Of a DNA stretch of 64,000 nucleotides, positions 1-64,000 are shown piece by piece. Source of the DNA: Bolinopsis microptera (Eukaryota; Ctenophora; Tentaculata; Lobata; Bolinopsidae); NCBI RefSeq assembly GCF_026151205.1, contig NC_087072.1, forward strand, positions 10,268,169 to 10,332,168, written 5' to 3'. Numbering within the stretch: the stretch's first letter is position 1; every line of letters starts with the position of its first letter. The notes under the pieces are model-generated. The model did not search any database and was not told where the DNA came from. It saw only the letters and a list, made by a program, of their open reading frames with translations. The position numbers and the translations under genes are program-made.

Positions 1-321
1 AATTTGGTTATAGTTGACAAAATTCAATTTATTCTGTATTTATCCCAAACACCATGATATATCCATTATCCAATCGACAAAATAAAAATACAATTCATCT
101 CAAACTCTTTAGACACAGCACAAAGTAACTATTTTGTTGGAATAAGAATATTATTGATCTGAATTTATGGGATAAAATGGTACAATATTGATGCTTCATC
201 GCTTTTTTGAAAAAAAATTCAACATAAAAAAGGATAAAACGAAATAAGATACAACTCTTCTAAAATAAAGTTATTTGTTCATTTGAGATAGAGTTTAATG
301 CAAACTGTTTCGATCAGCTAT

Positions 322-1417
322 CTAAACGGCTGTTTGGTTTAACGTTATCCGCGAAGTAGAGGGAGATTTGTTCGGCGAGCCTAACCCTTTCTCTCTCAGC
401 CCCTTAACAAAACTCATAGTCCACCGTCTGAGTGCCTGAACTCTGAAGTAATACAGAACAGGGTCAGGGCAGCATTAACAACAACGGAGACAACTTCTGC
501 GAGCACCCAACTGTAGAAGAACATGAATGTACTCATGTAAAATGGTCGAGGGTAAAGGCTCAAGAAAGATCCTATCATATAGACCGCGTTATTAGCAAAA
601 CAGGGCGCGTTACAAATTAGGAACAACCCTGTAAATAAAGCAAGGGTCACAGAGGCTTTTCTGTTTCTATCACTCATATGTGACACAGAGCTCTTGCGAG
701 CAAGTTTGTTGACTGATATAGTAAAACTGATCAAAGTAACGATGGGGGGAATTCCTAAGCTCAGTGCAAAGAAAATCTGTTCAATCTTAGGGAAAGAACC
801 ACCAAGCTTAAAGAGGTAGTAGTAACAGTAAACAGTAAACTTGTCATAAGCGTAATCTATGTCAGTACCACCATGATGAACTATCAGACCACTCCAAATG
901 AACATGATGAGATGTAGATCCCAGAAAAAGCAAGAAAGACATTCTTCCTCATTTGGTAAAACGGAAAAATTATTGCTATCGTCCGTGAAACACTCAACAA
1001 CATCACCAAAAACATGGACATTCGAGCCAGAAAGTAGAAAACAACATTCCATCCCACGCAGAATATCTGATTATCAAGAATACCTGGCATTCTGTTGTTA
1101 AATAACGATATCATGACGGGAATTGAGATCAGAGATGTGAAGACGTCTAGTCCACAAATACAACTGTATACCAGACTAGCAAAGCCTCTTCGGCGGCTGT
1201 AGAAGAAAAGAGAGATCAAGTTTCCTGGGAGCCCGATCAGAAGACACAACATCAGAATTAGCGCTATGAGTACATCGTATCTTCTGTAAGCCTCGACTGA
1301 TAAGAATCTTTCGACATCAGGGGTATATGTAGGAGAATCAGTAGAATTGACACTGTCCTGATCGTCCATTGTATTTCCAAGTTCTTTCATAATTCCCAAT
1401 TTTCGGGATTCTTTCAC
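322..1417 (-). pseudogene. Frameshifted rhodopsin-class GPCR copy
   Basis: This is a second copy of the intact receptor at 3100-4269, broken by two single-base deletions relative to it. One lies near 911, inside TM4, after the residues SGIYI. The other lies near 463, inside TM7, and destroys the NPxxY motif (NAALNPVL is read as NAALTLFC). In the original frame the C-terminal tail (RRWTMS, then GLGSP.KSP) is still readable down to a stop at 322-324, so the lesions are recent. The intact gene's initiator ATG reads ACG here and the frame opens on GTG, leaving a downstream methionine as the only possible start. Assembly errors could mimic two 1-base deletions, but together with the lost start codon a pseudogene is more likely. 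Confidence 0.85.
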
Positions 1418-1680
1418 ATTAAGGCTTTGAAGATAAATGAACGTTAAAACCAGAATTTGTTGTACTCAAGTAAATAAACAATTACTTTGACAACATTTTT
1501 AAACATTTTATGTTAAAAGGTAGAAAATTTTGAAAAATTCGTTTTCCTTGAAGACTGCAACGGTGCAAAAGGATATTTCAATAACTTCTTTATGTAGGTA
1601 TAACTTGAATACAATTTTTCATGAAGTTGGATAATTTTGATGTGGTGTACAAAGAAGCTGTTGCAAGAGACGTATAGTGG

Positions 1681-1812
1681 TGGGGGGGGGGGGGGGGGGC
1701 TCATGTTTTTTGTCCGTTTTTGTCCGCCCTATTTTTTGTCCGTCTTGGACAAAAAACATGAGCGCCCCCAAAAAACATGAGCGCCCCCACCCCCCCCCCC
1801 CCCCCCCCCCCC
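1681..1812. repeat. Hairpin element flanked by a G-run and a C-run
   Basis: About 18 consecutive G residues open the element and about 24 C residues close it. Between them lies an inverted repeat: 'ctcatgttttttgtcc' on the left is matched by 'ggacaaaaaacatgag' on the right, and the right arm is partly duplicated. The whole unit could fold into one hairpin with a G:C clamp. The equivalent place in the second segmental copy (near 4800) lacks it, so it is an insertion or local expansion. The 'tttttgtccg' core also occurs inside the 4.5 kb element near 27010 and 27415. Confidence 0.7.
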
Positions 1813-2286
1813 AATAAGATAATATTGAATCAACATACCACGTTTCGTTGCATTACGAATATTATTCTGCATCTGACAAAGAAGATTCATTAATCGGGCT
1901 AATTACTCATCTTATTGTCTTGTGAGATCTAAGTTTCTTGAGGGTGTGTTTGTTGCAAGTACAGATACTTTCAAAGATGGATTAAAGAAAGCTGCTGGAG
2001 GTGGACCCACCCCATCGATTCCCATGCACATTTGTCTAAAAGTTAAGGATTAAATGGGCAATGAGGTTGCCCCTTCCCCCAACTGCTGTTTTGGTGGAAA
2101 TGTTACATATCGTTCTCGCTAAGTATTAATCATAGATACAGTAATCCTGTTTAGGTACGAACAAAAACTTCAATGTTGATGTTGTTTTAAACGGTTTCTT
2201 CGAGATAATTGTAAAGTCTCAAAACGTTAAAACGGTTAAAACCTTTTAACTGACAAGACGTTTAAACCCAAAGCGATAACTGCATG

Positions 2287-2929
2287 CAAGGATCGACCAG
2301 GACCGCTTTTTTGACCGGGACCGGGACTGGAAAAAGGTGCCGAGACTGGGAATACGACCGGGACCGGGAATACGACCGGGACCGGGAATACTTTCAATAT
2401 TCTTTGATCTTATAATGTATAATGGCGTTAGGTGCATTTTTTTAACAATATTTTATGTCAGCAAGTTGGTTGATCAGTGTACTGGATTTCTAGAATATTC
2501 TACATTTGATGCAGCGACTTGGAACCAGCGACTTGGAACCAACTGACCAACTCCTACGCAGTACTTCAGACGAGCCCAGATCTCCTAACAACTTGGTATG
2601 TAACGAGGTTACCATATATTTTAAGGACAAGCTGGAGCCCCAGAGACGTAATCACCTGGAGTTCTGGCGGAAAATCACACTCTGTACCCCATCTGAACCA
2701 GCTTGTCTGAATATATCTTTGACCAACTCCTTTTTCAGTCGCATGTGAAAGGTCTTTCAAGTTGGCGAAAAACATTGTAGGGGATAACAGACAAAAAAAA
2801 TCGTTCATTTGTACAAACAAATGTTCGATAATTTAATAACTTTTTTAAAAAATCCGGTCAAAATTTGGCATTTTCTCGGTCGATTTTTGACCGGGACCGG
2901 GATTAAGCTGGGATCCCGGTCGAACCTTG
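2287..2929 (+). mobile_element. Non-autonomous hAT element, 643 bp
   Basis: The ends are 12-base terminal inverted repeats with one mismatch: CAAGGATCGACC on the left and GGTCGAACCTTG on the right. They are flanked by a perfect 8-base target duplication, ACTGCATG, at 2279-2286 and 2930-2937. An 8-base duplication with CA-G-G-type ends is diagnostic of hAT transposons. Subterminal 'gaccgggaccggga' repeats occur at both ends, as is common for transposase-binding arrays. The interior retains a short piece of transposase, so this is an internally deleted derivative. Confidence 0.88.
2506..2748 (+). pseudogene. hAT transposase C-terminal fragment
   Basis: The 80-codon frame contains NEVTIYFKDKLEPQRRNHLE followed by FWRK. 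This resembles the hAT C-terminal dimerisation region, in which an 'E.YL......(D/P)LEWW' block precedes the conserved 'LA..YLSIPATS' stretch. The frame is lost just where that second block should begin. It lies inside the TIR-bounded hAT element at 2287-2929, which supports the assignment. The fragment is too short to be functional and there is no N-terminal BED finger or catalytic core. Confidence 0.55.
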
Positions 2930-3099
2930 ACTGCATGTCAGCGAAGATATCTTAGTGTTAGTGTTATCTATAAAGATGTAAGAGATAAACTGTACATTGA
3001 AATGGCATTGCTGCTGTAACAAAACCCACTTAAGATAATTGGTTTTCAATACAAATTAAAAAGTAAGTGGTAACAGTTGACACAATTGAGTAAAGCTAT

Positions 3100-4269
3100 T
3101 TAAGCGATCGTTTTTCTGCGAACAGTGTTTCTACGAAAGTTGTTTATGTTCATGTGATTGTTTAACTTTATCCGCGAAGAAGGGGGAGATTTGCTCGGCG
3201 AACCCAACCCTCTCTCTTTCGATCCCTTCAAACAACTCATAGTCCACCGTCTCAGTGCCTGAACTCTGAAGTAATACAGAACAGGGTTGAGGGCAGCATT
3301 AACAACAACGGAGACAACTTCTGCGAGCACCCAACTGTAGAAGAACATGAATGTACTCATGTAAAATGGTCGAGGGTAAAGGCTCAAGAAAGATCCTACC
3401 ATGTAGACCGCGTTATTAGCAAAACAGGGCGCGTTACAAATTAGGAACAACCCTGTAAATAAAGCAAGGGTCACAGAAGCTTTTCTGTTCCTATCACTCA
3501 TATGTGACACAGAGCTCTTGCGAGCAAGTTTGTTGACTGATATTGTAAAACTGATCAAAGTAACGATGGGGGGGATTCCTAAACTCAGAACGAATAGAAT
3601 CTGTTCAATCTGAGGGAAGGAATTACCAACTTTAAAGTCGAGTTCGTAGTAACAGTACACGTTTACTTTGTCATAAGAGTAAAACATGTCGGAACCACCA
3701 TGGTGGACTACCAGCCCACTCCAAATGAACATGATGAGAATGTAGATCCCAGAAGAAGCAACAAAGACATTCTTCCTCATTTGGTAAAACGGAAAAACTA
3801 TTGCTATCGTCCGTGAAACACTCAACAACATCACCAAAAACATGGACATTCGAGCCAGAAAGTAGAAAACAACATTCCATCCCACGCAGAATATCTGATT
3901 ATCAAGAATACCTGGCATTCTGTTGTTAAATAACGATATCATAACGGGGATCGAGATCAGACATATGAAGACGTCTAGTCCGCAGATAGAGCTGTAAACC
4001 AGACTGGCAAAGTCTCTTCTGCAGCTGTAAAAGAAAAGAGAGATCAAGTTTCCTGGGAGCCCTATCAAAAGACACAACATCAGAATAAGCGCTATGAGTA
4101 CATCGTATCTTCTGTAAGCCTCGACTGATAAGAATTCTTCGACATCAGGGGTATATGTGGGAGAATCAGTAGAATTGACACCACCTTCACTCAACATAAA
4201 GTTTCCACTTTCTTCCATTATTTCCAGTTTTTGGGTTTCTTTCACACTAGGGCCTTGAAGATGAATCAT
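3100..4269 (-). CDS. Rhodopsin-class (class A) GPCR, orphan, intronless
   Basis: This is a 389-residue seven-transmembrane receptor in one exon. Landmarks are an extracellular N-tail with an NST glycosylation site (residue 32), TM1 with the GN pair (residues 73-74), and a TM3/ECL2 disulfide pair (C128 and C206). The DRY motif is degenerate and reads SRT (152-154). TM6 has CNAPCF, and TM7 ends in NPVLYYF (328-334), the canonical NPxxY. The cytoplasmic tail is about 50 residues, basic and Ser/Thr-rich, suitable for kinase or arrestin control. The start at 4269 is the first ATG; M18 is an alternative. It is an expanding lineage-specific family, as shown by the tandem pseudogene copy at 322-1417. 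The ligand cannot be predicted. The non-canonical SRT suggests altered G-protein activation. Confidence 0.9.
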   Translation of the reverse strand: MIHLQGPSVKETQKLEIMEESGNFMLSEGGVNSTDSPTYTPDVEEFLSVEAYRRYDVLIALILMLCLLIGLPGNLISLFFYSCRRDFASLVYSSICGLDVFICLISIPVMISLFNNRMPGILDNQIFCVGWNVVFYFLARMSMFLVMLLSVSRTIAIVFPFYQMRKNVFVASSGIYILIMFIWSGLVVHHGGSDMFYSYDKVNVYCYYELDFKVGNSFPQIEQILFVLSLGIPPIVTLISFTISVNKLARKSSVSHMSDRNRKASVTLALFTGLFLICNAPCFANNAVYMVGSFLSLYPRPFYMSTFMFFYSWVLAEVVSVVVNAALNPVLYYFRVQALRRWTMSCLKGSKERGLGSPSKSPPSSRIKLNNHMNINNFRRNTVRRKTIA

Positions 4270-4289
4270 TAAAAATAAACGTAAAAGCC

Positions 4290-7040
4290 ATTAGTAAATA
4301 AATTTTAAAACAAATTAGCTTACAATACTAATAGTTAAAGGGTAGAAAGATTTGAAAATTCATTATGCTGTTAGAATACAACCGATATGTAATTGTAGTG
4401 CATCCAACAACGTCGTCGATTTGGGCAGCTAAGTTGATCCTTTACAGGTCTAGAAAGACAAAGGAAAAGTCGCAGACTTTAATTATTGGGGACCACTCAA
4501 GATAGACCACGCCCACTTCCATTTATGTAAACGTTTTAAAGAAAAATATGCCATAAAATGCTTGTGAGTTATGAGCCATCATAGCAACCGCAATCAGTCC
4601 CCTAGCGACATAGGTAAATATGGGTAATTTTATAGAATGAAGTTTAGACAAGCGGATAAAAAGTTGTTCAAAAAGGGACATCCTTGAAAGACTTTCGAAA
4701 CACCCTGTATATACGCCCTAGCCCCTAGAACATATTACATAGCCTTTTCTTGAAGCTGGATATTTTTGATGCGGTGCATAATTGTACTTTATACATATTA
4801 TAACAGAATTGTTGCGTTATAAGATGATATTGTCTTAATATTATTATATATAATTATCATAACATATTTTATCATTATGTCCGACATCAAAGAATTACTA
4901 ATCGGGCATACTTGAGCTCATATTTACTTGTCAGCTGTGATACTATTACTTGATAGTTTCAAAGATGGCACGAATGACGAAGAAGACAGATGCTTCGAGG
5001 GAAAATCTGCATATCATGTTTATACTGAGGAGACATCCTATTGAGGCACGAACAAAAATGTCATGGTTTGTACGTTTTCTGCGATTCCAGCGAAATATTT
5101 AGATTGTCTCAAATGTTATATTATTAAGTCTCAGACAATGGAAAATTAAGACAACCGTCCTTGAGTGAAGAGTAAGCAGGCAAAACGATTAACTAAAGCA
5201 ATTATAACCAATAATTGGTCAACTAGAAACAGGAATCTCGATTGAGAGTAGCAGCGCATGGAGCCTCGAGCCAATAATTGCTTGAGTTATGAAGTAAGTA
5301 ATCAGGTTATATCAGGTACGCAGGTGACCGGGTCTAAATCGCCCAGCTTGCTTACGAATAACTAGATCACCAAACTTGTATATCTCCTCCTGCGCAGCAG
5401 ATCCATATTTAACAGATCTATAATTGTCATGTCAAGTAGTCTTATGATTCATTAAGGCAGACACTCGGCCGACACACTAGCTAATACTCTCAGATGACGT
5501 TACATGTTCCACGCAATTATCTTTATAGCACATAACACACTGGGGAATGGGGATAGGCCTCCGGTTATGAGAGGGGTATAGGACACAAGGGCGGAAAAAA
5601 ACAAGGGCGGAGGACAAGAGGGCGGTAGACAACAAGGGCGGTACTTTCCTAAAAGATCAGCTTAGCAGGACACCTTAAGAATAGTTTAAAGTGAAAGTGA
5701 AAGTGAAAGTTAAACTTCTCTTAGGAAGTACTCTCGGAAAGAGCCTCTCCTCGAGCATTTATAACGTAAGAGTAAGACAGTGAAGACGAAAGGTATGAAA
5801 TGGAAGATTTGTCGAATTGTAGTGCTGTTTAAATGCTGTTATCTTGTAGCGCTGTTTATTGTATTGTTTGACGAACGATTATGTGATTAAAGGGAGAATG
5901 TTCCGATTAGGCATGGGATCACGGCTAGGATGTTGAGTTGGCAATTAACTCTTGCTTATTGTTGGACGATTATTCTGTGCTGTATAACTATAAGGGTGTT
6001 AGGAAGTTTGGGAAGTGCGGCAGATAAACAAGTGGGAAATAGAATAACCTTAACATCCGAGATGTAATCTATGTACGTGATACGAATTTATTACCAGAAT
6101 AAACATCCGATCGTTCAAAGGTAGGACAATCTTAAATTCGTTAGACTGTTCTAATGCACCTGATAAGGAGTACAAATATCCATATCAAAAGTTTGAAATT
6201 GGTGAACTTAGCAATTTTTCAACAAGGGTAAAAACTTAATAGTAGTACCTTAAAACGAGTGTTAATTATATAAACAGAATTTTAGTGTCCAGCCAGATAC
6301 TTTAAAAACTAAACCCTCTTGAATCACAGGCATCCTATAGTGAAGATATTAGTTATTAAACGGTGAAACTTTGATATTAATGGTATTGATGCAGGAGGCG
6401 AGGGAGTGTACACTGAATTACGTGTATTGGCAAGGGCATGATGTTGAGATATTGCGGGCAAGAACATACCACTTAAAGAACGCGTTACGACCGCTTGAAA
6501 AGTACAACCATTATTATTGTGGTTCGGAAACACTGATACTTGTGCAATAGGTAAAATACGGAAATCTATGATAATTACCACTCAAGGTTCATTAAATAAA
6601 CATACCATTACAAAGATGAGTGCCTATTGAAACGGATAATCGGGATGATCATTATCTGTCTGATCTGAGAAGTCTGACAAAAGTGGTTTATTTAGGCGTT
6701 AAAGTTTTGATTTCCCCTCAGAGGATTTCAGTTTATAGGGAGTTTTTTCGGGGGATTTTATCATTTTTTGAAAATCCTACCACAAGCCAAAATTTCCCAA
6801 GTTATTTTTGCTCCAATAGCTGTTCAAAGTGTTCAAAAATGTCAGTGAAATCGAGCACACAATGAGAGAAGCGAATGCAAACAAAATCTAGAGAATTATT
6901 TCACAACAACGAAGTGATGATATCTCCAGAAAACCTTCATAAATTCATTTCACGATAAATTACTAGGTATGGGATTATATGAGGAAAGAGATGCTAAAAA
7001 GTAACACAATGAACTTTTGGAGCTCCTAACGTTCCCCTCA
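4290..7040. other. Intergenic, no gene recognised
   Basis: The left part to about 5130 is the 5' flank duplicated from copy 1. A short GGGCGG-rich stretch at 5583-5655 repeats 'caagggcgg' four times. About 40 bases of it recur in reverse complement near 46896-46935 inside a DAP intron. The remaining open frames are short and without recognisable motifs. Confidence 0.6.
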
Positions 7041-7046
7041 AAAGTG

Positions 7047-7082
7047 AGAACACTTCGTTTAGCATAAGTCGAGAAGTGTTCT
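7047..7082. repeat. Perfect 10 bp inverted repeat
   Basis: AGAACACTTC at 7047-7056 is matched exactly by GAAGTGTTCT at 7073-7082 with a 16-base loop. No neighbouring gene explains it. It may be a residue of a short transposon or a chance hairpin. Confidence 0.5.
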
Positions 7083-7475
7083 ATATTTAATGTGGGTATG
7101 TAAGTTATGAGGTAGAGATCTTAGTCTGTGATAGCCAAGTCTAAGGAACAAATAGAAGATACATGGTTGGTTTTGAGCCTTGAACCTGCGCCAGCGGTGC
7201 TGTGATGACGTCAGAGCTGGTGTTGTTGAATGGGGTTTAATGTAACCTGTAACAGGTCTTGATATAATGAGGCCAATTCCTTTATTAAGGATTCGTCTAT
7301 ACAGGGACTCAGGATGGGGTTAGTTAGATAGTTAGTTGGTTAGTTAGAGAGTTATTGTTATTTTGCCGTTATCTATGGAACCATTTAAAGTCACATTTAT
7401 TATATTTGACAAACTCATTTCTGACTGTACTCAGTACTGAAAAAGTCATCTCTAAATTTTCATATGATATAAAAG

Positions 7476-8560
7476 GGCAATTTGGTAATCTAGCTAGGCA
7501 CACTTGGGGCACAAAATTGAATTTCCTGGGACACACTTGCGGCAAAATGTTACTTGCGGCACACTTGGGGCACACTTGGGGCAGATACAGTTGGGGCACA
7601 CTTGGGGCACAGTTGAGGCAAACAAATTACCTGAAGTACAGTTTAAGTAAACTAAACACACTTGGGGCACTTCCTGTTGTTCGACCTTCCGGGCCCAACA
7701 CTGCCCCCCGGTCCTCAGCACAACCATCCACCTCTGGAGTTGGCCCTCCACCCCCTCCTCCCATCGTTCCTGCCGTCGCTCCACCGCCTCCAATCGTTCC
7801 TGCAGTCACGCCATCGCTTCCCACTGCCGCAGCTCCTCCACATCCACCAGTCACCACTCACCACCACACCGAGCTCGCTCAGTAATGAGGACCTTTTCCA
7901 TCCTTGGTATCGTTCACGAATACGACAGAGTGATGGGACGAGTCAATGCTGGTTCATCGCTTGCCTCTGCTTTGGACGAGGAGTCTCTGTCGGTTTCCTT
8001 CTTCTCTCGCAAAAGAGTTGTAGCGGAGGCATCAAAGGTGGATATGGCGGCGCTGCAGCACGGAATACTGCAACTACGAAAAGTGACATTGAAGAATGTG
8101 TTCCCTATCGCATCTTCAATTTGTAACCGGAAATCAGCAGAGCTGAGAACTCTGCACGCTGCAGGAACGAAAAGACAGTATTAGATAAAATGTGGAATTT
8201 TATTAATGTATTAGTTGTTTAATGTATTGGTATTCAGGAATTAGGTTAATTTTAATTAAATTAAAAATTACGTATACGTTGTTACTTATTATTACACCAG
8301 AAGATTGTTTACCTTTTTGCCCCAAGTGTGCCCCAGCTGTTCCCCAACTGTATCTGCCCCAAGTGTGCCCCAAGTAACCTTGTGCCCCAAGTGTGTTTAG
8401 TTTACTTAAACTGTGCTTCAGGTCATTTTTTGCCTCAACTGTGCCCCAACTGTGCCCCAAGTGTGCCCCAAGTAACTTTTTGCCCCAAGTGTGCCCCAGG
8501 AAATTCAATTTTGTGCCCCAAGTGTGCCCCAAGTGTGCCTAGCTAGATTACCAAATTGCC
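7476..8560. mobile_element. 1.1 kb TIR element with CTTGGGGCACA repeats and captured cargo
   Basis: Both ends read GGCAATTTGGTAATCTAGCT inward and are flanked by a perfect 8-base target duplication TATAAAAG (7468-7475 and 8561-8568). The inverted arms, about 200 bases each, are built largely from an 11-base tandem unit, CTTGGGGCACA and variants. Between the arms, 7660-8190 is GC-richer and looks exonic. A proline-rich frame (GVGPPPPPPIVPAVAPPPP) ends at a TAA overlapping the ATG of a 99-codon frame at 7885-8184. No transposase is present, so the element is non-autonomous. The 8-base duplication fits hAT, Merlin or P types, and GG at the tip favours Merlin. The superfamily is not settled. Confidence 0.85.
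7885..8184 (+). CDS. 99-residue open frame inside the TIR element, unknown
   Basis: This ATG-initiated frame (MRTFSILGIVHEYDRVMGRV...) lies between the inverted arms of the 7476-8560 element. Composition is balanced, with no low complexity and no domain I recognise. The upstream frame that ends at its ATG encodes a polyproline region. The two may be pieces of a host gene captured by the transposon, with a frame break between them. It may equally be non-coding cargo. I see no promoter or splice signals that would decide. Confidence 0.3.
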   Translation: MRTFSILGIVHEYDRVMGRVNAGSSLASALDEESLSVSFFSRKRVVAEASKVDMAALQHGILQLRKVTLKNVFPIASSICNRKSAELRTLHAAGTKRQY

Positions 8561-8729
8561 TATAAAAGTATTTTTAAATTTTCAAACACGATCGACTGTT
8601 CTATTGGCTTTGTGCTTATAAAGGGACTGAAGGTTATGAATATTGAATACAAATGCAGATTGTCCAATGTCCCGCAGCTTGCTTCAATAGCCAAGAAGAA
8701 CAAAAGGAAGCTGCTCCCGCACTGACAAT

Positions 8730-8890
8730 GGGGGGGGGGGGGGGGGGGGGAGGAGCCAACCATATTGAAGTATATTGAAATGGGATATACTTTAAAATAC
8801 TTTAATATACTTTAATATTCTTTAATACACTTAAATATACTTTAATATTCTTTAATATACTTTAATGTATTTTAATATACTTTAAGATAA
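8730..8890. repeat. G21 run followed by TACTTTAATA minisatellite
   Basis: A run of 21 G residues (8730-8750) is followed at about 8764-8890 by imperfect tandem copies of a 10-base unit 'tactttaata'. It lies 170 bases outside the TIR element. Nothing coding is visible. Confidence 0.75.
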
Positions 8891-9274
8891 TTTGGTCGCT
8901 TAATTTCTTTAAAGGTCTATAATGTATAGATTAGATTTACCTTTCATGTAAAGTTAGTCTTGTTCAAAGATTTGATACTTGACCAATTTATGGGCCAAAA
9001 TATATCAAATTTTGTGCATATTCCCAAATATGGGCATATGGTTTTTTGATTCATAATTTAGCCATTTTTGTCCAGTCTCGATGAAAATTCAAATAAAAGT
9101 TCAGGGGATCACTAGCTACAAGTAGAGCACCTTAAATCGGGGTTTTGGGCATTTTTAGGTGGTTCTGCATAATTGGGCCAAAAAGGGACCAGATATGGGC
9201 GCGGCTGCCCTGCACGATTGGGGAATTTTTGGTGGAATATTATATCTAGCTAGCTACAGACCACTTATTTTTTA

Positions 9275-9810
9275 GATTTTCTTAAAGAGAGGCTGGGCCT
9301 GGATGGCCGACGAGAGAATAGAAAGATTAACTAAGACAACATGTGAGTAGTCTCTAATTGTCACACCGGTCTGGTCCAGCTCCTTGGGCACAATTAGGCG
9401 TTTGGTGCAGTTTGCGAAATTTACAATAGTGGTGATATGCTGGTTGTCAAATATTTCATTGACTAAATGGTCCTGGAAATAGTGCCCTCTTATTTGGGCG
9501 ATAGCCGGGCACTATCCAAGAAAATGTTAAACAGTCTCCTCTTCATCACCGCACATAGGACAAGCACTGATGCTTGATTTACAAATGAAGTGAGGGTGTT
9601 TGTGCAGGCCACAATGTCCCGTGATAAGGTGCAATGCAGTTCTGTAATTTTGTCTGTTGTTGCTACTACTAATGACAATTTAGTGAGACATGCGTAAAGC
9701 GTGAAATGATTGATGCCTCGTCCGCCGCACCTATCAATCGGATAGTCTTTTCTGAGGTTTACAGCTGTTTTCTTTTCATTTCTCCCATCAGTATACCTCA
9801 CGACATGATG
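9275..9810 (-). pseudogene. Decayed 3' end of a LINE (zinc-knuckle tail)
   Basis: On the minus strand, between about 9660 and 9430, one frame reads ALHLITGHCGLHKH, ACPMCGDEEETV and HFLG, then CPAIAQIRGHYF. This is the Cys-Cys-His-Cys knuckle with preceding 'LxxGHCxLxxH' found at the C-terminus of Jockey/I-type LINE ORF2 proteins after RNase H. Two in-frame stops interrupt it. A 'YTDG' stretch further upstream (about 9790) hints at the start of the RNase H domain. The downstream frame (NFAKCTKRLIVPKELDQTGV) continues to about 9275. It is a truncated relic, unrelated to the CR1-like element at 16965-20432. Confidence 0.65.
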
Positions 9811-9835
9811 TACATTGTTACACTCGCTATGACTA

Positions 9836-9886
9836 TTATATAATATTATTATATAATAATAATTATATATATATATATATATATAA
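9836..9886. repeat. AT dinucleotide/TAA microsatellite
   Basis: Alternating 'taat' and (AT)n sequence borders the upstream end of the LINE relic. It is simple sequence only. Confidence 0.8.
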
Positions 9887-10400
9887 CGACTTGTATAACA
9901 GATAACAATAAAAGGACGATCTGCCCACTTCCCTCCTATTAGGCACCTAAAGACCTAAATGGGTAATCAGGGGTAATCACACTGGCAAGGGAGTTTTGGC
10001 GCCTTCCCTTTCACCAAGAATCAGTACAATTCACATGGAGCGTATTACACATACTTAACACAAACATACAGTGTACATAGTCCTGATGAGAAGTACGTGT
10101 ATTGGCGTCTGTTCTGTTCCTGTACGGGACCCCAACCATGTCCAGTAGACAGTGTCTACTTCCTCCGAGGCTAATGTATCCACTGTACGTAACCACACAA
10201 ATACAATAAACAATATACACGATATGCCTGATTCCACGATCGAAGTTCACTATGATGGAACAAGATTAAATCTTGCCTTTCTACATACATGGTTTGATTT
10301 CTATCCACGAATATATCTTGTCGATGAATTTAAGGCTTTTAGTTTTATGGCCCCCACGTTTTGTGAAATTTGGTTAACTTGTTTAATAAGCGTTAAAATC

Positions 10401-10591
10401 ATATGGTATTATACCACGTGTTATACCACGTGTTATATGGTATTATACCACGTGTTATACCACGTGTTATATGGTATTATACCACGTGTTATACCACGTA
10501 TTATACCACGTGTTATACCATGTGTTATATGGTATTATACCACGTGTTATACCACGTGTTATATGATACTATACCACGTGTTATACCACGT
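10401..10591. repeat. Tandem array of CACGTG E-boxes
   Basis: A 34-36 base unit, made of 'atggtattata' plus two copies of 'CCACGTGTTATA', is repeated about five times. By direct count nine perfect CACGTG hexamers are present, plus three one-base variants (CACGTA, CATGTG, CACGTT), at 12-base or 22-24-base spacing. CACGTG is the binding site of Myc/Max, USF, MITF and CLOCK bHLH factors. The array lies about 0.7 kb upstream of the LGR-like receptor start. Confidence 0.9.
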
Positions 10592-11249
10592 TAAATTTCC
10601 AGGGGAGAAGATATCTAGTCAGTACATTAAAACAGATAGCAGTTAGACGTAGTATATTATTATCCTCTCAATTAAAAAACGTAGAACTCAGAGTTACTAT
10701 ATGACGATTATAGTAACTGATGATATTTCATTTAGAGTTATTCAAGTTATCTTGCTATATTATTCTGTATTAATGTTTACAATCAAATGATACTTTTTAC
10801 ATCTTACTATATTGTATGTAGATTGTTTGTCTTGTTTGTCCAGTGATCGAATTGGTGGTTTAAGTCTAAAATCAGATATAATCCAGGTAAAAACCCGCCA
10901 GTATGGGAGATGGTTGATAGATATAATTAAATAAGGAAGTCATAATGCTTCTTAAAGTGCAACCATACAATATTTGTACATAAGATGAAGTGAAAATATT
11001 CAGCAGTTGTGATTTGAAAAAACGAAGTGCCAGGCTCAAGTGCCAGGCTCAAGCACAATATGACGCGTTAGCAAGCCATCGTTGGCAAGCCTGCCTTTTC
11101 ATTACCTTAATAGCCTTTGTGAGCTGGTATCCATCGCAGTAGAATTTGGTTGTGGCACGCTATACAATGGGAATGTTTAAGTGGGCGAGCGTCAATTGCA
11201 CGCTTCTGTCCATTATTTAAGGAAGCGAGTTATTCAAATTTACAAAACC

Positions 11250-11301
11250 ATGTATTGGGTTCTGCTAGTGCTGCTGCTAAGTGTACCTCCTCTTTCCAAA
11301 G
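11250..11301 (+). CDS. LGR-like receptor, signal-peptide exon
   Basis: ATG at 11250 opens MYWVLLVLLLSVPPLSK, a classic signal peptide with a leucine-rich core. It ends at a strong donor (AAAG|GTAAGC) in phase 1. The acceptor at 12462-12463 (CCGTTATCAG) restores the frame by forming a GAT codon and joins the long ectodomain exon. The matching phases are why I link this exon to 12464-14934. Confidence 0.75.
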
Positions 11302-12463
11302 GTAAGCATATTATGTGCCTTAATTTATAGCGCGTATACGATTTCAAGACACTAGCATTTCAAGGCCCATATCCGGGGACGCTCAATGTCAGTTAATACC
11401 TAGAACCTCATTCTGCCTTCTTCGCATCTCTCTCTCCTCTCACGTTAATGATGAAAACATTTGAAAATCGAATGTGTTTATTTTGCATTTTTGATACCAC
11501 TTTGGGGTCGAAATTTAGGGATTTAAAATTACTATTCTACGGTAAATTCTCTTGTACCATTCTAAAGGTAAACAGCATATTTGACAAAGTCACAATACTT
11601 GCATCCAAATTCATAAAGATCAAAGATGGCTCGGCTAGTCAGCTCTATCACAAAATAAAGTCGAGATGGTGGTGTCAGTAAAATGGCAACAGATATGTAA
11701 TATACATATATATACATATTACATATCTAATGTCATTTTACTGAAACGACCATAAAACATATTCAGGTCATCAAATAATGCTACAAATAGTGTCCTAAAC
11801 ATTCCTCATACGTTTTCTTAAATGTGTGACGAAATTTACCTGGGGCACCATTTCACAAAACAAGTCGTCCTATATGTAGGTAATGGCCATATGTACCCAC
11901 TCGAAAATGTGGTCAAACATGGCAGCATTCTCCGTCACGTGTTTATAGTGTGACAATGTAAGAATTTCCATGCCGGCCGTATTAAGGCGATATCTTGTCA
12001 CTCGGTTAAAATATCGTTATGTGACAAAGTTTGCCTATAGGATCAGACAATTATCCTAACCATCAAGGCCAAGGGTCTACATAATTTCATAGTGTGACAA
12101 ACTTAACTACGCCATGCCTTTTAACAGGTTACTAGTATTTACCAATATCCTCAAATTCAAATGAACATGTCCATATAGTTAGATGTTGCGGAAGGCGAAT
12201 TTGTAAAGCTTACGTTGCCGTTACTGAACTTTATCATCTTAACAGTTGATAACCGTTCTGAATATAAGTGCTGGAAAGCTTGAAATGAAAACTCTTTAAT
12301 CTTTTGGGAAAATCTCATCACCAAAGGTCTTTCCAAAAATTGTATTAAACATATTTTATATTACCTATTTGAAAAATTTGATATCTGTTGTTTAAAAAAA
12401 ATGTTTTTACATTTGTTGTGACCCAAATTTGACTAAAGCGGTATCGTCACTTTCCGTTATCAG
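11302..12463 (+). other. Intron 1 of the LGR-like receptor, with palindromic repeat
   Basis: This intron is non-coding. At about 11678-11745 it holds an imperfect palindrome with 'agtaaaatg', 'agatatgtaata' and their complements around a TA-rich centre. Its left flank 'gtggtgtcagtaaaatggca' recurs in reverse complement at about 32807-32826. It therefore marks a dispersed repeat family, possibly a small MITE. Confidence 0.6.
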
Positions 12464-14934
12464 ATTTGTACCTCCACTTCAGTAGCTTATTTGAACTACT
12501 CGGTCGAGGTGAACATTCAAAAAATATTCACTCAGGTAAGGAAACATTCTACTTGATAAACGGCGAGGGAGCACAAGCAAAGAATGGATTTGGTTTCTTG
12601 TTCGTTCAGGTTGGCAAATACTCGGGGCCCGTCTTATTTGATGTTATTGAAGGACTCGATCAAGACTGTCTGGTGAACTACATTTGCCAAACGATGGGGT
12701 ACAAGTTTGCATACAGTTGTTTCAAGTATCAAAAACCATTTCATGACACTAAAAGGACGACTGATTATAATTTTATATTAGAAGAAGTTTCCCGTTCTGT
12801 GGATCATACTGACACTGTTAACTCCTCGTACCGAATCAGATTGAATCCGTTAACTCCTCTCACCAAAAGGGACCAGCGTAACAATCAGTTGTTTTGCGGT
12901 CCTTTTGAGGGTGCCTGTCCAATCGTGGAGAAGAATAACTTCCTTAAAAAAGTATGCACGGAAGATTTAGGCTACACAGTATTTCAATGCCCCTATTCTG
13001 AAACGATGTACAGAACGGATTCTATAGATAGTGTACAAGATTTTACAACATTCAGTTCAATCTGTGGCAACGACCCTAAGTTCTATCAAAATTGTGGCAT
13101 GAGAACTTTTCATACCTTAACTCCAACCACTGCTGCACTTTGTGACGGATACGTCTGTGAAACTGATAAAAATTGTACCGCATTTGTTGGCGGCAGCGTT
13201 CCTGCCATAACAGCTTTACCAGACATGATCTGTTATATAATATCAGATATTGTGAATGAATATAATTCTATCTATTCACAAGGCTCATGTGCAAATCTCA
13301 ATCTACCAGAAAACTTTTGTGCTTCTAGTTCTAACACCGAAACAGAGAGTATAGTTCAATTAAGAAGCGGACTAAAAGTTAGCAAAAACACGGTATGTAA
13401 TGGACAGTGTGATGCGCACTACATGTGTGAGGACGAGGCTTTCTGTGGCGGTTATCTGTACGGTATGTACTGCATTGGCTGGGAGCAAGTACTCAAATAC
13501 ATCAAACCGAGTGAAGTGTGCAATGGGTACTCTAATCTACAATCTTACACGAGACCAACTTTTTTGCGTGTTCTCATTTTGAATAATACGAAGTGCAGCG
13601 CTCCGTTGGCAGTTAACGTGAGCTCAAATACACTATATTTTGTTCGGACGAATGTAACTCTGACTGTGGCAGAGAAATCAAACAGAGCCCATTTCTTAAG
13701 ATCATTTGTTGGTGTATATCCGTGGCAGCAATTACTCTGAACATGATTGCGGTTTACCGAACTTCGACAGACTTTTAAAAAGATATGTCAAAGGCGGCTC
13801 TTAACAATAAGATGCTGATACTTCTAATTAATGTGGGCGATCTGTTGATTGGACTGTATCTATTTCATATTGCGGTTATGGACACGATAATCTATGGGAG
13901 TAGCTACTGCTTTGAACAACTAAATTGGCTATCAACTGTTCATTGTACCATAATTGGTGTCATCAGCACAATTGGCTACGAAATTTCCCTATTATCCATA
14001 ACAACTCTTGGCATAACCAGGCTGAAGGAAATACAAAATGGGGCACAGATCAGTATTCAGTAGTGAAGTCTCAAGGTCGGCTATTCTGAAAATCTGTTTA
14101 ATTATAAGTGTTATTATTCTGATGTCTATTGCTATAGCCGTAGTCCCTTTGGTGCCTCAATTTGAAGATTTCTTTGTGAATGGCATGACCTATGACCCTT
14201 CAATAAAACTTTTTATCGGATCTCCTGGGAAAGAAATCCATCTTGATCTCCTACAGGGATACTATGGAAAAATAAAGGAGACAAATCTTAAATGGAGGAT
14301 GATTAATGATCTAGTTGATGGTATGTTTTCCAAATATTATGGAGTAAATGTACTTGGTAGGAAGAGACTGAGATTCTACGGCAATGAAGGGGTTTGTCTT
14401 TTCAAATTCTTTGTTAAAGCAGACGATCCCCAACGAATTTATGCATGGGTTGTCATATCAATGAACATGATTTGCTTTGCAATAATCTCAGTATGTTACG
14501 TCTACATCAATATCTGGGCCAGAGCCACTTCTAAAGTACTCACTCAGGAGAAAGCGGGACAAGAGATCAGGAAAAGGAACAAAAAATTACAGCGGAAAAT
14601 ATCCCTAATCATTGGGACAGACTTCCTCTGCTGGCTCCCGGTTACCATAGCTTCTGGCCTACACTCGGCGGCCGTTGTAGACGCAACTCACTATTATGCC
14701 CTTATCTCTATAGTCTTCCTTCCAATCAACTCTGTCATCAACCCTGTACTTTATAACGATTTCTTTTCAGTGCTTTTGGGAAGATTTTACGAAAAAGTGG
14801 TAGAAATTTGTTCGCAAAATAGGATAAATCCGACCAAGACCCGAAACACCATCAATATCGATGAATGCAATAGTGCTGTTCAAATCATAGAGATGAAAGT
14901 TATACAAATTTCTCATGAAATACCACTCGATTAA
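12464..14934 (+). pseudogene. LGR/relaxin-receptor-like GPCR, Cys-rich ectodomain, frame broken in TM1-TM3
   Basis: The main exon encodes a roughly 400-residue cysteine-rich, N-glycosylated ectodomain. One segment resembles an SRCR fold (VNYICQTMGYKFAYSC) and another an LDLa-like CxGQCDAHYMCEDEAFC. A 7TM domain follows. It is LGR/RXFP-like by TM2 (INVGDLLIGLYLF), the FYGNEGVC block of ECL2, the TM6 CWLPV and the TM7 LPINSVINPVLYND. The ectodomain and TM4-TM7 share one frame. TM1-TM3 (about 13690-14040) lies in another frame and also contains a TAA at 13776-13778. The gene therefore carries two mutually compensating frame shifts plus a stop. No plausible intron explains this. It is a young pseudogene, an assembly-error cluster, or a gene now making only a secreted ectodomain ending at 13740. 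Confidence 0.7.
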
Positions 14935-15413
14935 AACTATATATTTTTTTGGTTACGCTGGTCGGTTATGAAACGTTTATTTCACGATTTTGTGTGACTA
15001 CCAGGTTTATGATGATACATTGTCAAAGCTTATCAGCATTGAGGTTTAGAAAACTTCGCCCTTTAATCACCTGTTTCATTTCTACTTACGTTTTCTCGAT
15101 AAGAAAATATCAAAAAAACTTTTCCTGCATAATAATGCCATTGGATTCGTTAAAGATTTCAAGTTTTATCCTTATCTGAATATCAATTGGATGCTTATCG
15201 CGTAAAATGAATTAGTTGGATACAATTTTAAAATATTGCTTTAAAAATAAATGAAAAAACTTTAGATTTATTGACGTTGGCTCATTGTTCAGTTGGTACT
15301 GTGACATCAAACACAATTTAAATTTTAGCTTAAGAATAATGTGGTATCACATCATGGTATATGAAGTAAGAACTGCCCAGAGTTTACAAGAAGAGACATT
15401 TCTTGTTTCTCAC
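14935..15413. other. Intergenic or intronic gap, no exon seen
   Basis: A polyadenylation signal AATAAA at about 15246 would serve the plus-strand receptor. On the minus strand, where the COR region of the Roc gene should follow, I find no frame with COR-like sequence. Confidence 0.6.
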
Positions 15414-16398
15414 CTGACAATAGATTCGGCCAGTTTTTCTACAGTTTTCCTGAACTCGTTTTCAGGCTCACAGCTCACCGCCGTTATCACAGGTATCAAA
15501 ACGTTCGTCTCGTTCCCAAACCCCCATCTCTGAATCTTCTCACTGACTTCCTTCAACAGTGTCCTACATTCCTAAACACAGAAAATACCATCACTATTTG
15601 TTTGCCCAGAGCACACTGCACCAGATGTGGTAGGATTAGTGCTACTGAAAGTCAAAGTTGCAGTTTGAAGGCAGCCAAAAACAAAAACCATTTGGTAACA
15701 TTTATAATTTGGTGACTGACCGCTTCAGAGACTTTGTCCAAATAAGTGCCTACAATGAGGACGGAGCTGCCAGCAGCTCTGGCTGAGATGTTACCAAGCC
15801 AGACACGCAGTTCTTCTGTAGCACTCACACCTGACGGTCCCAGAAATAATTTAGTTGTTAGATGCTAAACCACATACTTTAGTACTTAAACATTTCATAG
15901 GATGGCGAATTTAATGTAACTTAGGATTCTACATTGAGAATAATATACACATTTGGAACGAATTATTTATATGCTGACCTGATGATAGGGAGAATACGAG
16001 GATGTAAAGAGTAGCCGGGGTAATGAAGCACTGATGAGTAGCGTAGTACTCCTGCTGCCCTCCAAAGTCCCAGGTGTGGAAAACAAGGGTCCTTCCTCCA
16101 ACACCGAACGGCTTCCTAGTCCCCTCACTTCCCTGCAACCTTGTCTTACTGATCTGTATTCCAACAGTGGAGATATTCTTGTTGCTGGTGTATTCTTTTT
16201 GCAGTCGCTTGATCAGGGTTGTTTTTCCTTGGCCTTCCCTGCCCACCACGATCAGCTTCATCTCGTACAGAGGTTTTAGGGAGTAGAGTTTCTCTTTCAG
16301 GTACGCTAGGATTTTACCCGTTTTTGGGAGTTCGTGGTGAATGTTGTCGAGTCGAGAGATCCGGGGTAGTTCGAGGTGTTGCAGCTCTTCAAGGCGAC
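15414..16398 (-). CDS. Roc GTPase exons of the LRRK-like gene
   Basis: Exon 15979-16398 has the P-loop GREGQGKTTL preceded by MKLIVV, a switch-I region, and the G3 motif DFGGQQEYYATH. LRRK proteins carry a Roc G3 of the D.(A/G)G form and QQEYY-like residues are typical of MASL1/ROCO members. Exon 15721-15830 supplies VLIVGTYLDKVSE, the G4 motif with a T-x-L-D-K core. Exon 15414-15571 carries ECRTLLKEVSEKIQRWGFGN and then the G5-side strand LIPVITAVSCEPEN, ending in phase 2 at AG|GTGAGA. All GTP-binding motifs are present, so the domain should be able to bind nucleotide. The open phase at 15414 shows that a further exon is required. Confidence 0.9.
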
Positions 16399-19300
16399 CT
16401 GCGGACTCAATAATATTGATTTGATTTGAAACTTTTACAAATAGTACATTATACAATACAGCAAAGAGAATTAAAAATATACGACATTATTATCATGAGG
16501 CATTTGTAGGGTAAAAGTTGTAGTCCATATTGTATAAATACTAAAAGCATGGTTAAGTGGTACAAGTTCTGGGGGTATACGTATTACAAGTAATAGTTCT
16601 ACTCCCAGACTCACTAACACCACCTCCATCTAAACACACAAAATGTATCTAAAACACGCAAATTTAGAATTATCAAAATAAATACACAATGTATCCATGA
16701 CCTGACTCATAATGCGCCAAAAATTGCGCGCGTATCATCACACAGCGATTAAAAGCAAGATTACAGTCGGATATAAAGTTCGCGTAATCCAGTTAAGTAT
16801 ATTAACTGAGGACTGCACCAGGGTCAAATCATGGTGACAGAACGTAAATGTTATTTAATATTATTTAATAGATTTCTTTTTATATTATAGTTGTTATATT
16901 CAGTATCGTGACCGGTCTATCAGTGGCGGGGGCCCACATATAAATATCATTTGCACTCATTAACTTAGTCAGGGTCTGTCAATTTGTCCCAAAAGTGTTT
17001 TGCCAGGTTTGCCTTAAAAGTTCCGGCATCACTTATCTCTTTAAGGTCAGTTGGTAGGTCATTCCAGACACTGTGTGTTCTGAAGAAGAAGCTTCTCTTA
17101 AAGGAGTGAGCTTTTGCTTCCACAGTACACTTCAGGGAAAGGTGGTCGTGTCTGTTCTGTCGCCTCTGGTTGATATCAGGCATTTGAGATGTATCAACTT
17201 CATTATATCTCGAGGGTTGCCTTATGTTTGAACGCAACCTACCCTGTTCACTGGTTGTTATCGGGGTTAAATAAGGTGGGAGCTTCAGAACAGATTGACC
17301 ATTGTATATCTGATGGAATAATAGTAAGTCTGTGTATTCAAACTTCAGCTCCATTGGCAACATGTCTAGCTCTCTTAATCGAGCCAAGTATTCTAAGTCA
17401 TTATAGTGATGATCCTGTTCGCCAAGGATCCACTTAACTGCTCTGCGCTGAATGTTTTCAACTTTGTTATTCAAGACAACACTTGTTGGTCTCCAGACAA
17501 CACTGCAATTTTCGAAAAGGCTCCTAACCAGCGCTAGATAGAATGCCCGTTTTTGTTTACGGTCGTTAATAAACCGTAGAGTTCTTTTCATTAGACCTAG
17601 ACGAGAACTAGCTTTCGTACAAAGGTTGACTATGTTCTCCTCCCACTTAAGGTCAGTTCTAACAAAGACCCCAAGGTCTTTTTCACTCTGGACGAAGTCT
17701 AGTGCCGTTCCATCTAGGGTATAGACAAAGAGCTGGAAGGGGAAAAAACTCAAAATTCCCTTTTCACTCATTTTGCTAGATATAGAGAGCACCTTGCATT
17801 TATTTGGGTGAAACTTCATTTTGTTTCTTACTGCCCAGCAATGCAGGGCGTCTATGTCTGCTTGTAGGATCTCATGGTCTCTCCAGCCCGTGATTTTACG
17901 CCATATTTTGGTGTCATCAGCGTATAGGGCTATCTTTGTACCTTCACTTACGCATTCTGACATGTCGTTAATAAAGAGTACAAAGAACAGAGGTCCTAAA
18001 ATGGAGCCTTGGGGAACCCCAGATTCAACATTCTTAAGTTCTGAGTGGGATCCCCCAATTATAACACACTGTTTGCGGTCTTTAAGATAGTTCATAATGA
18101 ACTTCAACAGTGTACCATTAATTTCAAATTCCGATTTTAATTTCTTTAGGATGACATCATGGTTAACTGAGTCAAAGGCCTTGGCAAAGTCAAAGTATAC
18201 CACATCAGTTCTGACATTATCGTTGATAGACAGAGAGAGACAGTCTATATACCCGACCATTTGTGTAGTACAAGACCTCTGAGGAAGAAAACCATGTTGG
18301 TTGTCATGTATTTTATGCTGGCATTTTGCCAACAGTTCATCTCTCACAATTTTTTCAAAAATTTTCATTACAAGGCTGGTGAGAGAGATTGGCCGATAAT
18401 TTTCAACTAGAGTTTTGGGGCCTTTCTTATGCACAGGTACTACGTTAGCCAATTTCCACTCAGATGGTATCTGACCTATGTTATATGAGATTTTAAAAAG
18501 GCTCGAGAGTGGATATGCAATACTATCTCTACAGTTCTTTAAAATTTTGCCATGGATACCATCTGGACCAGCAGCTTTATTAACATTGACATCTTTTAGA
18601 ATTTTTCGGATTCTGCTGGTACTGAACTCAATGTCGTTTACTGAGTCATTACTATAATCAATATCAACATCATAATTACTCGCTTCGGAAAACTGTGCAG
18701 CAAAATATTCATTGAACATTTCAGCTTGGTCTAAGTGATTGTTTCTAAATCTGCCGTTATAGTTTACTGTTCCTGGTATGCGAGTAGATTTTGATGTCGA
18801 TTTGACATGTTTCCAGAATTTCTTTGATATAAGAGCTGGATCATCATCATCATTCAAATTTGATATCATTTTTTGGTCGACCAAATTTTGAAAATCTTTT
18901 CTACATTGTGAGAACTTTTCATAGTCCTCAGCTAGGCATGATCTTTTAGATTTGACTCGTAGTTTTTCTTTTTTGAGACACAGCTGATAAGTGTCAGAGT
19001 CAAACCAGGGTGGCTGATCCTTATCTGATATCGTAATAGTTGGGATTCGGTTGTGTATGTGATGGAACAGGATTTTCTTAAAACGGAACCATCCTGTTTC
19101 TGCATCACAGTTAAGGTGATCATCCCATCTAACTGATTTCAGATCATTGTTCAGGCCGATCCAGTCTGCTTTTTTGTAATTTAAGATTTTTCGTTTGGTG
19201 ACCTTCTTTCTAAACTTCCCCAGGACCGCCAAATTTTCAACAACACTTATCATATTACAGAAGAGAAGATCGAGGACCTTCCCTTTATCATGAGTGGGTT

Positions 19301-22300
19301 GGTTTATCATTTGTGTTAAGCCTAGGTCATTAAACAGATCTATAAAACGGCCACCAAGAAGTGTGGGGGACACACCGTCTGACCAGTTAACTTCAGGTAG
19401 ATTGAAGTCCCCAACTACAAAGTGGGCCTTAAACTTTCTCCGTCCTACCACATTTCTGAGGTGTTTCTCAATTTCATTAAAATTATTTTCACCAAGGGTG
19501 CCAACTCTATAGCAGGCAGTTATGCAGTAGCATGAGTTGTTTGATTTTAGGCTGACTGAGATCATTTCAGCCCTAGAGCTGACATCAATCTTGTCATTTT
19601 CAATACTGATGCCAGTCTTGACTGCAATAAGGACTCCGCCCCCCTTCCTTCGAAACTTATTTGGGTTATCAGGATCCGGGGGGTGGGATCTTTTGGATCT
19701 ATCCTTCCGATATATCTTGTAGATGCTATCAGGGAGGATCTCATTTTCCAGGTGCTCTTTTGAAAGCCAAGTCTCAGTCAGAACAATAACATCAGGCTTG
19801 TCTTCATAGATCTTAGATTGGAGCTCTAGTAGTTTACCAGCATCAAGCGGCATGTTTTTAGATGCTAGGCCACTAAAGGGGACAAGCCCTCTCAAATTTT
19901 GGTACATTACCTTTAGATGACTGAGGTTATTGTTATCAACTGGACCTGGGTTAAGTATGCTTGTATTGCAGATAACAAGCAAAACTAAGTTCAGAATGGT
20001 CGTCCAGATGGTGAACATGTTACTTAGGAACTGATGTCCACTACACTTAGCGGAAGAGTAACGTCTGGGACAACCATACTTCACTATCCATAGGGCTATT
20101 CCATTTTGTTTCTTTGAATAGATGATCATTAGGACTACAAGATTTGCACTGTTCATAAGGCAGTCCCAGTCATTGGTCAGGTGTAGTCCGATCTTGTACG
20201 AGCGATGCATACGAAATGTTTGGTCTGAGTATTCACTTGCTGTTTCAATGGCCCCCGCCAATAACAGACAGATCATATACACATATACAACAATCACTAC
20301 TCCATAAATCATCTTTAAAATAGCACTTTTCTCTATAGTGGTAATTGAATCTATATTTAATTTAGCATTGCATTTGACTTTGGGAGAGTATAGACCAATC
20401 ACTGTTCTGTGTTGTAAAAACGTGACTCCCATAAATTAACTTTGTCAGTGAATTTAAATTTGCCAAACAACAATTTTTTAGAAGTAAAAATTTCCATTGA
20501 AGGTGAATTTTAACATTATTCCCATTATCTACTAGTCAATTGTCATTTCTTACCTAGTTCATTAGGGATGTCAGTGAATTTGCAGTTATCTATCTCTAAA
20601 TGTAACATACACGTGATTCCACAGATACATCCTGCAGAATAAGTAATAGATTCTTCATTCAACTGATTATAGGTAGAGTAGATACATGATGGGGTGTAAA
20701 TTGGATCATTCCATTATAGTTTGACTAACTGAACCAACGATATAGAGCATTAGATACTTGTACCGCTTGACTAACTGAAATACAACACATTCAACATCAA
20801 TACCTGGAAAAGAGTCAAATTGGTTGTTAGACAGTTTCAGTGTTTGTATGGAACTGTCTCTAAACTGTTCAGGTAGGTTGGTGAGAAGATTTTTGGACAG
20901 GTTAAGATTCTTCAGTGATTGAGATATGTTTCCTCTCACGAACAGTCGTTCCAGGGAGTTCGACGATGCATTAACGTAGCATAGATTTGGCATTTCCAAC
21001 AAGCCATGAGGTAGTTCCCTCAGAGCATTGCTGTTGCAGGAGAACTTCTGTAGATCCCTGAGTCATTGTGTAAGAATCAATCTGTACACTTATATCAACA
21101 TATCCTATTATCAGTAGAATCAAAAGTTATCGTATCAAACATCATAGGATACACTACCCACACGTCATGTCAAATAAACCACATTATATTCACACCTGTC
21201 CCACAAGAATTCACACACTCGCCCAGCTGCTCTCACACATGACGGCACTGTACATATAACTGTGGTAATACATATAAATTGTTATAAAGTTATAAGGTGT
21301 CTCACATAACTTGTTATATAGTGTCTTAAGTGTAACTTTAAAACTTAAGGACTAATGATCAATACTGTGCGACATTTTGAAGTTGTTTAGGAGTCGCAGA
21401 TAATGATTTTTTCACACATTAAACTAGTTCGAAATTCAAATGTTGTATTACACAATGTTAGGACTATAGCACAGCTACGAAAAGCTGGCGCCTAATTTTT
21501 GAGTTCTTAGTGTAATTCTATAGCAATTAGTGTAATTCTATGGCAATTTTACCAATAAATACCTCATAGCAGTGATTGAGTCAGGAAGGGTAGGACCAAT
21601 ATCATTATAACTCAAATCCAACTCTACGACATGCATTGCAGAAAGAGATCTAAGCCAGGAATCAGCAATGTACGGCAGACCCAAGTCATCCCAATTGAGG
21701 GAGAAGTGGTCAAAGTCGTGCTTGGTCAGGAGCAAGTGATAAATACAATCCTCTGTGTCCTCGTCAGTTCCATTCGACCTTCCTTAACAGTTACTGTGAC
21801 CAGTTCAGCAATGAAATCAGGTTAAATGAAAAGCTGAGCGTCTTGTTAAGTATAGCAGAAACTGCAAAAATTCATTCTAGCATTTTCAAGTTCAAACATA
21901 TTTCATGCGAAAAGAAACACTTACCTTTACCCTCCAGTATTAGTTTTATGGGAACTTTCAGATCAAAACTCTTGTCAAAAAACAGCTCAGTGGGACCATC
22001 AGATAAAATATTGTCTCCAGCAAACGCACCGTCCACATCCACACCGTATTCTTTTATCCGACCTTCTAGGGTTAGATTTTGAACAGCAGTTGACTCCAGA
22101 GCGAGACACTGAGCACACATCATGAGATATGACGCTGTGAGTAAGTGACCGTTCATTGCTGCGTGCGACACATTTTCTGCTAATTGCCGGGCCCCTTCTG
22201 TTATCAATAACTCTACGGTCTGAAATGATGAGGCCATTAGAGCTACTTTTCTCTAAATAAAGGTAAGATTATAAGCTCTTTTATCTGAAAGGCTATTTAA

Positions 22301-24435
22301 AATGTTCGTGTTCCATTGCATCATATCTTAGAAGTATCTCTTAAAGTAGTACAATGTAACGAACTTTTAGTTGTCCATAAGATGAAGCAAAGTTAAGTCC
22401 CTTCTCTATCATCGGCAACAACTTTTCCTTGTCTTCCTCAAAAAGTTGGCGCAGTTTTGGTAACATTCCCCGTAAACATGCATACCTAAACTCTGAAGGT
22501 TCGCAGTTTTACTTTCACATCTACCGGTTACAATAACACGAAATAATATTATATTTTTTGTTACCCCACAAAATGTGGCACCCAGTTTTGGAGAAATACA
22601 ACACGGTTGTTGTAACACATCTAGATAATAATACCACAGTGATAGTCATGATTTTGGCAAATCTGAAAAGGCTGATGAACATTGTTGGAATAGTTTTAAA
22701 GCAACCTACCATATCTAAGCAGCTGATCGACACATGAAGCTTTCGAAAAGATGCTGAGATGACCCGAAGCTATGGTCCGAGCTGTTTTTTGGGATGCGTC
22801 TTTCTTAAAAGGATCCGCCCCATAATCAATAAGTTTTTCTATGATTCCCTCATAACCTGAAATTGAATCTTGAGTAGAGAGTTCTGTCTAATCACCATTT
22901 TAACAATTTGAACAGCGTATACAGCAATAATCTCATATATATATTTATGTTTTGGATGTAAAGTGCGATGTAGTTACCGGTTGTTATTGTCTATATGCAG
23001 GTAAAGGAAGTAATTATAGTCGTAGCAGTAAACATGGATGATGTAGAAGCTTGTATGTTTACCTATAGCACTGATATATTGACATAATATCGGCAATTGT
23101 GGACCAATAGAATGTTTTCATTCGACAAATTCGATCTGCTGCATGGAAATTAAATTTCGATTTATTTATTTCGTGCTCGCGCTGCGCGCAGTTTTCATAT
23201 TTTACACCAGCGCGTCTTACAGCTACATTGATTGGTAGACCTCCTGAGAGAGACCTGGCGAATTATACATGCCTTGCTGACTATGCCTCTATCTTTAGTC
23301 TTTGAAATAGTCATTCAATTAAAACTATAAGGACTCTACGGAATGTATGTATCAGGAAAATTTGACATCTGACAAGTTAGAATAACTAGAAACAGTTTTT
23401 ATCACCGATGCATTTGTAATTTTGGTGGATACACTGAAGTGGCCTAAGTAACACATCAAATTACAAGTTTACCATGACTTAAATCTTACAAATGTTATAT
23501 GCGGATATGGACACGGATATGTGTCATAATCATAACCGTCAAAATACACTTTACAACTACAGAGTACCCAAAATAATCATAAGGTTAGATCACAATTTCA
23601 AAGCCAATTCAGAGTCAAACATTTGTGCGACAATATGGTTTTTTGAGGATAAGATTATTAGATGTGTTCGATTGATAACTGCAGTAATACTTATCAGGTA
23701 ATATCACGTCTGCTAGATTTCTTGGGCATTTCTTCCGGAGAGAGTTGAATTTGAAGAATTCAAGAAAGATATGATTTCTAAACGTTTTGTTAATTAATGT
23801 TATCTTTGGAATATTTCCAAGAAGAATTGAGGAAACCAATTCAATTTTATCTCTTGAAGCTACGTAGTTTTAATCGCGGTTTTTATTAACCGGCTAAATT
23901 TGGGATACTTTGTATTCAGTTCACGTAGTCACGACACCATTGACAACAGAAGGACAGGCAATAATTTAAGTGTCACAACTTTCCAGTTGCATATTATTTT
24001 GTGGAACAGCAGTAACAGCAGTAACAAATTATAGGACCTGAAATTATAACCTTAACTCATCCTAAATGTTACAGAGCCACAGATGAGGTCGAGAATGGTC
24101 CTTCGAAATTTTATGAACTTTCTCAAGAAACGGATATATTGCATTTCTCAAGTTCCTCTCCAAAGAGGAGTCAGTTAACACGCCTAATACATCCTGTTCT
24201 ACATTATTCCTTATCATTAAAAACTTCTTGTCATTAGTTCGACTATAACATATCTGTTCTGTATATTTGTCTAACTCTGAATATCACAATACTATCAAAA
24301 TTATACAATAATTACAAATAATTGTACAAAATTAAGATCGTTTTTACCTTTAGATGCAGCGATGATTAACGGCGTTCTGTTGGACTGTGTACATGCGTTA
24401 ATATCCGCTCCTCGGGAGAGAAGCAAGTCTAATAC
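15414..24435 (-). CDS. LRRK-like ankyrin-LRR-Roc protein gene (partial)
   Basis: I reconstructed ten minus-strand exons from splice sites and phase: 24348-24435, 22710-22856, 22365-22492, 21925-22219, 21563-21782, 20804-21057, 20554-20631, 15979-16398, 15721-15830 and 15414-15571. Every junction is GT-AG and every phase matches. The order ankyrin, leucine-rich repeats, Roc GTPase is that of LRRK1-type ROCO proteins, large cytoplasmic scaffolding kinases. The 5' exons, including the start codon, are not visible right of 24435. The COR and kinase exons expected after Roc are not visible left of 15414, although 15 kb of sequence is available there. They may lie beyond the window across a giant intron holding the GPCR genes, or the gene is truncated. 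A CR1-like LINE sits in the 4.2 kb LRR/Roc intron in the same orientation. Confidence 0.85.
16400..16964 (-). other. Intron sequence and LINE 3' tail
   Basis: This lies between the Roc exon acceptor (16399-16400) and the LINE stop codon. AT-rich 'attaaataatatt' repeats near 16850-16870 may be the LINE's 3' simple tail. No coding sequence is seen. Confidence 0.5.
16965..20432 (-). mobile_element. CR1-like LINE, ORF2 open (1155 codons)
   Basis: The single open frame encodes an endonuclease-reverse transcriptase. A hydrophobic N-terminal region (residues about 40-160) precedes the NPGP junction common in CR1-clade ORF2. The apurinic-type endonuclease starts near residue 172 (QNLRGL, LTETWLS at 218, GDFNLPEVNW at 341). 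The RT runs from about 618 (NKAAGPDGIHGKIL) with FDFAKAFDSVNH at 747 and the catalytic YADD at 837-840. There is no stop or shift, so insertion was recent. The endonuclease lacks its SDH motif: sequence passes from LDLLFCN and VVENLAVL directly to GKFRKK. The 3' untranslated tail probably runs to about 16850. It lies in an intron of the LRRK-like gene in sense orientation. No separate ORF1 is visible. Confidence 0.92.
20554..21782 (-). CDS. Leucine-rich-repeat exons of the LRRK-like gene
   Basis: Exon 21563-21782 contains MHVVELDLSYNDIGPTLPDS. Exon 20804-21057 contains three further repeats (LQKFSCNSNALRELPHGLL, LKNLNLSKNLLTNLPEQF, IQTLKLSNNQFDSFPG). Exon 20554-20631 adds LHLEIDNCKFTDIPNELG. 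The 'LxxLxLSxNxLxxLP' pattern with 20-24 residue periodicity is that of ROCO-protein LRRs, which usually mediate interactions and precede Roc. Junction phases are 2, 1 and 1 and all join in frame. Confidence 0.88.
21925..24435 (-). CDS. Ankyrin exons of the LRRK-like gene
   Basis: Exon 24348-24435 reads VLDLLLSRGADINACTQSNR then TPLIIAASKG, a textbook ankyrin repeat. Exon 22710-22856 continues with YEGIIEKLIDYGADPFKKDA, the next repeat, then SQKTARTIASGHLS. Exon 22365-22492 (FRYACLRGMLPKLRQLFEED...) ends in ASSYGQLK. Exon 21925-22219 completes that repeat as TVELLITEGARQLAENVSHA and runs into a non-repeat linker. The donor of 22365-22492 (AAAA|GTTCGT) is weak; the other sites are strong. The GTTACATAAC minisatellite lies directly upstream of the first exon's acceptor. 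Confidence 0.85.
22857..24347 (-). other. Intron between ankyrin exons
   Basis: This 1.5 kb stretch joins two consecutive ankyrin exons in phase. I see no coding exon or recognisable element in it. Confidence 0.6.
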
Positions 24436-24442
24436 CTGAATA

Positions 24443-25345
24443 AGAAAATAACCGTTACATAACCGCCACGTTACCGTTACATAACCGTTACATAACCGCC
24501 ACGTTACCGTTACATAACCGTTACATAACCGCCACGTTACCGTTACATAACCGTTACATAACTGCCACGTTACCGTTACATAATCGTTATATAACCGCCA
24601 CGTTACCGTTACATAACCGTTATATAACCGCCACGTTACCGTTACATAACCGTTATAAAACCGCCACCAGGGGTGTAGGAAGCGGGGGGGGGGGGGGGCC
24701 AGGAGGGCCATCGCCCCCCCCCCCCCATGAAATCTGGGCAAGGGGCCAAAAAGGGCCAACTTTTTAATTTAGCTTCTAAAAATTTTTGGGGAAAAAATTA
24801 GTTTCCCGAAAATTTTTTAAGTCACAAATTTTCTTTTCTTCAAAGTTTTTCTGGAAATTACTTTTGTTCATGTTTCATTGTTCATGCTACCCTCATCATT
24901 CTGAGCCGAAAATATATTTTTCGGTTTTTTGAACTCCGTACCTACATTCGGAAGGTTGTGGATGTGATACTGATTGGTTTCATATACTAATAGTAATTAT
25001 AGAAAACGTGATATTTGGCGCACAGATTTGAAGGAAAATACGCGAATTTGGTCCTCAGATTTAAAGAAAAATGCGCAATTTGACGCGGAGGACTGAAAAA
25101 TCGCGATTTGTTGTGAGGCCAGAATCTGAAAAATCGCGATTTGGCCCCCCATGAAGAAAATCATTCCTACACCCCTGACCGCCACGTTACCGTCACATAA
25201 CCGTTACATAACTGCCACGTTACCGTTACATAACCGTTACATAACTGCCACGTTACCGTTACATAACCGTTACATAACCGCCACGTTACCGTTACATAAC
25301 TGCCACATTTCTCCGTCACATAACCGTTACATAACCGTTAGTTTA
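24443..25345. repeat. GTTACATAACCGCCACGTTACC minisatellite (interrupted)
   Basis: Tandem units of about 33 bases combine 'ccgccacgttac' with 'cgttacataac' blocks. They run from 24443 to 24660 and resume at 25178-25345, with the hAT element at 24668-25177 inserted between. Related 'gttacataact' units recur at 25595-25632 and 30135-30178. The unit is long enough and sufficiently conserved that recent unequal exchange is likely. It directly abuts the acceptor of the first visible ankyrin exon. Confidence 0.88.
24668..25177. mobile_element. Non-autonomous hAT element, 510 bp
   Basis: The ends are perfect 14-base inverted repeats, CAGGGGTGTAGGAA and its complement. They are flanked by the 8-base target duplication ACCGCCAC (24660-24667 and 25178-25185), which is part of the surrounding minisatellite unit. 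CAGGGG tips with 8-base duplications are the hAT signature. The interior has G and C runs near 24684 and 24713 and degenerate 'tcgcgattt' repeats, but no transposase. It inserted after the minisatellite had already expanded. Confidence 0.92.
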
Positions 25346-26097
25346 ACACTGATTGGGATTCATAATTCATGTTTTATTCAAGTATTTAGCTTTAAAGTAA
25401 TCTAACATTTCCTTAATTTGTATTTTATAACATTACTTCATTTTTTAGTTTTAGCGGATGGATTACTGAGAGTATGTGTGTTACGTGATATGAATGGGTC
25501 CCAATCCCCATCGACTGTTTAGTGTCTACGGGGTGTCCACAATGTAAAGGCTTCATTTTCATTACAATAACCGCGGTGTATTTATTGACTGCAAGCATAA
25601 CTGTTACATAACTGTTACACAACTGTTACATAGGGGGGGGGGCCAAGTGGATATTTGTAGATATTTGTAGATTAATGTAGAATGGATAATCCACGAAAAA
25701 AGTGGATGACATTCTACAAATATCTACATTTATCTCCAAAAATTCAGTAGAATTTCTGGGCATTAACTTCAATTTCATCACGTTTTATATATGCTAAGTG
25801 CTTTAATGATATTATCTGACTACTTGCACAGTTCTTCTATGTTTATTTGAGTGTATTTACATGGAGATTATGGTCCATAAACACTATCATACAATAGAGA
25901 AAAGCAATGATCTAAAAGGGTGGAACTATCTAATTTAATGTTGCATATTATGGGGGGGCGGCGCGGGGGGGGGGGGGGGGGGACTAAAGTTCTGATCTCT
26001 AGTACCGGTGCTGTCAGTCTGAACTTCCAACCATGCCATCCGCCTGACTAGGGAGAGATAAAAGAGGTACTGTAAAATATGGCAAAATAAAATTGTC

Positions 26098-28505
26098 ACA
26101 AGGTGGAATGAGGAGGAGGAGGTGAAAGAGGAGGCTAGGAGGACTGTGGAGAAGGAGGGGACTGAGGAGAAGGAAGAGGAGAACTAAGGAGGAGGACTGA
26201 GGAGAAGGAGGAAGAGGATGAGGACTGAGAAGGAAGAGGAGGAGGAGGATGAGGACTGGGGAGGAGGAGGAGGACTAAGGAGGAATATTGAGGAGGATGA
26301 GGATCACTGATCGGCTTAGGGCGAGGCCGAGGGGTACTTTTTTATCTTAATAGCCGAGGCCGAGGAGTGCCATCTTAGTTAAGACCGAGGCCGAGGGAAG
26401 CCGTGGGGTGCTTTTTTGACCGAGGCAGAGGTATATCCTAGTATATGCCCTTTGAATAAACGCCATCATGTAATTAGGAAAAAAAATAGGAATACTGTTT
26501 TCAGAAATGAGAAATGAGAATGTGTCGTACATATAAGGACTGAGGAGGAAGAGGATGACTGAGGAGGAGGAGGACTGAGGAAAAAGAGGACTGAGAAAGA
26601 GGTGGAGGAGGTTGAGGAGGACTGAGGAAGAGGAGGACGGAAGAGGACTGAGGAGGAAAAACACTCAAGAGGATCAGTAGGACTGAAAAGGAGAGGACTG
26701 AGGAGGAAAAGAGGAGGAGAATGACTGGGGAGGAAGAGTTAGGAGGGGGACTGAGGAGGAAGAATCAGAAGGAGGGGGACTGAGGAGGAAGTGTTAGGAG
26801 GAGGGGGACTGAGGAGGAAGATTAAGGAGGAGGTGGACTGAGGAGGAAGTTAGGAAGAGGAGGACTGAGGAGGAAGAGTTAGGAGGATCAGGAGGGGGAC
26901 TGAGGAGAAGGACTTAGGAGAAGGAGGACTGAGGAGGAGGATGAGGGGAAGGAGGAAGAGAAGGAAGAGTAGGGGAGTAGGAAGCATCTAAATTTTATTT
27001 CCGTAACAGTTTTTGTCCGTTTTTGTCCATTTTTGTCCGCTTGCGGATGGGGAGACGGAGGACTGAGAGGAAACTGTACAAGCGAGGACTGAGGAGAACT
27101 GAGGAGGAAAAGGATAACTGAGGAGGAGGACTGAGGAAGAAGAGGACTGAAGGTGAGGTGGAGGGGGAGGAGGTTGAGGAGGACTGAGGAAGAGGAGGAG
27201 GAAAAATACTCAGGAGGATCAGTAGGACTGAGAAGGAGAGGACTGAGGAGGAGGAGGACTGAGGAGAAGGAGAATGACTGGGAAGAAGGAGGACTGAGGA
27301 GGGGACTGAGGAGGAGAACTTAGGAGGAGGTGGAGGACTGAGGAGGATGATGGGGGAAGGAGGAGGAGTGGAGAAGGAGGAGGAGGAAGCATCTAAATGT
27401 TATTTCCGTGAGAGTTTTTGTCCGTTTGTATCCGTTTATGTCCGTTTTTGTCCGCTTTCTGAGGAAGAGGATGCGGATGGGGAGACGGAGGACTGAGAAG
27501 GAACTGTACATGCGATGACTGAGGAGGAGGAGTTTGAGGAGGACTGAGGAGGAGGGAAGGAGGTTGAGGAGGACTGTGAAGAGAAGGACTGAGGAGGAAG
27601 AGTTAGGAGGAGGACTGAGGAGGAAGAGTTAGAAGGGGGAATGAGGAGGAAGAGTTAGGAGGAGGGGGACCGAGGAGGAAGAGTTAGGAGGAGGGAGACT
27701 GAGGAGGAAGAGTTAGGAGGAGGGAGAATGAGGAGGAAGAGTTAGGAGGAGGGAGACTGAGGAGGAAGAGTTAGGAGGAGGGGGACTGAGGAGGAAGACT
27801 TAGGAGGAGGAGGCCTGTAAAAATGTCCGCTTTCTGAGGAGGAGGATGCGGATGGGGAGACGGAGGACTGAGAAGGAACTGTACAATGTACATGCGATGA
27901 CTGAGGAGGACTGAGGAGGGAAGGATGACTGAGGAAGAGGACTGAGGAAGAGGAGGACTGAGGATAAGGTGGAAGAGGGTGAGGAGGACGGAGGAAGAGG
28001 AGGACTGAGGAAGAGGAGGTCTGAGGAGGTCTTGCGAAACAAACTTAACCCGACCCTTGGAAATCATGACATTTGAACTCCCTCAGCTTCGCTTTCTTGA
28101 TCGAAAGCTGATGCTAAAATCCCCCCCCCCCCCCCCTCCTGAAGAAGAGGAGGTCTGAGGAGGATGATAAGGAGGAGGATGTCAGGATGAGGAAGAGGAT
28201 GAGTAGGAACACTGAGAAGGATGAGAAGGAGGATGAACCATCTAAATGTCATTTCCGTAACAGTTTTTGTTCACTCCGGACTGCGGAGGAGGATGATTGA
28301 AGAGGAGGAGGAGGAGGTTGAGGAGGACTGAGAAGGAGAAGGACTGAGGAGGAGAAGGACTGAGGAGGAGAAGGACTGAGGAGGAGGAGGAGGTGTAGGA
28401 GGACTGAGGAGGAGGAGGAGGAGGAGGAGGAGGAGGAGGAGGAGGAGGATAAGGAGGTGGAAGACTTGGGAGGAGGAAGAGGACCAAGGAGGAGAAGGAG
28501 CAGTG
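26098..28505 (+). repeat. Polypurine GGA/GAGGACTGA minisatellite, 2.4 kb
   Basis: The plus strand is almost purely A and G, built from GAGGAGGA with recurrent 'gaggactgagga' and 'gaagagttaggagga' units. Islands of non-purine sequence ('tttttgtccg' repeats with 'gcggatggggagacggagg') recur at about 27000, 27410 and 27830 and define a higher-order repeat. Many apparent proline/serine-rich frames on the minus strand are translations of this repeat, not genes. Such tracts can form triplex and G-rich structures. Confidence 0.92.
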
Positions 28506-28865
28506 TGGTTGACTATTTCGTAATCACCTCATGGGCAAGAGATCATTGCTTTGTGAAATTAGTATGAATTTATCTTGAGCCGTCCTGCAGGACATGCAAA
28601 CTTTGCTGGAGTATAGTTTTGCGAAACAAACTTAACCCGACCCTTGGAAATCATGACATTTGAACTCCCTCAGCTTCGCTTTCTTGATCGAAAGCTGATG
28701 CTAAATCCCCCCCCCCCCCTCCTGAAGAAGAGGAGGTCTGAGGAGGATGATAAGGAGGAGGATGTCAGGATGAGGAAGAGGATGAGTAGGAACACTGAGA
28801 AGGATGAGAAGGAGGATGAACCATCTAAATGTTATTTCTGTAACAGTTTTTGTTCGCTCCGAACA
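28031..28865. repeat. Direct duplication of about 240 bp, 588 bp apart
   Basis: 28031-28275 and 28619-28865 share 'gcgaaacaaacttaaccc', a block containing 'tttcttgatcgaaagctg', a C-run and then the same GGA-rich tail. A third partial copy of the central block at 28866-28930 forms the 3' end of the transposase-like pseudogene. The C-run length differs between copies (16 against 10). Confidence 0.8.
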
Positions 28866-28887
28866 AATCATGAACATTTGAACTCTC

Positions 28888-29776
28888 TCAGCTCCGCTTT
28901 CTTGATCGAATGCTGATGCTAAAATCCCCAAAATTAGTTTTTCCCCCGTTCAGCAACAGAGTTTCTGCCGATCTTATGTCGATCGTTCCGAAGAGGGTTG
29001 TGCTGACCTCAGTTGCTGCCTCCGAATCTGCTTCCTCCGATTCTAACATATTATAAGTATCATCAGTGCAAGTGGGACAGTCCACTTCATCATTCTCACA
29101 CTCAGTCAACTCTGCAGGGTCATTTATATCCTCCTCTCATTCAATCGGATGATGTTTACATCTTCAAATATTTGCAGGAAAGGTAACTTGAACTTCTTAC
29201 CATCGTCCACGACAGCCTTGGTACCTCGTTCCATGGCTTTCTTCAAGCTATCTATTTTGATGTCACTTGAACTCAAATTGTGGACCTCCTTCGTATCATT
29301 CTTCCATGTCTCGTGTGGTAGTGGAACTTCTTCCCTGAAAATACTGCGTCCACGGGAATGGGCATAGGCTGTCATGTCATCTGCAAGAGCGAGCTCTGAG
29401 CGAAGATTTCTTTTCTCGCAGCCGTATGCTAAAGTTATGGCATCGAGATTTGTGCGGCGACCAGCAAAGATACCAGTTCGAATCCAAGCAAAGAGTTGTT
29501 CATTAGCATCAGATCCTAGTAGGTATGTTGTTACTTTTGCAGAAAAAGGAGATAGAGAATGAGTCCATCGCAAGTACATTTCAGATCTTTAAACGTCTGC
29601 CAAGTTATAAACTGACAACTATCAGTTATATTAGATTTCCAGAGAACAAAAAAAGACTTGCAGTACCAAGCCTTTTCTACTCTCTGCTCTGGACTAAAAT
29701 CCTTGTCTAAGAAAGCCTCAGCTAGAAAATGGATACTCTTCAGAAAAAGTCCTGTGGCTGAATATCCTTCTCTCAA
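28888..29776 (-). pseudogene. Transposase-like gene, frameshifted
   Basis: Three overlapping minus-strand frames make one continuous protein-like sequence: 29776 to about 29575 (FITWQTFKDL), about 29575-29135 (MYLRWTHSLSPFSAKVTTYL then GSDANEQLFAWIRTGIFAGR), and about 29135-28930 (EEDINDPAELTECENDEVDC). They are joined by two frame shifts. The GSD..E.LF...R....R.TN.D block resembles the C-terminal region of some P/THAP- or Kolobok-like transposases, where 'GSD..E..F...R' is recurrent. I cannot assign the family with confidence. The acidic, Cys-containing tail ends in the block that is duplicated at 28.1 and 28.7 kb. It lies inside the candidate 4.5 kb element, for which it may be the former transposase. 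Confidence 0.55.
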
Positions 29777-30415
29777 AAAATACTAGTATAAGCAGGACAG
29801 ATCCAGAACAAGTGAAGGATCTTGACGGTCAGTCAGATTCAAAGCACTGAGAGAAGTATAGGCAAGCATATAGGGGTTGTCCTTGATGAAATTATAGATG
29901 AGTGGTTACATCAAATATGGAACCTAATTCAGGTATTTAATGACATGTATGATTACTGGAAGCTTTCTGGAATCCAATAGATAAAACATGTAATGGATAA
30001 GAAATCACACAAATTTCTATACATTTTTTGTAGATAAATGTAGATATTTGTAGATTATTGTCAATGGATAATTCACGAAAAAAGTGGATGACATTCTACA
30101 AATATCTACAAATATCCACTTGGCCCCCCCCCCCTACATAACAGTTACATAACTGTTACATAACATTACATAACTGTCAAGATCTTTGGTTTATTTTACG
30201 GTATAATTAGAGAAGTAATTAGCATAATTATTGCGACTGAAAATAGTGCCCCTCCTTCACTCCCAGTAACTTTAACAATCATAACTTAAACAATAATGTG
30301 ATAATATACGTATGTAACCATGTACATTTTAATAATCATAAAGTATACACGATATTGAAAAAGACATCATCTAAACTACAATATTTATCAGCATTTATCA
30401 GCTCAAACACATCGT

Positions 30416-31441
30416 TTATAACAAAGAGTTGGTCGGATATTGACTATCAAGCTCTTCGATAATTTCGCAGGTAGGTTGAGAGTCAGGAGAAAACCGGTAT
30501 GTTAGTGAAAAAGTCTCGTTCACTCCGTCACCAATGATAGAGAAAGTTTCTTCATCGTGTTCAATTTCTACAGCATCTCCTGGTTGATACATGTAATTGT
30601 ATCTTATCACTGCGGTTGGTAGAGTTGAGAGTGAAGCTGCTGGCTTGTGGACCACCCCTTCTTTCAGTCCCTCCATGAATACCCAGGGATTAACCCCAGT
30701 AAGTTTCTCGTAAAGAGCTGGACCGAACGCAGATATTCTGGGGTTAATTTCCATAACCAAGAAATCTCCTTCCACTGCAAAGAATTCTATGTCGATGATT
30801 TGGTTATTGCATCCTGTCTTTCTCTTTAACTCGCTGATGACTTCTACGAAACGACTTTTTAACTTCAGATTGTCGTGAAAAACACTCGGGAAACCAAGGT
30901 AGTGAAACTTAGTTGGGTTATCTGAAAAGTACATGTTATCGTATGTCATGAAGATTCCAATTTCTTCCCCACACACATAGCCATCTACACTTATCCTCTG
31001 GTAGCGATCATCAATGTACTTCTCCACCACATAGTCTTCTCCTATGTCCGGCAGCGTTTCACCATGCTTTGTAATCACCACATTTCTGGAACGTGTGCCG
31101 CAAACCGGCTTTGCAATTAACTTTTCATTCTGATCAAAAGGCCAGTCAACACGATTGTTGGCGCAGATTGTGAAGGGGACCCCTTGCGTGGACTTGAGGG
31201 ATGACCGTGCTTTGTATTTGTTGGTGACAAACTGGTCGAGTTCCGGGGAGAAACTGACATCTTCCTTGTTTATGAGTTCGCCCAACATTGTGTATGAAGT
31301 GTCACAAGCAGCGAAATATTGGTTTGTTCCTGTATCTAGCGGTCCAATAACCGAACCCGTGTGTAAGTACTCAGCGTTCCAAGAGGGCGGAATACTCCGA
31401 CGTACTGAGACATAAGAATGGCAGGTTACCAGATACTTCAT
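30416..31441 (-). CDS. ATP-grasp domain protein, intronless
   Basis: This is a 341-residue open frame with the ATP-grasp fold signature: LIAKPVCGTRSRNVVI (residues 108-123) with the nucleotide-binding Lys111, a VVEKYID hinge segment (138-144), and the metal-binding DIEFFAVEGDFLVMEINPR (217-235) with E219, E231 and N233. The family ligates a carboxylate to an amine or other nucleophile through an acyl-phosphate. Spacing is closest to the carbamoyl-phosphate synthase/biotin-carboxylase-like group found in bacterial biosynthetic clusters. The substrate is unknown. ATG at 31441 is the first start and the frame is intact. Neighbouring genes have introns or are repeats, so an intronless ATP-grasp gene of bacterial style is a candidate for horizontal transfer or retrocopying. 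The N-terminal pre-ATP-grasp subdomain looks short. Confidence 0.85.
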   Translation of the reverse strand: MKYLVTCHSYVSVRRSIPPSWNAEYLHTGSVIGPLDTGTNQYFAACDTSYTMLGELINKEDVSFSPELDQFVTNKYKARSSLKSTQGVPFTICANNRVDWPFDQNEKLIAKPVCGTRSRNVVITKHGETLPDIGEDYVVEKYIDDRYQRISVDGYVCGEEIGIFMTYDNMYFSDNPTKFHYLGFPSVFHDNLKLKSRFVEVISELKRKTGCNNQIIDIEFFAVEGDFLVMEINPRISAFGPALYEKLTGVNPWVFMEGLKEGVVHKPAASLSTLPTAVIRYNYMYQPGDAVEIEHDEETFSIIGDGVNETFSLTYRFSPDSQPTCEIIEELDSQYPTNSLL

Positions 31442-31985
31442 TGATAGCTATGAAAAGAGGTTTTAGAATTCGAATAAAATGACCTAAAAAACTTTCCTTA
31501 ATTTACTTTCCTTGCCGAGGTTTACTTCCTTAATAGCCAAAGTTCAAGGGCTAAGGAGAAAAATCCTATGGTCATTATATATACGAAAAGGTCAGAAGCA
31601 TACACCAGAAAACTGGAATTATGGTACTAAAAAAACATTATAAACATTATAGAGTGACCTATCGGTTCTGTACTGTGCTAGCAGTGCCTTGTGCAGTTAT
31701 TTCACGAGGCGCATTTTACAGCTTCAGTGAATGTTAGCAATCTGAAGCGGCTCTATAAGAGGGATAGCTGAACTCTCATTGGCTCAACATTCCAACATAT
31801 GTCACCAAAAATATACGTATTATCTACAATATAAACCCTTACACTACATAATGCTGCAAAGAAAAGAGTCCCCGACAGTCTCTCTGCGTCTAAATAATAT
31901 TATTCACGTGACACATATGCCGGTCACGCGATAAGATCTTAAACTAATATCATCCAAATAGTTGAATAGGGTACAACTAAACATG
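31442..31985. other. Upstream region of the ATP-grasp gene
   Basis: No coding sequence is visible. One CACGTG lies at about 31907. The minus-strand promoter of the ATP-grasp gene should be here, but I see no convincing TATA box. Confidence 0.4.
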
Positions 31986-32681
31986 TCAATCTGTAGAGTA
32001 AACAAAAGAGGTATTAAGCCTAATAAAGGAAGAAAGTGAGGTGGAAACAGCTTGCTAACCATGTGTAATGAGGTTAAGAACAAAAGGTCGATAAAAACAC
32101 AGGAAGAAGAACTTGTAGTCTAAAATGACGTGAACGCAGATTATCGGATGATGAGAGGGTTTCACAATAATCGAACTCAGAATAGAATTTTCCCGGAATC
32201 TTACCTGCTTATCAAGAGAGAATACCGGTTAAGCACTGCTTAACCGGTATTTTCCCCATAATTTACTAGTGCTGAATCACCATGTGGTATGAGGAGTAAA
32301 CCAGGACTGAAGTGGAATAACGTGATTAATCTCTCAATCTGTAGAGTAAACAAAAGAGGTATTAAGCCTAATAAAGGAAGAAAGTGAGGTGGAAACAGCT
32401 TGCTAACCATGTGTAATGAGGTTAAGAACAAAAGGTCGATAAAAACACAGGAAGAAGAACTTGTAGTCTAAAATGACGTGAACGCAGATTATCGGATGAT
32501 GAGAGGGTTTCACAATAATCGAACTCAGAATAGAATTTTCCCGGAATCTTACCTGCTTATCAAGAGAGAATACCGGTTAAGCACTGCTTAACCGGTATTT
32601 TCCCCATAATTTACTAGTGCTGAATCACCATGAGGTATGAGGAGTAAACCAGGACTAAAGTGGAATAACGTGATTAATCTC
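31986..32681. repeat. Two tandem 348 bp units
   Basis: 31986-32333 and 32334-32681 are nearly identical, differing at a handful of positions. Each contains a 31-base perfect palindrome and ends in 'taacgtgattaatctctca'. The unit's last 100 bases recur at 32700-32755, 33075-33150 and 34459-34560, showing that this and the 1.4 kb duplication belong to one repeat family. Confidence 0.9.
32221..32251. repeat. 31 bp palindrome (copied at 32569-32599)
   Basis: AATACCGGTTAAGCA is followed by one C and its exact complement. The second tandem unit carries an identical palindrome 348 bases later. Such perfect short arms are unusual outside transposon ends or protein-binding sites. Confidence 0.88.
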
Positions 32682-33074
32682 TCATTACGGAAAGCATATC
32701 ATCCATATTATACGGTATTTTCCCCATAATTTACTAGTGCTAAATCACCATGTGGTATCTTACTATAGATAAAGCGAGACGATATATATATGTGTATATA
32801 TCCGTGCCATTTTACTGACACCACGGCATCAACTTTAACGCGACTTTCCGCAAAAACCGTAAAACATATACAACTGAAACTTTTTTGACTGGGTCAAATG
32901 CTTTAATGGCCTTCAAATCAGCATGAAAAAATAAAAAATTGGCCAAGGAATAATAATTTTAGTGCCCAAAATTTGGACTCTCAAGTGGTGTCAAAAACGC
33001 GAATTAAATAGGTAATAATTATTTTAGTCTCTCGAGTCTTGACACCACTTTAGGGTTAGACGGGTTCCTGCTAG

Positions 33075-35838
33075 TAAGGACTAAACCAGGACTGAAGTGG
33101 AATAACGTGATTAACCTCTCATTACGGAAAGCATATTATCCATATTATACGGGTAAACCCCCCCTTAAACGTCACATGTTTTTTGGGCCCAGATTGCCGA
33201 GTTAGGGCTAAATTTACAGGGTTCTGAAGTGTCTAGGAATAATATTTAAACCTTTTTCTAGCCTGCCAGGAAGATTTGGAAATTTGAAAATAAAATCAGG
33301 TACAATTTTTTTGACGTTGAAATGGAGTTCGTTTTAAAACACCACCCCTAAAATGTCATTTTTATATGTGTGATAATTACAAAATGTACAGGAGGCCTGA
33401 TTTATCTTTTGTCACTAGTACTATTTGTTTTGTCTTATTAAAACATTAAGCTACTTGAAAACATACACTCACTAAAGGAAATACCTCAAAACCGTAATCA
33501 CCCCCTAAAATGTCACGTGCACCACCCCTAAAACGTCAGCTAAAACAGGTTGTGTAGCACTCAGAATGTTGCTCAATTATTAATTTTAACCACTTCTGGG
33601 ACTAATGTAACCTATTTCTGAGAGGTGTCGACCAGAATTTCTCTCTCTGTTGAAAAAAAATGGTGGAATTTAGTCAATTTACTTTTTGTGACATTTTGGG
33701 GACTTTTTTTGAATACCCAGAACTTACAGCAAAACAGTAACTCAGTCAACAAAATTTACACCTGTAGTTAGATTATCTAGTTATAAACTAACAATTGGCA
33801 CAAAAGAAATGGATTCAATGTGATTTTAACCTTGTGCAAATTGTATGTTTTAATTGCATTTTTTGGGATTTTTAACATCATCCTGCATCTTGGCAATTTT
33901 AGTGACCTGTAGCTGTAGTTAACTAAACCAACCCAGTAATCGATCTGACCTTCTCTATAGACTAATTTCGACTGTTTTTAGCAAAATTGAATGTTAAATA
34001 AAATGGAGACTTTTTCTATGGAGAAAATGGAAAAACCTCTCCATTTATGCCATTTTATGCCATGAATTTTGATCATTGAATTACGTATGTGGCAGCTTAC
34101 TTGGACACTCTAACATGTTTATTTTTGCATACCAGGCTACTCAAAGCTCATACCAAGCTACTAGAGTACTAGAGCTCATACCAGGCTACATGAGACTCAT
34201 ACCAGGCTAATAGAGGCCAAGATCAATTCGACTATTTTGCAATTCAAATTCCACTCAATTTCACTCTGATAGTGATACAATTTAAAAATCGATCGGATCC
34301 GGTTATAGTAAGTAGTTAAGTAGGTGCTTGGCCGAATGTTCTGAAAATTAATGTCCTGAAAATTAATGAAATTTCTGACTAAAGTCAGAAATTTCATTAA
34401 TTTTCAGGACAAATTCTCGAGGGCTAGGTCCCGAAAAATATTTTCGGCTCATAATAATCAGATTTACTAGTGCTCAATCACCATGTGGTATAAGGACTAA
34501 ACCAGGACTGAAGTGGAATAACGTGATTAACCTCTCATTACGGAAAGCATATTATCCATATTATACGGGTAAACCCCCCCCTCCCTAAAACGTCACATGT
34601 TTTTTGGGCCCAGATTGCCGAGTTAGGGCTAAATTTACAGGGTTCTGAAGTGTCTAGGAATAATATTTAAACCTTTTTCTAGCCTGCCAGGAAGATTTGG
34701 AAATTTGAAAATAAAATCAGGTACAATTTTTTTGACGTTGAAATGGAGTTCGTTTTAAAACACCACCCCTAAAATGTCATTTCTATATGTGTGATAATTA
34801 CAAAATGTACAGGAGGCCTGATTTATCTTTTGTCACTAGTACTATTTGTTTTGTCTTATTAAAACATTAAGCTACTTGAAAACATTCACTCACTAAAGGA
34901 AATACCTCAAAACCGTAATCACCCCCTAAAATGTCACGTGCACCACCCCTAAAACGTCAGCTAAAACAGGTTGTGTAGCACTCAGAATGTTGCTCAATTA
35001 TTAATTTTAACCACTTCTGGGACTAATATAACCTATTTCTGAGAGGTGTCGACCAGAATTTCTCTCTCTGTTGAAAAAAATGGTGGAATTTAGTCAATTT
35101 ACTTTTTGTGACATTTTGGGGACTTTTTTTGAATACCCAGAACTTACAGCAAAACAGTAACTCAGTCAACAAAATTTACACCTGTAGTTAGATTATCTAG
35201 TTATAAACTAACAATTGGCACAAAAGAAATGGATTCAATGTGATTTTAACCTTGTGCAAATTGTATGTTTTAATTGCATTTTTTGGGATTTTTAACATCA
35301 TCCTGCATCTTGGCAATTTTAGTGACCTGTAGCTGTAGTTAACTAAACCAACCCAGTAATCGATCTGACCTTCTCTATAGACTAATTTCGACTGTTTTTA
35401 GCAAAATTGAATGTTAAATAAAATGGAGACTTTTTCTATGGAGAAAATGGAAAAACCTCTCCATTTATGCCATTTTATGCCATGAATTTTGATCATTGAA
35501 TTACGTATGTGGCAGCTTACTTGGACACTCTAACATGTTTATTTTCGCATACCAGGCTACTCAAAGCTCATACCAAGCTACTAGAGTACTAGAGCTCATA
35601 CCAGGCTACATGAGACTAATACCAGGCTAATAGAGGCCAAGGATCAATTCGACTATTTTGCAATTCAAATTCCACTCAATTTCACTCTGATAGTGATACA
35701 ATTTAAAAATCGATCGGATCCGGTTATAGTAAGTAGTTAAGTAGGTGCTTGGCCGGATGTTAGTCAGGAATTTCATTAATTTTCAGGAAAAAATTCTCGA
35801 GGGCTAGGTCCCGAAAAATATTTTCGGCTCATAATAAT
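33075..35838. repeat. Two tandem 1.4 kb non-coding units
   Basis: 33075-34458 and 34491-35838 are near-identical, offset by about 1420 bases, separated by 32 bases that match the end of the 348 bp unit. No open frame of note exists in either. Each unit contains four copies of a CCCCTAAAAYGTCA-like motif (for example near 33150, 33343, 33497 and 33522). A further decayed match to the unit's 'ggagaaaatggaaaaacc' segment lies near 36340. This may be a satellite or the body of a non-autonomous transposon. Confidence 0.9.
34354..34409. repeat. Perfect 27 bp inverted repeat with 2-base spacer
   Basis: TCCTGAAAATTAATGAAATT plus TCTGACT is followed by AA and then the exact complement. In the second 1.4 kb unit the corresponding place (about 35758-35797) retains only the right arm. 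The left arm was therefore deleted or the palindrome was created after duplication. Confidence 0.9.
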
Positions 35839-35845
35839 TATGAAC

Positions 35846-36756
35846 ACTGGAGAAAAGTGGTTTCCAGGAAAATTTTTTACTTAGAAAACCTCTGAAGGCA
35901 GAGCTCCCGCTTCCGAGCTCGCACTGCAAAGGGGAGGCCTGCCTTCCGGGATCATATTACAAGAGGGAACCCTCGAGTCCAAAATCGTATATCGAAGGGT
36001 AGTTCCGGATAGAAAACATGAAAACTTTTAAATCTCGGAAATATTTTTACAGGATTGATTTTAGCTTGGAAAGGCAAAACGTTTAGTACCAAAATTATGA
36101 TATTTGAAAAACAAATTATTTTACAATTTTAACAAAATTTATACCTTGTGTTCGAGCTGGAAAATTGTTGAAGGTCGAAATACGATAAAACGGCAAAAAT
36201 TTTTGGTGTTCGAAATGATATTTAGATTCTAGATAAATATTGTATTGAAAATATTTCTTCCTTGAAGGTCAGAATTTGGTAACAAATTGGGTTTTTTTCA
36301 TTTTTAAGTTTTTATATGGCATAAAATGACTTTTTCTATTATGGAGAAAATGGAAAAACCCTTGAGTAATTCTCCATTTATGCCATTTTATGCCATTGTT
36401 GCCCCCCCCCCCCCCCCCCCCCCCCCAACGACGTTCCTGGGCTTAAATACAAAAATTCGAGTGACCGCGACAAAAAAGAGTGTGGCCAAAAACGCCCCTA
36501 TTGCATTTATTACAAAAATGCAATAGTGGCCAAATGTTTTAAGCATCATCTAGAGAGGTGATAACCATCGAGAAATCACTTTTAACACGAAAAGCTAACG
36601 AGATGACCTTTTAGAACGGTTGGCATCTGACTAATATCAAGAGGAATTCATTTGAATGTTTACGATTTACTTATACTTGCATCCAATTTTTAGATTATTG
36701 AGCAATCGAACGCTCAAATAGGGCTTAATTAATATACATAATGTAAACAATCAAAA
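35846..36756. other. Non-coding, with C24 homopolymer
   Basis: No gene is recognised. A run of about 24 C residues lies at 36403-36426 next to the relic of the 1.4 kb unit. Confidence 0.6.
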
Positions 36757-36826
36757 CCCCGATTTACTGCAACCCCCGATTTTCTGCGGCTTTTTCCTCT
36801 CACCCAAACACCGCAGTAAATCGGGG
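36757..36826. repeat. Short inverted-repeat element
   Basis: CCCCGATTTACTGC at 36757-36770 is matched by GCAGTAAATCGGGG at 36813-36826. It looks like a minimal MITE or a solo transposon hairpin. I did not find a target duplication I trust. Confidence 0.6.
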
Positions 36827-36829
36827 TAT

Positions 36830-39800
36830 TACTGTCGTAAGACAGGAGATCTGATCTGGGATACTCCAGTGAAAGATAATTCACAAGATATTATGTAAGA
36901 CAGCCTAGGAGCCTAGGGGGAGGGGTTTACAAAGGTTACGCTTGTGTAATTGCTACACAATAGCTATACTATGGGTAAAATATGTTCAGATCTGTGGTTC
37001 AATAGCAAGTTTAAGATGTATTCCCTTAGCTCCTTAGACACACCCTAAAGTTCGACTTTGTCGGGTGAAAGAACATCCATTTAGATAAATGTTCCAATAT
37101 ATTTATCCAGTCGTTAAACAGTTCATAGAACACTTCATGTTTAAACTGTTAGAGCTTTCGCTGACGTTGAGGTGGAAAAAACAAGCCAATATCGAGTTTT
37201 GTAGCCACAATCGCCCCGGAATAAAGCAGTAAAGGATCACAAGATAGTTAAGTGTCATCAAACAAATGATACGACGTATTCCAGGGTGATCTGCTGAAGA
37301 CTCAACTAGTTTCGGCCTTTGAGGGCCATCCACAGGAGTGTCACCTAGCAGAAGTCAAAAATTTAATAAACTGATATATCAGAAGAATATGTCATATTAG
37401 TAAACATACGGTTAATTAATCTGAAAATCCATAGTAAAGTTACAAACTCATGGGGCAGAAAAAAACACAAAGTGTAAACTCAGTGCACAAAAGTGGGAGC
37501 TAGGAAGCGGAAAATAAAGCCGTACACCCAGTGAAAGAACGTGAGGTGTACGGCTATATTTTCCGCTTGTTTAAACTTCCTCACTTGCATCTTTCTACGC
37601 AGAGTAAAACTTTATCTTCACACCACGTTTCATACTGATTCATAAATTACTCCTTTGTCGGACTTGAATTTTGAGGAATGAATGTTACCAAGGTCCAAGG
37701 ACATTTAATTCTATCAAATTTTACGGCCAATCCCAGCTTTCCTCGTAGCCAAGTGACACCAAGCTCAGTAAGTTTACCGATTCAAAACGATACTCGAAAC
37801 TTCTGGGGTTTTAATTTATCGTCATGTATCATGAAGACCACCTACTTCACTAACTAATGAACATATATTAACTTGATGAAAAATGGACAGAACTAAACAA
37901 AAAAAATAGATTCTAAGCTTTGGAAAATTAGGAAGACATACTGCAACCCAGGAATCGACTATGAGGCTACCATCGCTCAATAAATGGTTTGGAATAGACG
38001 TCACATATTTTTCATTTAATAACTGACTAAAGCAACCAGGGAATAAATTCAAATTTCGCATGATTACATCGTTCATTTTATACTATTAGGATGTACAGAA
38101 TATATATCACTCAGTTTTAACATTCCAGTACATTGTGCAAAGTTTTGTGATAAATTTAAAATTTGAAAGTACATAATATGTAGGACACGCATGGTTTGAT
38201 ATTAAGTAAAATACAATTTTTAAGTAAAATACAATTTTTATTTTCCACAGAAGAATCAATACATATTGAATTATAAATATCCGATAATTAAATTATTAGA
38301 TATTATAAGAGTGAAAAAAACACTATAAAACTTCTGGGCAGACGTTTGTCACACGATTCCCGCCGCAATTGAATGAAGGGTTGTCATGCCCAGTGTTTCC
38401 GTAAAATTTGAGTACAATTACCACTATTTTGATATCGATCAAAATTACCAAATATTCTAGCACAATTGTAACTGCAGCTTTACAGAACTTCTAATTGCTT
38501 AATAAATACCATTGCACTTTGCAGGTACCACCCGTATTTACTCTCAGAATTGAGTTAGATAATTTTCGATACTAGATTGGGGACGGGTTCTATAAACAAA
38601 CAAACAAGATGATATAACACACATAACTTCGGCATGCGCAGGGATTATATTTCAATTTTTCCCGCAACACGCCCGCCCGGCTGATTATTCTAACCCGGAG
38701 GTGTTTATAACTGCTTTAACTCCATGCTCAAATGATACTGAACGATAAAGGAATACAAACCTCGACATTGTTGTACTCTGCAGCTTCATGAATTAACTGA
38801 TGCCCTGAAAACAAATTTTTTTCATAAATCAGAGTATCCCAAAGTCTTTCATTAAAACCAGTTTAGCGCAATGTATTCGCAATGCTTGATATTAAAAACA
38901 GTCGCACTTGGAAAAAGACTACAGCTAAGGAGAACATGAAAAATGTTTCTCACACAATATAATGATAAACACTGCACACCTGGTACATGACAACTGACAA
39001 CTCACCCTTGAATGACTGTTGAAATGAATCCGGTTTATTCAGTAGTATGTGAAGAGCTTCATCCTGAAATTAATAACAGTTATTACATGTGGCGTACACA
39101 GTACACACGATTGAATGTGGTGCTGGTATGAGCTTGAAGATATGGAACTGTGACGGACAATAGGAAACTATGTCATTAGTTATGATTTAATAAATAGTTA
39201 ATTAACTTACTCTGGTTCCATTTCGACATATGTTCTGTAACTCAGATACGCTTCGGGCCCAGGAAAAAGTCATTCATGCTCGAACACGAAGCTAAACCAC
39301 ATAACTGGTTGTTAGATTTGACATAATAGCAATTACAATTCTAGCAGTTTGTTGAAATAACATTTTGTTAGACAGTTGATATAACACTTTTAAGATTTAA
39401 TAATGAAATTAAAAACAGCAGCTGACAGCTGTGTGCATTATACTACATAAGATTATCTCGAATAGAGCTTTACATTCGAACAGTAGTGCAATTTGGACTA
39501 TCCAGCTTTTCTACTGTCATGAAACTTGTCACTTTATGTGAAATACGTGCTCCAACAACTGAAAAGCCATCGACTGAACCTGTTTAAACTGCCCAGATAG
39601 GCAGTTTTGCTTGCATTAATGCAGTTAATAAGATGTTTAAGGTTGTCAGGTTTGGACTATTGAGTCAATAAAGCATTTATGCGATACTTTTTGTCAACTT
39701 ATAATTTCAAAAATAAAACTCAGGAAATCAAATAATATTCAAATAAATAGCATGAAATCAAAGGAACCAATAATAGTGACACATAGAACTCCAGATATGC

Positions 39801-40134
39801 AAACAGAACTTAGCAAAACTTTACATAAATCTATATAATATAAAAATAAATACCTAGATCACGAAACATATATATAATAATGTTAAAACCTCCACATTTT
39901 TAGACCAAGCTTATAACAAAACGACACGGTTAGAACTGACACAAAAAGTTCAAGATTTATTATTGGTTCTAGTCCAAGACTTACAAGACTTCTAGTACTA
40001 TACTACTCTAAAATAAGAAATACAAATTTCATCAAAAATAGGGTTCTTATTTTGATGATATTTTTTATATATTTTATATTCAAAAATTAGAACTTACATA
40101 ATACATACATATCTTCTGATAAATGTCAATTAAA
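36830..40134. other. Intergenic, no gene supported
   Basis: Several short frames exist, including an 84-codon one on the minus strand at 37822-38076 that looks mildly protein-like. None has motifs or splice partners that I can support. Confidence 0.5.
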
Positions 40135-41430
40135 TCACTTTAAATAGTTTTTAACAAATGCATTAAACAATCCTTTAGAGTTGATATCTGCCTCTAAAAC
40201 AGCCAAGGATAGTTTAGCAGTTGAGGACAAATCTTCTGTGTCAGTGAAACCAATCTCTTGGGATCCATCAGCTTTTAATTGTGTGAGATGGATATAGAGT
40301 TTCTTCTTTTCATTTCTTTTCATTTCATTAATCAAGTTTCGATCTTTTTCACTGGCTTCATATTTAGGAGCCATGAAGTTAGTTATTTGTCCATTATTGT
40401 CAATCAAAGCAGAAGTGGTCATATGCCAATAAGTACTATTGTCGTTGTAAATTTTAGTAATAGACATTGCAAAGAGGTTCCCTGCAAGCCAACATGTGTT
40501 CTTACTATGTGCCTCAAAAATTTGTTGCCACAGCACAATTGGTACTGTCTTAAATATAGATTGATGATCTTCAGAAAATTTAACAAATTTAATCTTCTCA
40601 CTGATGTTGTCATTTTCAGATCCAGGGCAGGACAAACACAAGCTGAAGTGGTGTTTAGCCTCTGCAAACTCGAAACATGCAAGGTGACACATAGCAGACC
40701 AATAATATGATTTCTTCCAATTACTTTGCACCTCAGTAAGTTTATTACACAAATCTCTACATGTGTTTAACTTGTTTTGATTCATCTCACAGTTTAGAAG
40801 GTTACTGAGAAGGACACCATACGATTTGTAGTACTGCTCCATAACCTCTTCATTCGAAATGTACATCACTTTTTCTCTAATCTTTTCATGCCAATCTGTC
40901 AGTACTTCAATACCTCTTCTATAAAACTTTGCTGCTGCACTGAAGTCTTTAGATTTGAACTTGTGGTTGCCTTGAACTTTTAATTCCTTCATTTTTTCCT
41001 CAATTTGGATAGGGATTCTAGGTGATGTTGCTGCAACATCCTCTTTTATCTCAGGAAGCAAGAGTTCCAATTGTTGCTTGACATAGTCACACAAACTGTC
41101 TGGATCCTGTAGATCATCTATAATTCCAATCGCCGAGTGAGGATCGTTTTTATGAAAAAGGGAAAGTGCAAATAAAACTTGACTGTCAGGAAGTCCCAAA
41201 GATGCTTTGGCACTTTCCATACAATCTCTCCAACGATCTCTTCTATAGTGACACTCAGCAATTTTGGAGTGACAGTAATCAACATTGGCATCGTTTTCAC
41301 TCTCTCTGACAACCTTAACAAAGTAACTACAAGCAGCATCAATCTGCCCATCCTCCAATGCTGCTTTTGCTTGCGATATAAACAAGGAATCTTCATCAAA
41401 ACCTCCAAAATTGGTTGCCAATTCGTCCAT
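40135..41430 (-). CDS. TPR-repeat protein, intronless coding exon
   Basis: From ATG at 41430 (MDELATNFGGFDEDS) this encodes 431 residues. The frame is open further upstream, but a 'tttctgcag' acceptor lies just before this ATG, so the upstream residues are probably intron. Tetratricopeptide-like helices are visible at about residues 13-43 (AKAALEDGQIDAACSYFVKV), 50-80 (SKIAECHYRRDRWRDCMESA) and 147-177 (KVQGNHKFKSKDFSAAAKFY). The last has the G8-x-x-x-F-K-x-x-x-[F/Y] pattern of co-chaperone TPRs. More helical repeats follow at about 220-310. The C-terminal 120 residues are unassigned. A scaffold or adaptor role is likely but the partner is unknown. Coding sequence in one exon suggests a retrogene or a naturally intron-poor gene. 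Confidence 0.82.
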   Translation of the reverse strand: MDELATNFGGFDEDSLFISQAKAALEDGQIDAACSYFVKVVRESENDANVDYCHSKIAECHYRRDRWRDCMESAKASLGLPDSQVLFALSLFHKNDPHSAIGIIDDLQDPDSLCDYVKQQLELLLPEIKEDVAATSPRIPIQIEEKMKELKVQGNHKFKSKDFSAAAKFYRRGIEVLTDWHEKIREKVMYISNEEVMEQYYKSYGVLLSNLLNCEMNQNKLNTCRDLCNKLTEVQSNWKKSYYWSAMCHLACFEFAEAKHHFSLCLSCPGSENDNISEKIKFVKFSEDHQSIFKTVPIVLWQQIFEAHSKNTCWLAGNLFAMSITKIYNDNSTYWHMTTSALIDNNGQITNFMAPKYEASEKDRNLINEMKRNEKKKLYIHLTQLKADGSQEIGFTDTEDLSSTAKLSLAVLEADINSKGLFNAFVKNYLK

Positions 41431-41814
41431 AGCTTTCTGCAGAAATGTTGTGTTGAATGTTGATGGGATAAGAAAAATTACTAACAGATGACCAAACCTT
41501 GGTCCATAATTAAAATTAATATCTAAAATGACATGAAAGGTAACCATCATTTAGCCCCAGGACAATCAAATAATACAATATAAGGCAGTTTAGTTGATCA
41601 GTCACTTGATTTCCAATCAAGAACGTTTCAAAGGTCAGTAAATATTAACTTAGGAGCCCCCAAGCCGGTTCCGGTTGCGCAGCACCAATGGGAGTCTAGG
41701 GCAAAGCCCCAGAAAATTTGTATGGTTTTTAGTGTAATTTTGTTAATTTTTAATGAAAGAAAACAAGATGAAAAAATTTGAAAACTGTAAACAATGACAA
41801 ACAATTAATTTAGA

Positions 41815-42180
41815 ATTTTCCAAAGTACAGCTTTCTGGACACATAGAGACTGATGTAATCGTTTTTGATGTCCTCCAAACTGATTTCATCTACAATGTCA
41901 TTGTGGTAAGCCAATATAGATAGGATATTGACTGAAATGGTTGACATGAGCAAAATTTTAATCCTTTTCATTAGTGAAAAGGAACGCTCCTTGCTGGCAA
42001 CAACAGCATGACCCTCATTAGCTGGATGATATCAGGATATAGTGACCACTTTTTCTCTCAGGACTTAAGACCTTCTACAATTTTGCCAAAACAGCAAAGG
42101 GATTCAGAATTCATGCTAGATTGGAATGCTGCAACATGTGCCTCATCTATCTTAAATTCTGGATACTTGCAGGAGGACGC
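41815..42180 (-). pseudogene. hAT transposase C-terminal relic
   Basis: The minus strand from about 42010 to 41818 reads VVASKERSFSLMKRIKILLM, STISVNILSILAYHND and IVDEISLEDIKNDYISLYVS, then a stop. This is the 'ASxERSFSxLKxIKTxLRSTM' plus 'L..L..I..D' C-terminus of ZMYM/TTF-type hAT transposases. The preceding stretch (42180-42010) is coding-like but contains a stop and a frame change, so the gene is dead. GC-rich sequence at 41655-41710 may be the element's terminal region. Confidence 0.7.
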
Positions 42181-42479
42181 CCTGAAATAATTACCTGATG
42201 CTCGAAAAAAATAAATTTTGTTGCTTTACTACGCGCACAAATATAAATATTAGTTTTTAATTTTACCTATAAGCCACGCAATTATATTGGGACAAATTAT
42301 GTTTGAAATCTGCAATCTTACCCCGCAAACGTTTGAGTTCACACGCGCGTGACCGCTCCTAACGAATTTAGATTAGAAGGCTTCCAAAACTGCTTTGCAC
42401 ACCTTGCAGATCAAGATTTGACACAAAGTTAATTGTAAACACTACAAAGCATATCACCGCGCGTCTCGCAGTATAAATT

Positions 42480-43013
42480 GATGATTCTTAGGGTCCTGGA
42501 CACCCAACCAAATCATTTTCATATGACCTTGATCTTAGACTGTGCTCGTCTCAGTTCTCACGTTCACTGCACGTGTAGTGTCAACTGTCAATCGTTCTGT
42601 ACGGGTCCTTTGGTTGTACTGGACAGAGTCAACATTTCTTCCAATTCCGTTTTCAGTCTGCTGCGTGTGATTTGTGGAAAATATCGGCGATCAACCTCCG
42701 GCGGTAGGGGGTCCACACCCTAAACCAACTGAGTCCGTCGACCGGACGCCCAAGTAGACCGCTAGCCAGGTCTCACAAGCCGCCTATGGGATGACGGTCT
42801 GGATACACTCCTATTGGGCCGTTGATGACACCAATGAGATATTCCCCCGTAACTCGTCTACACCCCTTCTCCAATTTCAGAGAGGGAATTGCCGCCAAGC
42901 ACTGGTCTTCCTAAAGGGACTCTCCGTTTATTGCAGGCCTTGGTAAATCCACGTACATATTATATACTAATGGCTGGAGCATTGACCGTTTAGTATAAGA
43001 ACTAGACTTATTA
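42480..43013. other. GC-richer stretch of unknown origin
   Basis: 42600-42930 is clearly GC-richer than its surroundings ('ccgtcgaccggacgcccaag' and similar). It precedes the reverse transcriptase relic on the same strand, so it may be the decayed upstream part of that element. I recognise no domain in it. Confidence 0.4.
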
Positions 43014-43490
43014 TACCCTTATCTGGGCAGCTTCATCGGAACAGATCAAGGAAAAGAGGCTTTCCGCTTTCATCGAGTAAAAATTTCAAGAATAGCGTCG
43101 TGATCTAAACAGTTAAGTGATATAGCATCAAGAGAACCTCAAATAGCATACAGTGCATATGTGTATGGGCTTATGTATGCAGAACTACCCCAGGAGTTGC
43201 AGATAGGCTTACTCCTCTGGAACAAGTTACACGTGATGAATTTATCCCAGCTATCATCAACAGACTGTTTAGCTGCACTGATGAACTACAAACTAAGGAA
43301 CATAATGGCTCTACCACCAAAAAATGGAGGATTAGGTATTCCAGTTATGATGGACATGGCAGATCTGGTAGCTGGTACCAATTGGCCAGGCTTTACAACA
43401 CGAAGTACTGTACACGATGTTTTTAACCCACGAGTCAGAGAGCAAGCTCAACTGACGGCTCCCAGATGGCGTATGCACATGTAGGTGAAT
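43014..43490 (+). pseudogene. Reverse transcriptase C-terminal relic
   Basis: Plus-strand frames read YPYLGSFIGTDQGKEAF, IASREPQIAYSAYVYGL, TRDEFIPAIINRLF and then ALPPKNGGLGIPVMMDMADL. This order (a LG..IG block, EPQAA.SA...G, (L/F)IPA...R, LPxxxGGLGI) matches the post-palm region of a reverse transcriptase type common in cnidarian and other invertebrate repeats. Stops and frame changes separate the blocks, and the region normally between YVYGL and TRDEF is shortened. The superfamily is not settled. Confidence 0.65.
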
Positions 43491-43499
43491 CAGTCTGAT

Positions 43500-45163
43500 C
43501 AAGAAGTTGGTTGGGCTGTGATTGTATCGACCATGAGTACCAAGCAAGCAGATATTTGAATTGACTAGATTTCCACTGGTAAGCGATCCGGAAAATCATG
43601 GGCCGGCATATAGTATGTATGATATAACATGTATGATGTATGTTTTGCTGCGCGCGACGCCAGTCATGTAATAATTAATTGCACAGATTTCAAATAAGTT
43701 AAATGTTACTCGGATTCAGGAATATAACGTATTAGTCATAAGAAGGAAATCTTCAATGTATTATTATCATTATTTAATACGAATTAATCGCCCGTTTATT
43801 TAATTAAATGTAAGCTTAAAAATTATTAAAGTTAAATCATAAATTATGAATTAAATTAGATCGGAAGTGCGCGCCGCGCGCCGGCATTAAAATATATACG
43901 TGCGCGTTACTTTGTCTACAAATAAAAGGTGAAAACTAGCAACATGATTCGTGAGGCCACGTAATACTGACTGGGCAAACATGAGGAGAACCATGTGTTG
44001 GGATACTGAGTTGAAATAAAATGGCGGCTGTAAAAAAACTAACCTTAAACCCTTACATTAAATTTATACAATAATCGTTCATTAGAAAGACACGATTGTT
44101 CTCCACAAGACTCAAGAGTTAATACTAAATTAAGCATCATGGCGGTTACGTTGCGTGTGCTTGTCAGTTGTTGAGAGTTGTTCGTGATTTATAGTATTGG
44201 ATAGCTCTTGTTCAATATTATTGGCATAAATATGTACGATTTATTTACTAATTCAGCATACTATTTGTCAGGTAATATCCTGGTCCCCTGGAATTTAGAG
44301 GAATGCTATATTATAATTAGGCATTATGGGAATATCTGCAATCTGAATGACGCGGACGAAAGACATTAAAACACAATTTTAAAACTAATAAATTATACTA
44401 AGTTGGGTTTAAACATCTATGATCATCTCTTATCATCAAAAAATAATATATTGGATCCAATATTAAATTAATCACCAAAACCTCTATGAAGCCACGATTC
44501 TTATGACCAATGTTTGATGTCGAGGGCTAGCTTAGACTGGTTCTAGTGCTGTCTCAAATTTCAATCATTGTCATCACTTTCACGAACAAAATCATGAAAT
44601 CATCACCATTGCTCCGATATGCGGACCGTATATAGAATGGATGATATTATGTGGTAGTTGATAAATTACGAACATTAAGTAATCAATATGATCTAAATAA
44701 TACAATTAAAAATGTTGCTTAAAAAATATTTAATTCTGACTCAATCCTCCATTAAGTGGAGTTTAAAAATTAGGTAATATTTGTGAAGCTGTATGGAAGG
44801 TAGTATTAATTGTAGATTTGCAGAATTCAAAAAACACGTACTTAAACTTTAAATTCATTTTATAGCTGATGAATCTATGACTCTTGCTCAAAAATCGTAT
44901 CGAAATAATTATAAATCTTACAGGATGCCCCAAAATAAACACAAACCATTCGTTAATTTTGGGCCATCCTGTAGCCGTAAGGGGAAAATAGGGGTAATAA
45001 ATATAGCTATATAGGCTATACTGTTCAATGTTCATGAGCATCAGGCCAAAATTATCATAGCTAAATAAGCGATCCCAACTGTAAATGCTACATCCCAATC
45101 CATATTACACATAAATTTTATAAGTTTTTCATGAAATATAAACTGTAAACCAGTTCTTCCAGT
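43500..45163. other. Intergenic, no gene recognised
   Basis: This is AT-rich sequence with scattered GCGCGC clusters (43649 and 43869). The only structured item is the 51-base hairpin at 44921-44971. Confidence 0.6.
44921..44971. mobile_element. 51 bp hairpin with mariner-like ends
   Basis: CAGGATGCCCCAAAATAAA on the left is matched on the right by an inverted near-copy (TTAATTTTGGGCCATCCTG). TA flanks both sides. CAGGRTGYCCCAAAA-type tips with TA duplication are common in mariner-like elements. What remains is essentially two terminal repeats fused, with no interior. Confidence 0.6.
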
Positions 45164-47381
45164 CTATTTCCTGGGTTGTTGAATGTTCATGTTGTTTGCG
45201 GTTGCTTGTGGGTTCTTGGTGACCTGTATGTTCTTGGAGGGTAGGGGTTTGTCGTGGAATGACTTTACTGCAGCAGGGCTGTTCTCCTTGTACGGAGCTA
45301 CTACCTCTGGGTCAGCAGCTTGCACTTCCTGAAGTGTTTTACATGACTACAAACATTTTATACTTATCAAACAACTTGTTTACTGTAGAATAAATAAGTG
45401 TTTTGAAAAGATTATCGAGATATTTTAATCATCAGAGACCTAGAAACTTATACGAAACACCACTGAAATTCCAATACACGTGACAGTGATTATTACTAAC
45501 CGTAGATTCCTCTCCAGTGGCTACCACCTCTCCGTCCTCCCCTGTTACAGGGGCTGTCTCCTCAGCAGTGGGCTCCTCGGCTCCAGCCATTCCTCCAACC
45601 TGCTCGCTCCTGCTTCTGTTCCTTGTCCTTCTTGCTCCTCCTACTTTGCCTGTAGTAGAGAGGAGATACGTGATATGTAATTACACTTGATACTGTATCG
45701 TCACACTAATGTTATGAGATACGTGATATGTAATTACACTTGATACTGTATCGTCACACTAATGTTATGTGATACGTGATATGTAATTACACTTGATACT
45801 GTATCGTCTCACTAATGTTATGAGATACGTGATATGTAATTACACTTGATACTGTATCGTCACACTAATGTTATGTGATACTCTTGATCTTGGCAAAATG
45901 TATAGTTAAACACTTCAAATGTGTTGTATTAGATCAAAATATTCGGCTGATCTAACTTAAATTTCTGCTCTGAATTTAGCGACCTGTCTCCAGGTGTCCT
46001 TAACTTAACGAAAATCCTAGAATAATTTTGCAGGTCAATATTATATATCAACACGTAGCCTGGTTTTAGAACTCAGATAACAATAAAGGTGGCTAAAAGC
46101 GGGGAGGTGTTTGTTGTGACACATTTCTTGTTTCCATCAATGTTGTCCATTTTGTTTTATATTTGCTATAATTCTACATTGCTACTCGAACTCAATATAC
46201 ATATTACGTTCTGTATGATTTATTAAACACCAGCAGTTAAGTTTATAGCTGTGCGATCACAGACTTGAGTTTCTACACTTAAACTGTATTGTCGTGTGTC
46301 CTGCAGTGTGCAGGTGTAATATAGTGTGCATACTGTACATTCATAACATTACACTGTCGTGTGATGATTCGTACAGTCGTTTGATAATGATAATTATTAT
46401 TGCAATATTAGGACCCTCGCAAAGTCGGGCTCTGATTATAATAATAATATCACCGAGAGTAATCAGTAATATTAGTTTAAGAAGCAAACTACATTCTACA
46501 AGGGACTGATATATCGTACATGTGATATAATTTGATTAATCTCCTTTAAAATTGTAGGGATATTAATAAGACTATTCACTTTTTATCTTTGTCCGTTTCC
46601 AAAAATCTTTATAGAAATAATCTTTTTGTACATTATTTCTCTAAAGAGACACTGTAAGTAAGATCAGACTCAAGTGTTGATAGACTAACCGTTCTGAGAA
46701 AATGTCTAACAAAATATGTACTCTAACTATGTCTCTATGCATTTTTAGATAAAGAACACTGCATACGTGTCGGACCGCATATTTTGCCACCATATTCGAC
46801 ATTTTAATTACATCTGATAAGACTTTACTGGCTAAACATAGGATTACACGGGATTTTAATGTTCTCAATAATGTCAAGACATTTATATAACCCTTTTAGG
46901 AAAGTACCGCCCTTGTGTCTTCCGCCCTCGTGCACAGTTCTCGTTTATCAACTGTACAGAAGGTCACGTGGTAACCACGTGACGATTGTTTACAAAGTCA
47001 CGTGCCACACGATGTACCGTACACTCCTACAATATTCCACACAAACTATGACATCGCGACCGAGTGATGTGACCGAGTGATGTCTCGCGCTCTACACTGA
47101 TAATATCATGTTTAACAACTTCTCCAGGCCCGGTAGTTTTGTAAAGGTCCGGGGTCCCTGGGGACATATAGTGATATAGGAACATTTTCAGCAGTTAGGG
47201 CCAGGGATCGTTCACATAATACTGTACTAATACTGAGAGCTGTGTACTTATTGATCATTCGATGGTTTATGATAGCTTAACATACTGTACATAGTAAATA
47301 ACAAGTACAGTAACGAGTGTTCTGATAATTATACTTACTTGCGGGACCATGTCCAGCCTTCAGTTCCTGATCGTTAACCAT
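45164..47381 (-). CDS. DAP: Death-associated protein 1 (DAP), three coding exons
   Basis: Exon 1 at 47339-47381 encodes MVNDQELKAGHGPA. Exon 2 at 45501-45649 encodes KVGGARRTRNRSRSEQVGG and a Glu-rich stretch. Exon 3 at 45164-45328 ends in NPQATANNMNIQQPRK. Phases match (1 then 0) and sites are GT-AG. The 118-residue product shows the two hallmarks of the DAP family: the N-terminal 'LKAGHPPAVKAGG'-type motif and the C-terminal 'IQQPRK'. Human DAP is 102 residues. DAP is a small, disordered, proline-rich protein described as an mTOR-regulated suppressor of autophagy and a ribosome-dormancy partner. The middle is acidic and poorly conserved. A TTAG acceptor just before the ATG suggests an upstream non-coding exon. 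Confidence 0.88.
45663..45878. repeat. Four 53 bp tandem repeats in DAP intron 1
   Basis: The unit begins 'gagatacgtgatatgtaatt' and runs to 'ctaatgttat'. Four copies differ at only a few positions. The array starts 13 bases upstream of the exon 2 acceptor, which is tight enough to sit over the branch-point region. Confidence 0.9.
46963..47004. promoter_or_regulatory. Palindromic E-box pair plus third E-box
   Basis: GTCACGTGGTAACCACGTGAC at 46963-46983 is a near-perfect palindrome containing two CACGTG sites 11 bases apart. A third CACGTG follows at 46999-47004. The cluster lies in DAP intron 1, about 0.4 kb downstream of its first coding exon. The adjacent 46896-46935 stretch matches the reverse complement of 5612-5655. 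Confidence 0.6.
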
Positions 47382-47389
47382 TCTTGCTA

Positions 47390-49543
47390 AGGGTGTATAT
47401 CGTTAGACAAAAGGAAAACTGCAGTTACATGATAATTTCCGGTAATTTCGGTAACAATACAATAAATCGAAAATTCAGTAACTCGATAGCTCCACTATCA
47501 AAAGTAAATAAAAGTTAAATAATCTGTTTTTTAGTACCTGTGGATGAATAATCGTTCAATTTGCTATAGCTGCAGAATAACAAAAACTATACAGAAACAT
47601 TCAATATTCTAAAATGTGTCTATTACTAGTGTAATTGTCGTAGTTAAAAAGGTGCAAAAGTATGAACCCACTCATTCGAAATCAGAATCAGACTGCAACC
47701 AAATGTTCAGGCGATCAAGATAAAACAACGTTATAAAACAAGATTATAAAACATTAAGGAACTACAGTCAAACCTTAATTAACATGATTTCCAAGTATAG
47801 CAACCTAAACCTCTGCTCATCTGACAGTAAAGTAGCAAGCACATTGTTAAGCAGTTAGGGAGAGAGAGGGCCGAGAGAAAATTTCTCTCTGTCTCCGCAG
47901 CTAAGTGTCGTGGTCAAATTAGACCTCTCACCTCTTATTATATATTTCAGATAGAGCTGCTGCTGTGATAAATTACCGTGTATATTACTGAGGATAAGTT
48001 AAAACCACCTATTTTGCTTCCTCAGAGTTTTGTCAGCACTATACCGAAAAAGCCAGCCCTATAACTCTTACCGTTTTATTAATTTATTTATTTGTAAATT
48101 ACATGCGAACGAGCACACCCACTCATGAGCTCATGGATTAATCACTAATGTTAAGTATATTCAATTATACTGCTTTGGTTTGGCATAATGTATCTAAATA
48201 ATAGCATGATAATTTATCGATAATCCGTTTGCGTAATGCGTACGTGATAATATGATTCCATCTACATTATCACGTACAGTAATTTGCACATCAGCACTAT
48301 AAGTAATGTAATACACATTGGAAGCATGGGTAAAAAGAATCGCATTACAGATATTCCTGGAGACAATATACTAAAGTGGCATAGTAATACACACATACTA
48401 TTCAAACGCTAAATTTAACTGTTGCAAACTTAGTTTAACAAACTTAATATTCATAAACATTAAACACTTGCTAATTATGTTACTATTTCATTCAATCATC
48501 TTCTATAATCATTTCACAAATTAGGTAATAACATAGATAACTATTAACTATTCAAACTTATTATGTCATGTTCCAGATGGTATGTAAACATATCATGCAA
48601 AAAAAACAGAATAATGCTCAGAGTATACCCAAACAAGTTGCCGGGTAAGTTTGAACTTCTTTCACCCTCTTTAGTCTACAGTTTACAGCCAGTCTGCAAT
48701 TAGCTGGCTGGATTGAGCTGAAAAACGATATTAAAATGGTGATTCAATACCTACTTACTCACCTGCATCAGTCAATTTGGGATAGTCCTGATTTAATTAG
48801 TTCACAATATAATGTGAAATGTCATTCAAATTAAATCTTACTTAATCAATAGTCATTGGCCACTGTTAGTTAAATACTACTGACCTAATTCTATAAAGCA
48901 AATCTTGTATTGGAAGTGAGCCCAGCTTTTAGTTCTTCGCTGACTTTTGATCCACCCATGGCCATCTCTCTTCGTTATATTATATTTAAAATCTGAGCTG
49001 TACAAACAGCACACAATTTGTGATTATCACACATCAAATTGCCTTGGTTTGGCATGGGTGGAGTAGCCGTTTCTAAATATGGATTAATTAGGCATCCAAT
49101 TGGTAAAGTTAGGTTATCATGATCCCAATCCCTAATATCTGTAGGACCTTAAGTAGGGTTTTGTGTTGTCAAGCCCAAATTTCTTCACAGGAACTTCAAC
49201 AACCATTTCAAGCACCATTTTGAGACGATTCCAAGATCGTATAGACAGACAAAATAGACTATTAAAAATTGTATTTCGGGGTATAATAATAATTAATAAT
49301 GTGTATTTCTTGTGATTAAATGTGTTTCTAGAGCAAAATGCACAGTTTTGCTAGTACTGCAGTTAAGTTTTTCAAAATTGTCAATAAAGCAGTCAAGCAT
49401 CATGTATGTTATGTTGAGCATTCTCAACCAGCAGATGTGGGAACTCCCACGAAAGACCAAAACAGATCTAAAGAGACAATTAGCAAAATCGGAAAAATAG
49501 ACTTGAATTTGTTTATATAATTTATCAAGCGTATGTTATTGCC
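47390..49543. other. Intergenic upstream of DAP
   Basis: This should contain the DAP promoter. There is no clear TATA box and no coding exon. A short 60-codon frame at 49338-49520 is unsupported. Confidence 0.5.
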
Positions 49544-50354
49544 CACAGGGGGGGGGGGGGTCCGAGGTCAATTTTGAGATATGTTGTAGAGCTCGATCTA
49601 AATTTTCAAATGCCTTTGTCCTTACCGGAAAAAAAGTTTCCTATTTGAAGATATCGCTGAATTTTGAGGTTTACCTGTAATTCTATTGTAAATGAAAACT
49701 TTAAATGAAATTGTGTTCAAAATCTATCTTCTTTTTCAGTTTATGACTTAGAACCTAGTAACTTGGCAACAATGTTCTTCAAGGTGTTTTGAGTTTTTGT
49801 TATGTAACGATTATGATATCTTGCTCCAAAGCTGAGATATGAGGTTAACCATGAGTGCGGGTTACAAAATTTACAAAATTTAAAATGGTTAACCTCATAA
49901 AAAGAGTTAGGAGCAAAATTACAACAATCGTTGCATAACAAACTTTTAAATTTATGTCAGGAACACAAATTCCAAATTTGAGGTAAAATGGATAAAAGCT
50001 CTAGGAGAAGATAGGTTTTTGAGGTGGTAAATAAATTGTTCAGGAGAGTCAAAAGACTGATTCTGAGAAAATATGTTAACCCCAATTTTCCAACAAATAA
50101 AGGACATATAATAGTTCTGTTCACATTGGATGGCCAATTGATACCCATTGATAAGTTTTACTTGTGATGAGAGCAACAAAATGTTAAGAACTGGTTATTT
50201 GAGAGGTTAACTGATTAAAAAGGCAATATTTAACCTCAATTTTACGACAAACTAGGCGCTCAGGGGGGCTAAGGGTGGTGTGCAAGCGTCAGATAGTACG
50301 TGGTCTGCCAAAAAACGTTTTTTCGACCTCGGACCCAACCCCCCCCCCCCTGTG
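49544..50354. mobile_element. 811 bp element with CACAG(G)n ends
   Basis: The left end reads CACAG, then twelve G and TCCGAGGTC. The right end is the inverted form GACCTCGGACCCAA, then a C-run, then TGTG. GCC flanks both sides (49541-49543 and 50355-50357). A 3-base duplication and CACWG tips would fit the CACTA/EnSpm superfamily. No transposase is encoded; the short internal frames look random. The G-run in the terminus echoes other G/C-run ends in this window. Confidence 0.7.
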
Positions 50355-50433
50355 GCCTTAAGGGGCCTGTTAATAATTAATTAAATTATTAGCTATTTTA
50401 GATTTAATAATAATAATCAAACGACAATTTGAC

Positions 50434-50492
50434 ACCCCCCCCCCCCCCCCCCCCCAACAGCGGGGTCTGTGGGGCCCTTCGTTACGCCACTG
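50434..50492. mobile_element. Solo hAT terminus
   Basis: After a C-run, the sequence ends in GGGGCCCTTCGTTACGCCAC followed by TG. Inverted, it begins CAGTGGCGTAACGAAGG, a tip seen in many animal hAT elements. The partner end was not found. The C-run on its left may mark a deletion or an expansion that removed it. Confidence 0.5.
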
Positions 50493-50706
50493 AGGGGGAG
50501 GGGGGATTATGGTGGATTACAAAATATTATGACGACGTAATATATGTACTCTTACATAATTTTAAGATACAAATGTTCACCCATACCTGGCTGACAAGAT
50601 TTTATACATGGTAAAAACCTCAATTCCATCATCTTCACTGACATAAAAGTTTGGAACAGGGTATCCTTTGCCCAATCTTGTAATTTCAGTGATTATTTTT
50701 ATCCGT

Positions 50707-51827
50707 AATCGTATACATTGCCAGTCAGTGTAACTTCGTTTAACTTGATACCTGCCACCATGGACCATGAATGTTTCTAGACACTATCCTTTTGATATTG
50801 AGATATTGGTATCTCAGATCACGTGTACATCGTTCCTTTTTTTATGACACAGTAATTTATGAGAACGAATATTCAAACAATATACACATAATATAGCAAT
50901 GGCCAATTGGCTGACTATAAGGTCATGGCCTGAACAAACAATTTTTTTTTAAAAATAGTCAAGTGATGCTAAAGCAGAGCACAAATGTGTAATAAGTTAA
51001 TAGATTAAAAAACTGATTCATGTGATGCATTACGCAGAGCACAGATAAAAATACTGATTCAATGATTAAAAATTATAGCTGTGAGTGTCAATAAATTACT
51101 GTGTCATAAAAAAAGGAACGATGTACACGTGATCTGAGATACCAATATCTCAATATCAAAAGGATAGTGTCTAGAAACATTCATAGTCCATGGTGGCAGG
51201 TATCAAGTTAAACGAAGTTACACTGACTGGCAATGTATACGATTGCCGTCTCCCTCTCTCACCCCTGACCGCTATCAGGGTGGGTGCTCCTGAGGATTGA
51301 GAATCTAATCCTGGTGCGCATGTAACACATAATAGCCGCATAGTCTTCTCCTCTCTTCTGGGATGATGAAAACTGGCCACGGGCCTAAATATTACATATC
51401 AATCAATTACAATTCATTAATATTACCAATATTAAAAACTATCGAAAATATTCAAGAAAGTATTCTCTAGCCAAAGGGCTCAATATTTAAATCTAAATCT
51501 TCAATATCCCTTCAATATCCCTCTCTTCTGGGATAGTTTTTCAGCGAGTCTCTTGTGGTATCTTGTGGCTTGTGGACCCCATCCGCCATTTGTTGAGTAG
51601 TTATTGACACTCACAGTTATTGACACTCACAGTTATTGACACTCACAGCTATAATTTTAATCATTGAATCAGTATTTTTATCTGTGCTCTGCGTAATGCA
51701 TCACATGAATCAGTTTTTAATCTATTAACTTATTACACATTTGTGCTCTGCTTTAGCATCACTTGACTATTTAAAAAAATTGTTTGTTCAGGCCATGACC
51801 TTAAAGTCAGCCAATTGGCCATTGCTG
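50707..51827. repeat. Nested inverted duplications
   Basis: Two inverted pairs interlock. Arm Y (about 50707-50862) is repeated inverted at 51088-51244. Arm X (about 50896-51090) is repeated inverted at about 51629-51827. Identity is high, with a few substitutions and small indels. The two inner arms (51088 boundary) abut. Near 51599-51645 'ttattgacactcacag' is tripled at the edge of arm X. Arm Y holds ATG-initiated frames on both strands (MVAGIKLNEVTLTGNVYD in one) that could be duplicated exon sequence. I recognise no gene. Confidence 0.85.
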
Positions 51828-51829
51828 AT

Positions 51830-54800
51830 ATTGAATGTAATTTCTCATTTTAGTAAGTTTTTATCCGATTTTAAAGTTACATGTTATTTTGAGGAAAAAG
51901 TCATTCAAACAACATAACATGACATGTACGTTCAATTAAATCAAATGAATCAATCGGCAGAGCAGGTTCATAAATCATGAGCAATAAATCTGACGAAAAA
52001 GATCCTTCGCCACGCTTACTCGGAAGCGGGCACTTTGCCACCTTATCCGTACCTCATAAAAAGTTACATGTTATACCATGTGCACAACTCTATGAAAAAT
52101 TGCATGTCCAATGGTTAAATTCCTAAATATGATTTTTTTAACTCGTGAGTGAAAATTAAACAGATTTGGTTTTAGCGCTCGATTTTCATGCGATGTTCAT
52201 GCTAAAATGTGCAAATATGCGCGGCGCACCAAAATTAGACAATTATTTTTCCTGTATACACATATATACTAAAACAATTAAATTGCGTTAGCATTAAAAT
52301 TTTAATTTGTTAAACCGTTTTTTACTTTTTAAAATTGAAGATTTATAGGTTGAAAGGAGCCGTTACTTTAAAATTTTAATTAATTTCATTTTTGTTTTCG
52401 GCTCAATTTTGAATTCAAAATTCAAAATTATTAGAATCCTTAGAATATTAATTAAAATTCTTAAAATATGAGGAAGACGCTAATTTTTGATTAACGATCT
52501 AAGCCCTTTTCAACTTGACCATTGTTAATGGTCTGGCCCGGCGCGCGCTACTTCGTAGCACTTGCTAAAAAGCGTGCATCTTATTACATTTCGAGAAGAA
52601 AGCGGCGCGCGCTACTTCGAAGAAATTTAGACGAGTAACATCCGTCAATTTTCAACTTGTAGCGGCCAATTTGCAATTAATACATTTTTACAATATGTGA
52701 TGCGCGGCGCGGTCTAGTAGTACATCTCGCTACGAATTAAAAGAAGGTGATATAAAATTAAGTTTGCATCAACAATTATCAATTATGTAATGTTATTGTA
52801 GCACGATGCGTTACTGTGCCGCGCCGCGCACTCAATGAGGCTTCTCACAGCGACATGGCTAGATCGGCGAAATGCGCTACTGTGCCCCGCCGAGCTGCCA
52901 TGAATTGACATCGTCAATTAAGTAATGTTACCAACTAGCTTGCTGGTATTTAGCGTGCTTTTCTCATTTATTGCAAATTAACAAAAATATTTGTTTTAAA
53001 TATTAAAACATCGACGAGTCCAACTTGGCGCGCGTCTTGGTAGGTTATAACGAACGCGCGTGCTAATATGTTTTATTTGTTTTACTTATGTAATATAATT
53101 CACATTACAATCGCGATCTTCGAAATTGTTCTGACATTTGAAACCAACTTGAATAGATGTATTTTCGGACTCTGATTCCAAATCACCCCCATGACATTTA
53201 AAATGCTTCCCTGGCGAGATATTGGCGAAAAACTGTCTCGATCACGTATAATATTGTATCACGTTGCGACCCCCACGGTCGTCCTGACGATACAGGGGAG
53301 CCGCGCACTTCGTGCGCGGCGGGTCATACAACGTATGACAAGTATAATATGACCGTTTAAGGAAGTTCATTTAATTTCTTGTTATGGTTAGTATATAACT
53401 AACTAACTATATATAATAGGGTTTCAGCATATACTTTTGTTAAGGATTGGGTTAAGGTAAGGGTTGGGATCAAATTAGACGGTTAGGGTTTCGAATAGTC
53501 GTTCAGAGTCAGCTAGAGAATGGATTCAAAAAGTCACGTGACAGTCGAGTTCGAGTGTAGAGTAATAAATCATCATCTAATCCAAGTTATAAACCTACAA
53601 AGTGCAAGAAGCTCGAAAGCTTAACATTTTTTGTCTGCTGCAAATAAAAATTAAATAAAAATAACAAAATTTATGCTCAATGTGATGTTCATTATAAATG
53701 TTAGCAAGCTGGGTATCATATATGTATTATTAATGGCAATTAACATAAAACGCCGCGCGCACAATACAAATATCTTGTGAATTCATAAGTTGAGTTAGCA
53801 TATAGTTTGCGCTCTATAGTCGAGATATATATTTCGCGTTGGATAAGATTGTCCGTCTGCTTTTATGGAAGGTCGGATCAGGAATGCTAGCGATTATTTA
53901 GAAGTTGACTTGGTATTTGCGGCAAACTGCAGTGCTCATCTAGTTTTCATCTGGATAAGTAATACCATCTGCAAGGGGTCCCATCCTGACATGTCTTAAT
54001 TTGTCTGTTTCATCATGATCTATGGTCGTTTCATATCTTTCATTCAAGGTTCCTAGCGTTCTTAGTATAGCTGATTTACTGACGACGCAACAGGGTGACA
54101 TCGAAAGTCTGCCAACTAGCTGATTCGATTTTGCTTTTAAAGTTACACCTTTGTTTAACTGGTGAGCAGGAATCTTCCACCTTCATTGTTCATTGCGATA
54201 ACTTTCAGGGGCACTACCATGAACGGGAATGATGTTGGAAATAAGTATGATCAGTATTTTCAGTTTCAACTGCTCGACTGTCTTTAGATATTATATACCG
54301 CCTATTAAGTGCCCAAACTTTTGATTCGCTTTACTAATTTAGTCCTCTAATGCGATTTCACGAGCAGTTGACAAATCATTAGCGCTGTTACAGTTAAGTT
54401 GCATTTTGCAGGACACTTACTTCGTTGTCTTGAAATTACGTGATAATGAGTACGTTTTAATATAGCAGCACGGAAATCCGTCGCGTCTTTCGGCAATTTG
54501 AACCTCACGTGCGTGTCGAAACACTTTTTCTATCGCCTCTAATTATTGTTCGGACCACGAATGCCTTCTCCTCATTTTGTGGTAAAACTAATTCGATTGG
54601 CTCAGGGCGGAGTTTAAACCCGTTAGCTCTGATGGTAAGTAGGAAATCTCCCGAACCTTTATTTTAGCAAGCTTCTGTCATCGTCAGATACTTGCTGCAT
54701 AAAATAATATGAGTCAGTGTCGTTGTTGGTCGGACCGCCTGCCCCCCTATTCTGGCCCACTGTGGTCCGTGCTCTCTTGCCTCGCTCCCCCTGCTTTGAT

Positions 54801-57800
54801 GCAAAGATTTCTGTCTGGTCTGTTTGGTCACATGACCTTACCTGCACTATCTGCTCCTTGGAGAGAGTGCCAACGAAAAGCTCTAAATATTTGTGTTTTA
54901 CGCTTTGTCCTTGGACATGATCATTCGATAGAAAAATCATGAACCAAGGTAATGCAATAGATTACAATTCCAAATCGGATTTGATATGATATATTGGTGT
55001 TGTTGGATGGTCATATCAAGATGCTGTAACCTGCTGGGGCGTTGTAACTTGTAGCCTGGCTCTATTGCAGTACGTGCCCCTTCAAATTTAATTTAGTCGC
55101 ACATATGAATTACCTTTCCCCTTTGAAGATGAGCCCATTGTAATTCTGTATTTCCCGAATATATTTTTCATTACTTCATTACTCAAAGAAAGTAGCCACC
55201 TGGTACCAGACTCGGAACACAGAGGCCTATGATCTCCGAGATCAAGGGATTACAGGGTCCTATGTCATAATAAACAAGACAGCCTAGCTTCTACTTAGCT
55301 AGTAATCAAATTATGTTCTATCTGGTGATTGAGATATTCCGATATCGCCACAAAATTGATAAGGTATTATTATTCGCCACAAATCAATATCATTTTTCTT
55401 CATATCCAACTCATTCATAAAACCTATTGTCTTGAGTCCCATGTTTGTGCCCGGTCCTCTAATTAAGCCCGATCGCGATCTCTATTACCCAATCGAATTA
55501 GATACTTCATCATAATTCGAACATTAAGAGATTTAATCCATGTTTTATCGGGTGATTTGTAATTCTGGCCACGTACTTCTCAACTCACAGCTCTCTAGAA
55601 TAATCTGAAGTCAAGGCTCGGTCCGGTTTTATTTCATTATATTTCCATTGATTTGATTAAATCAGGTGGAATTTTAAATGCTTTATCGCCGACCTTCGCT
55701 CCGCTCAGTAACCATTCTTTCTGACCTAACCAACCGTATTACTTATTATTAGCTTACTATCTTGAGACATGTACATATTATCAGTCCACATTTATGGAAT
55801 TCGGTTACAACCAACATTCCAAAAGTAGGAAATGTGTCTTGTCATTATCAGGAAGCAGCTATCTGCCAAAATGTCAATTATGTAAACAACTGACAGCCAG
55901 CCGAGTGTTTTCTTGTTAGCTATTTTATTTATTCCGATAAAATAACATGCCGGGGCGCGGGGTACGTGATGGAATCCTCAGAATTTTATCTAGATTTTAT
56001 TGGCACTGTATTATTATCATCGTGTAACATGTGCACTCTCTTGTTTTGTAGACAATCAAATTGTTGGTAAAGGATTAGCAGGATGAACTTAATGCGCAGT
56101 CTCATACCCAATTATCTCTGATTGGCTTATTCGACCACGTGATCTCTTCACAGCTTCCTCATTGGGCCTCACTATTTGGCATTGGAAGTTGGTTCGCAAG
56201 TATAAGACTGGTGTTTTTATTTTAAAGTTCTAGCACTTTGTTTTCAGTCATTTGAAGATTTGTTAAGTACTGGCTTGCAATCAGTAATTTAACTTCACCT
56301 CCTTTTAACATGAGCTAAAGTGTTATCACTTGGGTTTAACATATTTCAGTAGCCTGTACGCTGCGGACATTTTAACATATTTATGATACTCTAAAACCAT
56401 TCGCACTACAATCATCACCAATCACGAAATTTAGTACTTGCTATGTTTATTCAGTTCAGGTTAAACAATAAACGCAGTCTCAGGGCGTTCACTACACAAA
56501 AATTGAAAGTTCTCTGTTTTTCCAGTTCAGTACTGATCTAATTAGAAGCATTCTATTGTATCTGGCGGTCGTTACGTAAATTCGAGGCTTACGTTACGTA
56601 AATTCATGACTTTCGTGCTGGAAAAAGATTTAATTAGACCAAATTCTACAATCACGATAGGGTTCCACGGAAGTTCTTTAATTAGGACTAGGTTTCTAAC
56701 ACGATTATCTTTAAATATTATCTCATCAAATTCACAGGAAAAATCTGCCTTTTACCGGCGGATCGTGCAACTCGACATTTTTGTAAACGCCTGATCTTCT
56801 TTTCTGGAGATAACTTAATTGCGGTGATCGAAATGTAAACATTGAACTGATACGATGCAAAGGATATCAAACCAAAGCAAATTTCAACATGCATGACGGG
56901 AGCTCTTTGATTTGGAAGTGTCCTGAGAAATTAGGAATGGGTTGGGTTATCGTGAAAAATTCGCACTTCTTCAAGAGATAAGGAGCGCGTACCGCCGTAC
57001 CGCGGGGTTTTCATTTTCCTAATTTTCTTTTATTACAAGGTTTGAGAGCTTCATTTCGTTATCAAAGTCACAGCTGGAAGTTTCTAATCTTAGAGAAGTC
57101 TGGTATTATCTATATATTTTGGATCCCAGCCACATCAGTGTAGGATGCAAATACTGCATTCACGTCCAACAGATGTTTACAACAGGGGTGAAATTGAGTG
57201 GTACGCCTGCTCAGGTCTTCCCTCTTTCCCTGTTACTGAACATCCAACTTTTGAGTTGTAATATGTTGTTCATTCTTCAATTAACAGTGTCTGGCAACCT
57301 CCGCAACTGCGCACACCAATTACTTACTCTTCCAACTTTCAATTATCTCATCAATCGCTCCTCTTTCCTGACCGCGCTCAATAGCTCCATTTGGCTGTCA
57401 GGAGATCTCTAATTCCAGCCTCCTCCACGTTACCGATATATATATACATATCAGGTACTCTGCAGAAACGCGGACACTGCAGGACCGGTCATAACAAAAC
57501 CAGGTCACGTGCTGTAGACATCACGTGTACCAACTGTCAGATTACATCCCTGTAGTCTGCACGGCGCTGAGAACTAAATCTATCGCAAATCCATTGCATC
57601 GTCACCTCATTTAGCTAGGGATCTTTTATCTACTGTTCAGCTTTACAAGTGCACCACTTAATTGCTTTTTAACACTTATATTATTGTGGACTGGTACATT
57701 ACCTACACCCGGGTGGCCCCGTGTTTTCTGATATTTTGTGTGTATTGAGTGTATTTGTTATTACAAATGCCTGCGGTCTCACTATATAGTATATTAGTGA

Positions 57801-58700
57801 TAGGCTAGACGCAACAGGAAAATCTTATAACAAACTTTGAGACACCCTTTTGCGTTGTTCATGCCCGTTGTTGAGATATTTGCTTATACAATTTTATATT
57901 TCATCGTTGGGTACGTGCCGCTAACCAGATATTCGATCGTATTCAATCTTTGTTCTCCGGGGAAATTTATTTATTTTTATTAGTGTTATTAACAAAATAG
58001 AATTTCACGCTCTACTTTCTTTATTTTATTTGTCCCTCGATTTCGAATTCCTTGTTAATCATCATTGTTAATCATTGTTAATCATTGTTAATTATCGCCT
58101 TTATTTAATTTAGGCCTCCACGGCCACACGACACAAATATGACACGTCTTCAATCAAGATATGATAACAGGTTTACAGTGCATTAGATTACCATTAAGTT
58201 TTGTCGCAAGTTTTTATTTTACCTCTCTCACGCGTGGGAGGATACATTAAAATAAAATAAATATTAATAAAACAAAATTTGATATAATATTCTCACATCT
58301 TATCTTGTCTTCGAAAAACAAACAAAAGATAGCATCATGGTAACTTTGTTTCGGTAGATGCGCTCACACCTAAATTCATTTACTGAGTTGAATTATCGCT
58401 TTGAGAGATTCTCGCTCATTTATGCACTGCATTACTGCGTGGTGACACGGCTACATTACATAGCTCAAGCTGAGATGCTGTGATGAGAGGCTACTGAGTT
58501 AGGATCGTGTCGCTTTCGTGTGGTCTGTGTTCGTTGGCTACAAATTTGCCGAACATAAGGCATATCGGCATGGTATGTTTTTGGTTAAGTATTTTGGCCT
58601 TAGCTTTGTATTGTGTATATAGCCCAATTATAAAAGTCGTTTCATGGTGGATATAAGCGTTGGTAGTCGATTACCTCTTGATTGTGACATCTTGGCAGCA
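51830..58700. other. Non-coding upstream region of myc
   Basis: I see no supported gene. CACGTG E-boxes occur at 53535, 54506, 56136, 57506 and 57522. CpG-rich patches at 52535-53330 and a 10-base tandem (TGTTAATCAT, four copies, 58053-58096, inside 'gttaatcatt' runs) are the other features. Some short frames (54659-54940 minus, 57119-57412 plus) look partly protein-like but have no motif. Confidence 0.5.
53309..53327. repeat. GC hairpin with TTC loop
   Basis: CCGCGCAC, TTC, GTGCGCGG form an 8-base perfect stem. Similar 'gctacTTCgtagc' and 'gctacttcgaag' hairpins lie at about 52548 and 52614, each beside GGCGCGCG. The recurrence suggests a small dispersed hairpin family. Confidence 0.6.
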
Positions 58701-58706
58701 AACAGC

Positions 58707-58945
58707 GACTAAGATCTGAAAGCTGCAGCCCTGCAGGGCAAATATCCAAGAAGTTGGACCTTCCCACGTGAAATTCCGCGGGAAATAACATCCCACTATT
58801 CCGAAACGTAACATCTCTTTCGCAACTCTAATGGTGCTCGACTAAGATCTGGCACTATCCAAGAAGCACGCTCGTTCCACGTGGGGTTTCGCGGGAAATA
58901 CTGTCCCAATACTCCGAATCGTTTCATCATTCGCTACTATATAAA
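58707..58945 (+). promoter_or_regulatory. Candidate myc promoter: duplicated E-box/E2F module with TATA box
   Basis: Two diverged direct repeats (58707-58825 and 58840-58930) both begin 'gactaagatct'. Both carry CACGTG (58765, 58878) followed within 10 bases by a palindromic E2F site: TTCCGCGGGAAA at 58774-58785 and TTTCGCGGGAAA at 58887-58898. After the second copy lies TATATAAAGG at 58938-58947, which places a plus-strand start near 58970. Vertebrate MYC P2 also combines an E2F site with a TATA box. A good donor (AAAG|GTATGTG) at 59515 could end a non-coding first exon that splices to the acceptor at 63221. The link to myc is inference. Confidence 0.6.
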
Positions 58946-58947
58946 GG

Positions 58948-61900
58948 ACAATGACGCTATTAGTATTAGCTCTATTTGTGATGCATATCTCATTAATTGT
59001 TTTATTGCTAACGATAGAGTCACAACTTCTATGTGTCGCGTAAGATGTAACTACGCTTTCCCAAGTTGCCTCATTAATTTACCCACCAACAGTTTGATAC
59101 ATTTCCTTTGCAGCTCAGTGTCTACTTATACTGTATCAAGTCCACAGTTTTCTGTCCGAGGCTTCTAATTGAGGATTAAGGGAAATTACCTCCTCGATTT
59201 ATCAGTTTGAACACTTAATCTACCACACAGCACCCTCCTCTAAGTACAGTTTCCCCAAATCCCGTGCTGGAAAATTATCTTCCAATCCTACATTACCCGG
59301 TACTTGCTAGTTAAATGATCGTTTAACTGCTCGTTTTAGCAGCAAGACTCCTTCAATCCCACACACATCGTATCATAAGGACACGTGACAGAACTTAAGA
59401 ACTCGGGACCCCTAATTCCTTACTTCTTAATTTGGCGTGGATTATATGCTGAGATTTTGATTTGACTGTCACATATTATCCTGTCGGCTTGTATTTCACT
59501 GTCCTTGGTTTAAAGGTATGTGTGAGGCGTGTCATGGGACTCATTTAGTTTCATGTCTTGTACTGTGTTTGTAGTGTGACAGTGAGACAGTGTGTGCTTT
59601 GTTGCAATCAATCTTGTGGCGTGCCGGGATGATGATCTAATTTGTTATTTCAGTCTGGGAGGGTAAATTACGGGTTTACTGCGTATTTATGTATTTAGTA
59701 TTCTGGAACTAAGTGGGTGATCGTATGACAAATAAAGAAACTTTTAATCTTTTTGCCCATTCCCGCGCCCTTGAAGTTCATCAAGGGAGAGATAGTGATT
59801 CAGAATAATGTTATGCATAAATTTGAGCTTTCGTCACGTTCATGGAAAACTTCACCCGACTCCTGCAAATTATCATTTAAATTACCTCCCCGATTATTCC
59901 TTGACGATCTTTAATTACTATTCATCAAGGTAATTATCTGTAACGTAATGCTACGGAGATTCTCCTTTCCGGTCCTCGTGAACATTTGCACCTGCAAAAT
60001 TTGTGTAAATATCGTGGAAAGTACTGATTATAATGGTACCCAATTTCGTCATTACCAAGTTAATTAGTCTTCTCGAAACTCCATGTTAACGAATGACAGA
60101 TAATTGAATTCCTTTCTTCAATGTTAAGACAATGAAGGGAGTCACGTCTTATCCGATTTTCGAGTCTAAAATTTACCGTTCGTTAAGTTTCGATTGTACT
60201 TCATATCAACATTCAGGAGATATCTCCTTAATCCTTATCCTTCTTTCGAGATAAAGCGTTAATTTAACCTCTAAAAGCTTCAGTGTTAATTTTGATGCCC
60301 TGAATTGCCCTACCCATTTAATGTGATTTGTAATTTGATAATTAGCTAAGCTTTTAGAAATAAACCTATTAGCCTGGTTGTTAATTTAGGGGTGAACCTT
60401 TGTACTGGAGATTACCAGATAACGGCCGGGCAGGTGCACTTTCCCTTGTTGGAACAGTTTGGAGGCACACGTGAGTTGAGTTAGTTTATTACACCAACTA
60501 GTATGTTGTTCCCACTTCCCAGATGGGGTCCTTTTCTCTTCTCTTGTTTAGACTGTACCTCTTGAGTTTGTCTGGGCAGCACAAAGCCATTCATTCTGCC
60601 CCCTTCAAAGACATCCAATCGTGGCAGTGCTGGTTCCTTGGTGTCCAATGAGGTACCCCTATGGGGCCTCGTGACACCACCAACTCCAAACACCGGCATG
60701 TGTTTTGAAATAAAAATCATTGTACCTTCGAGGAATCATAATAATTGGCACAGATGATATAATATTTATATGGACTAAAATAACCGGTCCCATACTCCCA
60801 TAACATGACTCATTCCAAATTCTATGGTAGTTCATATCCAGTGAAAGTGGCACTTCTTAGTTCTTTTCATGTAAAAGCAACACCGTTCCCAGCAGACCGA
60901 GTGACGACAAGCTGAAGCTGAAACCTCAACATTAATGTTTCTCCCAGGCCATGCCCTTATGACTTTCTGCCTTTTCATTTTGCACTTCTTTGCTAAGTTC
61001 GACAGAAACTCCCCAAGCTTGTTGTTAAAATCTGCCTCTGGCTCGACTTTGACCACAGCAAAGCGCAATGTTACCTTCCTGTGGTATGTTAGTATGTCAT
61101 TGTCTCATTTTGTTAGTGAGCTACTTTACATCAATAACATGAATAAGTTTCAGTCATGAGCTTGTGTGTAGTTTCAAATCGATTTCCCATTAATTTGAAT
61201 ATTTCAGATATTGATAATCAAATCATAATCAGACATCGTGAGTATTTCCAGTAGGCTTGCGTAAGTTGTAACTACGGAAAATTTAGGCTTCTTGAGAAAT
61301 CACGGAGATTGAAACCTAGTCTGTCTTAATTAGATTAACTTATAAACTCGAGAATGAGCATTAACTTAGTCCTAGTTTACGTCTTGACATCATACTGTAG
61401 CACCCATCCGGTAAATAGTCATGAAACGTCCTTAATTCAACCTCAGAACAATGAACTGAATCAAAAGTCAGTACTGTTAAATCACTTTATCATGTCTGTA
61501 TTAGATTGAAAGACGGAGCGCTCTGGTTGGATACATCTGGGTACCCCCCGTGGATCGAGTCTAAATAGCGCACTTCTTGTTATAATAATCTTAGCTTAAA
61601 AGCTCACACAAAGCGGCCGCTTTATTACGTGTGCTTTTACCAGGGCTATATTTATAATGATCAGTGGAAGCAACTCCAGACAATGGGCAAGAGAGGGCAG
61701 CTGTGGGGTAGAAGAAGAAGGCGCCAAGGGGCAAGGGAGGTAGTTCATTGTCTTGCAGCGGAGCTCTGTTTCCCAATTTCCCACTTTCCACGTATCGCTG
61801 TACTATGTCACCAGATGATGGTACACTCGCGTAGGGACTCCGTGCTGTGTTGCTGCAGAGCTTGTACAAACCTCTTCAACACATATAGTGTGTCATGAGC

Positions 61901-63221
61901 AACACATATTGTGTGTCATGAGCTCTGTGTTAAATGAGGTCATTCATTATTACTCCTTCTTTCTCTCTTCGCTACAGCCACTCACTCTGCACTTTACAAC
62001 ATCACAGCACACGTCCTGTATATATATGAATGAATATATATTTATATATAGTTGCGTATTTATATATAAGTGTATTTGCTGTTAGGCGTGTTCGTTAGCT
62101 AATCAAAATTCGGCTTCACTCTAAGTTCTAACTCGCCGACAGAGTTGTTGGAAACAGGAATTCATTGCCCGCTTCCCGCTCGAATGGTGAAATAATTATA
62201 ATCACCCACCACACCGCATGACCATCTGTGATTAATGGTGAGACTTACTGTAACCAGATTTCAGAAATGAATCTCACGATTTCCTAATTCTTATGATCTA
62301 ATTTTGGGTGCGAGAGTGAGGCCCTTAGGCTACTCTCCCTGCTCTGCCAGGCCTGAGGTTCTTCAGTATTAGGCTTCTCAGTTTCTTAGTGTTTCGTTGT
62401 GATCACTTGTACACTCTGCTGTGCGTGTTGCCTCGCCCGTTAAAATAATCAAATAAGCTTTTACCTTCAACATGAAACGAGTGCCAATCGTATTACAATC
62501 AATCTTTCCCATACTTGATATCGTTCCAAGAAATTCTGGAAATTCTCGCAGTAAACATACGCTATTGATATCGTTGCTTTCTTCTCTGCTTGTACGTGTT
62601 CCAGTTTCAGTGTAATTGTCGGCCCGAGAGAGTCCAGATGAGGTGATAATCACTTGTTTCAATTTCCACCTCATTTCATATCAACACGAAATTTTATTGT
62701 TTTTCTTACATGCGAAAATTGGTGTGCCTTCGACCGGAGTATCGTGTGCTTTCCGTTATGGACGAAAAACGTGATTATTAATGTTTCTTTGTTGTTTTGA
62801 CTTCAGTTATGAATCAAGTTTTAATAATCATTGTGATTCACCAGTTTTAATCTTTGATGAACACGGGCGTGTTGCCTATAATCCTTTATTGTGGCTGGCA
62901 AGCATTATGCCGAATGATTTTATTCTAACCGTGACTTAATGTCTTGTATTTTTTATTTATTTTGATTTGTTTGTAAGCTGTCACACGATTATAATTCCTC
63001 CTACTAAGAACGGTCCTCAGCAACCGTGGCCATTATTAATATCGGAAATTTCTCGTAATGTCTTGGGTAATCTATTTACCGAAACGACAATCAAATTATC
63101 CGTGTAATCTTTAAATTTTATAAGTATCGTATATCCATTATCCTGTTTTAAGTCATTCAAGTACAATTATTACGGGTACATGAAATTTCTTAGAAAGGTC
63201 TAACCGACTATCTCTCCTTAG
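58948..63221 (+). other. Probable 5' untranslated exon and intron of myc, otherwise no gene
   Basis: E-boxes occur at 59382 and 60468. AAGCGGCCGCTT is part of a perfect 14-base palindrome at 61610-61623. The 61600-61880 stretch is GC-richer with no clear coding signal. Minus-strand frames at 60480-61070 look weakly protein-like but are broken and unrecognised. Confidence 0.45.
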
Positions 63222-63235
63222 AACTAAATGATATC

Positions 63236-63343
63236 ATGGCGATGCTATTTGACCAACCGCTTGACGACTTTTCTATGGACGACCTATGTGGATATAACAA
63301 CACGATCATCGATCAAAACTTCTGGGATGCTGAGGAGAACAAG
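63236..63343 (+). CDS. myc: Myc transcription factor, first coding exon
   Basis: ATG at 63236 opens MAMLFDQPLDDFSMDDLCGY and ends at NFWDAEENK with a strong donor AAG|GTATGT in phase 0. An acceptor (TCTCTCCTTAG) at 63220-63221 starts the exon 14 bases before the ATG, so the 5' leader is spliced. The acidic, aromatic N-terminus corresponds to the Myc transactivation domain. FWDAEENK joins directly onto the Myc box I of the next exon, matching the 'EDIWKKFELLP' context of vertebrate MYC. An upstream ATG at 63228 in another frame overlaps the start and could dampen translation. Confidence 0.85.
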
Positions 63344-63592
63344 GTATGTTCGAGATTCCAGACAAATTCCAGACGCATTTTAAAGCGTTTGTTTTCATGT
63401 TTTCAACCTATTGGGTTACAAATAATATTTCCGCGATGAAGTGGTAATTGAATGAATCACCGCGAATCTTTCAAAATAATTTCATTATTTACAAATCATC
63501 CCAACTTGTAACATAGGTGTTTTTGCATTTCCAGAATGCTGAGCATCTAGATACTCGGAATAACATCAAATATAACTTTAAAACTATTTCAG

Positions 63593-64000
63593 TTCAATCT
63601 GGGACCACTTCTCCCGACCCCGCCCTTATCTCCGGATCAGCAGCTACAACTGAAACAGGAGGCCGAGGCCATGGAACCCTGGTCCACTGATGCTGAAGTA
63701 GAATGCTACTTTTCTCTCAACCAGAGCCACAACATTGTCCTCAACGACAGGATCTGGTGTGACGAGAAGATCCTGACTCCAACTGAAATGCTAGACAACA
63801 GTCTAAAACTGATGACCCCGATAATGGATGACATGGTGCTGAACCCAGCCCGGATCCGTCCCATCACCCCTCTAACCCCCATCAAGCATGAAGTAAACCA
63901 CTCAACTCCCCTCAAAGTTGACGAGTCCCCGATGAAGAAACAACGCCAAGCCCCTAAACCTCTACAAGCCCCTAAATTCCGACTTGAAAGGTTTCCAATT
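63593..64000 (+). CDS. myc: Myc transcription factor, second coding exon (runs off the window)
   Basis: The exon begins after ACTATTTCAG and reads FNLGPLLPTPPLSPDQQ. This contains an exact Myc box I core, LLPTPPLSP, the phosphodegron in which the Thr and Ser (T58 and S62 in human MYC) are phosphorylated by GSK3 and ERK/CDK and recognised by the FBW7 ubiquitin ligase. NDRIWCDEKI downstream occupies the place of Myc box II (QDCMWSGF-like), a weak match. TP- and SP-rich sequence follows (ITPLTPIKHE). The bHLH-leucine zipper lies beyond 64000. Myc pairs with Max and binds CACGTG, of which this window has unusually many. Confidence 0.9.

Follow-up and report, generated by a model that had tools for sequence, protein, structure and literature searches.

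The window, the whole 64,000-nucleotide stretch of Bolinopsis microptera DNA that we analyzed, runs at its 3′ end into a Myc gene, and the features described here lie mostly in the few kilobases upstream of it. The original prediction placed a Myc gene 4.3 kb downstream of the element discussed below, and the reading frame bears this out: it encodes 483 aa in four coding exons, its ATG lies at 63236 (4.3 kb from the element), and an HLH domain is encoded by the final exon. The best solved match (PDB) of the exon that encodes the bHLHZ region is the human-type Myc proto-oncogene protein (E = 4.6e-14). The Pfam family Myc_N matched the frame only below its cut-off, and the Myc-LZ family (PF02344) matched neither the frame nor the controls and is hence uninformative. 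By domain content and best match, the downstream gene is a real Myc. A search of the genome with the bHLHZ exon returned a single match, the exon itself; since the same search missed even Max, a diverged second Myc could be overlooked by it. The basic region of the protein, HNVLERKRR, appears compatible with binding to CACGTG. The genome also encodes E2F/DP-type domains: E2F_TDP (PF02319) matched four exons, which fall into three places (on C11, C1 and C13), the best at E = 3.6e-20. Two glutamate receptors of this genome were also compared with solved structures: for L012 the three best matches are 'ML032222a iGluR' and the eighth is 4zdm, structures from the ctenophores Mnemiopsis and Pleurobrachia, whereas for L011 a vertebrate-type kainate receptor ranks first. 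Elsewhere in the window, neighbouring GPCR-like frames occupy 414-4290 on the minus strand, and a 1156-aa frame at 16965-20435 resembles a LINE reverse transcriptase (both judged by eye).

Upstream of Myc, CACGTG is followed after 3 bp by TTYCGCGGGAAAT at 58765-58786 and again at 58878-58899, the two occurrences lying within a diverged direct repeat (Table 1); the general form of the module can be written CACGTG-N3-TTYCGCGGGAAA. Two diverged direct repeats, each with a CACGTG and then an E2F site within 10 bases, had been predicted, and this proved exact when the coordinates were re-read, as did the TATA element placed 40 bases past the second E2F site. The E2F sites had also been described as palindromic, which has to be amended: the palindromes are imperfect. 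An ungapped alignment of the direct repeat spans 73 nt (58743-58815 and 58856-58928) with an identity of 74%. Located 5′ of this ungapped portion, the block CGACTAAGATCTG begins at 58706 and at 58839 and is identical between the copies at all 13 positions; copy 2 lacks 20 nt that copy 1 carries between the first two blocks. The two modules are products of one duplication, not of independent events. The copies share 17 of the 18 letters of the E-box and the E2F site, compared with 37 of 55 at the other positions of the ungapped alignment (p = 0.018, one-sided Fisher test). The gap between E-box and E2F site is exactly 3 bp in both copies and its letters are wholly different, AAA in copy 1 and GGG in copy 2; its length has therefore been kept while its letters changed. 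The centres of the two sites are 12 bp apart, or about one helical turn. The blocks CGACTAAGATCTG (13/13) and TATCCAAGAAG (11/11) are conserved between the copies as well as the E-box and E2F sites are, and these blocks may be further binding sites, or the result of the constraint test may be a local accident.

Table 1. Features of the region upstream of Myc and of the 5′ part of the gene (window coordinates).
Feature	Position	Strand	Basis
Upstream second TATA-like element, TATAAAAG after CCCAAT	58629..58636	+	TATAWAAR scan
Module unit, copy 1 (CGACTAAGATCTG ... TATCCAAGAAG ... E-box/E2F ... TCCGAA.CGT..CATC)	58706..58815	+	repeat alignment
E-box CACGTG, copy 1	58765-58770	.	re-read from sequence
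E2F-type site TTCCGCGGGAAA, copy 1	58774-58785	+	re-read from sequence
Module unit, copy 2	58839..58928	+	repeat alignment
E-box CACGTG, copy 2	58878-58883	.	re-read from sequence
E2F-type site TTTCGCGGGAAA, copy 2	58887-58898	+	re-read from sequence
TATA box TATATAAAGG	58938..58947	+	begins 40 bp after second E2F site
Putative non-coding first exon, or outron start, of Myc	58969..59515	+	predicted; donor 59515
First Myc coding exon (putative exon), ATG 63236; acceptor-like ...ctccttAG precedes it	63222..63343	+	sequence reading
Second Myc coding exon, LLPTPPLSP box	63593..64000, runs past window	+	sequence reading

The E-box/E2F modules are far from a chance arrangement. With up to three mismatches allowed, a 22-base pattern of the module matched twice in the window against an expectation of 0.01. 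In the 5-kb upstream region (58235-63234) the E2F 12-mer is present twice when one mismatch is tolerated and CACGTG four times, with two close pairs of the two motifs, and none of 3000 dinucleotide shuffles of this region gave even one pair. When the genome (265 Mb, 232 contigs) was searched with the strict pattern at spacings of 0-20, two matches were found, both at Myc, compared with none in the reversed control. Taken singly, CACGTG is more frequent in the window than expected (31 versus 7), and the E-box by itself therefore has little weight; 9 of the 31 fall at 10415-10580, where they are packed within 166 bp at near-regular spacing. We also considered a repeat origin for the whole 281-bp stretch 58700-58980, a repeat present throughout the genome having been named at the outset as a finding that would count against the prediction. 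This origin was rejected: at E ≤ 0.001 the sole match of the stretch in the genome was itself, in a search that skips very common words. Comparison with Rfam gave no match in the window at the gathering score.

TATAWAAR occurs seven times on the + strand of the 64 kb, and for 0.66% of positions such an element begins no more than 60 nt further on. Because a further one of these few elements lies at 58629, two tandem start sites are possible. From the position of the TATA box downstream of the modules, transcription would be expected to start near 58969. Among all GT sites of 58950-63222, the best-scoring donor is 59515|GTATGT, with a score of 9.4 on a simple donor matrix, and its nine letters are identical to those of the donor of the first Myc coding exon; the acceptor-like ...ctccttAG ends at 63221. 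The putative exon 1 contains five upstream ATGs. Ctenophores trans-splice, with a spliced leader reported on 56% of Hormiphora Iso-Seq reads (PMC8527503), and therefore the 4.25 kb might just as well represent an outron. As a spliced-leader check, AATTTGAG was counted in the window and was found at chance level (7 versus 5.1). CpG density at the module is high, not outstanding, being reached by 3.4% of 2549 windows overall and by 6.2% of the 829 windows in 43-64 kb. The idea of a CpG island at the module was rejected, as the strongest CpG stretch of 43-64 kb sits at 52.4-53.1 kb instead. The most CpG-dense segment of that interval, 52450-53350 (CpG o/e up to about 1.96), has inverted arms GCGCGGCGCGG / CCGCGCCGCGC at 52701-52830 and GCCGCGCACTTCGTGCGCGGC at 53300, and could be a regulatory or a mobile element. 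A 154-nt inverted repeat, 99% complementary and 230 nt apart, is found at 50707-51244, with more inverted arms up to 51826, and is mobile-element-like.

These observations provide the basis for a model in which 58.70-58.97 kb would be a TATA promoter that starts the non-coding 5′ part of Myc and whose proximal control region would be a tandem duplication of one composite module; we put the probability of this reading at roughly 0.5. We predict that E2F/DP would bind GCGGGAAA and couple transcription to the G1/S switch, with repression, together with a pocket protein, in resting cells and activity in cycling cells. Myc/Max, or another CACGTG-binding bHLHZ dimer, would bind beside E2F/DP and thereby give feedback. 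The TATA box would fix the start near 58969, and the resulting Myc pre-mRNA would begin with a part that is non-coding. Two routes to the mature mRNA can be envisaged: exon 1 (58969-59515) could be spliced to 63222, or an outron could be replaced through spliced-leader trans-splicing at 63222. Of this model, binding at the E2F sites and E-boxes, the start site, the link to Myc and the feedback are what we infer. The evidence points both ways: the sequence elements with their spacing and uniqueness, the Myc gene, the E2F domains and the donor favour the model, whereas the distance to the ATG, the five upstream ATGs, the E2F-like cores nearer the ATG, the equally conserved blocks, the unexceptional CpG density and the weak results for MCM loci and for the E2F 12-mer (below) count against it.

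Position, strand and splice signals are all that links this promoter and Myc across the 4.3 kb to the Myc ATG, and a real promoter might instead serve another transcript, an lncRNA or an unrecognised short gene within 58.97-63.2 kb. We regard this as unlikely. The frame 58812-59168 is open, though without a Pfam match, and no Pfam family was found in the frames tested at 57026-57409, 58815-59165, 49296-49535, 50580-50783 and 54662-54961, the remaining frames of 43-63 kb being judged by eye only. The nearest tested upstream frame with a Pfam match (40138-41550) is on the minus strand, and the top-scoring donor in the interval points to a transcript that is spliced and runs on downstream. Less likely again is that the module is an upstream enhancer of Myc or a chromatin-loop anchor, the true start of Myc lying near 63.2 kb. 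The ctenophore Mnemiopsis is rich in enhancer-promoter loops, 4,261 chromatin loops being reported for it (PMC12221973), and weaker, 7-base E2F-like cores are found closer to the Myc ATG at 59760, 61727 and 62173. However, a TATA box 40 bp past the second E2F site is promoter-like, and from 58.9 kb to the end of the window there is no match to the E2F 12-mer with up to two mismatches.

Loosening the pattern gave 24 matches genome-wide, two of which are the Myc modules, whereas the reversed control gave 10; when as many as three mismatches were tolerated the numbers were 52 and 18, and one sequence, CACGCGAAATTGCGCGGCAAAT, occurred four times. We inspected 10 of the 22 other loose matches, at nine loci (L002-L010). 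Loci L003 and L004 share flanks, as do L006 and L007, and are therefore repeat-like. As the inspected matches include these repeats and a pair on C13 (L002), the excess of 24 over 10 is no evidence of a regulon, and a regulon of other module-bearing genes was rejected. The C13 pair (C13:9852235 and 9852468) is the sole other close pair among the 24 loose matches. Like the Myc modules it consists of two copies, here of the form CACGTG-GAATTY-GCGGGAAATA-CATCC, whereas its spacer is one base shorter, its copies are 233 bp apart and its surroundings are mobile-element-like by eye; two neighbouring ORFs had no Pfam match. The string common to the C13 pair and Myc copy 1, CACGTG-RAATTC-(C)GCGGGAAATA-(A)CATCC, is identical in 26 of 29 columns with two gaps, and of the five genomic occurrences of GCGGGAAATN{0,4}CATCC three fall on the Myc and C13 modules. 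A first shuffle test of the C13 match gave 39 against a maximum of 29 in 300 shuffles, ignoring that the locus had been picked for its motif. In a motif-conditioned simulation, in which the 22 spacer lengths were approximate, the alignment of C13 and Myc was equalled or bettered in 46 of 2000 sets. We consider the match between C13 and Myc copy 1 suggestive, not strong; either the two represent a longer composite site or they derive from one dispersed sequence. That the Myc modules are themselves remnants of mobile or repetitive sequence, with fortuitous motifs, is very unlikely: the similar pair on C13 (CACGTGGAATTYGCGGGAAATACATCC) does lie amid transposase-like frames (by eye) and some loose E-box/GCGGGAAA matches have common flanks and hence lie in repeats, but the 281-bp stretch matches only itself in the genome, the C13 stretch likewise, and the best local alignment of Myc and C13 ends at the composite motif.

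A Myc promoter with a TATA box and tandem E-box/E2F modules would work in logic like the E2F-controlled promoter of vertebrate MYC. The vertebrate MYC P2 promoter has an E2F site, a TATA-type core and a non-coding first exon, and in human MYC P2 no more than about 100 bp separate the E2F site from the start site. The Bolinopsis region similarly has E2F consensus sites and, with its TATA box, a putative TATA-type core upstream of Myc, with a non-coding exon 1 that is here predicted. It differs in that there are two E2F sites, tandemly duplicated and each 3 bp from a CACGTG, and in that the start site is putative. To our knowledge human P2 has no CACGTG 3 bp from its E2F site, and the resemblance is therefore one of logic, not of sequence anatomy; we claim no likeness past the E2F core. 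Composite E-box/E2F promoters form a class among cell-cycle genes. The adjoining CACGTG and E2F sites upstream of Myc are like those of this class and suggest joint input from Myc/Max and E2F; in contrast to the class, the 3-bp spacing is fixed in two diverged copies and the strict form occurs nowhere else in the genome. Should the predicted start site and its connection to Myc prove correct, the cell-cycle control of Myc could be read from this sequence in the lineage placed as the sister group of the other animals, and it would become testable whether Myc came under E2F control ancestrally or more than once. A more far-reaching version, in which Myc would be wired by a tandem, fixed-spacing E-box/E2F switch with Myc/Max and E2F side by side, and E2F control would predate the ctenophore split, strikes us as decidedly doubtful. 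The combination of a fixed 3-bp spacing, altered spacer letters and two copies would make a clean test of cooperative E2F/bHLHZ binding. Among the titles and abstract openings that a literature search returned, we found no account of a ctenophore Myc promoter.

The E2F 12-mer TTTCGCGGGAAA occurs 22 times in the genome, versus 12 times in the reversed control. The neighbourhoods of 18 of the 21 other places were examined, three on small contigs being left out. A second E2F core was present within 50 bp at 3 of the 18, compared with 1.0% of background positions (P = 7e-4), and two of these three places have it at an equal offset. No cell-cycle gene was recognised beside the 12-mer; this covers nine ORFs compared with Pfam, drawn from 8 of the 18 places, and, for the rest, frames of at least 85 aa read by eye. 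The nine ORFs matched a phosphatase (twice, at one locus), a kinase, an EF-hand and, below threshold, a transporter, and four were without a match. As a control for working E2F sites in this genome, eight loci around 14 MCM_OB exon matches were scanned for GCGSSAAA; the outcome was weak and ambiguous. Only L016 had GCGSSAAA within 100 bp upstream of an MCM-holding frame: there the classical site TTTCGCGCCAAA precedes the stop-to-stop frame with MCM_OB by 79 bp. This frame does not open with an ATG, and it may be an internal exon. One occurrence lay inside a frame and one far upstream at L017, one lay about 2.7 kb upstream of the frame at L013, and L014, L015, L019 and L020 had none. At L018, where the MCM match carried two stops, the two sites, E2F-like and 18 bp apart at 2070-2088, lie in what seems to be an intron; the gene is kinesin-4/KIF21-like, a kinesin by Pfam with a cysteine-rich tail (by eye). 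Finally, positions 1583-2161 of L017 (in gene orientation) hold a tandem-like array of ten CACGTG, each with AC directly after it (CACGTGAC); the array lies upstream of the MCM_OB exon matches.
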